DNA of 64,000 nt from Cephalotus follicularis (Eukaryota; Streptophyta; Magnoliopsida; Oxalidales; Cephalotaceae): contig BDDD01000363.1 of the NCBI GenBank assembly GCA_001972305.1, positions 636,500-700,499 of the forward strand. The letters are read 5' to 3'. The notes below the pieces were generated by a model. That model was given only the letters and a program-made list of their open reading frames with translations. It made no database searches and had not been told where the DNA came from. Position 1 is the first letter of the stretch; each line of letters opens with the position of its first letter. Below, piece by piece: positions 1-64,000 of this stretch. Made by a program: the position numbers and the translations under genes.

Positions 1-271
1 TGGTATTGAATAATGTAAGTTAAATGGTGTAAAATTGGATGACAAACTAAAAAGTTTGTCACAATGTGGTAATTTATTTTATATATGTATATATGAGATA
101 ATGAAATAGTTAGAGAATTTCAATTCTTTTCAAATACATATGATCTATACATATAAATTATTAAATTGAACGGTCAGATTTGTAAAATATAACTCGTAAG
201 CAAGTCATTCTGAGGTGATCTAGCATTGAAACATAATCTAACATATAAGGTGATCCAACATATTCACTCAC

Positions 272-274
<3 letters not shown>

Positions 275-302
<28 letters not shown>
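275..302. repeat. (CT)14 microsatellite
   Basis: An uninterrupted CT dinucleotide run of about 14 units, preceded by a short CACT-rich stretch. It is a simple sequence repeat in anonymous flanking DNA. Confidence 0.95.
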
Positions 303-306
<4 letters not shown>

Positions 307-315
307 CTTTTATGA

Positions 316-350
316 GGTGACACTGCACCTAACTTAGGTGCAGTGTCACC
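316..350. repeat. Perfect 35-bp palindrome
   Basis: Two 17-bp arms (GGTGACACTGCACCTAA and its exact reverse complement) flank a single C. The perfection stands out in a region where other repeats are diverged. It could be the tip of a foldback element or a recent inverted duplication. Confidence 0.9.
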
Positions 351-380
351 CTAATTATCGTACATGTGAATAGTTTTTTT

Positions 381-600
381 AAATCCGATCGTTGGATTTG
401 ATATTCTAATAATATAGATCACTCATGGAAATTTTTAAGTCAATTGAATAGGATAATATTATATTGCTAATGAGTAAATTATAGAACGGTCAAACTTTTC
501 ATCTGAAAATGAAATAGTTAGAAAAATTCAATTAACTCAAAAATTTGCATGCATGATCTAGACATATAGATCATCAAATCCAACGGTTGGATTTGAAAAA
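381..600. repeat. Imperfect foldback (MITE-like) repeat
   Basis: The segment at about 381-460 pairs imperfectly with about 510-600. The best-kept core is AAATCC-(N)4-GTTGGATTTGAT on the left and ATCAAATCCAACGGTTGGAT on the right. A further diverged direct copy of the right arm lies at about 105-190. A non-autonomous foldback or MITE is the simplest reading; no clear terminal repeat or target duplication could be fixed. Confidence 0.45.
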
Positions 601-1623
601 TAATGTTCACAATATATAAAGTCATTCAACAATTATTTTTAGCAAATATATTCACTAATGTTAGTTTTATTTCATTCTATAAATTTTATATATTTTTAAG
701 TTAGTTTTGGTGTTGTTATGAATTTATGAAATGATAGTTAAACATAAAGAATATTGTTACGGTTATAAATAATCAAGAATAATATTGTTAATTTATGAAA
801 TATTGTATTATTGTTACTTCGTTATAATGGTATTATGTATAAATATTATGAATCTCATGTAATATTTAAAATAAAAATATATATATTTAATTAAACTCGT
901 GATTCAATCTCATTGAACATAACCGTCAGAGATTTAGGATTTGATGTCCGGTTTTTATAATATTTTTAATTAAATGACAATTACATGACTCACAAAAAAG
1001 GCGAAAATTTATTGGTTCCAGAGTTGCACCTAACATTCATTACCTCTTCGCATATATTTTCCACCTTGCAACAACGTTTTTCTTATTTTTTCTCTTCACA
1101 AAATCATCACAAGTGTTCTTGACCACATATCATCACGTGCTTAAAAACGTACGAAAGAGATGTCGATTACTCAAAATAGTGTATGTGAAGAGATATATTA
1201 TGATTATTACGTAAGGTACCTTATTAATAATAAAAGAGCAAATAAATTTGAAAGCAATCAATTAGTTCATAAATGTTTTTGAAAATGGATTCAAGAATAA
1301 TTTTATCATTTATTTAATCTCGAATAGGATGAAATATCTCAAAATAGGAAATAGAAAGGTACCTCTTGAAAGTAAGTTTGATAGCAAAAGAAAAATAAAT
1401 AAGGGAATGTTGTCATCATTTTTCTTTGTCACTTTTAAATAAATGTGTGAATTGTTTTTTATATATTAAATTGTTGAATTTGATCTATTATATATATTTA
1501 TAGATTATGTATATCAATTGAATATCTATAAATGTAATTTAATATTTTAAAAAAGAAGAAGAAATAAATATGATTTCTTTTTAGATCCGACTATATAAAT
1601 GAATTTGAAACCTTATCAAAAAA

Positions 1624-2158
1624 TGTTGATACAGAAATCCGTCATTCAATAGTATCCTACGTGGAGGGATTTGATTTGTTGGAGGAAACGCTGAAATATG
1701 CCCGAAGAGAAAGACTGAATGGAGATTTTCTGTGCACAAGTGGAACAAATACGTTGAAGGTCCAGGAGGTTGTTCTCCCGGGGACACTCCGACGCTCAAG
1801 TTAGGCAATGCACAGAGAATTTAGGGTTCTTTAGTATGCAAAAATGGTTGACCTATGTACAATCGCCGATTCTTGTATTTATAGTGCTAAAAATGTGACT
1901 GTAGAGAGTGGAAGAAGGAGTTGACATGTATCCCCAAAGGAAATGTCCGAGAACCTCGGGCATTTCCCCTATTCTCCACCGGATTTGGTGCTACTTTCCC
2001 GTTAGACGTGATGTCATTGGTGTTATGCACTCTATTGTGGGCTGGTGACACCTGGGAATTGTGGCGCATTAAAGGTTCAAATTGTAACTCCTGACCACGT
2101 GTCAGGACCTCAATAGGACACCAAGCCCCATACTTAAAATAGGATTTTTTTCATATCA
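1624..2158 (-). repeat. 3' LTR of the old Tat fragment
   Basis: On the minus strand this 535-bp LTR starts TGATATG and ends in TTTCTGTATCAACA, the same end as the young Tat LTRs. The block with GAGCGTCGGAGTGTCCCCGG just before the end is also shared with them. A TATA-like TATTTATA (plus-strand view) lies at 1876-1883. Confidence 0.8.
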
Positions 2159-2810
2159 TATGCCCCACTGGTCCTTCTTCTCTAGGCTTGGCAGGGGAGG
2201 AGGAGCAGAGCTGAGGGTTGTTGCCTGGGCAAAGCTCCATTGTGGATTTGAATCTAAACTATCCGGGGAAGAAGTAAAATGAGCATTCGTGGCTTCGTGT
2301 GGGACTTAGTCTTTTATCGATAAGACAAACCCATTCTTTGAGTGGACCCAATTTCGTAGCCCAACTCAAAAATTGAAAAGCCTTGACATGACGGGTGTCC
2401 CTTTGGCGTCATAACGTTTTTAATTAATCCTCATCATTGCGTCGTAACTTAAGAATTTTGCACGCCTGACGCTTCGGTGCCCGTGCTCAACCCCTTCGTT
2501 TCCCGCTCCTGATTTGACAGGGCGATATCCACCGTTGAGATCAGAAGAGATCTATGTTCCGGATGCAGCCCCAGGTAGTTTAAATATTTCCTCTTCCTTG
2601 GGGAAAAACTTTACGCTTTCTTGATCTTTAGAAACCCAAAATTTACAAATCTTTTGTCCTTCTAATCTTCACGATCAACTTCTTCTTCACTCCCTTCTTT
2701 ACCTAGACTTTCAGGTGATCTTCCCTCAACTTCTATTTATTCTTTGCTTGAGTAGTTTAAGGGTTCCCATGTCCAACGCATCGTTGTATTCCTCTCTCTC
2801 TGAAAACACC

Positions 2811-4596
2811 ATGGCTAGAACTAAACAAACCAGGAGGCTGGTTAGACGTCCTAAGGTGGTAGACCAGGCATCAACGGGGGTTACCATAGCTGTGCGTTCC
2901 CTTGATATGGAGGTGGAGATGGCAGCGGCCGCTGCCGAGAATCCCAACATTGAGGCCACAGAGGCCCGGGTCCAAGTCTTTAGGACTGATTTTGACCAAA
3001 CCAAAATAGTCCCGAGGAAGTTGGCGGAGCTGGTCAAGGATTACTCCGTCCCTGACAGTTTAGATTTTGAGATCCCCTCCAATCCCAGGGTGGTAACGGG
3101 GAGTCAACCGGGGTATTTTGTGGTGCTCCATGATGTTTTGGAGCACGGATTGAGGCTTCCACTGCCTCCCTTTGCCAAGGTCATCCTGGACTATTACCAA
3201 ATCCACCCCGCGGCGCTCCAAGCGCAGTCTTGGGGATTTATCATTGGATTCCTAGTGAGATGCTTGGAGTCCGGGGTGACCGCCACGGTGAACCTATTCA
3301 AAGATTTCCATACCTTGAACGCCACCCCCAAAAAATACGGTGATTACCTCAAAGCCCGTCCAAAGATGGTCAGGTTGTTGGCCAAGAATACTAAGATGGT
3401 CAAGAGCTAGAAGGAGAGGTATTTCATGGTCAACAACCTCCCTGGCTTCATCCCTTGCCCTTGGAGTGATTCCCTGGACACAATAGGCCTAAACTAGAGG
3501 ACGACCTTGACCTCGGCCGAGAAAACTGACCAGGGAAAGCTTTTGGTTCTTGCCCCTGAGGATGTGGCGGTGGTGGTCTCTGAGATCTGCCTGCAGAGCC
3601 TTGGGTTGAGCATGCCCACAGGTCGTAGGGCTAGCCTGGATCTAGCCGTGGAGATCCCCTTGGGGATTGTGAGAGAGGAGGACCAGGGTACCCGAGGTGA
3701 AATTGCATCCTCGGCTACTGTTGCGGAGGAGATCCGTACTTTGCTTTCCCCTGGAGTCTTGTATTAATTTTTACTTTTTTATCTATTATTGATGTGCCAC
3801 TGACCACTCCCTGTGATTTCCTGCAGAGATGACAAACCAATAATCTGCCATGGATGTTGTGAGGGTTTCCTAGGAGCAAGTCAAAAAGGTGAACCTTGAG
3901 GAGCAGAGACAAGAGGCTGCCAAGAAGAAAAAGGCCCTTGAGAAAAAGAAGGCCCCTAAGAAAACCACTGTTGGGGCTCCAAATGAGGGTACCGAGGTGG
4001 CCACTGAGAAAGCCAGGGTATAGGAGCTTACCAGGAAGAGGGCCGAGGAGGCCAGGGCAGAGGAGCGTGCCTGGAAGAGGGCTGAGGAGGCCAGGGCCCG
4101 AGCTGAGGTGGACAAGGAACATGCCAAAGCAGTGGCCGATGAGTCCACGGAGGTGAGGGCCGTGGATCGTCGGGTCGGGGTTGCCGAGGTGGCAAGGACA
4201 AAGGTGGCCGTTGTGGCCAGGACTAAGGATAGAAGGGCTGAGATTGCCCTGGGAAAGCGGGTTGCTACTGACGTACTCGATCACCCGCCGAGGAGGCAGA
4301 GGACAGAGGAGAGAGATGCTCCTCATGACGAACCTACCAAGGAGGGCTCCCAGGACCCTGCCCTTATATACCCCTTGAAGGATATGGAGAAGATCAGCAA
4401 GATCCTTAACAAATTTGGTAGGTCCGGGGTGAACCTGAAGACACTAGGGGTCACTGTTACACTGGGCAAGGCTGATCTCTTCCCCCACGAGGTGGAATTA
4501 AGAGAGGACTGGGACGCTTGCCTACCTCTGGACTCACCTCTACCAAAGTTGCTTATTTTTTTTTTTTTTTGTCAAGCGTTCAAAAAGGTTGAGTAG
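2811..4596 (+). pseudogene. Relic of Tat additional antisense ORF (gypsy-type transposon-protein domain plus charged coiled coil)
   Basis: The ATG at 2811 has a good plant context (ACCATGGCT) and starts MARTKQTRRLV. The first part (to about 3410) has the pattern of the plant 'putative gypsy type transposon' domain (Pfam PF04195 family, by recall): a block with PRVVTGSQPGYFVVL, then HGLRLPLPPF and NLFKDFHTLNATPKK. It aligns by eye with the first exon of the antisense gene of the young Tat element (PRVVTESREGLFVVF, HGLRVPVPSF, NLFKEFHVISATPK). The later part encodes Lys/Glu/Arg/Ala-rich coiled-coil-like sequence. It is a fossil with several breaks. Function is unknown; the domain name is historical and does not prove transposase activity. 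Confidence 0.65.
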
Positions 4597-4740
4597 ATTT
4601 CCTATTGTAAGTTGTAACTTGATAGGTGAAATTTTGAATTTTGGTACTCGACAAACGAGCCAAATTGTAATTCTTTCCTTCGGGGCATTCTGTTAGTGGA
4701 TCATGTTATTATCTCCCTCTTCTCAATAATTGTCCATGGT

Positions 4741-6064
4741 CTCTTTATGGTCCTACAAATTTTGAACTTTGGTTGCTACTGACAAATATGGCATAAATGT
4801 GGTTCTGCAGAGGATAAAGTCCCTAAACATCATAGATAGAGAACATGGATTAAGGAAGTGAACTTGCTAAAGCTCGTGGTTTATGCACTATAAGGTCACT
4901 TTTGCGGGAAACTGCTTGAAACTTGATCAAGCATTGATGACAGGTTACACAAGATGATACTGCTGAAGCTCAACATGCTTTCTAGTTTTTTGAGTTGAGA
5001 TGTTCTGTTTATAGATTTCAAGTTCCACAATATTGTTGGTGATCTTCTCTGTGATCACATTGGTACTGGCAAGATGGTTGCATATAGGATCCAGGTTGAA
5101 TGTTGAAATTTAGAGAATTAGAAACCGTAACAGTCAAATGTGACACATTATAGGATATACTTGTTATCTTTTATTAATAACTCTTCACATTAATAGAATT
5201 CTTTATTGAACATTTCTCATTCCTCTCCTTCTTTCAATTGTCACCTTTTATGGTAATGCAAGTTTATATTATAACAAAATAAAATGCTCTCATTTTATCA
5301 CTTCATGAAATGACCAGATAAAATGCTCTCATTGATGACCCGAAATGACCAAATCACTATTATCACTTCATGAAAGCTGAGAAACGGCTTTTGGTGGCTG
5401 ATGGCACATTGTTGCATTTCTGTGCATTTGTACTTATGTAGTGTGCTTGTTCTTAGTAACATCCACGTGTTGTTTTTTTTTTCCCTGTAATGTGTCTTGT
5501 ATATTCCTTTGGCAAATTGAAAAGGGGTTTTCTCTCTACACCTTGTATAAGGTGGATTTTGTTTTTTTTTTTTTTTGGCTAAATGTTGGATATTAAGCAA
5601 AATGTGCAAGTTTATGCCAAAACCTAGAGCTCTATACCTCCACACCAACCCATGCTGGTTACACCTTCTGTCTATTAGCTGCTGTCATATAGAATCATAA
5701 GCCTCCCCTCTAAAGAATACTCCAACTTTGTTGAAGATTGACAAAACCTAGCTTTTCCCCTTTCAAGTTCTTTAACATGGTCAAGAGCTGTATTACTGAA
5801 AAATACATCCAATTCCACACAAATCTGCAAAAATGAAATGTTGTCTCTATGATAAATTAATTACAGCATATTTTTAACTTATGCATTACTGATGTTCCAT
5901 TGTTTAATCCAGCGAAGCTGACTTCTTTATATTAATCTCATATTTGTGTCTTTGATATTGTATGTAAAGATGTGCTTGTGAAGCAGCTCTACCACATTAC
6001 TATACAAGTATAGAATATCATTTTGACATCCTGACATATTTTGTTTATACTATCATTAAAACAG
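4741..6064. other. Anonymous DNA, no gene recognised
   Basis: Low-complexity T runs and AT-rich sequence. A short stretch near 5020-5110 reads as a plausible peptide but stops quickly and was not recognised. It may hold decayed upstream exons of the EFR3-like relic, but none could be matched. Confidence 0.4.
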
Positions 6065-6979
6065 GTAGTCTCAGTGGTCTTGTTAAATTACTTTGTTGCT
6101 TTCATCAATTTGGGCACAGTCCATCTCTCCTGCAAATACACCTGAAAACTACGAAGCTATTTCTCATACATATAACCTGGTATTGTTGTTCTCTCGAGCC
6201 AAGGTAAATCTAGAACCTATTCAAATAATTGTAGCATATTTTATGTAGAATTTGGTGATGCATTTGATGTGGGAGGTTTATTTTTAGAAGACATTCTCTT
6301 GGAATGGAAATCCATTATTTGATGCATGTTTAGATTGTATTTTAGTGTTTCTTTTTGTATGCATATCATTAAATACACGTTCTCCACATCCAAGCGTGAC
6401 TGATGCAGCTCAAATACAGACACCCCCCATGTCATTCCAAATAGGGCAGTAAATTAAATCTGCGATTATAATTTGACCTCAGATTCAAGAGCATTTACCT
6501 TTCTTTGTTTTTGTAAATAATTGTATATGCAGTTCTAGACTTATTATTTATGTCACGGGATATTGCGGTGAGTGAGGTAAAAATCACTTCTACGAGTGGA
6601 TGCCTACAAACATTTTCTTCGGTAGTCCATTACTTAACACTAATGGAGTAACAGATAGTAAAATTCAAATGATACTGGATTATGAAAGAGTGTGGAAATA
6701 CTTGTTGCATTGGATTTTGTAGAGATTGTGGGTCCATAACCAGCAATGCCACATTCTGCACATTCATGAGAGTTTACTTTGCTATCACAAACAGTTGTAT
6801 ATAGATTTTTCAGGTATCTCTATATTCTTTTTCTCTCCTTATTAGGCCTTATTATTCACTTTTCATTGCAGAATTCTAGCCGTGAGGTTCTAATCCGAAG
6901 TTTTCAGCTAGCATTTTCCTTGCGAAACTTTTCTTTTACTGAAAAGGGCATGATCGCAGAATTCCGTTTGATGAATTAG
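6065..6979 (+). pseudogene. EFR3/SRL2-like gene relic, two exon-like segments
   Basis: The first segment ends at 6203 before a GTAAAT donor. Its open reading (about 6093-6203) includes SSIWAQSISPANTPENYEAI and HTYNLVLLFSRAK. After a 668-bp intron with a CATTGCAG acceptor, the second segment from 6872 reads NSSREVLIRSFQLAFSLRN. These match, from memory, consecutive exons of the plant EFR3-type proteins (EFOP/SEMI-ROLLED LEAF2 family), large alpha-helical-repeat proteins at the plasma membrane that help recruit the PI4-kinase complex. The family's next conserved block (PSRRRSLFTLA) is absent: the frame runs into unrelated residues and TAG at 6977-6979. A stop also precedes the matching part of the first segment. 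No further exons were found, so this is a truncated copy or gene fragment. Splice signals are preserved, so it arose by DNA duplication, not retroposition. Confidence 0.6.
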
Positions 6980-7319
6980 GACTTTCTCTGTTTAACTGAG
7001 TTCTGAAATGTTTTTTTGTATGTTTATCTATTGTATATATTGTCATGAGAAATGCTGAAAAACACCAAGAAAAACACCTTAATTCGAGGGTTTTAACTTG
7101 AGATATATTACCAGGTGTTGCACTCTTCTTAAAGTATATGTATGTTGAGCTCATGCATGGAGTGAATAGGAGTATAGATGCACTACACTCAACTCAACTA
7201 AACGAAGCCTTGATCCTACATGAAATCTATTGCTTATATCAGCTTTATATTGCATTGGACCAACACTCGGTTATGCAATTTATTGACATTATGACTTCCT
7301 ATTATCAAATGATAATATT
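6980..7319. other. Short anonymous spacer
   Basis: AT-rich sequence between the EFR3-like relic and the CACTA end. No coding or repeat structure was recognised. Confidence 0.5.
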
Positions 7320-7937
7320 GTGCTTTTCGCGACCTCTTAAGCGGTTATCAGGCCTATATAATTTTTGAGTTTTTTTATTTTTTATTAATTTAGCAACGGT
7401 TAAGCGGTCGGTAATTTAATTCAATTTCAAAAATTAATTTTGTTTCCCGACCGCTTTTGCGCATTTACTGACCGCTTAAGCAGTGCTAAGCCTAAGTAAT
7501 TTATGAGTTTTTTTATTTTTTTTACTAATTTAGTAACGGCTTTTGTGGCTTTACCGACCGCTAAAGCGGTCGGTAATTTAATCCAATTTTTAAAATTAAT
7601 TTTGTTTCCCGACCACTTTTGCGCTTTTGCCGACCGCTTTAGCGGTCGGTAATTTAATCCATTTTTAAAAATTAATTTTGTTTGTCGACCGCTAATGCGC
7701 ACTCTTAAAAATTTAAATTTTGGACTCCGATCAACAGCAACCGCTTTCCTTACCGACCGCTAAAACGGTCGGTAAATGATAAAAGCGGTCGGACATGCAG
7801 TCGGAATATAATTGACGACCCAAGTAAAAGCGGCCATCATTGCAGTCGGCGAGGCGGTCGGGGAAACTCATTCCCGACCGCTTTTAGAGTTTTAGTAACC
7901 GCTTTGGCGTCCGCTAAAAGTCCTGTTTCTAATAGTG
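7320..7937. mobile_element. One end of a CACTA (En/Spm-type) DNA transposon
   Basis: The right edge, read on the minus strand, is CACTATTAGAAACAGGAC, a canonical CACTA terminus. It is followed inward by about 600 bp packed with subterminal motifs in both orientations, GACCGCTTTAGCGGTCGG and shorter GACCGC/GCGGTC variants. Longer near-identical blocks repeat at about 7400-7470, 7560-7620 and 7640-7700. The next three bases (TGA) would be one copy of the 3-bp target duplication. No opposite terminus and no transposase were found to the left, so this is a one-ended remnant. Confidence 0.75.
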
Positions 7938-9687
7938 TGAGTCGATTGTTAGTGTCCATTTCTAGGGTTTATGGCAACCGTAATGTTTCAACCCGATCTT
8001 CACCGATGCTTGGTTTTGAAGTTCGATTTGATTGAATGTTAATTAGGGTTTATTGGACATTTATTGGGACAATTTAGACTTTGATTAGGGCATCCCATTG
8101 CTTGAGAATTACTCAATTGAATGAAATTTAAAATTAATCGACCCTAACCCGTAAAGTCTGAATTGATTGTTTTTTCTTCCGCTGCGTTTGAGCCTTTCCC
8201 ATCAACGAGCATAGGAGAACCGATATTAGGTGAGGGTGAATCCTCATTAATGGCCTTCATAACGACTCTGACCATACTCTCCCATTCTTGAATAGTTCAT
8301 GATGAGGTAGTTACGAGAATGAAGGGAAGGATACCAGCGAACATTGTCTATGAATAATCCCAAAACCTCCGAATCCAACTGTGAACCTTTTTACTTGTTA
8401 GTTATATATCTTGCTTATTTGTTTTCTGTTCATCTCTTACTTAAGCATTAGAGCTAGCATTCTCGGGAGTCAATCTCCTGTAATCTCGTTTGCTCTCTAA
8501 ACTTTGGTGTGTAGATGACGGAACATTCATTGCTTAAGTACTTAGGTTCAATTCCAACATGGTCAAGGTTATTTTATTTAGTGAATTGTTTGTTTTTCCA
8601 AATCTCCCCTTCTCTGCGTTATGGAAGAGGAAGGCGTGGATTTCACCATTATCATTGTACAACACATGGTGATAAGTATGAAAGAACATATCATCTGTTT
8701 CAATATAGTTTTGTTGTTCTCCTGGAATATATGTAACCATGCCAGCTCAAGGAATCCGTGCCCACACATCTTCCACATTCTGATGAGGTGACAATGTAAC
8801 GTTAGAATAACATGTATGAATTTACAACATTTGTGCCCCTAGCTACCACCATCATATATATAAACGAAAATAAAACCAATCACTAAAAGAAAAACAATTG
8901 AGTTATGGCCCCAAAGAATAAAAAGGCACGTATTAATTATTGTATTCATTGCTTATTTTGATGACCTAAACTAGCTGAAACTGCCAAGATGGTTGGACTG
9001 GCCATATGTGACACAAAAGAATATATATTCCCCTAGTTCTTAACTTCAATTAAGGATTTTGAATTAGCAAAGCCATGTGAGCCAGCATCGTGGTTGGTAG
9101 AAGGATGACTAATAATTAATTTCCCATAAGATTCTTTATCACTTATCAGAGCACACGTACGTAAGAGTAGCCAACCATGCATTGTCACAGAGTTGAATTA
9201 GATAAAACTACAGCGAATTTCGTGCTGGTCCTAGTAAGCAAATATATTTATCTAGTCCAACTTTGTCTTGATTGCAACATACACCAACCCACTCTTACTC
9301 TAGCCTTGTAGTTTACTAGTCTTTGCTTGTTACGAATCTAAATGGTGCATTAGTGTGTGGATAAGAATATGACAAGTTCAATAATACTAATTCTTGGAAC
9401 TGATGGCATATAATGGATGAGACTGAAGGTGATGGATCTCTTCTTGTCGTACAGAAATGCTTTGTTTAATTATCAATTACAGCAGCCGCTCTATCACACA
9501 AATTTAGTTAATTATTCAAATAAAATAATATTCAAGATGTCATTGTCAGGTGTCCTTTTTGTAACCACACTTGTCCAGCATCACCAAATCTGTCTTTATT
9601 TCAGAAAACCATGGAGAAAGAAAAGTCGTATAATAAATATTCAAATAAAGAAATCAAGAATAGCAAAAAGTAGAATTAATTGGACAC
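7938..9687. other. Intergenic DNA upstream of the laccase
   Basis: No convincing exon on either strand. The small frames are short, lack family features and differ in composition from the laccase exons. The last several hundred bases are the likely laccase promoter region. Confidence 0.55.
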
Positions 9688-9695
9688 TATATATA
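9688..9695 (+). promoter_or_regulatory. Candidate TATA box of the laccase gene
   Basis: TATATATA lies 83 bases before the laccase ATG, giving a plausible 5' leader of roughly 55 bases. No other TATA-like run sits closer at a usual distance. Confidence 0.6.
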
Positions 9696-9778
9696 GTGGC
9701 GGGGTTTGCATGTATGTTTATAGTAATTAAGTTGTATCAACATCTCCAAAAAAAAAACTATAGTTAAAGGTGATAGTA

Positions 9779-12700
9779 ATGGAGGGTTTTCACCATTATG
9801 GGTTTTTAATAGTAACAGTATTACTGTTGATCCTCGGGGTACTACCATTGTCCTCCTCAACAACTCGACGCTATGAATTCAATGTAAGTTCATTCAATAT
9901 GGACACTCTAAGTAAAACTGAAGAGTAGATCAATTAAGAGAAATATAATACCAGCATTATACATGATATGCTTCTGTTTTCAGGTTGAGTGGAAGAAGGT
10001 GACCCGTTTGTGCCATAAAAAGCCACTTCTTACAGTAAACGGAGAGTATCCAGGGCCCACTATAGCTGTTCATGAAGGTGATGATGTTGAAGTTAAGGTC
10101 ACTAACAAAATTGCCAAGAACACTACCATCCACTGGTGAGCACATTGTCTTTTATTTATTTATACATATGTCTTTTAGTTTGTATCTTTGAGACATACCT
10201 AATCATTTCTTGAGTACTAATTTAATTACTGTTGATCGTATGTTCACAAATTTTATAAATTATGTACTTATTATGTTATTTATATTTTGTTAATAACACT
10301 TTTTTTTCAATTAGTTTCTTTTGTCAACTTTTCAAACTCCATGTCACGTAAAGATGTCAAATGAAATCTTTACCCACTACTTGATATGAGCATTGATATT
10401 GATTCTAAGCACTTCCTTTCAAAAAGATTGATTAGTCTCACGTTGACTCTTGACTCCAATATGACTTTGCAACTAAGTAAAAGCATAAACAATATCGAGT
10501 TATCACAGCAAAGGCTTCAACAGCCGATTTTCAATTAAAATTCTACTAATATAATCTAGTCAACCAATAGCCGATTCTTAATACATATTATTGAATTAAT
10601 AATAATAATAAATTAAAAACACGATGATAACCACTTGTCTGCAATTCTATTATCGAGACATAAGTGGCTCAAGTACTAATCAAATATAATTATTAATTAA
10701 TTAAATAATTTTAACAAACAAACAAGTAACGGGATAGGCCTACCTATGGGTCCAATAGCCCATCTGACCCGTCCAAGTTCGTCCCGTATACATCCATCCA
10801 TTATGGACTTGACTTTGACTCTTTCATCTAAGGTACGGATGGACACATTAATATTTTTTTAATTTTATATTATTATTTGAGTATTAAATTATTGATATTT
10901 TATTTAATAATAAAAAATAAAAATAAGTTGATTTGGATGGAGTTAAGCTTGAAAAGGATAGGCTTGGGCTTGACAAACACAATATCCATCTTACAAGATT
11001 TATAAATAAATTTAGGAAGAATAATGCTATTAACTACAGTTTGCTCAAATGAATACGGTACGGTTGATGATGTGTTAAAAAACCGCTAAGCTCATTTGGT
11101 TGCAGTGTCTATTTTAATTTCAATTTGAAGTTTGTATTAATTAAGAGGATCTCTATATGTATTACTATCATTCTGATAGTGAACATATTATGTATCTGAA
11201 CTTATAGCAGACAAGAGAATAAATTGCAAACTAAGCGTAGAGAAACAAACTAAATGATAAAATGAATAAGACAGTCATTGTCTCTCTCTCAGTTGACGAA
11301 GAAACTGAATACTAATTAATTTATGGATTGGTTATGATATATATGCAGGCATGGTTTAAGGCAATATAGAACAGGATGGGCAGATGGTCCAGCATACATT
11401 ACGCAATGCCCTATAAGAGGAGGGCAGTCCTACACATACAAGTTCACTGTAAAGGATCAAAAAGGCACCCTCCTATGGCATGCTCATCATTCCTGGCAAC
11501 GAGCTTCCGTCCACGGCGCCTTCATCATCTACCCTCGCTTGCCCTATCCATTCTCATCTGTTCAAATTCAAGCTGAAATCCCCATAATATTCGGTAATAT
11601 TTCATTGACCTTTTTAATTATTGGATCCATACCAAATCCAGTATATTTTAGTTATTTGTTGTGTTTGTGGGTATACACAGGCGAATGGTGGAACGCAGAC
11701 GTAGATGCAGTGGAGAATGAAATTATAAAGTATGGATCGGGGCCGAATGTATCAGATGCATATACCATCAATGGTCTACCAGGACCCCTCTATCCCTGCT
11801 CTACCAAAGGTATCCTCTGTCTGTCACATATTTATTTCTACAATATCATCCTCCAACTTCCCCATATCCACACCTAACTATTTATTTATTTATTATATAT
11901 TCAATTCACAACAAGCTTTGTTATAATGGACAGATACCTTCGTCCAGAGAGTCGAACGTGGCAAAACCTACATGCTTAGGATCATCAATGCAGCATTGAA
12001 CGATGAGCTTTTCTTTGCCATTGATAAACATGCATTAACAGTTGTGGAGATAGATGCAACCTACACAAAACCCTTCAAAACCCCTTCCATTATGATAGCT
12101 CCTGGACAAACCACCACTGTCCTGCTCACTGCTGATCAACTTCCTGATTCCACTGGCATGTTTGTGATGGCAGCTAGGCCTTATCTCACTTCTGTTTTCC
12201 CCTTCAATAATTCCACCACAACTGGCTACTTGAGCTATACAGGTATAAAGATTGACAAACTTAAGCCCCCAACTAATCCTTTCAATCTTCAACTTTACAA
12301 CCTTCCTCAAATGGAAGATACCGCCTTTGACACAAAATTTTCTGCCAACCTTCGAAGCCTTGCATCTGCTCGATATCCATGTAAAGTGCCTAAAACAACT
12401 GACAAGCGAGTGATAGTAGCCATAAGCCTTAATCTTCAAGACTGTCCCGCTAACCAAACCTGCAAAGGATACATGGGCAAAAGATTCTTTGCTTCTATGA
12501 ACAACCAGTCCTTTATTCGTCCCTCCAAGTCCATATTGGAATCTTACTACCATAACCACACCGAGGGAGTTTACTCCTCAGATTTTCCTGAAAAACCATC
12601 AAAAGCCTTTAATTACACTGGTGTGGATCCAGTAACCGAAAATATGAATACCAACTTTGGCACAAAGATTTTGGTGCTTCCTTATGGGACAAACATAGAA

Positions 12701-13042
12701 TTTGTGCTGCAGGGCACAAGTTTCTTGAACACGGAGAACCATCCAATTCATGTTCATGGCCACAACTTTTTCATCGTTGGAAGGGGATTTGGAAACTTCA
12801 ATGCTGCCAAAGACCCCGCAAAGTACAACCTGGTTGATCCACCGGAGAGGAACACAGTGGCGGTGCCAACCGGGGGATGGGCTGCAATTCGAATAAAGGC
12901 AGACAATCCAGGAGTTTGGTTCATACATTGCCACCTTGAAGAGCATACTACATGGGGTCTCGCCATGGCCTTTATTGTCAAGGATGGCCCTGGTCCATCG
13001 CAGAGCTTGCTTCCGCCACCTGCAGATCTTCCCTTATGTTAA
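9779..13042 (+). CDS. Laccase (p-diphenol:oxygen oxidoreductase), five exons, 579 residues
   Basis: Exons are 9779-9883, 9984-10135, 11349-11593, 11681-11809 and 11934-13042; all introns are GT-AG and the joined length is 1740 bases. Exon lengths 152, 245 and 129 are those usual in plant laccases; the usual last intron is absent, so exon 5 is long. Residues 1 to about 27 form a hydrophobic signal peptide, so the enzyme is probably secreted to the cell wall. Three cupredoxin domains follow. Copper ligands are visible: HWHG at 85-88, WHAH at 129-132, HPIHVHG at 480-486 and HCHLEEH at 542-548, with Leu553 at the axial position. The C-terminus is [10 protein letters not shown]. Laccases oxidise phenolics such as monolignols using O2, and also act on flavonoids. 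The C-terminal third resembles the LAC2/17 and LAC5/12 groups, but the subgroup is not settled. All key residues are intact and several N-glycosylation sites are present. The gene lies 728 bp upstream of a young Tat element in the same orientation. Confidence 0.95.
10136..11348 (+). other. Long second intron of the laccase
   Basis: 1213 bp, much longer than introns 1, 3 and 4 (100, 87 and 124 bp). It is AT-rich, with a more GC-balanced patch near 10730-10810. No exon, complete transposon or terminal repeat was recognised inside; it may contain an unrecognised old insertion. Confidence 0.7.
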
Positions 13043-13765
13043 GAGTTCCCGGATCGGTCTATGCTGCTTGTCTAAACATGTCACACGCTTAATGACCATT
13101 TCCTATAAATTAAAATGGTTCTCTGTGTGTGATGCTTATGTGTATTTTATAGGTTTATTGGATAGGATTAAGGTAGCTTCAATATTGTTAATTTTGTGTT
13201 TTTTTTGGAAAGCTTGTAGTCTGTGAATGTACAGTGTCGTGGTTGTTTGTTTGGGTGTCAACCAAAAGATTTTGTATGAATTTAGTATATTAAACCATTT
13301 GGCTTCACCTCTAACAAGTAATACTAACGAAGGAGCTTTAGCGTCATAGCTAGTTATACCTGCTGTGATGGGAAATATAGTAATATATTTTAGAATTATT
13401 TAAATACAAAAGATTCACCTAACAAAGCATATGATATATTTTTTATGTTCCGTAAATTTAATCCTTAGATATGATAATCTCGATATATATCATTCATATC
13501 AATTTTTAAGTGAATTAATTATTAATTATTATTTTAAATATATAAATTATATTACAAGCATAAAAACTTTAGCTTATTAAAAGTTTAAAAAAAATGGACG
13601 TGCGGTCCCACTTAACGCCGATTGGGGACCTGCACCTGCAAGCAAAGTCCCCTAAAAAAATAAACTGGTCAATCAATTGGACTCTTAATTTGATAAATCT
13701 GGATCTTGAGTTAAACAAATTGTAGCAGGACTATTCCATTAATCCAGGGTATTTATAAAAAAATC
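13043..13765. other. Laccase 3' trailer and intergenic DNA
   Basis: AT-rich sequence holding the laccase 3' untranslated region, whose poly(A) site could not be fixed, and a spacer up to the target duplication of the Tat element. No gene was seen. Confidence 0.6.
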
Positions 13766-13865
13766 AAGTTTGATGGAGGAAAAATATGCTTATAATAGCA
13801 AGGGCACGTGTCCACTGCAGACTTGACCAGCTGTCCTTAGAGGACTAGAAGCTTGTTAACGGACC

Positions 13866-14206
13866 CTGCCGAGGAGTACACTTATGGCAATGAATGTACA
13901 TCTCGGACCTAGAGCCGAGGACCACCATTTTTTGAAGACAACACACTGAGACCATAAGTCCGAGGACACTCCTCAGACTTATAGGCAGAAGACCATATCC
14001 ACGGTGTAAAGGGCCGAGGACTCCCTCGGCCTAAAGTATCTACCAGGCGGAGAACAGGAGGAACTCCCTCCACTACACAGAAACTGAGAAGTTCCTCCTC
14101 GGACATACCAAAATCGCTTTGGTCCTCGGACTAAAGGGGACCTGACTACTTAAGCACATATTACTGAGGAGGAGAAGGAGACATTGAGGGGCATACAACC
14201 TCGGCA
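13866..14206. repeat. CCGAGG/CCTCGG motif cluster in Tat U3
   Basis: About nine copies of CCGAGG or its complement occur in roughly 340 bp, often extended to TCCGAGGAC or GTCCTCGGAC. They may be promoter or enhancer elements of the LTR, since they all lie upstream of the TATA box. The same cluster is in the 3' LTR at about 23520-23860. Confidence 0.75.
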
Positions 14207-14462
14207 ACAGTATCATAGTTGATTTCTTCTACAATTCTATCACGGAGGACCTCAACCTTATCTACGGGATAAGGGAGTTATCTGCACCTGGATTCACGGG
14301 ATCCACACTTATCCAAATGAAGGGATAGAGTCACAGTCAACTACAACAAAGGAAAACAGCGACATTACAGGCGGAGATAAGGGAATGTCCGAGATCCTCG
14401 GCATTTCTTAGGGGATAATGATCACATCCGATTTACACGTTCAATCAGTTATCAAACTCAAC

Positions 14463-14470
14463 TATAAATA
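14463..14470 (+). promoter_or_regulatory. TATA box of the Tat 5' LTR
   Basis: TATAAATA in the LTR, about 250 bp before the LTR end, the expected place for the U3/R boundary. The same motif is present at the equivalent place in the 3' LTR (24117-24124) and in the LTR of the third Tat element (33516-33523). Confidence 0.75.
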
Positions 14471-14724
14471 CAAGTTCAACATACTGAACAAAGGTGAGCA
14501 ATTTTTACATTCAAGAACACATAATTTCATCTGCACTTGACTAACTTGAGCGTCGGAGTGTCCCCGGGAGAACAACCTCCTAGACTTCCACCATTGTTGC
14601 TACCTTGTGCAGGTGTCCGAGATCAACCTTCTTCCTTACAGGCATCAGTGACTAGCGTTTCTCTTAACAAATCAAAGTCCTCCACGTAGGATACTGTTGA
14701 GAGAAGGATTTCTGTATCAACAGT

Positions 14725-14740
14725 TGGCGCCGTCTGTGGG
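14725..14740 (+). other. Primer-binding site of the young Tat element
   Basis: TGGCGCCGTCTGTGGG begins two bases after the LTR. The first ten bases fit the 3' end of plant tRNA-Asp (by recall), a primer used by several Ty3/gypsy elements. Confidence 0.7.
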
Positions 14741-14755
14741 AAACTTCATTAATAA

Positions 14756-16216
14756 GTGCCTCCAAGGAAGAATACCCTAGTTGGAGCCACTGGCAGCCAA
14801 CAACACCAGGAGGTCATAGCTCCTCCAGAAGAAGTCGCCCAAGTGGTGGCACAACAACAAGCTCCCGTTACAGGGGAGCAACTCAATCAGCTCCTCCAAG
14901 GCATGGAGCGTATCACAGATCTGCTGGTCATAACTTTGGCCAACCAACAACAAGCCGAGCCTGCTCAGCCAGTGGTCCGAGGAGTTTCTGGCCCTCATAG
15001 GCCAGAGGTGGAGACAAGGCACCCACGAGGTGCCAGGCGAAACCCACCAAGGGGAGACGAACTTCCCCCTAGGCGGTCAGGGGACGACAATCCCCTGGGA
15101 AGGAGGCCTGAGATCAATGCATCTCATAGAGCAGAGTCCTCGACGGCCAGGGATCACCCCAACAATCCCAGGAGAGGACACCCTCAGCGCCAGCCCATGG
15201 ATGTAGATCCTCAGCAGCAGGAGAGGGGAGCAGAGGAGGCACAAGTGCGTTCTAATGCTCTGCGCAGAGCTGGTACTGCCCGAGGAAGCAGGGTCAACCC
15301 CCCAGCCTCATTGGCTGGAGGGTCACATGTCTCCAGCAGAGTAAGAAACGTTGAAGAAGTGGAGCAGGCAGTGAATAGAAGGCTTGCTGACCTAGAAAGG
15401 AGGTTTGGAAGAGCGGAACGACATGGGGGGCACCTATCCGAGGTGCAAAATATTAACACACACCCCTTCACGGCCGAGATTATAGCAGAGCCAGTCCCTA
15501 GTGGGTTCAGAAACCCCAATCTTGATAAGTACGATGGGTCCACGGATCCCATCCAGCATGTGCGCTCATATATCCAGGCTATGTGGATGTATCAATCCTC
15601 GGACGCCATGCTCTGTCGAGGATTCCCAATGACTCTGGTCGGAGCTGCCCAAGCATGGTACTTCACCTTGGCCAAGAACTCAGTGAAGAACTTTGATCAG
15701 TTTACGGAGCTGTTTGTGACGAAGTTCCTCAACAGCACCACGCAGAGGAGGAACTCTACCCACCTCATCAACGTGGTGCAGGGTAAGGATGAGACGTTGA
15801 GAGATTACCTCACCAGGTTCAACAAAGAATCTCTTATAGTGAAAGACCTGGAGCCATCCTTTGCTCTGGCAGCCTTGAACAATGGGCTGAGGAGCAATTC
15901 CAAATTCACTTTCTCCCTGCTGAAGAAGCCAGCAAAGGATATGGCAGAGTTGTTGAAAAGGGCAGAGAGGTATGTAAATGCTGAGGAAGAGATGTTGGCC
16001 AGGAAGCAAAAAGCACCTTGGACTGGCCAACAGGAGGAGAATAGGGAGCATTCAGGAGGAGCAACAACAACAACAACCCAGAGGTGTTATCCACACCATC
16101 TCTGGGGGGGTCGCGTCTGGGGGCGACGACTCGAATGCAAGAAAGGCCTATGGGAGACAGTCCCTTGCTGTGCAATAAGTTCCTCACAGCAAAAGGCTCA
16201 GAACTGGAGGAGATGA
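14756..16216 (+). mobile_element. Tat gag region
   Basis: The open frame starts at an ATG 33 bases after the LTR and covers about 486 codons. The N-terminal half is Gln/Arg/Pro-rich and low-complexity. The conserved retrotransposon gag domain lies at about residues 250-420, with YDGSTDPIQHVRSY, GAAQAWYFTLAK and TQRRNSTHLINVVQGKDETL. It packages element RNA in the cytoplasm. The third Tat element in this window carries a clearly related gag (EYDGSSDPIQHVRY, NNTTQRKNSNNLINLVQ). Confidence 0.85.
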
Positions 16217-16277
16217 TGAGGTAATATCCTTCTCCGAGGCGGACTATGAGGGAGTACGTCTTCCTCACGATGATCCA

Positions 16278-19200
16278 GTGGTGGTTACCCTTCTGGTAGA
16301 GCTCTTTACCATGAAGAGGATTCTCATTGATAATGGCAGCTCGGCCGACATCCTGTATAAGCATGCCTTTGATCAGTTAAGGATTCCGGCCGACCAGCTG
16401 AAGCCAGTTAAAACCCCACTGATTGGATTTGCAGGTGAGACGATCCATCCTCTGGGATTTATGAACCTGTCCGTGGTTGCTGGAACGGCCCCACGCCAGA
16501 CTCAAGTCGAGATGACATTCCTGGTGGTGGATACCCCAAGTCCATACAATGCAATAATAGGGCGACCAGGTCTGAATTTGTTGGAGGCCATAGTGTCTAC
16601 GAGACACTTACTGATGAAATTTCCTACAAGGTTTGGCGTGGGAGAAGTCAGAGGAGATCAGGAGGTGGCGAGGAGATGTTATAAAACCGCCATCTCGGAC
16701 AAGGGGAAGGGTAAGGTCCTTTCCATAGCAAATGTGGAGCTCAGAGGAGACATGGAACCTGAGCGTCCATAGCCGATAGAAGATGTTCTCCAAGTGCCCG
16801 TAGAAGAGGGCAATGATGAGAAAGTACTTCAAGTTGGCTTCCAACTTGGAGAGGCGGAGAAGGAAGAGTTAATAACATTCCTCCGTGATAATAAGGATGT
16901 GTTTGCATGGTCGGCAGAGGAGGTCCCTGGCATCAGTCCAGATGTAATGGTTCACAAGCTAAGTGTGGACCCAGCTAGACCTCCGATCAGACAGAAGAAG
17001 AGGAACTTTGCCCCTGAGAGGCAACAAGTAATAGCCGAGGAGGTGAGCAAGCTGCTACAGGCAGGCTTTATCCGAGAAGTACACTACTCGGACTGGCTAG
17101 CAAATCCTGTGTTAGTCAAAAAAGCTAATGGCAAGTGAAGGATGTGTATAGACTTCACAGACCTCAACAAGGCCTGCCCAAAGGACAACTTCCCTCTCCC
17201 GAAGATAGACCAACTGGTGGATGCAAACTCGGGCTATAAATTACTAAGCTTCTTGGACGCTTATTCGGGGTATAATCAAATCCCAATGCATAGACCGGAT
17301 GAGGAGAAGACAGCATTCATAACTGACCGAGGAATGTACTGTTATAAGGTTATGCCCTTTGGCTTGAAGAATGCAGGGGCCACCTACCAGCGCTTGATCA
17401 ATAAGATATTTGAACCCCAGATTGGGAGGAACATGGAGGTGTACATAGACGACATGCTCGTCAAAACTCCAGCCAGTGGCCCTCATGTGAAAGACTTGGA
17501 GGAGACATTTGAAGTATTGAGGAGGTATAATATGAAGCTCAATCCATCCAAGTGTACATTTGGGGTCACCTCGGGTAAGTTCCTCGGATTCATGGTCTCT
17601 AGCAGAGGAATAGAGGCCAGCCCAGAGAAGATCTCGGCAATACAAAGCATGAAGCCACCTCAAACCATCAGGGATGTCCAGAGATTAAATGGGAAAATTG
17701 CTGCCCTGAGTAGGTTTGTTTCCAAATCAGCAGAGAAGTGTCTCCCCTTCTTCAAGATAGTCAGAGATCCCAAGGGATTCTCGTGGTCAGACGACTGTCA
17801 AGCAGCCTTCGATAAGTTGAAGGAGTATTTGGCTTCTCCTCCCCTAATCTCGAAGCCTAGGGATAGGGAGGATCTGTATTTATACCTTGCGGCCACCTCG
17901 GACGCAGTGAGTGCAGTGCTAGTCCGAGAAGAGGACAAAGTACAAAGGCCAGTGTACTATGTAAGCAAGGCCTTAAATGATGCTGAAGGGAGGTACCCAG
18001 AGGTGGAGAAGTTTGCCTATGCTTTGATCATCTCGGCCAGAAAGTTGAGGCCGTATTTTCAAGCCCATACAATCAAGGTTCTGACTGACAAACCACTCAA
18101 ACAAGTTCTTGCCAAGCCTGACACCTCGGGCAGGCTCATCAAGTGGTCAGTCGAACTAGGTGAGTATGATGTGAAGTTCGAAGCCAGACCAGCAATCAAA
18201 TCACAGGTACTGGCCGACTTTGTTGGAGATAATACACCTACGGAGTGTATGGAGGAGAACCTTTCCGAGAGTGAGAAGGGAATGTGGAAGTTATCAGTGG
18301 ATGAATCCTCATGCCTCACTGGCAGTGGAGCAGGATTGGTATTAACAAGTCCTGATGGTTGGACATTGGAGTATGCTTTGAGATTCAAATTCAAAGCCAC
18401 AAATAATGAAGCTGAGTGGGAAGCTTTGATAGCTGGATTGTCGATTGCAAAGCACTTGGAGGTACAGAGGATTGAGGCCTCAAGCGATTCTCAGCTAGTG
18501 GTTGGCTTAGCTAATGGGGAATATGAGGCTAGAGAAGAGCTCATGACAAAGTATTTAGCCTATTTTCAAGGCATGAAGTCAGCCTTCGAAGATTTGAGAA
18601 TAGTAAAAGTGCCAAGAGCAGAGAACGTCAGAGCAGACCAACTCTCAAAGCTAGCCACGGCAGAGGAGTTGGAGAAGAACCGAACAGTGTTAGTTGATTA
18701 CCTGGAGCGTCCAACCATCTCTCAAGCAGAGGTAATGGACATAGATGATCCACAGGAGCCAAACTGGATGACTCCCTTTGTTATTTGGCTAAGGGATGGG
18801 ATCCTGCCCGAGGACCCGGCAGAGGCGAGGAAGCTAGTTTACAGAGCAAACAGATTCCAATTCCAAGATGGAATCCTCTACAAAAGGTCTTTTTCATTCC
18901 CTTGGCTGAGATGTTTGAACCCTTCTGAGGCCGACTATGCTCTAAGGGAAGTTCATGAAGGAATTTGTGGCAATCACACTGGGGGCAGGACTTTGTCTCA
19001 CAAGCTGTTAAGGCAAGGTTACTACTGGCCGACTATGCATCAAGATGCAATAAACTTAGTGAGAAAATGTGACAAGTGTCAGAGGAATGCCAATATAAGT
19101 AGAAGGCCTTCTCAACCTCTGACATCAATAACGGCCCCCTGGCCCTTCGCACAATGGGGAATGGACTTCGTCGAACCATTACCAATGGTAACAAGTCAGA

Positions 19201-20009
19201 GAAAGTTTCTCATTGTAGCAGTTGATTACTTCACCAAGTGGGTAGAAGTAGAGCCTTTGGACACGATTACCGAGAAGAACACAGAAAGTTTTGTGTGGAA
19301 GTCAATCATCTGCAGATTTGGAGTTCCGAGGACCATTATCACAGATAATGGTAAGCAATTCGATTGCCAAGCCTTTAGGGACTTTTGCAGAGAATGGAGA
19401 ATAGAGCATAGGCTTGCCTCAGTAGCCTACCCACAAAGCAATGGCCAAGCAGAGGTGATCAATAGGAAAATCATCTCGGGCTTGAAAAAGCGCTTAGAAG
19501 ACAGCAAGGGAAGATGGACCGAGGAGTTACCAAGTGTATTATGGGCATACAGGACCACTCCTCAGACTACAACAGGAGAATCCCCATACAGTTTATGTTT
19601 TGGGACAGAAGCCGTGATGCCAGTGGAGGTGGGAGTACAATCGCCAAGAGTTGTGCACTTCACTGAAGACAACAATGAAGAAGGGTTGAGAAGCATCCTC
19701 GACCTAGTGGAAGAACTCGGAGATAAGGACGTGATCAGAGTTGCAGCCTACCAAGAGAGGGTAAGTCGTTACTACAACAAGAGAGTAAGCCCAAGACCAC
19801 TAAGGCAAGGAGATCTTGTCCTACGCAACTCAGCCGTTGCAGATCCTACTGGTACCAGAGGAAAATTAGCCCCTGCTTGGGAAGGTCCATACAAGATCAA
19901 AAGGGTCCTCCGTCCAGGAACATTCAAACTTGAAACTTTGGGGGGTAGAGAGATTGCCAGAGCTTGGAATGCCGAACAATACCATGAGAACTTGTCCAAC
20001 CAGACCTAA
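16278..20009 (+). mobile_element. Tat pol region: protease, RT, RNase H, second RNase H, integrase
   Basis: Protease: ILIDNGSSADILY and YNAIIGRPGLN (about 16.3-16.6 kb). Reverse transcriptase: MPFGLKNAGATYQRLI and the YIDDMLVK active-site block near 17.44 kb. First RNase H at about 17.8-18.2 kb. Second, archaeal-like RNase H at about 18.29-18.66 kb: SVDESS, GAGLVLTSPDG, NNEAEWEALIAGL, SSDSQLVV. Integrase at about 18.9-19.95 kb with a zinc-binding HHCC block (CDKCQRN), GMDFVEPLP, TDNGKQFD and SNGQAEVINR, then a C-terminal GPYKIKRVL segment. This order and the duplicated RNase H place it in Tat. Most of the region is one very long open frame, suggesting recent activity. Confidence 0.92.
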
Positions 20010-20818
20010 AATCGTGACTTGAAAGGCGAATCCATGGGAACTCGCAACGATCAAGCTCGTCGGACTGAGCACTTTAATACAAGTGTCTCTAAGTGGACTG
20101 AAAGCTCAGCCGACCTGTCCTAGAACATCCTAGGTCAGACGATACTCTCCTCGGCAAACCCATGGGAACTTGTCCGAGCAGACCAAGAACTCAAACTATG
20201 AGTATAAGGATGCTATGAAGACTGAGATACTGTCAAATTAAAGTACTCTCAAAGGTGAAGGGTCCTACGGGGACTATCAAGCTGTAGTGACCTTGCCCAC
20301 CAAAGGTTAGTGATTTGTGCTAAGTTAAAAGTTTCAAGGAACTATCATTACACATGTGGGATCAATTAAGTCCGAGAATGCAAGGGCTTGTTCTTCTTAT
20401 TATTGGTTATTTAAACCTCTTTGGAGTTAGTTTCCCCACTTATGTGAGGAGTCCGAGGTCACAACAAGGATAAAATTCCCAAGGGGATTACCGGTGTATA
20501 TTTTCAAAGTTCAAGTATATAAGGGTGCAATTGAAGATGAAGTCCGAGAAGGCAGAGCTCCTTTCACTTACATTTTTTAAGTTACTTAAGTTCTTTTGAA
20601 GTTAAGTGTTCACTTATCTGAGAAGTCCGAGATTACTGCGAAGAGAAAAATTCCTAAGGGAATTATTAGCAAGTTCAAGCATGCAGAGATCAACAACCAC
20701 AATACTTAGCAGAAAAATTTAAATGCAAAAGAATGAGAAAAAAGCTCCTTTCATTAATGTTCAGAAGAGATTACAAGGAGAAGGAAGCCAAAAGCTATTA
20801 CAAGATAAAAATAAAAAA
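20010..20818 (+). repeat. Tat post-pol untranslated region with degenerate direct repeats
   Basis: No coding sequence in plus sense. Segments at about 20400-20560 and 20575-20690 are diverged copies: each has a GTCCGAG block, then AAAATTCC(C/T)AAGGG(G/A)ATTA, then AAGTTCAAG. The region separates the convergent pol and antisense genes, so it probably holds the 3' ends of both transcripts. Confidence 0.65.
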
Positions 20819-23282
20819 CTAAGCCTGAGGAGCATCTTCTTGCTCTGAAGGAGGATCTTCGGAAGGTACAGGAGGAAAGAAGGCCGCAGTAGATGGCAGA
20901 GGAGGACTTCCAACGCCGGCAAAAATGTCCTCGGCAGCAGAGGAAGAAGGAATAACAGGAGGATCCAAAACAGGTTCCGAGGAGGCAGCAGTAGGATCCT
21001 CAGCAAGAATGACTACTTCTGGAGAAGTAGGAGTTGCCGTCTCGCCCACAGGGGCAGCCGAGGTCTCTTGAGCCAACCTCTGACGGACCCTGTCCTCTAC
21101 CTCATCGATCCCCTCGGGATAGAAGTCAAATGTATCGGCAGACTGACAATACACCACCTCATCCAAGGGAAGATCAGGCTTCAGAGAAGCGACCCAGTTC
21201 TGACAGGCATAGAAGCCTCGGCGAAAGTACTCGGACGACTCCTGGAAGACTGCTTCATCAAACTCCTCCGAGCCTTTAAACTCCTCCACGGTGGACCTCA
21301 GCAACTCCTTGAACTCCTCCGAGTTCTTAAAGTCGGCCACGGCCTGATGCTGTTCTCTCCTCAGCTGCTCCTTCTCTTTCCTCTGCTGCCTTTGAAGGTC
21401 GGCCACCAGGCCATGGTTTTTCTCCTCAGCCAGTTTCAGCTTGGCCTCTAGCACCTTCATCTCGGCTGTCCTCTCCTCCAAGTCCTCAACTGCCTGTTTC
21501 TTCTCCTCGGCTAGGGACTCCTGAGCTTTTAGAACCTCATTCAGCTGGGCTTGGGTCGAGCGTGCAGTTTCTTCTAAGGTGGCCATGCTCGACCTCAGTT
21601 CTCGGTCCCTGGCCACAACCGCACAGAAGTTGTCCACAAGCAGCTGAGTGTCGTTCAGAGACTGTCAGAGAAATAAAAAGTGTTAGATATCATAAAGAAC
21701 TAAAGTGCAAGAAAAAGCAAGGTGACTAAGGATGAGATCATTTACCCTCAGATGCCTCTTCAGACAAATGGTTGCCAAATCTTCATTGGTCCATCTCTGC
21801 CTCGCCTCCAACTCCTGGGGCAAGAAGACCAGCCGGCTGAGCCTTTGAGGGACTCCAGGACCGTTCAAGTTCAAGTTGTCAACCTCCATCCCATCAAACC
21901 CATCAAGCAGCTCGTCCACCGTCAGAGATGGGGGAAGGATTATAGGATCCTGGGAACTAGATCCGAGGGCAGCAACATCCTCGACCTCCCGAACTCTCTC
22001 AGAGCCCTCCACGGCCTTGCCCTTCCTGCTCCTCTTTGTCAGAGAAGCTCGTTCAGAGGAGGGGGTAGTGTCAGCCGGCCTCTTGTTGGTCTCCTTCCTC
22101 TTCTCGGTCACAGCTACCGAGACCCTAGCAGGAGGAGGAGGAGGTGTCTTGGTCGGCGGCCTTGCCTTCTCGGTCACAGGGGCCTTTCCCTTGGACTTTG
22201 ACCCAGTAGAAGCAGAGGCCTTCTTCTGGTCAGTGGACCTGATGATTGCAGAAAGATCTCAGCGAGGAGGCATTGCTGAAAGAAGACAAGAAAGTCAGAG
22301 TTAGAGATCAGAGAATGCAAGGGTTAGTAAAAACAGTGTTAATGAAAGAGACAGAGAAGACAAAGGTTTTATACAAGTTTGCTCAGACATTGGGGGCAGA
22401 GGACCACTTTGCTCTCCCTCTCCCTCTGATTCCTCCTCAGATCCGTCCGAGGAGGACTCTTGTCCAAGGACCACACTTAGTCCTGCCTGGACCAGGCGAT
22501 CCTCGGTTATGGTGGAATTTACATCCTCTGGCTCAAGAGCCAGGAGTTTACTAAGTCCAGTTTTTTTCGGCTGAAGACAGACGAGATTTCCGGTTCAGAG
22601 ATGTGACGTCCAAGGACGTGCACCAAGGAGAGGGAATGAATCGCTCAAAGTCCTTTATCAAGAAATATTTCCTTCTCCAGTTTTTTATTGATTGGGTGGG
22701 GTTGAGAAGAAGTTTTTTAACCCCAGAACAGGACTTAAAAAAATACCCGTTTGTTTTGGGGGTAGCCGAGATAACATGAAACTCCTTGAAGAGATTCACA
22801 GTGGCTGTCACCTCGGATTCAATACACTTAACTACGAAACCTATCATTAAGCCCCAAGACTGAGGTTGAAGAAGAGAAGGATGAAGAGTAAAGCTAAGGA
22901 GGACCGAGATGGCAAAAGAGGGAACAGGGACCCTCAGGCCATGGGAAAGAGCAGCTTCGAAGACCACAAAAAGGCCTTCTCGGCTCTCAGTAACTACCCG
23001 AGGATCCTTAGGAATACTAAAGGTCAACCCACGAGGGAAATTATACTTTCTGGTAAGCCTTTTGACCTCGGCCTGACTAAGTTTACTTAAACCAAAGGCA
23101 CAATCCTCAGGCAGAGGATTGGCCTCTGCAGTGGGTGCAACAGGGTCACCCACCACAGCCCCTAGGCTACCTTCCACATCACTTGGCCTCTCAGCGAGGG
23201 GAATCACCATAGCCAAAGGTGCAATGGACAGGGGGGAAGGAGAAGAAGAAGAAGACCCAGAAGATAGTTCTTGACTAGCCAT
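20819..23282 (-). mobile_element. Tat additional antisense gene (gypsy-type transposon-protein domain plus coiled coil), spliced
   Basis: Convergent with pol. The first exon starts at the ATG ending at 23282 (MASQELSSG), has a Ser/Pro-rich N-terminus, then a PF04195-like domain at about residues 75-185 (PRVVTESREGLFVVF, HGLRVPVPSF, NLFKEFHVISATPK). A middle exon at about 21746-22260 is Lys/Arg-rich, then carries DPIILPPSLTVDELLDGF. The last exon (20819-21661) is a long heptad-like coiled coil (EETARSTQAQLNEVLKAQES onward) with an acidic Pro-rich tail. An 84-base GT-AG intron at 21662-21745 links the last two exons in frame; a further intron near 22.3-22.5 kb is likely but not fixed. Additional ORFs in this place are known in Tat elements; their role is unknown. 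The old fragment at 2.8-4.6 kb carries a homologue. Confidence 0.75.
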
Positions 23283-23424
23283 TAAAAGAAGAGGAAATCA
23301 CAGAAAGAAGAAAACAATATGGGAAAACAAGAAAGTGGGTAGAAACTTACCAAAAGTTTTTGATTCGAAGGGTTGAAGAAGAAAAAGATTGAAGACACTG
23401 CAGACTCAAAAAGCTCTCAAAAAG

Positions 23425-24376
23425 TGATGGAGGAAAAATATGCTTATAATAGCAAGGGCACGTGTCCACTGCAGACTTGACCAGCTGTCCTTAGAGGACT
23501 AGAAGCTTGTTAACGGACCCTGCCGAGGAGTACACTTATGGCAATGAATGTACATCTCGGACCTAGAGCCGAGGACCACCATTTTTTGAAGACAACACAC
23601 TGAGACCATAAGTCCGAGGACACTCCTCAGACTTATAGGCAGAAGACCATATCCACGGTGTAAAGGGCCGAGGACTCCCTCGGCCTAAAGTATCTACCAG
23701 GCGGAGAACAGGAGGAACTCCCTCCACTACACAGAAACTGAGAAGCTCCTCCTCGGACATACCAAAATCGCTTTGGTCCTCGGACTAAAGGGGACCTGAC
23801 TACTTAAGCACATATTACTGAGGAGGAGAAGGAGACATTGAGGGGCATACAACCTCGGCAACAGTATCATAGTTGATTTCTTCTACAATTCTATCACGGA
23901 GGACCTCAACCTTATCTACGGGATAAGGGAGTTATCTGCACCTGGAATCACGGGATCCACACTTATCCAAATGAAGGGATAGAGTCACAGTCAACTACAA
24001 CAAAGGAAAACAGAGACATTACAGGCGGAGATAAGGGAATGTCCGAGATCCTCGGCATTTCCTAGGGGATAATGATCACATCCGATTTACACGCTCAATC
24101 AGTTATCAAACTCAACTATAAATACAAGTTCAACATACTGAACAAAGGTGAGCAATTTTTACATTCAAGAACACATAATTTCATCTGCACTTGACTAACT
24201 TGAGCGTCGGAGAGTCCCCGGGAGAACAACCTCCTAGACTTCCACCATTGTTGCTACCTTGTGCAGGTGTCCGAGATCAACCTTCTTCCTTACAGGCATC
24301 AGTGACTAGCGTTTCTCTTAACAAATCAAAGTCCTCCACGTAGGATACTGTTGAGAGAAGGATTTCTGTATCAACA
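23425..24376 (+). repeat. 3' LTR of the young Tat element
   Basis: 952 bp, starting TGATGG and ending CAACA, preceded by a short A-rich purine run and followed by the AAGTT target duplication. About six substitutions from the 5' LTR and no indels. Confidence 0.95.
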
Positions 24377-24639
24377 AAGTTTATCAATGTTAGTCGTGTT
24401 GACTGGTGAGACAATGCTAATGGATCATCATATCTATTTTATTTTATTTTTTGCTTTTCTATATTATTTTGGGGTTATTTATGAAATCTAATATTTTCTA
24501 GAATAGTGTTTGATGTCCTTAATTTTTATAACTTTTTTTTAATGATGTGATATTTATTGATAGATGACATATAAATGATGATTTATATATATAAATCTAA
24601 ATAATTAACAAAGAATTACTCATGTCAAACCTTAAACAA

Positions 24640-26558
24640 TATCACACTATTTAAGACGATTCTTGAGAGTGTTGAAGAAGCTTTTGTCATCGGTCATGTG
24701 CTGAGAGCATCCACTATCAATGTATCAAGGTATTTCATGTTTAGTTGCTTTTAGGCAATATTGTACCTACAAGATACACAAACTTTGGTTTTGGTACCCA
24801 TATTTTCTTGAGTCCTTCAATGTTAATTACTACTTTGTTCGAAAATCCTTTTTGGAACTCATACTTATCTATACTTAGGTACATGATGTCTATGTGCATA
24901 ATGAGGTGTAGGTCCACTTTTATGAGAAGGATGCATAAGATAACAAGTATTAACATAATGTCCTACCTTATGACAAAAATAACGCATGGTACGCGATCTA
25001 GTATGTCCAATGGGAGAAGTATTTTTATAACCCATTTTCTTTTTAGGATAAACTTTATTTGGTGAAATATCATTCTTAGATACATATCATAAATCGGTTT
25101 TATCAAAGTACGGTTTTTGAGTAGTGAGAATTTCATCAAGTTTCTTATTACCTAAAAGCAAACATAATAAATGATTTTTCTAAGTTGAGATTCTTCTTTG
25201 TTAAAACTTCAACTTCTAATGCAACATCTTTATCAATGTTAGAAATAGAAGTTTATTTTCCGTTTAATGAAATAAATTGTTCACTTAAGGTCATATTTTC
25301 GATTTTCAAGTCTTTCATCTCTTTATCAAATAAAATTATTTCATTTTGAAAATTTTGAACTTGTTTGTTTAAAGAAGAGACTTTTAAGCATTTCTTTTTA
25401 AATTTAACTAATAATTCATCAAATACTTTTTGTAATTCATCTAAGGTATAGGTATAAGATTCATCATCAATTGCCATGAATCATAGCTTTACCACTTCTT
25501 TAGTAGCCTCTTCATCGAATGACTCATCATCTCTTAAATGCCAAGCATTTAAGGCCTTTTTGAGAGCCTTTTTCTTCTTGAGTGAGGAACAATCTACCTT
25601 AATATATCTCGGCTTGTTTCATTCAAAGCATGTTGGTGAATTATTGTCTCTTTTGCTTCCTTCTCCTTTGTTATTGAAGTTCTTCTTGAAGTTTTTTTCC
25701 TTTTTTGTTGAACTTCACAAATTTCTTGTATTTCTTTGCGAAGAGAACAAAGTCATCCCTATCTTCATTTTCATTTTCACTTTCTTCCTTTTGTATGCTC
25801 TTGAGAGCATCTCCTTCCAATTCTTTTTTTTTTTTGAGGTTTCTTCTCTTATTGACCCTTCATCTTCTTGCTCAATTTCACTTCATGTGTCATGAGTCAG
25901 CCAAGTAGTTCTTCCATGTCCATGATCTTCAAGTCTTTTGATTCCTCAATTTCGGTGACCTTAGGTTCTCATTCATTATTAAAACACCCAAGCAATTTCC
26001 AAACAAGCTCATCTTTTCCAAATACCTTACCAAGACTAAGCAAACTATTAACAATGTTAAGCAAACAATTATACAGAAAAAGCTCGTAATACTTATAGAG
26101 TATAGCAAGTTTAGCATTTTTAACTTGTTCGGTTCCCTCATAATTGAGTATTAGCAAATTCCATACATCATGAGAAGAAGTACATCTTCTAACAAGATTG
26201 TACTCGTTTTATCAAGAGCAATCAAAAGAGTGTTGGGGACTTTATTATCTATGGTCAATTTCTTGAAATCATATCGTCATATTTCTCTTGTAGTTTAGGA
26301 ATAACATTACCAGTTTCATTTCTCTTAATAGGAATGAAAGGACCATTTTTAGCACTTGTCAGTTTTTAAAATCTTTAGACTTGAGATGTATTTCATTCTA
26401 GTTTTACAACAAGGAGAATCTTCATCATTGAAAAACGATACTTTAAACATGGAAAAATCATCATTATGTCTAGAATTGTTGTTGTTTTTGGATGTCATGA
26501 TTTTCACTCTAATGGTGTTAAGCTTTTAAACAATAGAGACCAACACTTTGATACCAAT
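24640..26558 (-). mobile_element. SIRE-type Ty1/copia remnant, 5' half of internal region
   Basis: Read on the minus strand from the PBS: gag starts near 26498 (MTSKNNNNSRHNDD). A coiled-coil stretch lies at 25253-25477 (LDELQKVFDELLVKFKKKCL). A zinc knuckle CYFC...GHYVNTC is near 24.97 kb, followed by KKIWVPKPKF and a copia protease start (DSGCSQHMTDDKSFF) near 24.69 kb. These are the order and motifs of SIRE/Maximus-type elements. No RT or integrase was seen in the window. It is broken in many places and old; the sequence to its left (24382-24640) is AT-rich and unassigned. Confidence 0.7.
26540..26556 (-). other. Primer-binding site of the SIRE-type remnant
   Basis: On the minus strand, TGGTATCAAAGTGTTGG follows two bases after the LTR end. 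It resembles the initiator tRNA-Met site (TGGTATCAGAGC) used by most copia elements. Confidence 0.75.
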
Positions 26559-26906
26559 TGTTAAACGGTTTAGCTGGGGATAGAATTTTTTGATTAGTTA
26601 CCCAAAACTAATTAAAATCATTATGCAATCAAATATAATGCGGAAATAAAAGAGTAAGGGATAGAATATTGCAAACAAATTTATAGTGGTTCGACTCAAC
26701 TCTGTACCTACGTCCACTCCTCAAGACCTCCTCTTGAGTATTTCACTATAATGGCAACAACCTTATCTTTACAAATCTTGAAGCTTCAACCAAGCTCCTA
26801 GAATCAAACTCTAACCAAGTTTGAAATTAAATTCCAACCGAGTTTTATAAATCAAGTACTTAAGACAACCTCTCTAGTACTAATCAAGAAAATAATAAAG
26901 GTTTTG
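26559..26906 (-). repeat. LTR of the SIRE-type remnant, inner part
   Basis: Minus-oriented 5' LTR beginning at the PBS boundary (ends ...TTTAACA on the minus strand). It is cut by the solo LTR at 26907 and resumes at 29769. The outer end, near 29.9-30.0 kb, was not resolved. Confidence 0.6.
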
Positions 26907-27093
26907 TGACAGGACTCGCTTCTGTTCCATAGGGACCACGGACCTGTCGGGGATGGCACACTGCCAACAACCCGAGAACACCCAAAAACACGCCGGGGAT
27001 CCTACCTAGGACCCTCACGAAAATGCCCGACCAGAAAGGCCAGGGCAAAGAGCCCGAGCAAACGAGGTTTACAACAAGTTAAGCAACTAAGAA

Positions 27094-27475
27094 AAGCCCG
27101 AGGACACCCAAAGCTCACAGTTTAACTAAACTTAAGCTCTGCTACCCTCATAAGAACAAAACACTCCGTTCGCTTAAGGCAGGGGAACCCCACAAACGTG
27201 CTTCACACGTGACCTCTTAAGGATAACACAAGTGCCCGAGGATAACCCAAGTCCGGGGACACCACCAGGGGATAACTCACTCCCCAAGGAAAACTCCAAA
27301 AGGCCACACCAACGATCAAGCCTGAGGACTCTCCCTAGTCCGAGGACTCGTTGTGTGGTCAGCAACTAAGAGATCCAACGTAAGGTCACATCACAAGGAA
27401 CTAACTACCCGAGCTTCCCTAAACGAATGTCCTCTGCTAAAAGTCCGAGGATGCCAGTGTCCGAGGATGAGGTTC
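27094..27475. repeat. CCGAGGA motif cluster in the 2.86-kb solo LTR
   Basis: Several CCCGAGGA, TCCGAGGA and CCTGAGGACT motifs within about 380 bp. They echo the cluster in the Tat LTRs although the two LTRs are otherwise unlike. Confidence 0.6.
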
Positions 27476-28275
27476 CCATGCTAGCATACTACTCACAACC
27501 CCAGAGTTCTAGTCTAACAAAGCTCGGGGAGGACTGCCGCACCATCCCAGGTCGGGCAAAACTCCAAGTTCCTCCATGGCTTCCCAGCACCTCGGCACTA
27601 AGCCTTCTATAACCTAGAAACTTCATCAAGAACATAAGGATTTTCCATAGACATAACAAGGCATAAACATCATGTTACCGAGCATCCCAAAGTCATAGAA
27701 AAACTTATATAAATCAAGAATCCATTACATCAATTGTTATCATCATATACAGGGCTTACAGATTTCTAAGAATCAACAAAAAAATCTATAAAAAAAAACC
27801 CCAAAATATGCCCCAGATGCATGAAGGTCCAGAGGTAGCCGAGGAGCCGGCTACAGTGCTCACACCAAGGTCTACATATGCCAAAAGCCTTGGTCTAGTG
27901 GATCAGAAGAAAATAGAACCACACCTTCCACTACACAAAAACTGAGAGGGGATTAGTCCAACTGACTAGTGAGCAAGAACAAAGAATCCCGAGGAGTCTA
28001 GAGGCCCTGGACGCCTAAAAACAATAACTCAGCTCTGCCCAACTGGGCCAACAACAAGGATGTGTATAAAAATAATATCCAAAGAAAAGAGAGAGATAAG
28101 GAAACGTCAGAGCTACCAACTCAATGACATGAATCTCAAGGAAAACAGTAATGTGCAGAGAAGCCAACAACTCCAAAGATCGACAATGATCAAGGACTTC
28201 GAGGATCACAATGATCAGAGGAACACTTGTACTACGCAGAAACACATGCACACACAGTTATCACCCATATCATGC

Positions 28276-28304
28276 CACACACACACACGTACATGCACAC
28301 ACAC
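28276..28304. repeat. (CA)n-rich microsatellite
   Basis: Runs of CA repeats interrupted by GTACATG, inside the solo LTR. Nearby, a roughly 65-bp direct repeat with CGAAGGGCTA and CTTCGTCGGCAATCACA occurs at about 28440-28550. Confidence 0.8.
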
Positions 28305-29768
28305 CACTGTCGGAACCACCTCGGCAAGTATGAATAACAGCTCCGTCGGAACCACATCGGCGAGGTCATGGGTTACAGGATTGTACACATCCCTCATATA
28401 CGCATATAGATACCCACTTCCCGAGTATCCGTATGAACATCGATGGAAGGGCTATGTAAGCTCCCCTTCGTCGGCAATCACAAGTTCAGGGCTCTATATA
28501 TGAACTTCGATCGAAGGGCTACGCAAGCACTCCTTCGTCGGCAATCACATAGTCCGAGCATCAACTAAGGGGCCCGCGAATCACCGCTCAGCTCCACCCT
28601 TGTCGAAATGACAGAGGAGAACTTCAACCAAGAGGCAAGTGAATTACCACTCCACCGTCTCTAGTCGGCAATCTCATGTCCGAGCACTCAATCATGGCCA
28701 GACTAAGAGAGTAGCGGATCCATCGGCTGCACTCAACGCAACATACAGTCATAAACCAACGACATGAGCAGATCCAGGTATGGAACCCAGGGATAGTCAC
28801 ACCCAACAGCCTGTCATAGACAATGAAACTGCTGAATGGAATTGGGATCCAACGCCATCCTCCTCCTCGGCCAGATGAGGTCTCACATCCGAGCTTACCA
28901 GTACCCAACATCCGAGAACAATACATGATATCAAGAAAGCATGAAATACTATAACAACAGGGGAAACACATCAACCCAGGACATCGAGCATACACACTCG
29001 GAAACAGTATATCGTCATGCAAAAATAAATAAAGACAGTAGGGAAAACACACCCTGGTCAGGAGAATATCATAAAAAGGAAACAAGGCACATTATTACAA
29101 CCACTCTCAGATCAAAAGATAGATTAGGGAGTATCCGACTCACTAGTTACAACAAGCTTGTCCTCGAACTAGCCCCATTGTTGTGCGAACTCCACGCCTG
29201 GATCTTCTTCTGCAAGATCAACACACACACAATAAGCTTAGCATTGTCCGACTAACACCGAGCCAAGCAAACAATGCATGAACATCCACAAGCATATGGT
29301 TACAACGAACCATACAAGCCCTCACAACCATCAATCCTCCTCAAAACATAGCGTATGAACAGCACGTCGGATGGCTCTAAAGATCCGAGAAGAAGAACAC
29401 TCACCTTGCAGCTAGCTGGCGGTAAGAACGTTCCCAACCTTTAGGTTTCCACGAGCCAAGCTCCAAAGAGAAATGGAGAAGAAGAAGAAAGAGAAGAACA
29501 CTCAAGCAAACTTACTCTTCCAAGGCACAACTGACACACAACACATCAGCCACCTATTTCTGCCAAGAATCACATGTCAAAACCCAAACTTCCTCAAGAA
29601 GCTTCTCACTTCCCAAAGCAAACCAAACAAAAATCTCCTTAACCATTGGGCCTTAAACCATAAGCCCAACACTTAACCCAAACTTAACCAAAGAAGAGGA
29701 AAAAGAAAAATTTCCCCCAAGGCCCAAATGCTAATTTGTCCAAAATTAACACGGGTCGTTACATTTTG

Positions 29769-30277
29769 TGTTTCTCAAATTCAATATGAATTTATTTACA
29801 AGGAAGTACAAAGAAAGTACAAAGCTTTGATGATGAGAATTAAGTAAGAAGTTTTGTGATTTGTTGTAAACTTTGAGATTTTGACAGCTTGACTTGAATA
29901 AGATCAAGAAAAATTTGATCATATACACTGCATATACATATATTCCCTATGGCTAATAGTAATAAAATAAAGAATATAGGTCATATGTAACTCTGCAAGT
30001 AGTTTATCAAATAACTATAAATTTTTTGATAAAAATGATCAAATAACTATTAATATATTATTTAATTGATCACATTTTAATGTTTAGCGCTTTAGGAGTG
30101 CTACGGTCACTTGGAGACACTCTCCAAATTATATTTTTTATTCAATTCGAATATTTATAGGTATGTTATTTATATTTAATAAATTCGATCGTTATTTAAT
30201 TTTTTATATATATTGTTAAAAAACTATTTATTTAATAGTTTACGTATAGATATCAGATTGATTTAAAAATTGATATG
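29769..30277. other. Outer part of SIRE-type LTR and AT-rich spacer
   Basis: The first 150-200 bp continue the SIRE-type LTR; the rest is AT-rich and unassigned up to the LTR of the third Tat element. A block GGTCACTTGGAGACACTCTC near 30.1 kb looks repeat-derived. No gene. Confidence 0.45.
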
Positions 30278-31970
30278 TGATATGGGAAACTTTCTAGACA
30301 AATAAGGCACTGACACGTGTCCCTTGGCACACAGATACATGGGCAAAATTGTCATGCCCCGAACCGCGAGAAAACCCCCATGACTCGACACGTGATATTA
30401 CATCCATTCAACCAATCCATTTATATCATACTCCAAAAAGTGTTATAAATTTAAACTTTAAACAATCATATTATATCAGTGGAACAATCAATTGAATATA
30501 TTCTAACTCTTAAAATCTCCCAAAAATTGGGCATAAACTATCCATTTATCGGACTATGCCCCCTGTAAAGAAAAACACATTTTATATATCCATACTCTCG
30601 AAGGAGGAATCGATAGTAATCGCAATAGATGGACCCATCCATATCCTTTACATCAACACACATATATATATCTAGCACTGCCACAAACCGGCAGGTCAAT
30701 AGCTGAAATAAAACATGTCTCTTATATAATGTTGTACATTTACAAAAACTACATATATACAAGGTAAATCAGAGGAGATGTAGATCCTTACTCTGTGATT
30801 TAGCCCGACTGATCACTGTTGCACGTCACCTAGACCTGAACCTGATCCATTTCATTACAATGAAATGGATCAGCAACCCGAAGGTTATGTAGGATATACA
30901 TATGCAAGGAACATATAGAAGTGCAGCAGATATGTGTACAATATGTGAGATGCATGCATGACAATCAATATAATCTATGCTAGGAAAACTGGTATTTAGA
31001 GACGTGCCTTTTTCCATAATAACCACCATTCAATAACCATATCCATACGATTCCAACATAATCCCGTTATCATTCAGCGTCCATATCATTCCAAAATCCT
31101 TTCAAAGCATATATCAGTTCTTCTCAGACTTCCTTGATGAGGTAACAGACTAGGCGCTCTTGGTGTCCTAGGCAGAGGTCCACATTCTACTAGCAGACTA
31201 GAGTAGCATTCGTAAGTAGAGCAGAGAAGAAAAGATAGACCTTCTCTAACGCTGGTCTCTCTAGTTACAGCCACCATCGATATCCATATACCATCAATAA
31301 CTATCGATAACAATTAATAGCCATTCACATTCATGACATTCTAACTCGTTCATCCGATAACATTCGAGAGGTTAACTACATATATATACTATCCCACACC
31401 ATTATATATAAGTATTAACCAACATCATATAACCATACCATCATAATCCGGACCATTACAATCCATAACGATACGATCCGTAACCATATCGTACCCGTTC
31501 CATAACCGTACGATCCATAACCCTTCGATCCATAACCATTCCATGACCATCCCATAACCATTCCATATCCGTTCCATAACCGTACCATAACCGTAGCCGT
31601 ACAATCCGTATGGCGGAAAACTATATTACATGCCATGCGATGCAACAGTATAATAGTATGCGATGTAATGTAACAGTGTAACAGTATGCCATGAAATGCA
31701 ATAGTATAACCGTATATATGTGCATGGCATGCTATATACATGAATGCCAAGTGCGAACAGCTTTCGTATACCAACTGCCCCTAAGCAGTGGTATACTCAG
31801 CTAGTCCTAGTATCACATCAAAGGCCATAAGCCTGCAGACACTCCATAAAACCATCCATAACCATCCATGGGAACAATCAATCCATAAGGTTCATCCCAC
31901 TATCTACGCACTTTCGGTGTCGTAGATGAGTGAGGTTGAGATAACACTGACCACACCGTCCACACCATCG

Positions 31971-32163
31971 GTCCGTCTGCAATACGGGGTCCCATCACAA
32001 TCAATATCGGTCCTGCCGCAATTCGGGGTCCTATCGCCATCAATATCGGTATGTCCACAATGTGGGGTCCCATCGCTATCAATACCGGTCCGTCCGTAAT
32101 GCAGGGTCCCATCGCAATCAATATATGTCCGCCCGCAATGCGAGGTCCCATCACAATCAATAT
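31971..32163. repeat. Five-copy minisatellite of about 39 bp
   Basis: Consensus core GGGGTCCCATCGCAATCAAT preceded by GTCCGTCCGCAAT, repeated five times with point differences. It lies within the solo LTR; open frames over it are only the translated repeat. Confidence 0.85.
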
Positions 32164-33032
32164 CTATACCATATGATGTGGTATAATATTCATGACCTTT
32201 ACGACAGAAATGGAGATCATAAATGGGTTATCTCGTTAGGTCTCATACAATACAACCAATCAATTCATACGATAGTCGTACCCATGACCTTATAACCATT
32301 TAAATGATAGGGACATTTCATAAAGGATCACATAGGATCCATATTTGTCAAAACCATTTGAAAACCATTTCCATAACCATTTTCCATAAACCATTTTCCA
32401 TTTCCATAAACCATTTCCATAGCCATAGGCCATTTTTCATATCCATAAACCATTTCCATTTCTCTTGAATTGAGAGAAGGCTGAAGCTCAACTTCTCTCA
32501 ATTCTTTATTCAGTCCATTATACCCTTATACAGTTCATTAATCCATGTAATCAGTAATCATGCATAACTATAACAATCCATTTAGCACACAATCATCAAT
32601 GAACAACATATCAATTCATACCATCCGTTCGAAATGCATGAATGCAAGTAAAACAGTATAACCATACTCTAGTGATCTACCATTCGTATACTACCGTCCC
32701 ATACCGGCATATACGAATGGGATCAAGCCAATAGTCATATAGGCACGTACCATCAAAGCATATGTAAACCCTACCTGTTAACAATTGAGCTTGTGAATTG
32801 GGAGGACTTGCAGTAGAATCGACGAACTGTCACCTCCTCTAAGCTTTACTCACTATCACGAGCACAGCTCCTTCTTGTGCCAACAGAGTTCCCTTTCTCT
32901 TTTACCATCGCGTCGGGTGGAGGGTCTAGACTGCTCGACGTCTTCTCCTGGTTCGGCACCTTGCGTCGACGTCTTCTCCGGCGCGCCAGCTCCCTCTTTC
33001 TCTCTCTCGCACTCCCATCGCTCTTTCTTCAT

Positions 33033-33053
33033 ACGGGCACCTTATGCGCCCGT
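33033..33053. other. Hairpin-forming GC-rich inverted repeat in the solo LTR
   Basis: ACGGGC and GCCCGT arms around a nine-base loop, close to the LTR's inner promoter-proximal side. A similar hairpin, GGGCGC-TAT-GCGCCC, lies at 42675-42689 in a different-family solo LTR. Confidence 0.5.
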
Positions 33054-33781
33054 GAGCTCTCTCCATCTTTCTTATTGATTCTTTATCTTCTTGGTATTTA
33101 CCAACAAAATACTAAGGCCTGGGTCCCGTTTATTCCACGCATTTTGATATTAATTAATCCAGCTGCCCACTAAAATAACCATGATAATAATACGAACATT
33201 GGGCCTCATGGGAACGCATTAAAAATGGGCTTTACTAGCCATTTTAGGCTTTATAATTGCAGGCTTCGATGTGCAATGCCTTTTATTGCTTCAGCCTCCA
33301 TCGGCTTTATTACGTCCATACACTGTGCCAATATCACAATAATTATTTATGAAATTTCTGGGCGTTACAAAAACGCCCATGATCGAGGTGATAACGGAGA
33401 GTTAACTCCTCTAATCAAAGAAGAGGAAACGGCTGAGAACTCTAATCGTTTCCAAGGGACCAATAACTCCTTCATGATGATGAGTAGTTTAAGGAAAGTT
33501 AAGGCCAGGTAAGACTATAAATACCCCCAAGAAAGACTGTTGAGGGGTCGAACAACTCACCATACACACGCCTTATATTATCTGCAAAAAAACTGACTTA
33601 AGCATTGGAGGGTCCCCGGGAGTAAAAACTCCTAGACTTTCGATAGTTTGTCTTCTTTGTGTACAGGGAAGACCAGAGGACCTGGATCCAATGAATTCTT
33701 CGAACCATCCAACGCTTTTCCCAACAAATCAAACCTCCAAATGTGGAGGACTATTGTGAAGTTGATTTCTGCATCAATAGT

Positions 33782-33798
33782 TGGCGTCGTCTGTGGGA
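33782..33798 (+). other. Primer-binding site of the third Tat element
   Basis: TGGCGTCGTCTGTGGGA two bases after the LTR, matching the site of the young Tat element except for one base in the first ten. This supports a shared tRNA primer. Confidence 0.65.
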
Positions 33799-34014
33799 AA
33801 CGCGATGTGATTTCCTTCAAACAATGCCTCCAAAGAAAACCAACCCTGCGACTGCTCCTGGTCAAGCTCCTCTCACCGGTGAGCAGTTTAACCTGCTCCT
33901 CCAAGAGATGGGGAGGCTCACTACTTTGCTAGAAAATAATTTGTCCAGTCAGAATCAGGCTGGACCAAGCTGACCAGCCCCAGAAGAACAACAACCTCTA
34001 GTTTACCAAGAGGC

Positions 34015-34163
34015 CAGGCGAAACCCGCAAAGGGGGGCCATGCGCCCTCCTAGGCGGTCAAAGATTGATACATCTCTGAGAGCAGAGACCAAACGAAACT
34101 CGTAAAGGGGGGCAAGCCGCCCTCCAAGGCGGTCAGAGATTGATACATCTATGATAGCAGAGT
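34015..34163 (+). repeat. 75-bp tandem duplication in gag of the third Tat element
   Basis: Two consecutive diverged copies, each with CGAAAC(C/T)CG(C/T)AAAGGGGGG, CCGCCCTCC-type sequence and GATTGATACATCT. It encodes an Arg-rich segment that occurs once in the young Tat gag. Confidence 0.8.
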
Positions 34164-35361
34164 CCTCCAATGCAAGGGATTATAATTATGATCCCCAGCA
34201 GGACCTACCAGAGCAAGATCCAATGGAGGAAAACTACTCAGACTTCTACGCAGACGAAGATGAGCCCCGTGCAAGTTCCTACACGTCTCGTATGACTAAA
34301 TCATGGCCGATGAGTAGGTCAGACTACTCAGTCAGACCAACCGAAGGGCCATCGCAGGTCTCTAGCAAGTCTAGGGACCAAGAAAACATCGAGCAAACCA
34401 TAAACAAGAGGTTTGCAGAGATGGAGAACAGGCTTAGAGGAGCCGAGCAGATGAAGAGATACCTGTCAGAGGTGCGAAACTTAAACTGCACTCCCTTCAC
34501 TCCTGAGATACTGAGGGAGCCTATACTAAGAGGGTTCAGGTTCCCAACGTTCAGAGAATATGATGGGTCCTCTGACCCAATACAGCATGTGAGGTATTCC
34601 ACCAAGATCATGCTAGTGCACCAACCTTCAGACGCAGTCCTTTGCCGAGGAATTCCAGCGAATTTTACGGGTGTAGCTCAGACGTGGTACTCCACGTTGC
34701 CCTCGAAGTCTATGGCGAATTTTGAGCAATTCAGTGAGATATTCGTCACGAAATTCCTTAACAACACCACCCAGAGAAAGAATTCTAATAATCTGATCAA
34801 CTTGGTGCAAGAAAAAAAATGAATCCCTCAGAGACTACCTGACTTGATTCAACAAAGAGTTTTTTATGGTAAAGGACCTGGAACCTTCCTTTGCTCGACA
34901 GCCTTGAATAGCGGGTTGAGAGATAATTCATTTCACTTTCTCCCTGATGAATACGCCTAGATATGGCAAACCTCTTTGGAAGAGCTGAAAAGTATGTAAA
35001 TGCAGAGGAGGGTCTTACGGCTAGAAAAGAGAAGAGGAAATGGGGGTCAGAGCTAACGGAAGGTGACCTGAGGCACAAACTCTTCGAGAGGGAGGACTCA
35101 CCTAAAAGGGGATCATCAATCCCCAATTACAATACTTTCGTCCCTCTCTTGGAGACGTGAACCAGAATCCTTACAGTGGAGCAGGAAAATGTCCCAATCC
35201 AGTGGTCAGCTCCGTTGAGATCCCCAACAGACAATAGGGACTCGAGCAAGTACTGACAATACCACCGTGATCATGGGCATGATACGGAGGAGTGTAGGCA
35301 GTTAAAAAATCAGATAGAGAACCTGATTTGTAAAGTTCATCTGAGGAAGTATGTGGATAGG

Positions 35362-36281
35362 TGTTAGCCCCTTAAGCTTGGTAGTATCACGGCTGGTGTA
35401 GGTTTGGAGACCTGCACCCATGCTGGCCTAAGGGTAGTAGCATGATGAAGGCATGCTATGTGTAAGCAGGTGCATGTGGGGCATTTTGATATCGGATGGT
35501 TTGTTCAGACTTGACGTGTGTAGTTGGTGTGTACCAGTGTGTGGGGAATGCACACAAATGTGTGAACAGCGTGCAGAAAAAGCGCATAGCACACGCACAT
35601 AGCAGCTCAAGATAATGCGCAGCATGTGTGGACAACAGGCAGACATGGTGCATGGCACACAGACACGGTACACAGCATGTGCGCGCATCAGGCAGACATA
35701 GCGCGCAATAAGCAGGTTCGTTTTAGCATGTGAGCATAATGTGTGTGCATGTGTGGGATAGTGGTGCCTTAGTGTTTGGCTGAGTTTGCTGGCCAGTATG
35801 GTTGGTTTGGACAAGGTCCATATGGGCAGTGGCAGTTACCGACAGTTACCTTGCATGTGGGCAGATATGCATGGTTTCATTGTAAGTCCTATTATGTGCC
35901 ATCTGTACCTAGTAGTTGTGGGATGTCAACTGCATAGCCTATGTGCATAATGTCCCTAGCAGTTAAAGGGTGTTAACTACTGTAGTGTGTGGGTGCACTA
36001 TAAATGTGCAAGCCTGCATATTTTCCAAGGTAGAGAATTCTCAAAGCAAATTACAAAGAGTGCTTGTATTCCTTGTATGCTTTTGGTGAAGTATAAAGGT
36101 TGGGAGTTTTTCTTGTAAATTGTGTTGTTGTGCTCTTGCTTCTTTATTGTGTTTAAATATCATAGTGTGCGAGTTTACATAGCCTCTATACAGGGGGTGT
36201 TGCATAGAATTGGGCTGAGACTAGGCTGGTGTCTAGTGCCATTACAGGACAAAAATTTATTATGAAATTGGCGCTGTAACA
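35362..36281 (+). mobile_element. Solo LTR, 920 bp, unassigned family
   Basis: Starts TGTTAGCCCCTTAAG and ends GGCGCTGTAACA, with a perfect 5-bp duplication ATAGG (35357-35361 and 36282-36286) in the gag of the third Tat element. It has GTGTG/GCACACA-rich U3 sequence and a TATA box CTATAAATG at about 35998, giving plus orientation. No coding region. A copia origin is plausible but unproven. Confidence 0.8.
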
Positions 36282-36931
36282 ATAGGGATGCTCCCCACAT
36301 AAGAAAAGAGCGCAGAGAAGAAGCTCCATAGCAGGGAGAGGAGCAACAATCTAGAGGTGTGATACACACCATTTCTGGAGGGATCGCGTATGGTGGCGAT
36401 CAAAGTCAGGCCAGAAAGGCCTATGCAAGACAGACCATTGTCGTGCAGCAACAACACATGCAAGGAAAAATGTTAAAGATTGGTGGAGAAGAGGAGGTGA
36501 TATCCTTCTCAGAGTTGGATTTGGAGAGAGTACGTCTCCCTCACGATGACCCAGTAATGATCACTTTTCTGGTGGAGTTGTTCACCTTGAAAATAGTCCT
36601 AGTAGACAGTGGGAGCTCAGCAGACATCCTCTATAAACCGGCCTTTGATCAACTGAGAATTCCAGAAGACCAACTAAAGCTGGTGAAGACTCCTCTGATA
36701 GGTTTTGCTAGACAGATAGTCCATCCATTGGGATCCATTGACTTGTCTGTCATTGCGGGCTCGTCCCCCTGCCAAACCCAGGTGCATATGACTTTCTTGG
36801 TGGTTGATACACCAAGCCCTTACAACGCAATAATTGGGCGCCCAGGACTGAATGCAATGGAGGCGATAGTGTCAACAAGGCACCTACTGATGAAGTTTCG
36901 GACCAAGTTTGGCGTGGGACAGATCAGATGA

Positions 36932-37276
36932 GATCAAGAAGCTACAAGGCAGTGTTATCAGACGGCTATAAAGAATAAGGGAAAGGAAAAGGCATTTCCC
37001 ATAGCAAATATGGAGCTCGGAGGAGAGGTAGAGCCCGAACGCCCGTAGAGGATGTGGTACAAGTGCCTTTGGAATAAGGCAATTCAGATAAGGTCTTCCA
37101 AGTCGATTCCCAGTGGGGGTGGTGGAGAAAAATGAACTGATTACGTTCCTAAAAAATAATAGATATGTATTTGTCTGTTCTGTAGAAGGGAAGTACTATC
37201 AGTAAAGAAATGTATAAATTGTCAATCCATTCAATAAAGATGTTGTTTCTTTAATACATTTCCAAGTTTGTAAGGG
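36932..37276 (+). mobile_element. Post-protease remnant of the third Tat element
   Basis: Residual similarity to the young Tat sequence just after protease (GGAGCTC, AGCCCGAACGCCCGTAGA) fades over the first 200 bases and then meets the 3' untranslated repeats. No other gene is present. Confidence 0.55.
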
Positions 37277-37380
37277 ATGGGAGGTTCAATGTTCACGTCC
37301 ATAAACCTCTGAACAGCCTTCAGCAGTCCCCGTAATAAAACCTCCAAGCCTTAATACAGGCTCATTCCAGACTCCCAGCA

Positions 37381-37664
37381 GAGGAGCAATCAGAGCAGGC
37401 CCATGATACAGGATCGCAGCTCTCCAAGTCTGAAGCAGACTACTCCTAGCAGAGGAGCAATCAGAGCAGGTTCTTGATACAAGACCACAGCTCTCCAAGT
37501 CTAAAGCAGACTACTCCCAACCGAGGAGCAGTCAGAGTAGGGCCTTGATACAGGACCACACCTCTCTAAGTCTGAAGTAGACTTCTCCCAATAGAGGAGC
37601 AATCAGAGCAGGCCCTTGATACAGGACCATAGCTCTCCTAGTCTGAAGCAGACTCTTTTTAAAG
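37381..37664 (+). repeat. Tandem array, four copies of a 71-bp unit
   Basis: GAGGAGCAATCAGAGCAGG recurs at 37381, 37452, 37523 and 37594, an exact period of 71. Each copy also has CTTGATACA(G/A)GACCA and AAGTCTGAAGCAGACT. It lies in the 3' untranslated part of the third Tat element. Confidence 0.92.
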
Positions 37665-37694
37665 CTTTAATACAAGCTTATAGAAGACTCCCAA

Positions 37695-37949
37695 GGGAGC
37701 ATTCAGAGCAGGAGGTTCAATGTTCACATCTTTAAACCTCTAAACAGCCTTCAACAGTTGCACAATAAAAGACTCCTAAGGGAGCGGTCAGAGCAGGAGG
37801 TTCAATGTTCACTTCCTTAAACCTCTAAATAGCCTTCAAAAGTTCCACAATAAAAGACTCTCAAGGGAGCAGTCAGAGCTAGAGATTCAATGTTCACGTC
37901 CTTAAACCTCTGAACAGCCTTCAACAATTCCAAGTCTGCATAGGAAGAG
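37695..37949 (+). repeat. Tandem array, three copies of an 85-bp unit
   Basis: GGGAGC(A/G)(T/G)TCAGAGC recurs at 37695, 37780 and 37865, period 85. Units include AGGTTCAATGTTCAC and CCTTCAACAGTT. Partial copies occur at 37277-37330 and 37950-38005. The 71- and 85-bp units share the (A/G)GAGC-(N)2-TCAGAGC segment, so one may derive from the other. Confidence 0.9.
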
Positions 37950-38638
37950 AAGGTCTGATGTTCACGTCCTTCAATCTTTGAACAGCCTTCATCATTCCAA
38001 GTCCGTAAAGAAGAGGATGTCACGCCCCGAACCCTAAGGAAGACCCTAAGGCTCGACACATGGCAGGTCCGTCCATACGATCCATTATACATATAGCATC
38101 ATACTCCAAAATACGCTATAAATTTAAAACTTTAAAATAACATATGCGTGCGGAAGATAAACATTCAAAGACAAACCCAACCATATCCATAACATCCGAT
38201 ACATACATCTTAGGCGCTACCACAAGCCGGCAGGTCAAAAGCTGAAATTACAAATGTCTCTTATACATCCAAATTCATATATACAAGGTAGATAACAAAA
38301 ACTGAACTGCTACAAGAAAACCTGTGCTGTGATTCGGTCTGTCTGATCACTTCGGAGCTTCACCTGTACCTGATGACCCATTACGAGAATGGGTCAGCAA
38401 CCAATGGCTGTGTAGGCTACACTATATGCTATGCATGCAACAGATATAGCAGATATACATGCATGACATGTTATATGCATGAATGATAATTACGGACAGC
38501 TTCAGTATATCAACCGTACCTAAGCGGTGGTATACTTAGCTAGTCATAAACATATCAAAGGCCATAGGCCTGCAAACACTCCATAAAATAATGCATAACC
38601 ATCCATGAGGACAATCAATCCGTAGGGTCAAATACTCA

Positions 38639-41600
38639 TGTCACACCCGTTCCCGACAACAATCGATAACCTACCGAGAACGGATGTGACTATCACGTGA
38701 CAAGCCTCCTTTCGAAAACTCCACGTGATAGCTTAAAACCGTTTCGAAAGCCGTTTAAAGCTATGTAATCAAATTTGAAAATCATAAGGTTAAAGTTTCC
38801 AAAACTTTGAAAATTTTTGTAACTCTTAAATTTTTACGAAAATCGGGCATGTAGTATCCGTTTATCGGACTATGCCCCCTGTAAAGAAAAACAAAGTTTA
38901 TAAAAACACACTCCCGAAGGAGGAATCAACAGTTTATAAAGTGGGCTCAGCCCTCAGCAACCACAATTTTTAAAGCAGTAAACATGGGTTGGGCTCAACC
39001 TCAACCATATGATCAAACCAAGAAAAGTAAATCTATAGGGCTCGGCCCTTTAAAAGCAAAATCATAAAATAAAATCATTTATATAAAACATAAGTAAATG
39101 CATAATTAAAATGTTGATGTAATGCTGCTATGCATGTGTTAAACCCTGATAACATGCCATGCCTTCGTGGTCCATCATCTACTACAACTGACCTAGCAAC
39201 TCCTTGCCATCATCTGAAATGGAAACACTAGGAGGGGGTTAGTCCAAATGACTAAGTGAGTAGAAACAAAACATCTCCTGTACATCCATCAAAGAATTGG
39301 ATGTGCTGAAGAAAATGAGCATAATATAATCAAGTGTATAAGCAACAAAAATGAAATAATGTAAATCAAGATCCAAAAGGATAATCAAAATCAACTGAAG
39401 ATATCAAGATCCATAACAAATCATGATCCACAAAGTATATCGAGACTACAAAGGAATATCGAGATTTTCGATGTGTAAACGAAATCAAGGAAAGGGATCT
39501 CGATACTCGACAAATGGCTCCACAATATAACATGAGTCAGGAATGTAAACAAGATCATCAAGATAGATCCACAAAGGTAACAAGATCATCTCAATACTCA
39601 ACAATCAAATCCCACAATTGTGACCATAGACATTAACAAGGCTCCATAAATGAAACTCGGAAGTCAACGATAAATGTTTCGTTAAACAATCTCAGAGTTC
39701 AAGACTTCCCAAGTACAATAAAATCAGAGTACATGAAAATATCAATAATCACATATATGATCAAGAATATAAACTCATGCTGGGTAGAATCAATAAATGA
39801 CAGAAATGAAAGACTATCATAGCTCCATAAAAGAAACACTCGAACTCAGCAATAAAGTCCACTGAACGAATAGCAAAGTCAAGACAAAAATCAAATACAT
39901 GAGAGTCACAATAAATCCAAGTATCTGAATATCAAACTCAAGATACGATCATAAATCAAATATCAAACATCAAGAATGTAATATGTGCCCAAAAAATCAT
40001 AAACAACAAAATATAAGAGGATGCTGGTACCAATCATGTCACTGCCTCATATCCCCGTCAAATCACATGGCGTCATATTATATCCCCGCCAAATCACATG
40101 GCGTCATAACATAACCGCTGCAGCAATAATATAGGCCAATAGGCTATAGGATGTGATCATCATCCATCATACATCGGTGCAGAGTGCCTATGGTAAGCAT
40201 AACATCCAAACCTCGCACGAGGGGCCGGAATATACCGCACGGACCCTAGCCCTCGCCGAGAAAACCCGCACGCACACTCAACCTCATCCGAGGGACCCGC
40301 ATGCAATATATATATCAACAACCAAACACAGTCCAATCGGAGGGTAATGGAGCATCTCTGCTGCACTCACACTCAGCATACCATCATAGACAATAGTATG
40401 CCGCAGATCCAGGTATGGAACCCGGGGGCAGTTTCCACATAACACCCCATCATAGACCAATGGGCCTGCTAAGTAGAGTTGAGTGTCGAACATATACCTC
40501 TCCTTGGACTGGTAATACATATAAGAAAACCCGGTACCCAGCATCAGAGTATATCATAGTATAACGATATAACAAGTCACGATATCACAAATGTGAGAAG
40601 GTGACCAAGTCACCCAGAACATCGAGCATATACCGTTCAGAATCATATCACAATGATGAATATAACAACAGAAGACAACCAGGATACAAATCCCAACCAA
40701 TATCACAATCTCAAGGCAATAGGGCACATATGGAATGATATGACTCTCAAACGATGAAAAAGTGAATATCACAATGAATCAACATATCGAATACGGGAAT
40801 CAATACAAATCAACAAATCCGGCCCTCAATAGCCATTTCATAATAGAATCACAAAAGGGGCACAAATATCGTCGAAGAATAACAAGCACAAGAAAAGTAA
40901 GGGAAAAGAATGTCATGTTCACAAGCACACAACAATTACTAATAATGAACAAGAATTTCTCAATGATACCAACAACGGAGATAGAATGGATATGACAATA
41001 GTAAATGAAGCAATATCCATCCATGGAAACCAAACGGAGATAAAAGCAAGGGCAAAAATGAATATACAATCACAACTATCTCATAGCGATATAAAAGTTC
41101 GATCAAGAATGCCCAAATAAAGGATTTGAATAAACAATGATGGAAACCAACCACAAGGGCTATCAACAAGCTTAAAAATAGACGATATATGATATCAACA
41201 AGTCAGAATCGAAAAATAGGCTATCAACAAATCATGTCAATAAAGGATTCCAAGAAAACCATTATGGAATCATCATATAACAAGCTATATCGCATGATAG
41301 AATCAAACAACGAAGACTATCAATAAGTAAATGAATAAATTTCAAATTAAGTTATCAACGAATCTAATGATTTTAAGGATCACAATAGAGGCAATATCCA
41401 TCATCAAGGAATATCAAAAACAAATAAGATAAAGTAAGGAAGGAGATGTTCTACTCACTATATCAATGCCGATTACAACCACGGACTAGCCCATCGATGA
41501 TCCGAATCAAATACAGGATTCTCGTCTACAAAGATATTACATAGTCGACTTAGAATTATATGTTCTATGCTCGTAACATAAATTGCATACATGAAATGCC

Positions 41601-42854
41601 ATAATGCTATTGCATCCTACTTATTCTCAAATTCCCGATCTACATATCATTCAACTTACTACTTATATCTTATTCCATTGTTCATCTTATCACATAATTA
41701 CCTTTATCACTTTCATTAGCTTATAACCCGTTCCAATATAGCCATAATTATCTACTATCGTGTAATTACTCCATCACATTGGTAAACTTATTAAACCACA
41801 TTTGAACAGGAAAAGAAGGTGAATTGCGACTTACTGGAACCTGGGTTCGCCAGAAAACCTGGGGGTCGTCATCAATTGGAACTCCACCATCCTTCACGCT
41901 GCATAGACATAACACATATCGTTACGACATACATACAAGAAACATAATTTGTCGTAATCGGAACTCTGGCCAGATTCCGGTCAACCTGTTAGGGTTCTGT
42001 CGACACTAAAACCAACCCCCTAAACTGATGTTCAACACATTATTGATCGAATCTCACAGTGACTCGCCTAAGAATGGGCAGCCACCACCGGCAGTGAATT
42101 TGATTCACTGAGTCAACTCGCCGGTCATCCAACAATTATGGCCACTTCACAAAAAAGTGTCCACGAGGCCCGTACTACGCATCTCCGCCCGTAACTCGTC
42201 GCAAATCGGCGGTTGTCGCCGCGTCAGAGCTCCGGCCGAGTCTCCATTGCACCGGTCACGCCACCACTAGCCTCCACAAAATCCTGGCTACTCATTGGTG
42301 GCCGAGACTCGCCGGGAATCGGTGCCAAACATGGCGTCACGGGCGACAGGGCGACTGAGTTGACTCAGCACCTAGAATCCGGTCGATTTCGGCCAAATGA
42401 CGCCTCGACAGCCGTCAAAATACGGAGAGCTGGTCTTCTAGACCAAGACCGGCCCAAACCGCGATGACAACGCCGGTGAACGCGCAGCGACAGTGACGGC
42501 AGGGGAAAAAGAACGGGGAAGAAAGGAGAAGAAAGAGGGATAAGAAGTAAAGAAAGGTTACCTAGCAGTGGAGGTGACGCCGTCGCCGTCTTTCCCGGCC
42601 TCCGGCGCCTAGCCCGGCGTCTCTCCCATTCTTTGCATATCTCTCTCTCGTCACTCTGTTCTTTCTCCATTCTCGGGCGCTATGCGCCCAAGTCCCCTTT
42701 CTTGTTAATATGTCTGGCGCGTCTAGCGCATTCTAGACGCACCAGGCTCCCTTTTTTTTAATAAAAATATTATTATTATTATAATAACAATAAAAAATAA
42801 TACTATGCTCACGTCATGCACATCGACCTCGTAAAAGTGACACGGGGTGTCACA
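38639..42854 (-). mobile_element. Solo LTR, 4.2 kb, Tekay/Del style
   Basis: Starts TGTCACACCCGTTCC and ends GGGGTGTCACA, with duplications ACTCA (38634-38638) and ACTCT (42855-42859). The uninterrupted site in the 5' LTR at about 50373 reads ACTCATATGCC, proving the insertion. It is very long for an LTR and has no coding domain. It includes ATCAAGAT-rich degenerate repeats (39.3-40.0 kb) and a short CCCCG(T/C)CAAATCACATGG duplication near 40.06 kb. Related by motifs to the 26907-29763 solo LTR. Confidence 0.82.
42675..42689. other. Perfect GGGCGC-TAT-GCGCCC hairpin
   Basis: Six-base GC-only arms and a three-base loop, within the 4.2-kb solo LTR about 165 bp from its end. The corresponding region of the 30350-33369 solo LTR has a similar hairpin. 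Confidence 0.55.
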
Positions 42855-43671
42855 ACTCTTATGCCTCTCCGACTCGAGATAGTACTCCCCACCATCTATA
42901 CACTCTCCGTGCCATAGTCGTGTGGGACATAGCATAACACCGGTCACATAAACCATACCATAACGCTAGTCCTTAATGGTCCTAGCCCATACCATAACGC
43001 TAGTCCTCAATGATCCTAGCCCATAATAGAGATTTGTGCGATCTATACCATATCCATGTCATGTCCATACCATACCATGTCACTCCACAATGCGGTGATG
43101 CTCGTAGGTCACCCAAAAATGGAGGAATCCATATCTATATAATATGTGGCCTACATCCATAATTCTTCATGACGGAAATAAAGATTATGAATGGGTTATA
43201 CCGTAAGGTCTCAGCCATAACAAATCATCAATCATAGCTGTACCATCCCCGTAGCCCATAACCATATTTCCATTTAAAGGATAGGGATCTAACCATAAAT
43301 GATCACATAGGATCCGTCCATCAAAACCATTTTAAAAACTATTTTCCATAATCATATTTCGATGACCATTTTTCATAACCATTTTCTTGGTCCCTATCGG
43401 AGTTTTTAAAACAATGGAGAGGAAGTCCAACTAGGATATCCGCGTCCAGATGTCCTAATTGAGCTATCCTAACCATTCTTAAAAACCATTTGTATAAAAC
43501 CCATTTTTGATAAAACTTCCTTTAAAGATTTACTTGAAAGTTAATTTGAAGATCAAAAGATGTTAAAAGAGGATTCACATAGGTTACAAGGCCTTAGAGA
43601 GGCTTCCTATGAAATCCATTTAAAGAGAAAATCATTTGGAATTGAAAACAATAAAGTTTGGCTGAAACAGG

Positions 43672-44010
43672 GGCGTCGTTAGGTGTCAACGCTTTCATGT
43701 TAGGCGTCGACGCTTAACGTCTAAGTGTCAACACTTTGAACTAGGCGTCGACGGATAAGGCATTATGCCTTAGAGTCAACGCATGCACTAAACGTCAACC
43801 GCTTATAACACATAAGGCATCGACACTTTAGCCGAAAACGTCGACGCTTATGTCCATTTTCCCTTATGGAGTTAACGTGTCGTGATAATTAGCATACAAA
43901 AAGCAAAGGGGCACATAGGGCGTCGACGCTTAACCGAAAGCGTCAACGCTCTGGGTACTGAAGAACACGTCGACGTGTAAGATGAACACGTCGACACCTT
44001 GGGCTGCTGT
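43672..44010. repeat. GTCGAC palindrome cluster in the chromovirus LTR
   Basis: About ten copies or variants of GCGTCGACGCTT, GCGTCAACGCT, GCATCGACACT and ACGTCGACGT in about 330 bp. The stretch at 43702-43724 is identical over 23 bp to 60296-60318 in the copia leader. Confidence 0.8.
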
Positions 44011-44727
44011 CAACACTATGAAAATCAATCAAAACTCACTTAAACCGTTCAAAATTCGATTCAAAAGGAGCTATAAGCTCCAAACATCAATTAAAACTCA
44101 AAAACAGTTTTTAAACCATTAAAATCCATTCCCATAACCCTTAGATTTGAGAGAAAATAGAAATTAGGTAAAAGTCTCAATTCTCTAATTTCTCTCAAAT
44201 CCCCATTTCAATCCATTATTAACCATACCCAACGTCCTAAATTCATCCATCTACCATATATCCATCAATCCATAGCCATGAAATATATTCAAATCCGTCA
44301 CAATAAGAAAATCAAGCATATGTAGAATCTACCTCAAATTTGGCTGAGAACGGAGAATATGTTGTTTAAATCTTCGTTCTGCTTCTCCCTTCAGGTTCTA
44401 CGCTCTACCACGATCCTAAAGACACCTTACTTGCTTGATTCCGCCCACTTTCTCTCTCTAACTCACACTCTCTCTATAATTGAACGGGAAATGAAAATAG
44501 AAAGAACTGAACTGCCTATATATAGAAATAGGCTCATTTAGGCAAAAATCTCATAAGCTACAATCAGGTTCTACTGAACCTTCACTACCAATAAACAGCC
44601 ATAGAAGTGAAAAATAGTATATATCATATGCAATCCATGTCATCCATCAATACAATATTGTACAATACCATATAAGTACAAACAATAATGCATACCATTC
44701 TGTACATATACAAATTTGGAGCTTACA

Positions 44728-44741
44728 ACCTCCCCTCTTTA
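44728..44741 (-). other. Polypurine tract of the chromovirus
   Basis: On the minus strand AAAGAGGGGAGGT directly precedes TGTAAGCTCC, the start of the 3' LTR. This is the usual plus-strand primer and fixes the LTR boundary. Confidence 0.8.
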
Positions 44742-44770
44742 GAGAAATATCGTCCCGAGATTCCCTGTGA

Positions 44771-47700
44771 TCAAAACAAATGAGGATACAAAGCTCTCAT
44801 GTCATCCTCACGCTCCCATGTTGCTTCCTTGAGCCCGTGATACTGCCATAAAACCTTAACCAAAGCAATTTTCTTATTCCTTAGCTGCTTGACTTGGCAG
44901 TCAAGAATCTGAACAGGCATGTCCTCAAAACTCATATCTGTCCTCAGATCTAACGGCTCATACGGCAATACATGTTAAGGGTTTGGCTGATACTTCCTCA
45001 GCATCGACACATGAAACACACTGTGCACCTCTGATAGGCTGGGAGGTAAGGCAAGTCTACAGGCGACTGCCACCTACCCTCTCAAGGATCTCAAAAGGTC
45101 CAATAAACCGTGGAGCTAACTCCCTTTCTTGCCGAATCTCATAATTCCTTTAGTCGGAGAGACTTTAAGGAAAACATGATCACCCAGTGAGAACTCTAGA
45201 TCTCGTTGACGATGATCAGCATAACTCTTCTGTCAACTCTGAGCCATTAGAAGCCTTTCCCTGATAACCCTGGCCTTTTCTATCGTTTCCTGCACAAGCT
45301 TTGGCCCTAGGAGACTCTGTTCGCCTACCTCAAACCAACAGACTGGAGTTCTACATTTTCGTCCATAAAGGGCTTCAAACGAATCCATACCGATACTAGC
45401 ATGAAAACTGTTATTATAAGAGAACTCCACTAAAGGCAGATGCTTATCCTAACTACCACCCCAATCCATCACACATGCTCGGAGCATATTCTTAAGAGTA
45501 TGAATTGTCCTTTCAGACTGACCATCTGTCTGGGGGTGAAAATCCATGCTGAAACTCAGCTGAGTACCGAAAGCTATCTGCAGTTTTTTCCAAAACCTAG
45601 AAGTGAACCGCGGGTCCCTGTCGGAAACAACGCTAATTGGAACTCCATGGAGTCTCACAATCTCCCCAACATACAGAGATGCTAACCGTTCCATAGAATA
45701 AGTCATCATGATCGCTAGAAAATGTGCAGATTTGGTAAAGCGATCAACAATAACCCATATGGCATCATGGTTAGCTCTCATTCGTGGCAACCCCGATACA
45801 AAATCCATCGTGATGTGCTCTCATTTCCATTGTACCACTGGCAACGGCTGAAGCAATCCAGCTGGCCTCTGGTGTTCTACCTTAACTTGCTGACATGTTA
45901 GGCAGGCAGAAACATACTCTGCGATCTCCCTCTTCATATTGTTCCACCAATAGGTAAGCTTCAGGTCTTGATACATCTTAGTGCTCTCTGGATGCACAGA
46001 GAAACTGGAGCAATGAGCCTGAGGCAACAACTCGTCCTTCAGTTCCTTACTGTCAGGAACACAAACTCTGCCCTGGAAACTGATCAAACCATCACCATGA
46101 ATCGAGAATTCGGGCTTCAATCCACCTTGACTATCCAACGCAGCCTTAAGCAAACCTCCATCCATCCCCTGAGCCTCTCTAATCCTATCCATCAACCATG
46201 GTCATGCCTGAATCTGGAAAACCGTCAAGCAAGCTAATCGGCGACTCAAAGCGTCTGCCACCACATTAGCCTTGCCTGGATGGTACTGTATCTCACAATT
46301 GTAATCATTGAGCAACTCCATCCATCTTCTCTGTCTCATATTCAGGTCCTTCTGGGAGAAAAGATGTTTTAAACTCTTGTGATCTATGAAAACATCAAAT
46401 TTCATGCCATACAAATAATGTATCCACTTGCGTTATACAAAGATTATCGTTGCTAGCTCCAGATCATGTGTGAGGTAATTCTCCTCATGAGGCTTCAATT
46501 TCCTTAAGGCATAAGCAATTACCTTTCCATACTGCATTAAGACACAGCCCAAACCATTCCCTGACGCATCACTATATACCACAAAGCCCTCATTACCCTT
46601 TGGCAAGGCCAAGATCGGCGCAGAAATCAGGCGGTGCTTCAACTCCTAAAAACGTTGCTCATAGCTATCATCCCAAACAAACGATGTATTCTTCTTTGTC
46701 AACCTAGTCAATGGTGTAGCAATCTGTGAGAATCCTTCGACAAAGCGACGGTAATAACCAGGTAAGCCTAAGAAACTACGAACTTCGGACACATTTGTTG
46801 GCCGTTTCCAGTTCTTTACTGCTTTTATCTTTATTGGATCCATTGACAAACCAGCACTGGAAATGACATGACCCAGAAAAGCCACATCGGACAACCAGAA
46901 TTCACATTTGCTGAACTTGGCATACAACCGATGATCTCTCAAAATCTTCAATGCCAAGTTCAAATGTTCCTTATGCTCCTCCATACTCCTGGAATACACT
47001 AAGATATCATCAATGAAGACCACAATGAATTGGTTGAGATACAGGCGGCAGGGGCATTAGTCACCCCAAACGGCATCACTACAAACTCATATTACTCATA
47101 CCTTGACCTGAAAGCTGTCTTTGGAATGTCTTCGGCTTTAACCCTGAGCTGATGATATCCTGATCTCAAATCCAACTTAAGGAACACTGAAGCGCCTTTC
47201 AACCAATCAAACAACTCGACAATATGCGGCAAATGGTACTTATTCTTAATTATAACCCTGTTGAGCTGCCGATAATCGATACACATCCAAAGGGATCCAT
47301 CCTTTTTCTCTACAAACAAAACAGGTGTTCCCCAAGGGGAAACACTCGGTCTGATAAAACATCTATCGAGCAACTCCTGCAACTTAACCTTCAATTCTTT
47401 CAACTCATGAGGGGCCATATGATAAGGAGCTCTCGATATCGATGCTTTCCTTGGAAGCAGATCAATCACCAACTCTTATCCCTCTCTGCAGGTAAGGATG
47501 TCAACTCATCTGGAAACACATCCGAATACTCAGAAACAACCAGAACATCCTCTAACCTCGGTATCCATTTCCTGTTATCCGTCATATGCACCAGGAAACC
47601 ACTGCAACCTTGTCTCATAAGTCTGTCAGCACGAAGAGCTGATACCATCTGAACCGACTGATGCTCTAAAGTCCCAATGAACTGGAACTGACTGGCATAC

Positions 47701-48100
47701 TGAAGGTCACGACCTTCCCATTACAATCCACATGGGCATAATGTGTTGATAACCAATCCATCCCAAGGTTCACATCTAGCTCACCTATCGGTAACACTAT
47801 AAGATCTGCTAGCAAAACACGGTCGATGATCTATAAAACACAAGACTTGCATACCCATTCTAAAATAACTGACTCTCCCATCAGGGTACTAACCTCCATC
47901 ACAAAAGGCAAAGGTTCGGGCTCCACATTAACATGGCATATAAAATGTGATGCAATGTATGAATGGGATGAGCCCGGATCTATAAGAGTCCATGCCATAT
48001 ACTGAGAGATACAAATAGTACCTCATATCACTGATGTAAATCCTCCTGCAACACTTTGATCCATACCATATACCCTACCCTGCACGGTAAGTGTCGACCC
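44771..48100 (-). mobile_element. Chromovirus pol region: protease, RT, RNase H, integrase, chromodomain
   Basis: In minus order: protease with LIDPGSSHSYIASHF near 47.98 kb; RT with [20 protein letters not shown] and [11 protein letters not shown] (47.47-46.65 kb); RNase H with [14 protein letters not shown] and VVADALSRR (46.64-46.20 kb); integrase with the CLTCQQVK zinc block, [17 protein letters not shown] and DGQSERT (46.2-45.2 kb); chromodomain with KVLWQYHGLKEATWEREDDM (44.97-44.77 kb). The C-terminal chromodomain and RT sequence are of the Tekay/Del type. Chromodomains of this group are thought to steer integration to heterochromatin. Confidence 0.88.
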
Positions 48101-48289
48101 CATAGGTTGTTTGCTGCGATCTCTCCCTGCCACAGAAGGAAAACTGGTGCTAGGACGACCCTGATACTACTGTCTAGAACCACTGCCCTGCTGAAAACCA
48201 ATACTATGGTTCTGCTGAGAACCTACCTGAGATAGGCCTGAACTCTGCCCTGGCTGACTCCCTGAACCATATCTATCATGAGGGCACTC

Positions 48290-49618
48290 CCTAGCTATGT
48301 GTCAGAAGCCCCACATACCATGCATTTACTAGCTCTCCACCAACAATCATTCGATGTGTGATTCGTACCTCCAAAGTGCATGTACAGATAAAAGGGAGCC
48401 TGACTTCCACCACTGGAAAGTCTAGAGCGACCTCCTTGCATCCTCTAGTTCCTCTGCTGAGAATCCTGCCCTCTGCGCCTCTGCCAGGAGCTATGACCTC
48501 TACCCTTCTGTTGCGACCCTCTGGACTGCCCTCTCTGGCCAAAAAAATCGGGCGGATTACCGACACTCAAAGGCGAGCCACCCTGACCTGGACTGCTGTT
48601 CTCGAATCATTGAGACTTGTTACTGCTCCCGAAACTCCTCCCTAACTACCATTCAGAATAAGCAGGTCTGTTACGATCAGTCTGAATCCGTAAATTATGC
48701 AACTCTTCAGATACAGCCTCAATATCTCTGACTGCTAGCCAACCCAAAGAAAGATCTCAGCCTGAGCGGTACCAGCCTCTGTCTGATATCTGGTCTAAGG
48801 CCACCAAGAAACCTCTTTTCCTTTCTTGCTTCTGTGCCAACCATATGCGGAGCAATCCTTGACAATTCAACAAATTTGGCATCATACTGGCCTATAGACA
48901 TGTTACCTTGGGTTAAGGCAAGAAATTCAGTCTCCCTCTTATCAACTTTAGCTTCTGGATAATACTGCTCATTAAACTCTATTCTGAACATGTCCCATGA
49001 ATTTGGTATCCCATTTTCGTCCCAAGAGGTAGCAACCATGTTCCACCAATGTTCTGCTTCACCCTGAAGCATATAAGTGGCGAAGACCACTTTCTCGGAG
49101 TCTGAACATCTCAAGACTCGGAAGATCTTCTCCATTTGCATCAGCCATCTCTCAATAGTAACAGCATCAGGGTCCCTTGTAAAAACCGGAGGATTCAACC
49201 TCAAAAACTTAACTAATGGATCCTCCCTGGGTATAGGTAGGTCAATTGATCTCCTGGATATTTTGGCACGCCTAGCGGGCCTTACAACCGGGGTCTGCTC
49301 TGGTGCCACTGCTGCATGCCTAACCGGCCTTGTAACTAGGGTTTGCTCATCTGTAGCTGCTTGCCGCTGCATAAATTTATTCATCCGGTTCATCATGTTA
49401 TACATCTTCCTCATAAAACCTCTGGGTTCCCTTTGGCCAGGAGCATCAAAATATGTTTCTTGGCTTACATTATGTTCCACTTGTTCTTCCACATCTCTAC
49501 TGGCTCGGGTACGTCTAGTCGACGGCCCTGCATGAGCTTTTCCTGCAGCTCCCCTCCTTTGACCTTCCATATCTACATTGTATAAGAGATAAAAGTCAAT
49601 TATCCACTTCATAATCAT
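48290..49618 (-). mobile_element. Chromovirus gag region
   Basis: The gag domain shows LRLNPPVFTRDPDAVTIERW, KVVFATYMLQGEAEHWWNMV and EFNEQYYPEAKVDKRETEFL, typical of Tekay-type gag, followed by a Gly/Arg/Ser-rich tail with a weak zinc-knuckle region. The N-terminal part is Arg/Gln-rich. Confidence 0.8.
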
Positions 49619-49740
49619 AATTCAAAAACAGATACAGCAACCAGCAACTTATCAATATCACCCAATTCCAATAATAATCTTATCCATATCACTTAATTCC
49701 AATAGCCAAGGACCCTATCCTAGTATAGCCAACATAGCGT

Positions 49741-49753
49741 GGCTCTCATACCA
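49741..49753 (-). other. Primer-binding site of the chromovirus
   Basis: On the minus strand TGGTATGAGAGCC lies seven bases after the LTR end, close to the initiator tRNA-Met site. It marks the internal edge of the 5' LTR. Confidence 0.7.
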
Positions 49754-49760
49754 CCTAAAC

Positions 49761-50564
49761 TGTCACGCCCCGAACCCTAAGGAAAACCCCAAGGCTCGAC
49801 ACGTGGTAGGTTCTTCCATACGATCCATTATACATATACCATCATACTCCAAAATACGCTATAAATTTAAAACTTTAAAATACCATATGCGTGCGGAAGA
49901 TAAACATTCAAAGACAAGCCCAACCATATCCATAACATATGATACATACATCTTAGGCATTGCCACAAACCGGCAGGTCAAAAGCTGAAATTACAAATGT
50001 CTCTTATACATCCAAATTCATATATAAAAGGTAGATAACAAAAAATAAACTGCTACAAGAAAACTTGTGTTGCGATTCGCTCCTTCTGATCACTTCGGAG
50101 CTTCACCTATACCTGACCCATTACCAGAATGGATCAGCAATCAATGGTTGTGTAGGCTACACTATATGCTATGCATGCAACAGATATAACATATATATAT
50201 GCATGACATGTTATATGCATGAATGGCAAATACGGACAGCTTCAGTATATCAATCGTCCCTAAGCGGTGGTATACTTGGCTAGTCCTAAACAATTCAAAG
50301 ATCATAGGCCTACAGACACTCCATAAAACAATCCATAACCATCCATGGAGACAATCAATCCATAGGGTCAAGTACTCATATGCCTCTCTGACCTGAGATA
50401 ATACTTCCCACCGTCTATACACTCTCCGTGCCATAGCCGTGTGGGGCATAGGATAACACCGACCACATAAACCATACCATAACACTAGTCCTCAATGGTT
50501 CTAGCCCAACCATAACGCTAGTTCTCAATGGTCCTAGCCCATAACAGAGATCTGTGCAATCTAT
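49761..50564 (-). repeat. 5' LTR of the chromovirus, visible part
   Basis: Starts TGTCACGCCCCGAAC and follows the 3' LTR closely until the copia insertion. The continuation expected from the 3' LTR (TACCATATCCATG) is not found beyond the copia element in this window. Confidence 0.85.
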
Positions 50565-51299
50565 TTTTGGGAATGGTAATTCATTCCCAGAGCCGAAATC
50601 GGACCAAAGGTTGTTGTAGGTGCAAACAAAACTTTTTAATTTAAATATGGCAGCGGAAAACAACCCTTAACACCACTACTAACAAGTCCAATTTCAGCAA
50701 CATCACAAGTCACAAGGAACACCACCTCATAACATACTTGAATTGGCATCACACTAACATGCAAATGTGATGCACTAACATGGCGACATAGAGAGGGACA
50801 TGGAGATCATAACACACGGTGATGGCTCCTTCGTCTTTGTCTGTTCAAGCTTGAGTAGACTCCCCTCAAGCTTTGTGTTCCTCCAAACAACCGGTTCCAA
50901 AACGCCAGCAACCAAGCACAAAGGAAAAACAGCACCTGTTTTGTTCTAACAATGTCACACTCAACTTTCTCTCACAATGCTCACAAAGGATGCATTGAAC
51001 TTGACAAAGATTGTCAATAACAATCAACCCTATGTTAGCTCCAAGCTTGGTGAATTTATCCAAGAAGGGATTACACTTCTGTTGGACGCTTACAAACAAT
51101 GTTTCATGCTCTGTTTTTGTATGTCAACCAGCTGCGCACTCACGTTGCACGCACCAGTACCTCACTACGTCGCCTCTTCTAAGGCAATCACTTCCCACGA
51201 TACCAACGTGCTCCCCACATATTTCTGATAAGATAAAATCGCTAGGAGTGGGAGAGAGTTCGCGCGCACATCGCGTAACCATGTAGGGCACCCATGTTA

Positions 51300-51430
51300 A
51301 CGCACTAAGTGTCGACGCTTTTCCAAAAGCGATGACGCTTAGATGGGCTAAACGTTGACGACTTTCCAAAAGGGCATCGACGCTTAGATAGGGCTAAGGG
51401 TTGACGCTTTTCCAAAAAGTGTCGATGCTT
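51300..51430. repeat. GTCGAC-type motif cluster in the copia 3' LTR
   Basis: Five to six variants (GTGTCGACGCTTTT, GCATCGACGCTTAG, GTTGACGCTTTT, GTGTCGATGCTTAG) each followed by CCAAAA or AGATAGG, in about 130 bp. The paired copy is at 61640-61765. Confidence 0.75.
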
Positions 51431-53129
51431 AGATAGGCTGGTCAAAATTTTGAGTCTAACTCTTACTTAAATGAGTCCAACTCATTTTAGTGATGCCACA
51501 TATTCCTTCGAATATTGATTAAATAATATCAAACAAATGTGTCACTACAAATTGTAAAATTCACCTAACCAATATTTGATTTTATAATTATCACCAAGAC
51601 TTAATATGTCCAACATATTTATGAAGAAATCATTATCGAGCAAGAACCCTTTAAAACTTGGTTAATATAGATGGTGATCATAAATTTTTGAAATGCCCCT
51701 AGGGTTCAGTTAAACCATTCTAAATACTCTCATACCTATTTAAATGCTTCCGGACTAATATCTAAAATTATCCAGATGAAAAATTAATCTAATTAATTTT
51801 CTCACAATTTATTACACACCACTTAACACGAGACTTTTTAAGTCGTCAGTTCGAGTGTACTATAATCCCTTATCATACTTGACCCCGATTGAGGTCTAGG
51901 GTAAGGATATGTGTCAACCCTGGATAATACCTCAATGGCTAAAATATCTGATTATTACTATAACCTTTGGTAAACTCTCCAAAAATCTAATTTCGAGTCT
52001 ACCTCAACCTTGGCCAAGGATTTCATAAGTCCAAAGTACAATCAGACCATAATAGGGCTGATCACCTTCGCTCAGGTGTGACAATATTATATTGCGCCCT
52101 CGCTTATATTCGTATAGATTCGATCATACCCAAAGACCACCTGTTTGCCAGCCTTGCGCAAAAACTGGGTAAGGTGGAGATCAAATGTCACACCCCGTTT
52201 TTAATTAACACATGGTTAATCCAATTAATCCAGTATTTACCAATTAATTAAAATTCTTAACTTTGCGGAAGCATTTATAATACTGGATTATTCAAATAGT
52301 ATACACATGTAACTCATACTACAAGCTTAAACTTATTACAATATCGAAGTTATATATTACATATTGAAAATGAAAATATAACACGGGTATGACTTATTTC
52401 AAATTACAACCTTAATTAAAAACATTCAAGTAAAGCTTCAGCAGCACGTCTCCAAATCCTTTGTCAATCTGAAATTGTAGGTATCGGCCTTTTGTCTACT
52501 CGGCTAAGTAGGAAATATGCAAGAAAATGAATATATAAATGTAATCATGCAAGATAGTTTATATTTCAAAAATAACACCATACACTCTAATGATGATAGA
52601 AAAGGTAAATAGTATTGCTGGCATTTAGCGGTCAATTAACAGTCAAGATCAGCGTTACAGATACGTTTGGTGTATAAGCTCTAGCCAACTTCTGGCACAT
52701 AGGCCCACCTCTGTAGTCAGTGATACACTCCGATCACTAGACTATCAGACTATCAATCACAAACAATTCAGTTATTACATATATAATGTAATATAAACAG
52801 TAGTCTCATTTGTAGAGAAAACAGTAACAGTAAGTTCTCATTTGAGAAAACAGTACAGTAGTAGGTAAAATATTCAGTTCTTGAAATCCTTGAAACAGTA
52901 GTAATTATAGAAATTACTTGGTATATATAAAATATCTATACAGTAAGCAATATGAACAGTACAATCAATATCAATTTTAAGAATCAAACAGTAGTATGCA
53001 TAAGTCGCTCAACTCATCTAATCTGACTATGCATAGAAAGAATTGATTATTAGAATCATCCACTATGGAAACCAATGCAATCACATGAGAATTGAACATA
53101 AACAGGACAAAATATTGACTGCTCAGTCT

Positions 53130-53292
53130 TAAGCGTCGACAGTTCCTCTCAAAGCGTCGACAGTTCCTTTTAGAGTGTCGACAGTTTATATTAAGCGTCG
53201 TCGGTTCCCTCACTTAGGTGTCAACAATTTCTACTCAAAGCGTTGACAATTCTCCTTAAGCGTCACCAATTTTCTCTTAAGCGTCGACGGTT
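53130..53292. repeat. GTCGAC motif cluster A in the 2.2-kb solo LTR
   Basis: Seven to eight units such as AAGCGTCGACAGTTCC, GTGTCGACAGTTT, GCGTCGTCGGTTCC and GCGTTGACAATT, spaced about 20-25 bp. The right half differs from the copia version (AGTT or GGTT in place of GCTT). Confidence 0.8.
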
Positions 53293-54024
53293 TCTAGTGT
53301 TCTTGCGATTTACAGTAAACAGAGCATGCAATTTCACATTTCAATTCAGTCTAACATCAACATACAGTTATATATATCCCATCTTAACACAATATATATG
53401 CTATATCTTCATAAACATGTCATAAATCTTACCTCAGTAGCTATCCCATAATCAATTTGGATTGATTCTTCTCTTTACACTCCAATACTCCTTCAACTCA
53501 ACTCAACCTTCAATAATTCCCAAAATTCAATCTAGGTTGCGTTTAACATCCGATACAAAACGAAAATCAGTATATATAAATAACGGATTGACTATAATAA
53601 CAACTGAATTCAAAATCAGAAGCTTACCAATTCAATTTAAGCTTCTATCTCAACTTTGAACACCATTATAGCATGCACACAGTATAGCAGATGGATTCTC
53701 TCATTCACAGACGATTTCTAACTCTTAGCTCAACTCATAACCTTAGCTGATATAGGAATTTCATTTCAGTGATTTAGTTAACCTGCTAACTCAAACTCTC
53801 AACATTTTTTCTTCTCTCTCATGCCATCATCTCACTGTTTTGTTTTCTCTTTTCTGTTTTTTGCAACTTACAGGTGACTCGTGCAGCTTAATTCTCCTTC
53901 AATTAGCAGTTGGTACTTGATTTTTCAATACTTGACACGTTCCCTGAACACCTGTCCAAGAAAACACCAGCCATGCTATTGTTCTGTTTTAATCAACATG
54001 TATCTGATACCTGTTTGGGCTCAA

Positions 54025-54160
54025 AGCGTCGATGGTTTTATCCTTGGCATCGATGGTTACACGCTCGTTCAAAGCGTCGCTCTGTTCCAATCGACGCGTA
54101 TCAAATACCTGTCTGGGCTCAAAGCGTCGACGGTATTCTCTTTGGCGTCGATGGTTATGC
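54025..54160. repeat. GTCGAC motif cluster B in the 2.2-kb solo LTR
   Basis: Six units, including CAAAGCGTCGATGGTTTT, GGCATCGATGGTTA, CAAAGCGTCGCTCTG, CAAAGCGTCGACGGTA and GGCGTCGATGGTTA. Two approximate 110-bp duplicates (CTGGGCTCAAAGCGTCGA) occur at about 54013 and 54112. Confidence 0.8.
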
Positions 54161-54967
54161 GCCAGATTTTTGTTCCTTTAAGTTTCTTTCAATTAACTTC
54201 CCATTTAAGTCAATTACATCCTTCATTCATCTTAATGTTGTTCAATTAAGCCTTCAACTTATCCCATTAACAACTATTAGCTTAATCAATGGACAATTAA
54301 GCATTAATTTCAATGCAATGTATCATTTATTCATCGTTTATACAATATACATTAAATTTGAAATTGTGGTTATTACATCAAAGCATAACCGTCTCCATAC
54401 AATATAGAGCAATCGCTCAGGTCTAAGGATTAAACGAGTTTGAGAACTCGCTAAGTGACTAGCACTTATACACAACCGCAACATGTAGGAATCACTACTG
54501 ACACGAGAATAGTGATATTATCCAAATAGTGTCTCCTACGAGGATCCTGTTCAGTATACACGCTCCCAGTGCGTACCCCGTATTTGCCCTAGTGTCGCAA
54601 CACAGATGGAAGTGAGAGAATCCATCCTCCAATTCCAAAAGCAGGCAACATACGCACAAGTCTATCCGATTCACCAATGCCCACAAAGCGAACCTATGAC
54701 TTGGAACTAATTCGACATAAGGAATAAGGCAACCAATCTCACTACCTCCATACTTGGCATCCAACCTTATGACAGGCATCATGAGTCTAAGTAGGGTAAT
54801 ATTAAACTACTTCAATTATGTGATAAAACACAAGTGATATTATCATAAATAATATAAACAAATTAGCACGTGTCATATATCAGAAAAAAGACTGTTTATA
54901 TATATATATACAGATAGATTAGATACAAAAGCCCATCTAATGGCTTGTCGGGTCTCCCTATCTAACA

Positions 54968-54980
54968 ATCTCCCACTTAA
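54968..54980 (-). other. Polypurine tract of the copia element
   Basis: On the minus strand TTAAGTGGGAGAT directly precedes TGTTAGATAGGG, the LTR start; AAGTGGGAGATTGTTAG is a familiar copia junction. Confidence 0.8.
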
Positions 54981-55078
54981 CCCTCAAGCCATGAACTCCT
55001 ATAGCCGAGACCCATCGTCCCATGATGATGCTCCAAAGCCTTGGTGCCCATTGCCTTGGCCAATGGATCTGCAATGTT

Positions 55079-58000
55079 CTACTCTGAGGAGACCCTCTCA
55101 AGATGAATATCTCCCCTACCAATAATCTCTCTGATCAAATGGTAGCGTCTCTCGATGTGTTTGGATCGCTGGTGAGACCTTGGTTCCTTGGCTTGTGCTA
55201 CAGCCCTATTGTTGTCACAGTATATAACAACCGGACTGCTAATGGTAGGAACAACTCCAAGTTCTGTGATGAAATTACGCATCCATACACCCTCCTTGGC
55301 GGCATCTAAGGCTACCATGTACTCGGCTTCTGTTGTGGAATCTGTTATAGTCCCTTGCTTCGAACTGTGCCAGCTCACAGCTCCTCTATTAAGTACAAAA
55401 ACATACCCAGAGATAGATTTGTGATCATCAGGATCACTATCAAAATTGGAGTCTGTATAGCCCTCCAATTTTAACTCACTATCCTTTCCATATATCAAGA
55501 AGATATCTTGAGTCCTCCTAAGGTACTTCAAGATCCCCTTGACCCCTTCCCAGTGCTTCTCACCGGGATCAGACTGAAAACGGCTTACCATTCCCAAGGC
55601 ATGCGCGACATCAAGCCTAGTACATAATATGGCATACATGATCGACCCTACCGCCGAAGCATAAGGTATCCGACTCATGCGTGCTCTCTCTTCAGATGTC
55701 TGTGGAGACATCTTTCGAGAAAGATGAATTCCTTCACCTATAGGCAATAGGCCTCTCTTGGAATTCTCCATGCTAAACCTTTTTCAGCACCTTACTGATG
55801 TACTGGCTTTGGAAAAGCCCAAGCAACATGTTGGATCTATCCCTGTAGACCCTAATACCTACTATATAGGTGGCTTCTCCCAAATCTTCCATGGAAAAGT
55901 TCTTAGCTAGCCATATTTTTGTAGACTGCAACATCCATTCATCATTCCCAATGAGTAGGATGTCATCTACATATAGCACTAAGAAAGTGATATTAGGTCC
56001 CTCTTGCTTTCAATAAACACATAGCTCATTCACATTTTTAATGAAGTCAAAAGCTTTGACTACTTCATCAAAACGTAGATTCCAGCTACGTGATGCTTGC
56101 TTTAGTCCATAAATGGACCGTTTGAGCTTGCACACCATGTGCGGATGCTCGGTAGATTTAAACCCCTCGGGTTGAGACATATAAATATCATCTTCAAGAT
56201 GCCCATTCAAAAATGACGTCTTGAAATCCATTTGTCATATCCCATAATCATAATGAGCGGCAATCGCAAGCAAAATCCGAATGAATTTGAGCATGGCGAC
56301 TGGTGAGAATGTCTCAGTATAGTTGACACTATGTCGCTGGCTATACTCTTTCACCATTAATCGAGCTTTATATGTTTCTATTTTTCCATATGCGTTCATC
56401 TTCTTTTTGAAGATCCATTTACAGCCAATAGGCACTATGCCTTCGGGTGCTTCAACCAAATTTTAAACCTGGCTGGAGTACATGGAATCCATTTCAGATT
56501 TCATGGCTTCTAGCCATGCCTCAGATTCAGTGCTCTGCACTACCTCCTGATAGCTGGTAGGCTCGTTGTCTTCAACGATGTTGACCTCATCAGTACCATC
56601 AATGAGGAAACCATAGCTCTCAGGTGCTAATGGGATCCGGCCTGATCTCCTCAAAAGAGCTTTGCCTGATTGAGATCCATTCTCAGCTTGAGATCCAATC
56701 TCAATTGTGTCTGTTGAAGGTCCAACCCCCAACTCCTCCATTTCCTGTGTGTTGTCTACCTGTGGAAACTTCTTGAGTTCCACCTGACTCCCACTGTTTC
56801 ATTCAAGAAGGTATTCCTTCTCTAGGAACACAGCATTTTGCGAAACAAATATCCTTTGTTCACTAGGATGGTAGAAATAATATCATTTCGTTTCTTTAGG
56901 ATACCCCACAAACCTGCAACGGTTCAACGGCGCTTCCAGCTTATCTGCGTCAAGCCTCTTGACATAAGTTGGGCAGCCCCAAACCTTTAAATAGCTCAGG
57001 CTGGGTTTCCTCCCTGATCATACCTAGTATGGAGTGGAGGGTACAGATTTTGAAGGAATCTGATTCAAGATATAGGCAATTATTTCTAGGGCATATCCCC
57101 AGAGATAGGTGGGAAGGTCAGTAAAAGACATCACAGATCGAACCATGTCCAACAAGGCCCGATTCCTCCTTTCGGACACACCACTATGTTATGGTGTTCC
57201 AGGAGGTGTCCACTGAGATAGAATTCTATTATCTCTAAGATAACCTAGGAATTCAGTTGACAGGTATTCGCCACCTCTCTGACTGAAGTATTTTAATTGA
57301 CTTACCAGCCTGTTTTTCTACTTCATGTCTGAACTCCTTAAATTTCTCAAAGGATTCTGACTTGTGTCTCATCAAAAACACATAACCAAACCTAGATAAA
57401 TCATCGGTAAAGGTTATGAAGTAGACATAACCTTCTCGCGCACTGACCGATATAGGACCACATATATCGGTATGGACTAACCCCAGTAAGTCCATTGCCC
57501 TTTCTCCTTCCCCGGAGAAAGGAGATTTGGTCATCTTTCCCAATAAACAGGATTCACACGTTGGATAGGACTCCAAGTCCTAGATATCTAGAAGATCATC
57601 CGTAACCAACTTTAAAAGTCTAGCATCACTAAGATGATCAAGTCTACAATGCCAAGTATAGGTTTTATTTAACTCAGTTTCTCTTGGTCTTTTCGTATTA
57701 CTTTGCTCTATGGACAGGGTTTTAGATTGTAGAGTATTTAAGACAAATAATCCATTATCAATAAAACCATTACCGATGCAAACATTGTCAAAAAATACAA
57801 AACATTGAATATCTTGGAATTTGAGCTCCAAGCCCAAATTGCATAAGTATGAAACACTTATAATATTTCTTACAACGTTTGAAACATAATAACAAGGATT
57901 AAGTGTCAATACATAACCATTACTTAAAATAACATCATAAATCCCTACAACTTCAGCGATGATACTAGATCCATCCCCAAGCCCTAAGTCCAAGTCTTCA

Positions 58001-58200
58001 GCTTCAAGCTTTCTAACCTTTCTTAGTCCCTGCAATGAATTACAAAGGTTAGTTCCACATCCAGTATCCAATACCCATGAAGAACTACTATTCAAAGCAA
58101 GATTTAGTTCAATCATGAACATACCTGATGTACAAGCACCATACACAGTATCAGAAGAGACTCCAGCACCAGTAACCCGACAATCCTTCTTCTAGTGTCC
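55079..58200 (-). mobile_element. Copia pol region: protease, integrase, RT, RNase H
   Basis: In minus order: protease WVLDTGCGTNLC and pre-integrase HCRLDHLSDARLLKL (58.15-57.58 kb); integrase core VHTDICGPISVSAREGYVYF (from 57.58 kb); RT with VAMLKFIRILLAIAAHYDYG, KRSIYGLKQASRSWNLRFDE and LYVDDILLIGN (56.46-55.77 kb); RNase H with YASAVGSIMYAILCTRLDVA, STTEAEYMVALDAAKEGVWM and RSKHIERRYHLIRE (55.77-55.08 kb). The integrase-before-RT order defines Ty1/copia; RT and RNase H sequence favour the Angela/Tork group. Confidence 0.88.
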
Positions 58201-59008
58201 AGTCTTACCACACTGAAAACAGACACCCTCGGCCACCAACTGCTTCATACGATTCTTGGAAATATCCCCACCAGCTCTAAGATTTCCCTTCTTCTTCTTT
58301 TGCTTCTTCTTACCCTTGCCTTTTGTATTGACAGGCCCGAGCATGCCCTTCCCTTTGGAGGAAGACAAGGCACTGCCCCTTTCCTTGGGTAGAAGTGGGT
58401 CTTTGACTTCCCAGAGTTAAAATCGGCATCAGCCGTCCTCAACATAGCAATCAACTCAGAAAGAGTTACTTCTATCTTGTTCATATGAAAATTCACTAAA
58501 AACTGTGAGAATGACTTAGGAAGGGACGTAAGGATGAGATCCACATAAAGATCGTGGTCCATGACAAACCCTAATTGAACGAGGTGCTCAATCATGTCTA
58601 TCATCTTCAATCCATGATCATGGACTGAAGCTCCCTCTTGCATCTATGCCTTGAAGAGTTTGCGAGAGATTAAACCTTTGAGTCCTAAAATCAGCCCCAT
58701 ACATCTCCTGAAGATGGATCAGTATAGCGGATAAGGTCTTCATCTTCTCATTATGATGCTGAAGCTCTGGTGTCATCCCAAGAAGGGCAAGACATCAAGC
58801 TTGCTCGTCATCCTTTAACCATTTGGCCAAACGCTCACTCTCTTCGGGCGTAGGATCTTCACCCAGTGAAGGAGGCCCCCCCAGTCATCACATACGCCAA
58901 TTTATTGGCTGTTAGGACGATCTTGAGGTTTCGTTGCCAATTGTTGAAATTAGGGCCCTCAAGTTTGTTTGTCTCTAATATACGGGACATACCAGATTGT
59001 AAAGCCAT
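58201..59008 (-). mobile_element. Copia gag region
   Basis: Begins at an ATG ending at 59008 (MALQSGMSRILETNKLEGPN), with the copia gag block NFNNWQRNLKIVLTANKLAY, then MIEHLVQLGFVMDHDLYVDL and LPKSFSQFLVNFHMNK. A basic linker leads to a single zinc knuckle just before protease (CFQCGKTGH-type in minus sense near 58.2 kb). It forms the capsid of the element. Confidence 0.8.
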
Positions 59009-60884
59009 ATTCTCGCAATCTAGATAAGGAAACATAAAGATGAGTTAACATTTATTCCAATTTTAATATATGACAACCATAACACTTGGTATTTAGTTCT
59101 TGGTTCCTCCCACTATTCTAATTGTATTCCATACCGTCATATGGAACTCGAGAAGTCCAACTGCCTAGTAGGGATTGGAATCCATCGCGGTCATATTATG
59201 ACATTAGTTAGGGCATAAAAAACCATAATATATCCAATTGGTAGGTTATCTTGCCAATTTGTATCCAATACAAGATCCAATCATAAAATTCAGCATCTAA
59301 TTCAATATGGACTTAACTAGGGCATAACAAACCATTAGAATCAAGATAAGTCAAACACCCACAATCTTCATTGGAATGCACTAGTTTTAACACCCACCCG
59401 TAGGCGTGTCCAAGTCCTAAAATATAGCCACCCTTTACGGTGCCCAACACTGACGTTGACAGAGCATACCATAGGTTACCAGCCTCAGCTAGGGCATGAC
59501 AAACTAATAACCCAGGTACACCACTCAACGAAAATTATGGAAGACCACGGGGAACCACTCCATGGGTTCTTACATTCAAACTTATTATTTAGTTGAGGGA
59601 ATTTGCGGTCTCTAATTCTAATTACCAAGCCTTTAATTAATTCATTGGTTTCATTACCCAATCCAATTAATTACGGCTTTGCATGCATGACGTGTATTTG
59701 GACTATTCATCTTATGCACTTTGGATTTATTTCTAAAATAAATCAATAGAATGGCAAGGGCATCACTATAAGTAATGACTTGAGCCCAAAGTCACTACTT
59801 GGTCTTCCTAGGTGCTATGATTAAATCTATCTATTACATTCGGAACCATGCATTCATGGCCTTCATTGGTCTTGTACTTCTATTCTCCTCTCCTCCATCT
59901 CTCATTCCAAGGTTTTCTTTTACAAAAGAAACTTTATATTTTAAAAGAAAATTACATAAGAGGAAAAATAAATAGTGCACGCAAGCACCTTATGACAAAC
60001 CATTAATAAATCATAGATTAAATCATCCACAAAAGAAAACCAAAGCTAGGTCTTGTCCTTATAGGCCATCCATTGTTCATAAGAGCATTAAAGCATATCT
60101 AATATAACTTCAAAACAATACACAAATACCTCTCATAATAACCAATTACGAAATTTAATGTCAGAGGTTGTTTATAGGTCAAACTCCCACTAAATCAAGC
60201 AATGATTATTATCATCTAAGTGCCTTAATGCAAAAATTCCAAATTTTTACAAATAGTGCAATTTTTTTATAGTCTGAGCGTCGACGCTATGAATAAGGCG
60301 TCGACGCTTAACGTCTAACATCCTAAGCGCAATAGTATTCGTCAACACTCAACATCTATGTCAACGCTTAGGCAAGTGTTGACGCTTTACCCAAAAGTGT
60401 CAACACTTTAACCAATTGCGTCAACGCTTTAATCAAAACATGGATGCACAGTGCCTAAGCGTCGACAGTTTATAACAAACCGTCAACGCTTAACACAGCC
60501 ATCAGTGCTAAAATACAAGTCATCTAGATAAGCGTCGACGCTTTAACCAAAAGTGTTGACGCTTAAACCTGCTGTCAAATGACACCATGCCATAAGCAGC
60601 AGCTTTTCCAGGGATTGGACTTAGGCAATCCAATTATCTGTACTATGCAAACATTAGATAACCTTCAAATACACTATGCAGGTTCCAAACATAAGTCCAA
60701 AACATATTGTAATACAATCCCCAGGACAATACCACAAAATGAAATCCAATTTCATTCAAAAACTTGCAAACACCAAGAATAAACTTACGCACTTAGAAGA
60801 TAAGTTCATCCATACAAACACATTTGCTAATTAAACTTTTAATCAGTCATTGTCCTGGGCATCAAAATTCAACTATGAACGATG
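59009..60884 (-). mobile_element. Copia leader between primer site and gag
   Basis: About 1.9 kb with no coding sequence, unusually long for a copia leader. It includes a GTCGAC cluster at 60275-60575. No separate insertion with terminal repeats and target duplication was found. Confidence 0.6.
60275..60575. repeat. GTCGAC palindrome cluster in the copia leader
   Basis: About ten units in 300 bp: GCGTCGACGCTAT, GGCGTCGACGCTTAACGT, GTCAACGCTTAGG, GTGTTGACGCTTTA, GTGTCAACACTTTA, GCGTCAACGCTTTA, GCGTCGACAGTTTA, GCGTCGACGCTTTA, GTGTTGACGCTTAA. Most differences are C-to-T or G-to-A at CpG positions. Confidence 0.82.
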
Positions 60885-60902
60885 TGGTTGGCTCTGATGC
60901 CA
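60885..60902 (-). other. Primer-binding site of the copia element
   Basis: On the minus strand TGGCATCAGAGCCAACCA begins one base after the LTR end (CATTCCCAACA). It resembles the initiator tRNA-Met site TGGTATCAGAGC. Confidence 0.78.
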
Positions 60903-61639
60903 CTGTTGGGAATGGTAATTCATTCCCGGAGCCAGAATCGGACCAAAGGGTATTATAGGTGCAAACAAAACTTTTTAATTTAAACATAACAGCGAAAAAC
61001 AACCCTTAACACTACTACTAACAAGTCTAATTTTAGCAACATCACAAGTCACAAGGAACACCACATCATAACATACTTGAATTGGTATCACACTAACATA
61101 CAAATGTGATGCACTAACATGCCGACATAGAGAGGGACATGGAGATCATACCACACGGTGATGGCACCTTCGTCTTTGTCGGTTTAAGCTTGAGTAGACT
61201 CCCCTCAAGCTTTGTGTTCCTTCAAACAACTGGTTCCAAAACGCCAGCAACCGAGCACAAAGGAAAAACAACCCTTGTTTTGTTCTAACAATGTCACACT
61301 CAACTTTCTCTCACAATGCTCACAAAGGATGCATTGAACTTGACAAAGATTGTCAATAACAATCCACCCTATGTTAACTCCAAGCTTGGTGAATTTATCA
61401 GAGAAGGGATTACACTTCCCTTGGACGCTTATAAAAGAATGTTTCATGCTCTGTTTTTCTATGCCAACTAGTTGCGCACTCACGTTGAATGCACCAGCAC
61501 CTCACCACATCGCCTCTTCGAAAGGAATCACTTTCCACGATGCCGACGTGCTACCCACAGATTTCTAATAAGAGAAAATCGATGGGGGTGGGAGAGAGTT
61601 CGTGCGTTTTCCGCGTGCCCACGTAGGGTACCCACGTTA

Positions 61640-61765
61640 ACGCACTAAGCGTCGACGTTTTTCCAAAAGCGCTGACACTTAGACGGGCTAAACGTTGATG
61701 CCTTTCCAAAAGGGCATCGACGCTTTGATAGGGATAAGCGTTGACGATTTTCCAAAAAGCGTCGA
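61640..61765. repeat. GTCGAC-type motif cluster in the copia 5' LTR
   Basis: Equivalent of 51300-51430, with GCGTCGACGTTTTT, GCGCTGACACTTAG, GTTGATGCC, GCATCGACGCTTTG and GCGTCGATGCTTAG. Some CpG positions kept here are changed in the other LTR and the reverse. Confidence 0.75.
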
Positions 61766-61959
61766 TGCTTAGATAGGCTGGTCAAAATTTTGAGTCTAAC
61801 TCTTACTTAAATGAGCCCAACTCACTTTAGTGATGCCACATATCCTTTCGAATATTGATTAAATAAGATCAAATAAATGTGTCACCACAAATTGTAAAAT
61901 CCACCGAACCAATATTTGATTTTATAATTATCAGCAAGACTTAATATATCCAACATATT

Positions 61960-62696
61960 TGTTGACATTTATGTCTCAATCCTAGTTTTGATGATAACAT
62001 ATTTGTGTTTAACAAAGTTTCTTTATGTGCAAGTAAAAGATATAATATGCAAAACAACAAGAAAATTGTTGACAAAGCTTAAAGCGTCGACGCTTTAAAA
62101 GTAAGCGTCAGCGCTTAAGGAACCGTCGAGAGCTAGGCGCAAAGCGCCAACAGTTGAAGCATTGGAGCAAAGGAGAAAATGGCCAAACCGTCGACGCTCT
62201 GAGAAAAGCGTCAGCACTTTGAGGCTAAGCGCCAGCGCTTAGGAGGCCCATATTAGCGGTTAAAACCAGAGAATTTTGGGCTAATGAAAATTGCCCAAAG
62301 CGGCGACGCTCAACACAAAGCATCAGCACTTTGAGGAAACTGTCGACCCCAAATCTAGAACGCCAGCGCTTTGACCAGAAAGTTCAAATTCAAATACCCA
62401 ACGGTCATATAAGCGGCGACGCTTTGAAGCAAATTGTCGACGCTTTGCACAGTTGAAAAAATTTCTGACAGAGTTTTAATGCGCCGTTTTTGAAGCAACA
62501 AACTCCAAGACACATTCAACGGATTTTTCAAGTGAAAAACGGCTATAAACAAAAAGATTTGAAGAAAAGAATACAACAAGAATACAAGAGAACATACATA
62601 CAAAGATCAATCAAGAAAAACAATAACAAGCATTCAACATCATCAAGTCTCTTTCAAAAGTTCTTGTTTTGTGCCTTAGCCTATTATTGTTATTCA
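61960..62696 (+). mobile_element. Solo LTR, 737 bp, probably copia (SIRE-like)
   Basis: Starts TGTTGACATTTATGTCTC and ends GTTATTCA, with a perfect ATATT duplication (61955-61959, 62697-62701). The empty site is visible in the other copia LTR at about 51621. The beginning CTCAATCC-AGTTTTGATGATAAC resembles SIRE-type copia LTRs. About half of it is a GTCGAC cluster. No coding region. Confidence 0.82.
62085..62460. repeat. GTCGAC/GTCAGCGC motif cluster in the 737-bp solo LTR
   Basis: About twelve units: AAGCGTCGACGCTTTA, AAGCGTCAGCGCTTAAG, ACCGTCGACGCTCTG, AAGCGCCAGCGCTTAGG, AAGCGGCGACGCTCAA, AAGCGGCGACGCTTTG and others. The half-site variety is wider than in the other clusters. Confidence 0.8.
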
Positions 62697-63846
62697 ATAT
62701 TTATGAAGAAATCATTATCCGGTAAAGACCCAGTTAAAATCTCAGTTAATATAAGTGGTGGTCGTAAATTACCGAAATGTCATAGCGTTCGGTTAAGCCA
62801 ATCTAAATAATCCCAAACCTATTTAAATGCTTTCGGACTAATATCCAATATTATCCAGATGAAAAATTAATCTAATTAATTTTCTCACAATTTATTACAC
62901 ACCACTGTAACAAGAGACTTTTTAAGCCGTCGGTTCGCATGTACTATAATGCCTTGTCATACTTGGCCCCGATTGAGGTCTAGGGTAAGGATACTTGTCA
63001 ATCCTGGATAATACCTCAATGGCTAAAATATCTGATTATTACTAGGACCTTTGGTAAACTTTTCAAAAATCTAATTTCTAGTCTACCTCAACCTTGGCCA
63101 AGGATTTTATAAGTCCAAAGTACAATCAGACCATAATATGGCCGATCACCTTCGCTCAGGTGTGACAATCCCATATTGCGCACTCGCTTATATTCATATA
63201 GATTCAATCATACCCAAAGACCACTCGATTGCAAGCCCTACGCAAGAACTGGGTAAGGTGGAGATCAAAGCATAACTGTCTCCATAAAATATAGAGCAGT
63301 CGCTCAGGTCTAAGGATTAGACGAGTTTGAGAACTCGCTAAGTGACTAGCACTTATACACAACCGTAACAGGTAGGAATCACTACTGCCACGAGAATAGC
63401 GACTATCCAAATAGTGTCTCCTACGCGAGTCCTGTTCAGTGTACACGTTCTCAGCGCGCACCCCGTATTTGCCCTAGTGTCGCAACACAAATGGTAGTGA
63501 GAGAATCCATCCTCCAATTCCAAAAGCAGGCAACATATGCACAAGTCTATCCAGTTCACTAATGCCCACAAAGTGAATCTATGACTTGGAACTAGTTCAA
63601 CATAAGGAATAAAGTAACCAATCTCACTGCCTCCATGCTCTACATCCAACCTTATGTCAGGGCATCACGAGTGTAAGTAGGGTAATATTAAACTACTTCA
63701 ATTATGTGATAAAACACAAGTGATATTGCCATAAATAATATAAACAAATTAGCACATGTCATATATCTTGAAAAAGACTGTTTATATACATTGATAGGTT
63801 CGATACAGAAACCTAACAAATGGCTTGCGGGTCACCCTATCTAACA

Positions 63847-64000
63847 AAACCAAATTAGGGCTATTGTCCAAACATTGGCGCTTAACCTTGTCTACTCGGC
63901 GATCGTGTTCTACCGCCATAATAGAATTGACGCAGTTAACTTTCGGTAAAGTCAACCTGAGTTTTTCCATTTGTATTATTTTCAACTGTGTACATTGTGT
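63847..64000. other. Unassigned flank right of the copia element
   Basis: The last 154 bases are not the expected continuation of the chromovirus LTR and were not recognised. They could be host DNA or yet another element. Confidence 0.5.

Follow-up and report, generated by a model that had tools for sequence, protein, structure and literature searches.

The window, i.e., the whole 64-kb stretch of Cephalotus follicularis DNA analysed here, holds several LTR retrotransposons with clusters of a CpG-rich palindrome, GCGTCGACGC, and the carriers have Ty1/copia or Ty3/gypsy domains. A chromovirus (Ty3/gypsy) is represented by gag, RT and integrase pieces on the minus strand. Its 3′ LTR (42855..44727, minus strand; both ends approximate, assigned by LTR match with the start placed by eye) contains an array of 10 sites with up to two mismatches at 43683..43997 (spacings 21, 41, 28, 44, 21, 82, 20, 27, 21), located 0.5–0.8 kb downstream of the TATA-like sequence CTATATATAG that was found by pattern at about 44525 on the minus strand. 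A remnant of the 5′ LTR (50374–50564) matches positions 42855–43046 at 89%. The neighbouring copia element has gag (58248–58643), integrase and RVT_2 pieces, also on the minus strand, together with a PBS-like sequence (TGGCATCAGAGCC) near 60902 (minus strand). LTR comparison placed its 3′ LTR at 50567..54968 (minus strand), broken by the solo LTR-A, and its 5′ LTR at 60904..63847 (minus strand), which is broken by the solo LTR-B and has a TATA-like box at about 63789. The array of the 3′ LTR (51309..51428) is within the stretch homologous to the other copia LTR, whose own array, identified by the site and cluster scan, is found at 61649..61768, about 1.3–1.4 kb downstream of the TATA-like box when the solo-LTR insert is excluded. 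A further array of eight sites with up to two mismatches (60278..60562) is present in the leader between PBS and gag.

The two solo LTRs are each bracketed by a perfect 5-bp target site duplication. LTR-A, of gypsy type and 2192 bp long (52186..54377, minus strand; TCAAA), is probably read in the minus sense, judging from a relative in L015 located downstream of an integrase piece. Its first array (53133..53290) includes the asymmetric sites AAGCGTCGACAGTT and AAGCGTCGACGGTT and its second array (54026..54154) is found inside a tandem duplication with a period of 98 bp. LTR-B, of copia type and 737 bp long (61960..62696, plus strand; ATATT), has six sites with up to two mismatches at 62084..62443, and a TATAAA read by eye at about 62544. 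The array is thus upstream of the TATA-like box in LTR-B and 0.5–1.4 kb downstream of it in the chromovirus and copia LTRs; this position varies by family and, therefore, no single promoter geometry is common to all.

A preliminary description of this DNA had reported seven clusters in a chromovirus LTR, in the LTR pair and leader of a copia element and in two solo LTRs. All seven are present (clusters being defined by at least three sites with gaps of at most 120 bp) and the assigned contexts are correct, but the clusters are not all independent: those at 51.3 and 61.7 kb belong to the two LTR copies of one element while one solo LTR contains both the 53.1-kb and the 54.0-kb array. The exact palindrome occurs six times in the window and in none of 100 shuffles. 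Sites with up to two mismatches number 44 versus 4.35 expected, with a maximum of 10 in any shuffle. When the motifs were masked in the six context pieces their best mutual match had E = 0.16, confirming that the contexts otherwise have no detectable common sequence. The possibility that one undetected element is nested in every host LTR was ruled out for the window by the same result.

At the scale of the 1.58-Gb genome, GCGTCGACGC is one of three abundant words, all palindromes centred on TCGA and extending over 10–18 bp, that we name dialects: GCG (GCGTCGACGC; 73,186 places versus 121 for the word read backward), CAG (CAGTCGACTG; 197,377 versus 939) and GAC (GACRTCGAYGTC; 115,446 versus 635). 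Together they account for about 386,000 exact places. These counts compare the whole genome, annotated LTRs and all other sequence included, with backward-read words; they are far above the controls, where the preliminary description had foreseen that numbers no higher than in shuffled sequence would speak against the motif. All arrays of the window are of the GCG dialect and neither exact CAGTCGACTG nor exact GACRTCGAYGTC is found in its 64 kb.

Sites of one dialect recur at short distance from each other. Pairs separated by a gap of 0–30 bp amount genome-wide to 4,236 for GCG-GCG (7 in the control), 48,687 for CAG-CAG (166 in the control) and 7,808 forward plus 8,063 reverse for GAC-GAC (30 and 33 in the controls). 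Among the pairs listed, which are the first in the genome (contigs C1–C10 for GCG and C1 for CAG), a site distance of 19–22 bp is found for 37 of 46 distinct spacers in GCG and for 47 of 58 in CAG; the spacers form 32 and 30 groups, respectively. In a genome sample of 170 mutually non-independent pairs the distances follow a period of 10.25 bp (R = 0.48), with R dropping to 0.02 at 11 bp. A scan of all 6-mers for phasing at 20–22 bp returned parts of the dialect motifs as its six top words, while simple repeats and weak words occupied the ranks beneath. The preliminary description contained neither the 21-bp spacing nor the genome-wide scale nor the two further dialects. Some arrays were partly enlarged by tandem duplication, with local periods of 45, 98 and 112 bp. 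An artefact of tandem repeats was nevertheless rejected because the spacers are diverse.

The same duplications would suit a neutral origin, in which a CpG-rich word present by chance multiplied by slippage in the manner of a satellite. This origin is barely conceivable given the palindromic symmetry of the sites (46 of 114 GTCGAC sites are symmetric versus 20.4 expected), a spacing that stays constant while the spacers vary, and the existence of three dialects with one centre. Action at the RNA level, by short stems in leader or LTR transcripts that would serve packaging, splicing or stability, was also considered. Each palindrome could, as judged by eye, fold into a short stem with a UCGA loop; the copia leader array and the arrays downstream of TATA-like boxes would fall in the 5′ part of the transcript, and the LTR-B array, upstream of its box, could be transcribed at the RNA 3′ end. 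RNA provides no reason, however, for a helical spacing near 10.25 bp, and asymmetric variants such as AAGCGTCGACAGTT, which retain one good half, would weaken the stem, making this explanation very unlikely.

The dialects are not freely combined. Mixed pairs were found at four places genome-wide for GCG-CAG and at 12 places for CAG-GAC, versus 1,546 for GCG-GAC, showing that the latter two dialects partly mix. The near-exclusion of CAG was also observed at 25 “random” loci, fixed beforehand by contig number and a set position rather than by a random generator. Three of them were covered in part and seven had no array. The 232 kb contained 41 arrays that, considering sites with at most one mismatch, are distributed as 16 CAG, 13 GCG, 7 GAC, 4 GCG plus GAC and one unassigned; at this threshold CAG is combined with another dialect in none of the 41. 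Location in LTRs was established for the elements examined rather than array by array at these loci, and gypsy LTR family A is the only carrier of CAG arrays assigned here, the remaining CAG carriers being unclassified. If two mismatches are allowed, 5 of 48 clusters hold one CAG-like word amid GCG sites; such words are common, with 63.8 expected by chance in 296 kb. In a family graph, 34 of the 48 clusters fell in one component, with 22 links crossing dialects. In our reading, nested elements in the flanks explain part of this joining, and for that reason the graph was not used for counting families.

Homologous LTRs differ in dialect. In gypsy LTR family A, both arrays are CAG in three members and both are GCG in three others. 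Aligned with MAFFT, which may favour matching of the common TCGA core and so place the dialects in register, the CAG member L021 shares 90–92% identity with L012 and L015 (both GCG) over columns 300–599 and 41–53% within the array blocks; its identity to L020, also CAG, is 56–90% along the alignment. Among the relatives of LTR-B, GCG is present in the window copy and in L008 and GAC in L021, the latter alignable over its first 70–80 bp only. It is possible, from the family A alignment, that larger LTR parts are exchanged between related sub-families. If array-bearing LTR parts were generally swapped as recombining modules, the sharing of motifs would reflect exchange instead of selection on each site, as suggested by the contrast between columns 300–599 and the array blocks of L021 and by its likeness to L020. 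Yet identity is low beyond the array blocks too (e.g., 42% at columns 1000 and 1700). In columns 300–599 the window copy reaches no more than 38–80% identity to L021, so that faster regional evolution would account for the contrast as well. The window contexts have, moreover, no similarity outside the motifs, and the 32 and 30 spacer groups do not suit a common module, so that we regard exchange as an unlikely general cause. That short cassettes travel between unrelated families, one of the two origins put forward in the preliminary description, finds no support in the same masked contexts and spacer groups.

CpGs were kept inside and outside the arrays at 0.77 versus 0.62 in the copia set (12 rows) and 0.66 versus 0.63 in the chromovirus set (11 rows). 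The advantage of array CpGs is thus small, and inserted copies give scant indication of being shielded from methylation; selection would consequently have to act on source elements. A CpG loss near the surrounding rate is compatible with methylated, silenced copies and hence with arrays being a weapon of the host, i.e., places where a repressor recognizes the sequence or where methylation enters. Sites of that kind should tend to disappear from the elements; the presence instead of hundreds of thousands of exact, regularly spaced copies renders this role improbable.

The dialect arrays are best explained as sets of docking sites for dimers of sequence-specific DNA-binding proteins, through which LTR retrotransposons would gain transcription or escape silencing, a reading to which we assign a probability of about 0.68. 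A site for a protein would fit well because the sites are palindromes, are helically spaced, are separated by varied spacers and have asymmetric variants that retain one half. Each palindrome would be the binding place of one dimer, and a spacing of two helical turns would put adjacent dimers on the same face of the helix, where they may bind cooperatively. At least two non-interchangeable specificities would be needed, one for CAG and another for the partly mixing GCG and GAC. The Ty1/copia and Ty3/gypsy elements examined keep arrays on either side of a TATA-like box and in a leader, presumably to their own benefit, and related LTRs differ in dialect across all their arrays.

The preliminary description had also proposed convergent gain of a host-factor site; its protein-binding site agrees with the docking arrays, but the origin of the factor in the host does not follow; it may also be encoded by an element. 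A narrower form of the docking reading, which is possible and which we hold tentatively, takes the arrays for ordinary enhancer boxes. Their binders would be host transcription factors (paralogs recognizing similar sites centred on TCGA), and many LTR families would have acquired such boxes independently for expression in a tissue that matters. The GCG dialect is indeed common to Ty1/copia and Ty3/gypsy elements of the window, the arrays are positioned around TATA-like boxes, and GTCGAC presumably conforms to RYCGAC, the CBF site of cereals. The near absence of CAG beside GCG or GAC and the differing dialect of both arrays in related LTRs would be unusual, though, if any element could draw on the host factors.

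A bolder and rather doubtful proposal is a trans-acting anti-silencing or activating system encoded by an element, with rival dialects. Unrelated copia and gypsy elements would exploit it by carrying matching arrays and would change dialect along with the protein. In a Pfam scan of 57 distinct ORF pieces (20 from the window and 37 of the 46 listed elsewhere), 13 had nothing at E up to 0.001 and the others were mostly retrotransposon domains, the remainder being CACTA-type, PF04195, PF20167 and host-type. PF20167 was found in one piece, the ORF1 of a gypsy-type element positioned after a PBS-like site and a leader array. This ORF1 is a candidate for the array binder and thus for the encoder of such a system. 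A comparison by eye of the listed coordinates gave no close pair that might link PF20167 type with dialect. If the element-encoded system were true, retrotransposons would have a counterpart of VANDAL/VANC of their own, with its users spread over superfamilies. It is still an open question how, in large genomes, plant LTR retrotransposons avoid being silenced. The helically spaced dialect code offers exact short probes with which a pull-down could lead directly to the responsible protein. This would reveal whether one regulatory system is shared, or stolen, among TEs of different superfamilies and what makes related elements change dialect.

Plant copia elements are known to carry repeated regulatory sites in their LTRs, as in the repeated U3 boxes of Tnt1 and Tto1 and the heat-shock elements of ONSEN. 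The resemblance lies in repeated, here putative, transcription-factor sites in the LTR, near the promoter in those elements and upstream or 0.5–1.4 kb downstream of a TATA-like box here. Those sites are known as features of single families, whereas the present motifs and spacing span both superfamilies with nearly exclusive dialects. GTCGAC and ATCGAC are presumably compatible with the CBF/DREB half-site RYCGAC; unlike this half-site, the dialects reach 10–18-bp palindromes, and CAG, which would be read by a separate specificity, is kept apart from the others. The preliminary description knew of no described LTR motif of this kind and the literature matches listed agree, the work on VANDAL/VANC being the only relative among them; exact-word searches gave, among their listed matches, no title on TEs. 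Sequence-specific anti-silencing was demonstrated for the Arabidopsis VANDAL elements, by VANC (PMC5735166, PMC10398659). Related VANC proteins have different target motifs, namely YAGTATTAY, and AGTTGTCC and AGTTGTAC (PMC5735166), and VANC6 motifs are also found in AT9TSD1, which is unrelated to VANDAL (PMC5735166, PMC10398659). In the main text of PMC5735166 (2017) the words “palindrom”, “spacing”, “copia” and “gypsy” do not occur. The two systems are alike in having short motifs repeated in non-coding TE parts (here LTRs and leader of the window elements and the relatives of LTR-A and LTR-B), in arrays that change through tandem repetition, and in target motifs that differ between related TEs (here LTR family A and the LTR-B relatives). 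They differ in that VANDALs encode VANC themselves while the binder of the present Ty1/copia and Ty3/gypsy LTR elements is putative, and in that the present motifs are palindromic, TCGA-centred, helically spaced and neither YAGTATTAY nor AGTTGTCC/AC. The carriers in the window are not VANDAL transposons: the arrays resemble those of VANDAL/VANC, yet are carried by LTR retrotransposons.

The seven clusters of a CpG-rich palindrome reported in the preliminary description are all present in the window. The exact word GCGTCGACGC occurs 6 times (0 in 100 shuffles), and 44 sites are found with up to two mismatches while 4.35 are expected. The contexts of the clusters are distinct, as had been claimed, but not all seven are independent: a single copia element carries those at 51.3 and 61.7 kb in its two LTRs, and those at 53.1 and 54.0 kb share one solo LTR. 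The recounted contexts are a chromovirus LTR, a copia LTR, a copia leader, the gypsy-type solo LTR-A (52186-54377) and the copia-type solo LTR-B (61960-62696), both solo LTRs being flanked by perfect 5-bp duplications. The identities of the window elements are based on Pfam matches to separate minus-strand ORF pieces. The contexts share no other detectable sequence, the best match among them having E = 0.16 once motif sites are masked. The earlier observation is confirmed and enlarged here to a genome-wide set of TCGA-centred palindrome arrays.

GCGTCGACGC is found at 73,186 places of the 1.577 Gb genome searched, probably that of a plant to judge from its elements and genes, versus 121 for its backward-read control. 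The control has two CpGs and the palindrome three, so any bias from genomic CpG loss would be in favour of the control. A sample consisting of the window and 20 other loci of the same genome (L005-L024) contains GTCGAC sites with differing flanks, foremost CAGTCGACTG (197,377 places genome-wide versus 939 for the control). In a scan of all 6-mers for a 20-22-bp spacing, the top six ranks went to parts of these motifs and the next to GAGAGA, and the scan brought out a third palindrome form, AAAGACRTCGAYGTCTTT; this GAC form, as GACRTCGAYGTC, occurs at 115,446 places versus 635 for the control. We name the three forms the GCG, CAG and GAC dialects. The half-sites seen most often in the sample are AAGCG-TC (35 sites), CAG-TC (51) and AAAGACA-TC (55), the last A of the latter being present at 54% in the sample and read as A or G among the genome places listed.

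Sites of one dialect lie close together. Genome-wide, pairs separated by 0-30 bp amount to 4,236 for GCG (control 7), 48,687 for CAG (control 166) and, for GAC, 7,808 forward and 8,063 reverse (controls 30 and 33). Spacers were analyzed in 50 GCG and 69 CAG pairs among the places listed. Of the distinct spacers in these pairs, 37 of 46 (GCG) and 47 of 58 (CAG) set the sites 19-22 bp apart from start to start; the remaining 11 CAG spacers give 27-28 bp. The spacers form 32 (GCG) and 30 (CAG) groups, and thus the distance is conserved across differing intervening DNA. Site distances in the sample have a helical phase with R = 0.48 at 10.25 bp, 0.40 at 10.5 bp and 0.02 at 11 bp (n = 170 mutually non-independent pairs). 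Kept spacing and helical phase would be the marks of proteins bound on one face of the DNA.

One of the three dialects, CAG, stays apart from the other two. GCG is found beside CAG (gap 0-30 bp) at 4 places genome-wide, while free mixing, estimated by doubling the square root of the product of the same-dialect pair counts, would predict some tens of thousands. CAG is beside GAC at 12 places, all with one spacer type by eye, and GCG beside GAC at 1,546, with one spacer type predominating by eye in the 100 places listed. In 25 loci chosen blind to content (231,742 readable bases), 18 carry an array; their 41 arrays, typed by sites with at most one mismatch, comprise 16 CAG, 13 GCG, 7 GAC, 4 GCG with GAC and 1 unassigned, and none of the 41 joins CAG to another dialect. 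At this density, one array per ~5.7 kb, the genome would hold a few hundred thousand arrays. When 2-mismatch words are included, a lone CAG-like word, in every case at two mismatches, stands amid GCG sites in 5 of the 48 clusters from the window, L001, L003 and the 25 loci; 63.8 such words per 296 kb are expected by chance.

Related LTRs can carry different dialects. In gypsy LTR family A, the window solo LTR-A, L012 and L015 are GCG members while L020, L021 and L011 are CAG members. BLAST between the two kinds aligns both flanks of the first array, not the array itself (e.g. L021 vs L012, with flank identities of 80% across 669 bp and 74% across 180 bp). When the six members are aligned with MAFFT, two arrays are seen in every one, always of identical dialect within the member; one L012 site is equidistant from both dialects, and four more CAG-like words, at two mismatches, are found away from the arrays (column 577 in L012, L015 and L021; column 926 in L021). 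In columns 300-599, L021 is 90-92% identical to the GCG members L012 and L015 and only 38, 61 and 80% to the window copy. The piece behind the 90-92% identity pairs L021:3818-4459 with L012:1-652, the remainder being far less alike. Identity of L021 to L012 or L015 is 41-53% in array blocks and equally low in some non-array blocks (42% at columns 1000 and 1700 vs L012), while L021 and L020, both CAG, have 56-90% along the whole alignment. The pattern fits concerted site change, plain fast evolution of the region, or a swap of LTR parts among sub-families; such a swap may have taken place across dialects. Sites of different dialects are in register at 21 bp in the alignment, a register that the aligner may favour. 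Among LTR-B relatives, GCG-like sites are found in the window copy and in L008, and GAC sites in L021, the latter aligning over its first 70-80 bp only.

Relatives of the copia and chromovirus arrays were fetched (10 each, from 40 matches listed for each). Every site with at most two mismatches in them is of the GCG dialect; one copia relative has no site and another a single one. CpG retention is 0.77 in arrays vs 0.62 outside in the copia set, and 0.66 vs 0.63 in the chromovirus set. Lost array CpGs read TG, CA or TA in 28 of 33 (copia) and 95 of 104 (chromovirus) cases. Inserted copies decay much like their surroundings, mainly via CpG loss, and selection would have to act on source elements.

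Wherever they can be placed, arrays sit in LTRs and a leader. Their position was compared with TATA-like boxes, which are sequence matches and not mapped starts. The LTR-B array is upstream of such a box (L008:4021, L021:5115, window ~62544 by eye). In the chromovirus LTR the array is 0.5-0.8 kb downstream of a minus-strand box at 44525, and in the copia LTR ~1.3-1.4 kb downstream (insert excluded) of one at 63789; the copia element has a second array in its leader. Arrays thus lie on one or the other side of the likely transcription start, an arrangement compatible with enhancers or anti-silencing targets.

The TE-rich window also contains a host-type multicopper oxidase coding stretch (11927-13042; Pfam), an open gypsy-type RT-RNase H-integrase frame of 956 codons (17139-20009; Pfam) and, outside the palindrome finding, a 39-bp unit in ~5 copies with 79% matches (31967-32164). 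A 33-34-bp tandem repeat, separate from the palindrome array, is found in both chromovirus LTR remnants (42953-43025 and 50476-50541). CACTA-type transposon pieces (Transpos_assoc, DUF4218, DUF4216; Pfam) lie in another locus (L026:5300-9068).

Putative protein docking is the best reading of the arrays. A candidate array-binding protein is the predicted product of an ORF in L021, whose minus strand (10000-7000) holds the 5′ portion of a gypsy-type element. In order, this portion has a region of GCG sites, a PBS-like TGGCGCCGTTTCCGAGG (~8598), a leader array of GAC/GCG-type sites (8220-8000) and, directly after it, the ORF, which matches the beginning of PF20167 (Transposase_32) at E = 1.1e-6, short of the family cut-off. 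PF20167 is frequent in the genome: all 150 candidates scored, of 13,073 at first look, are above the cut-off, many with open frames of ~400 codons. Both a PBS like TGGCGCCGTTTCCGAGG and an additional ORF ahead of gag are features of Athila/Tat/Ogre elements.

Among the matches listed from the open-licence PMC literature there is no report of such an LTR motif, in agreement with the preliminary description. In the Arabidopsis VANDAL/VANC anti-silencing system, the transposon itself encodes a protein that binds short motifs recurring in non-coding DNA; the motifs vary among related elements, and VANC6 motifs are present in an unrelated TE too (PMC5735166). The arrays fall outside VANDAL/VANC by their different carriers and motifs, and the encoded protein is known for VANDAL/VANC only; they resemble it in anatomy, and it is the nearest described system.
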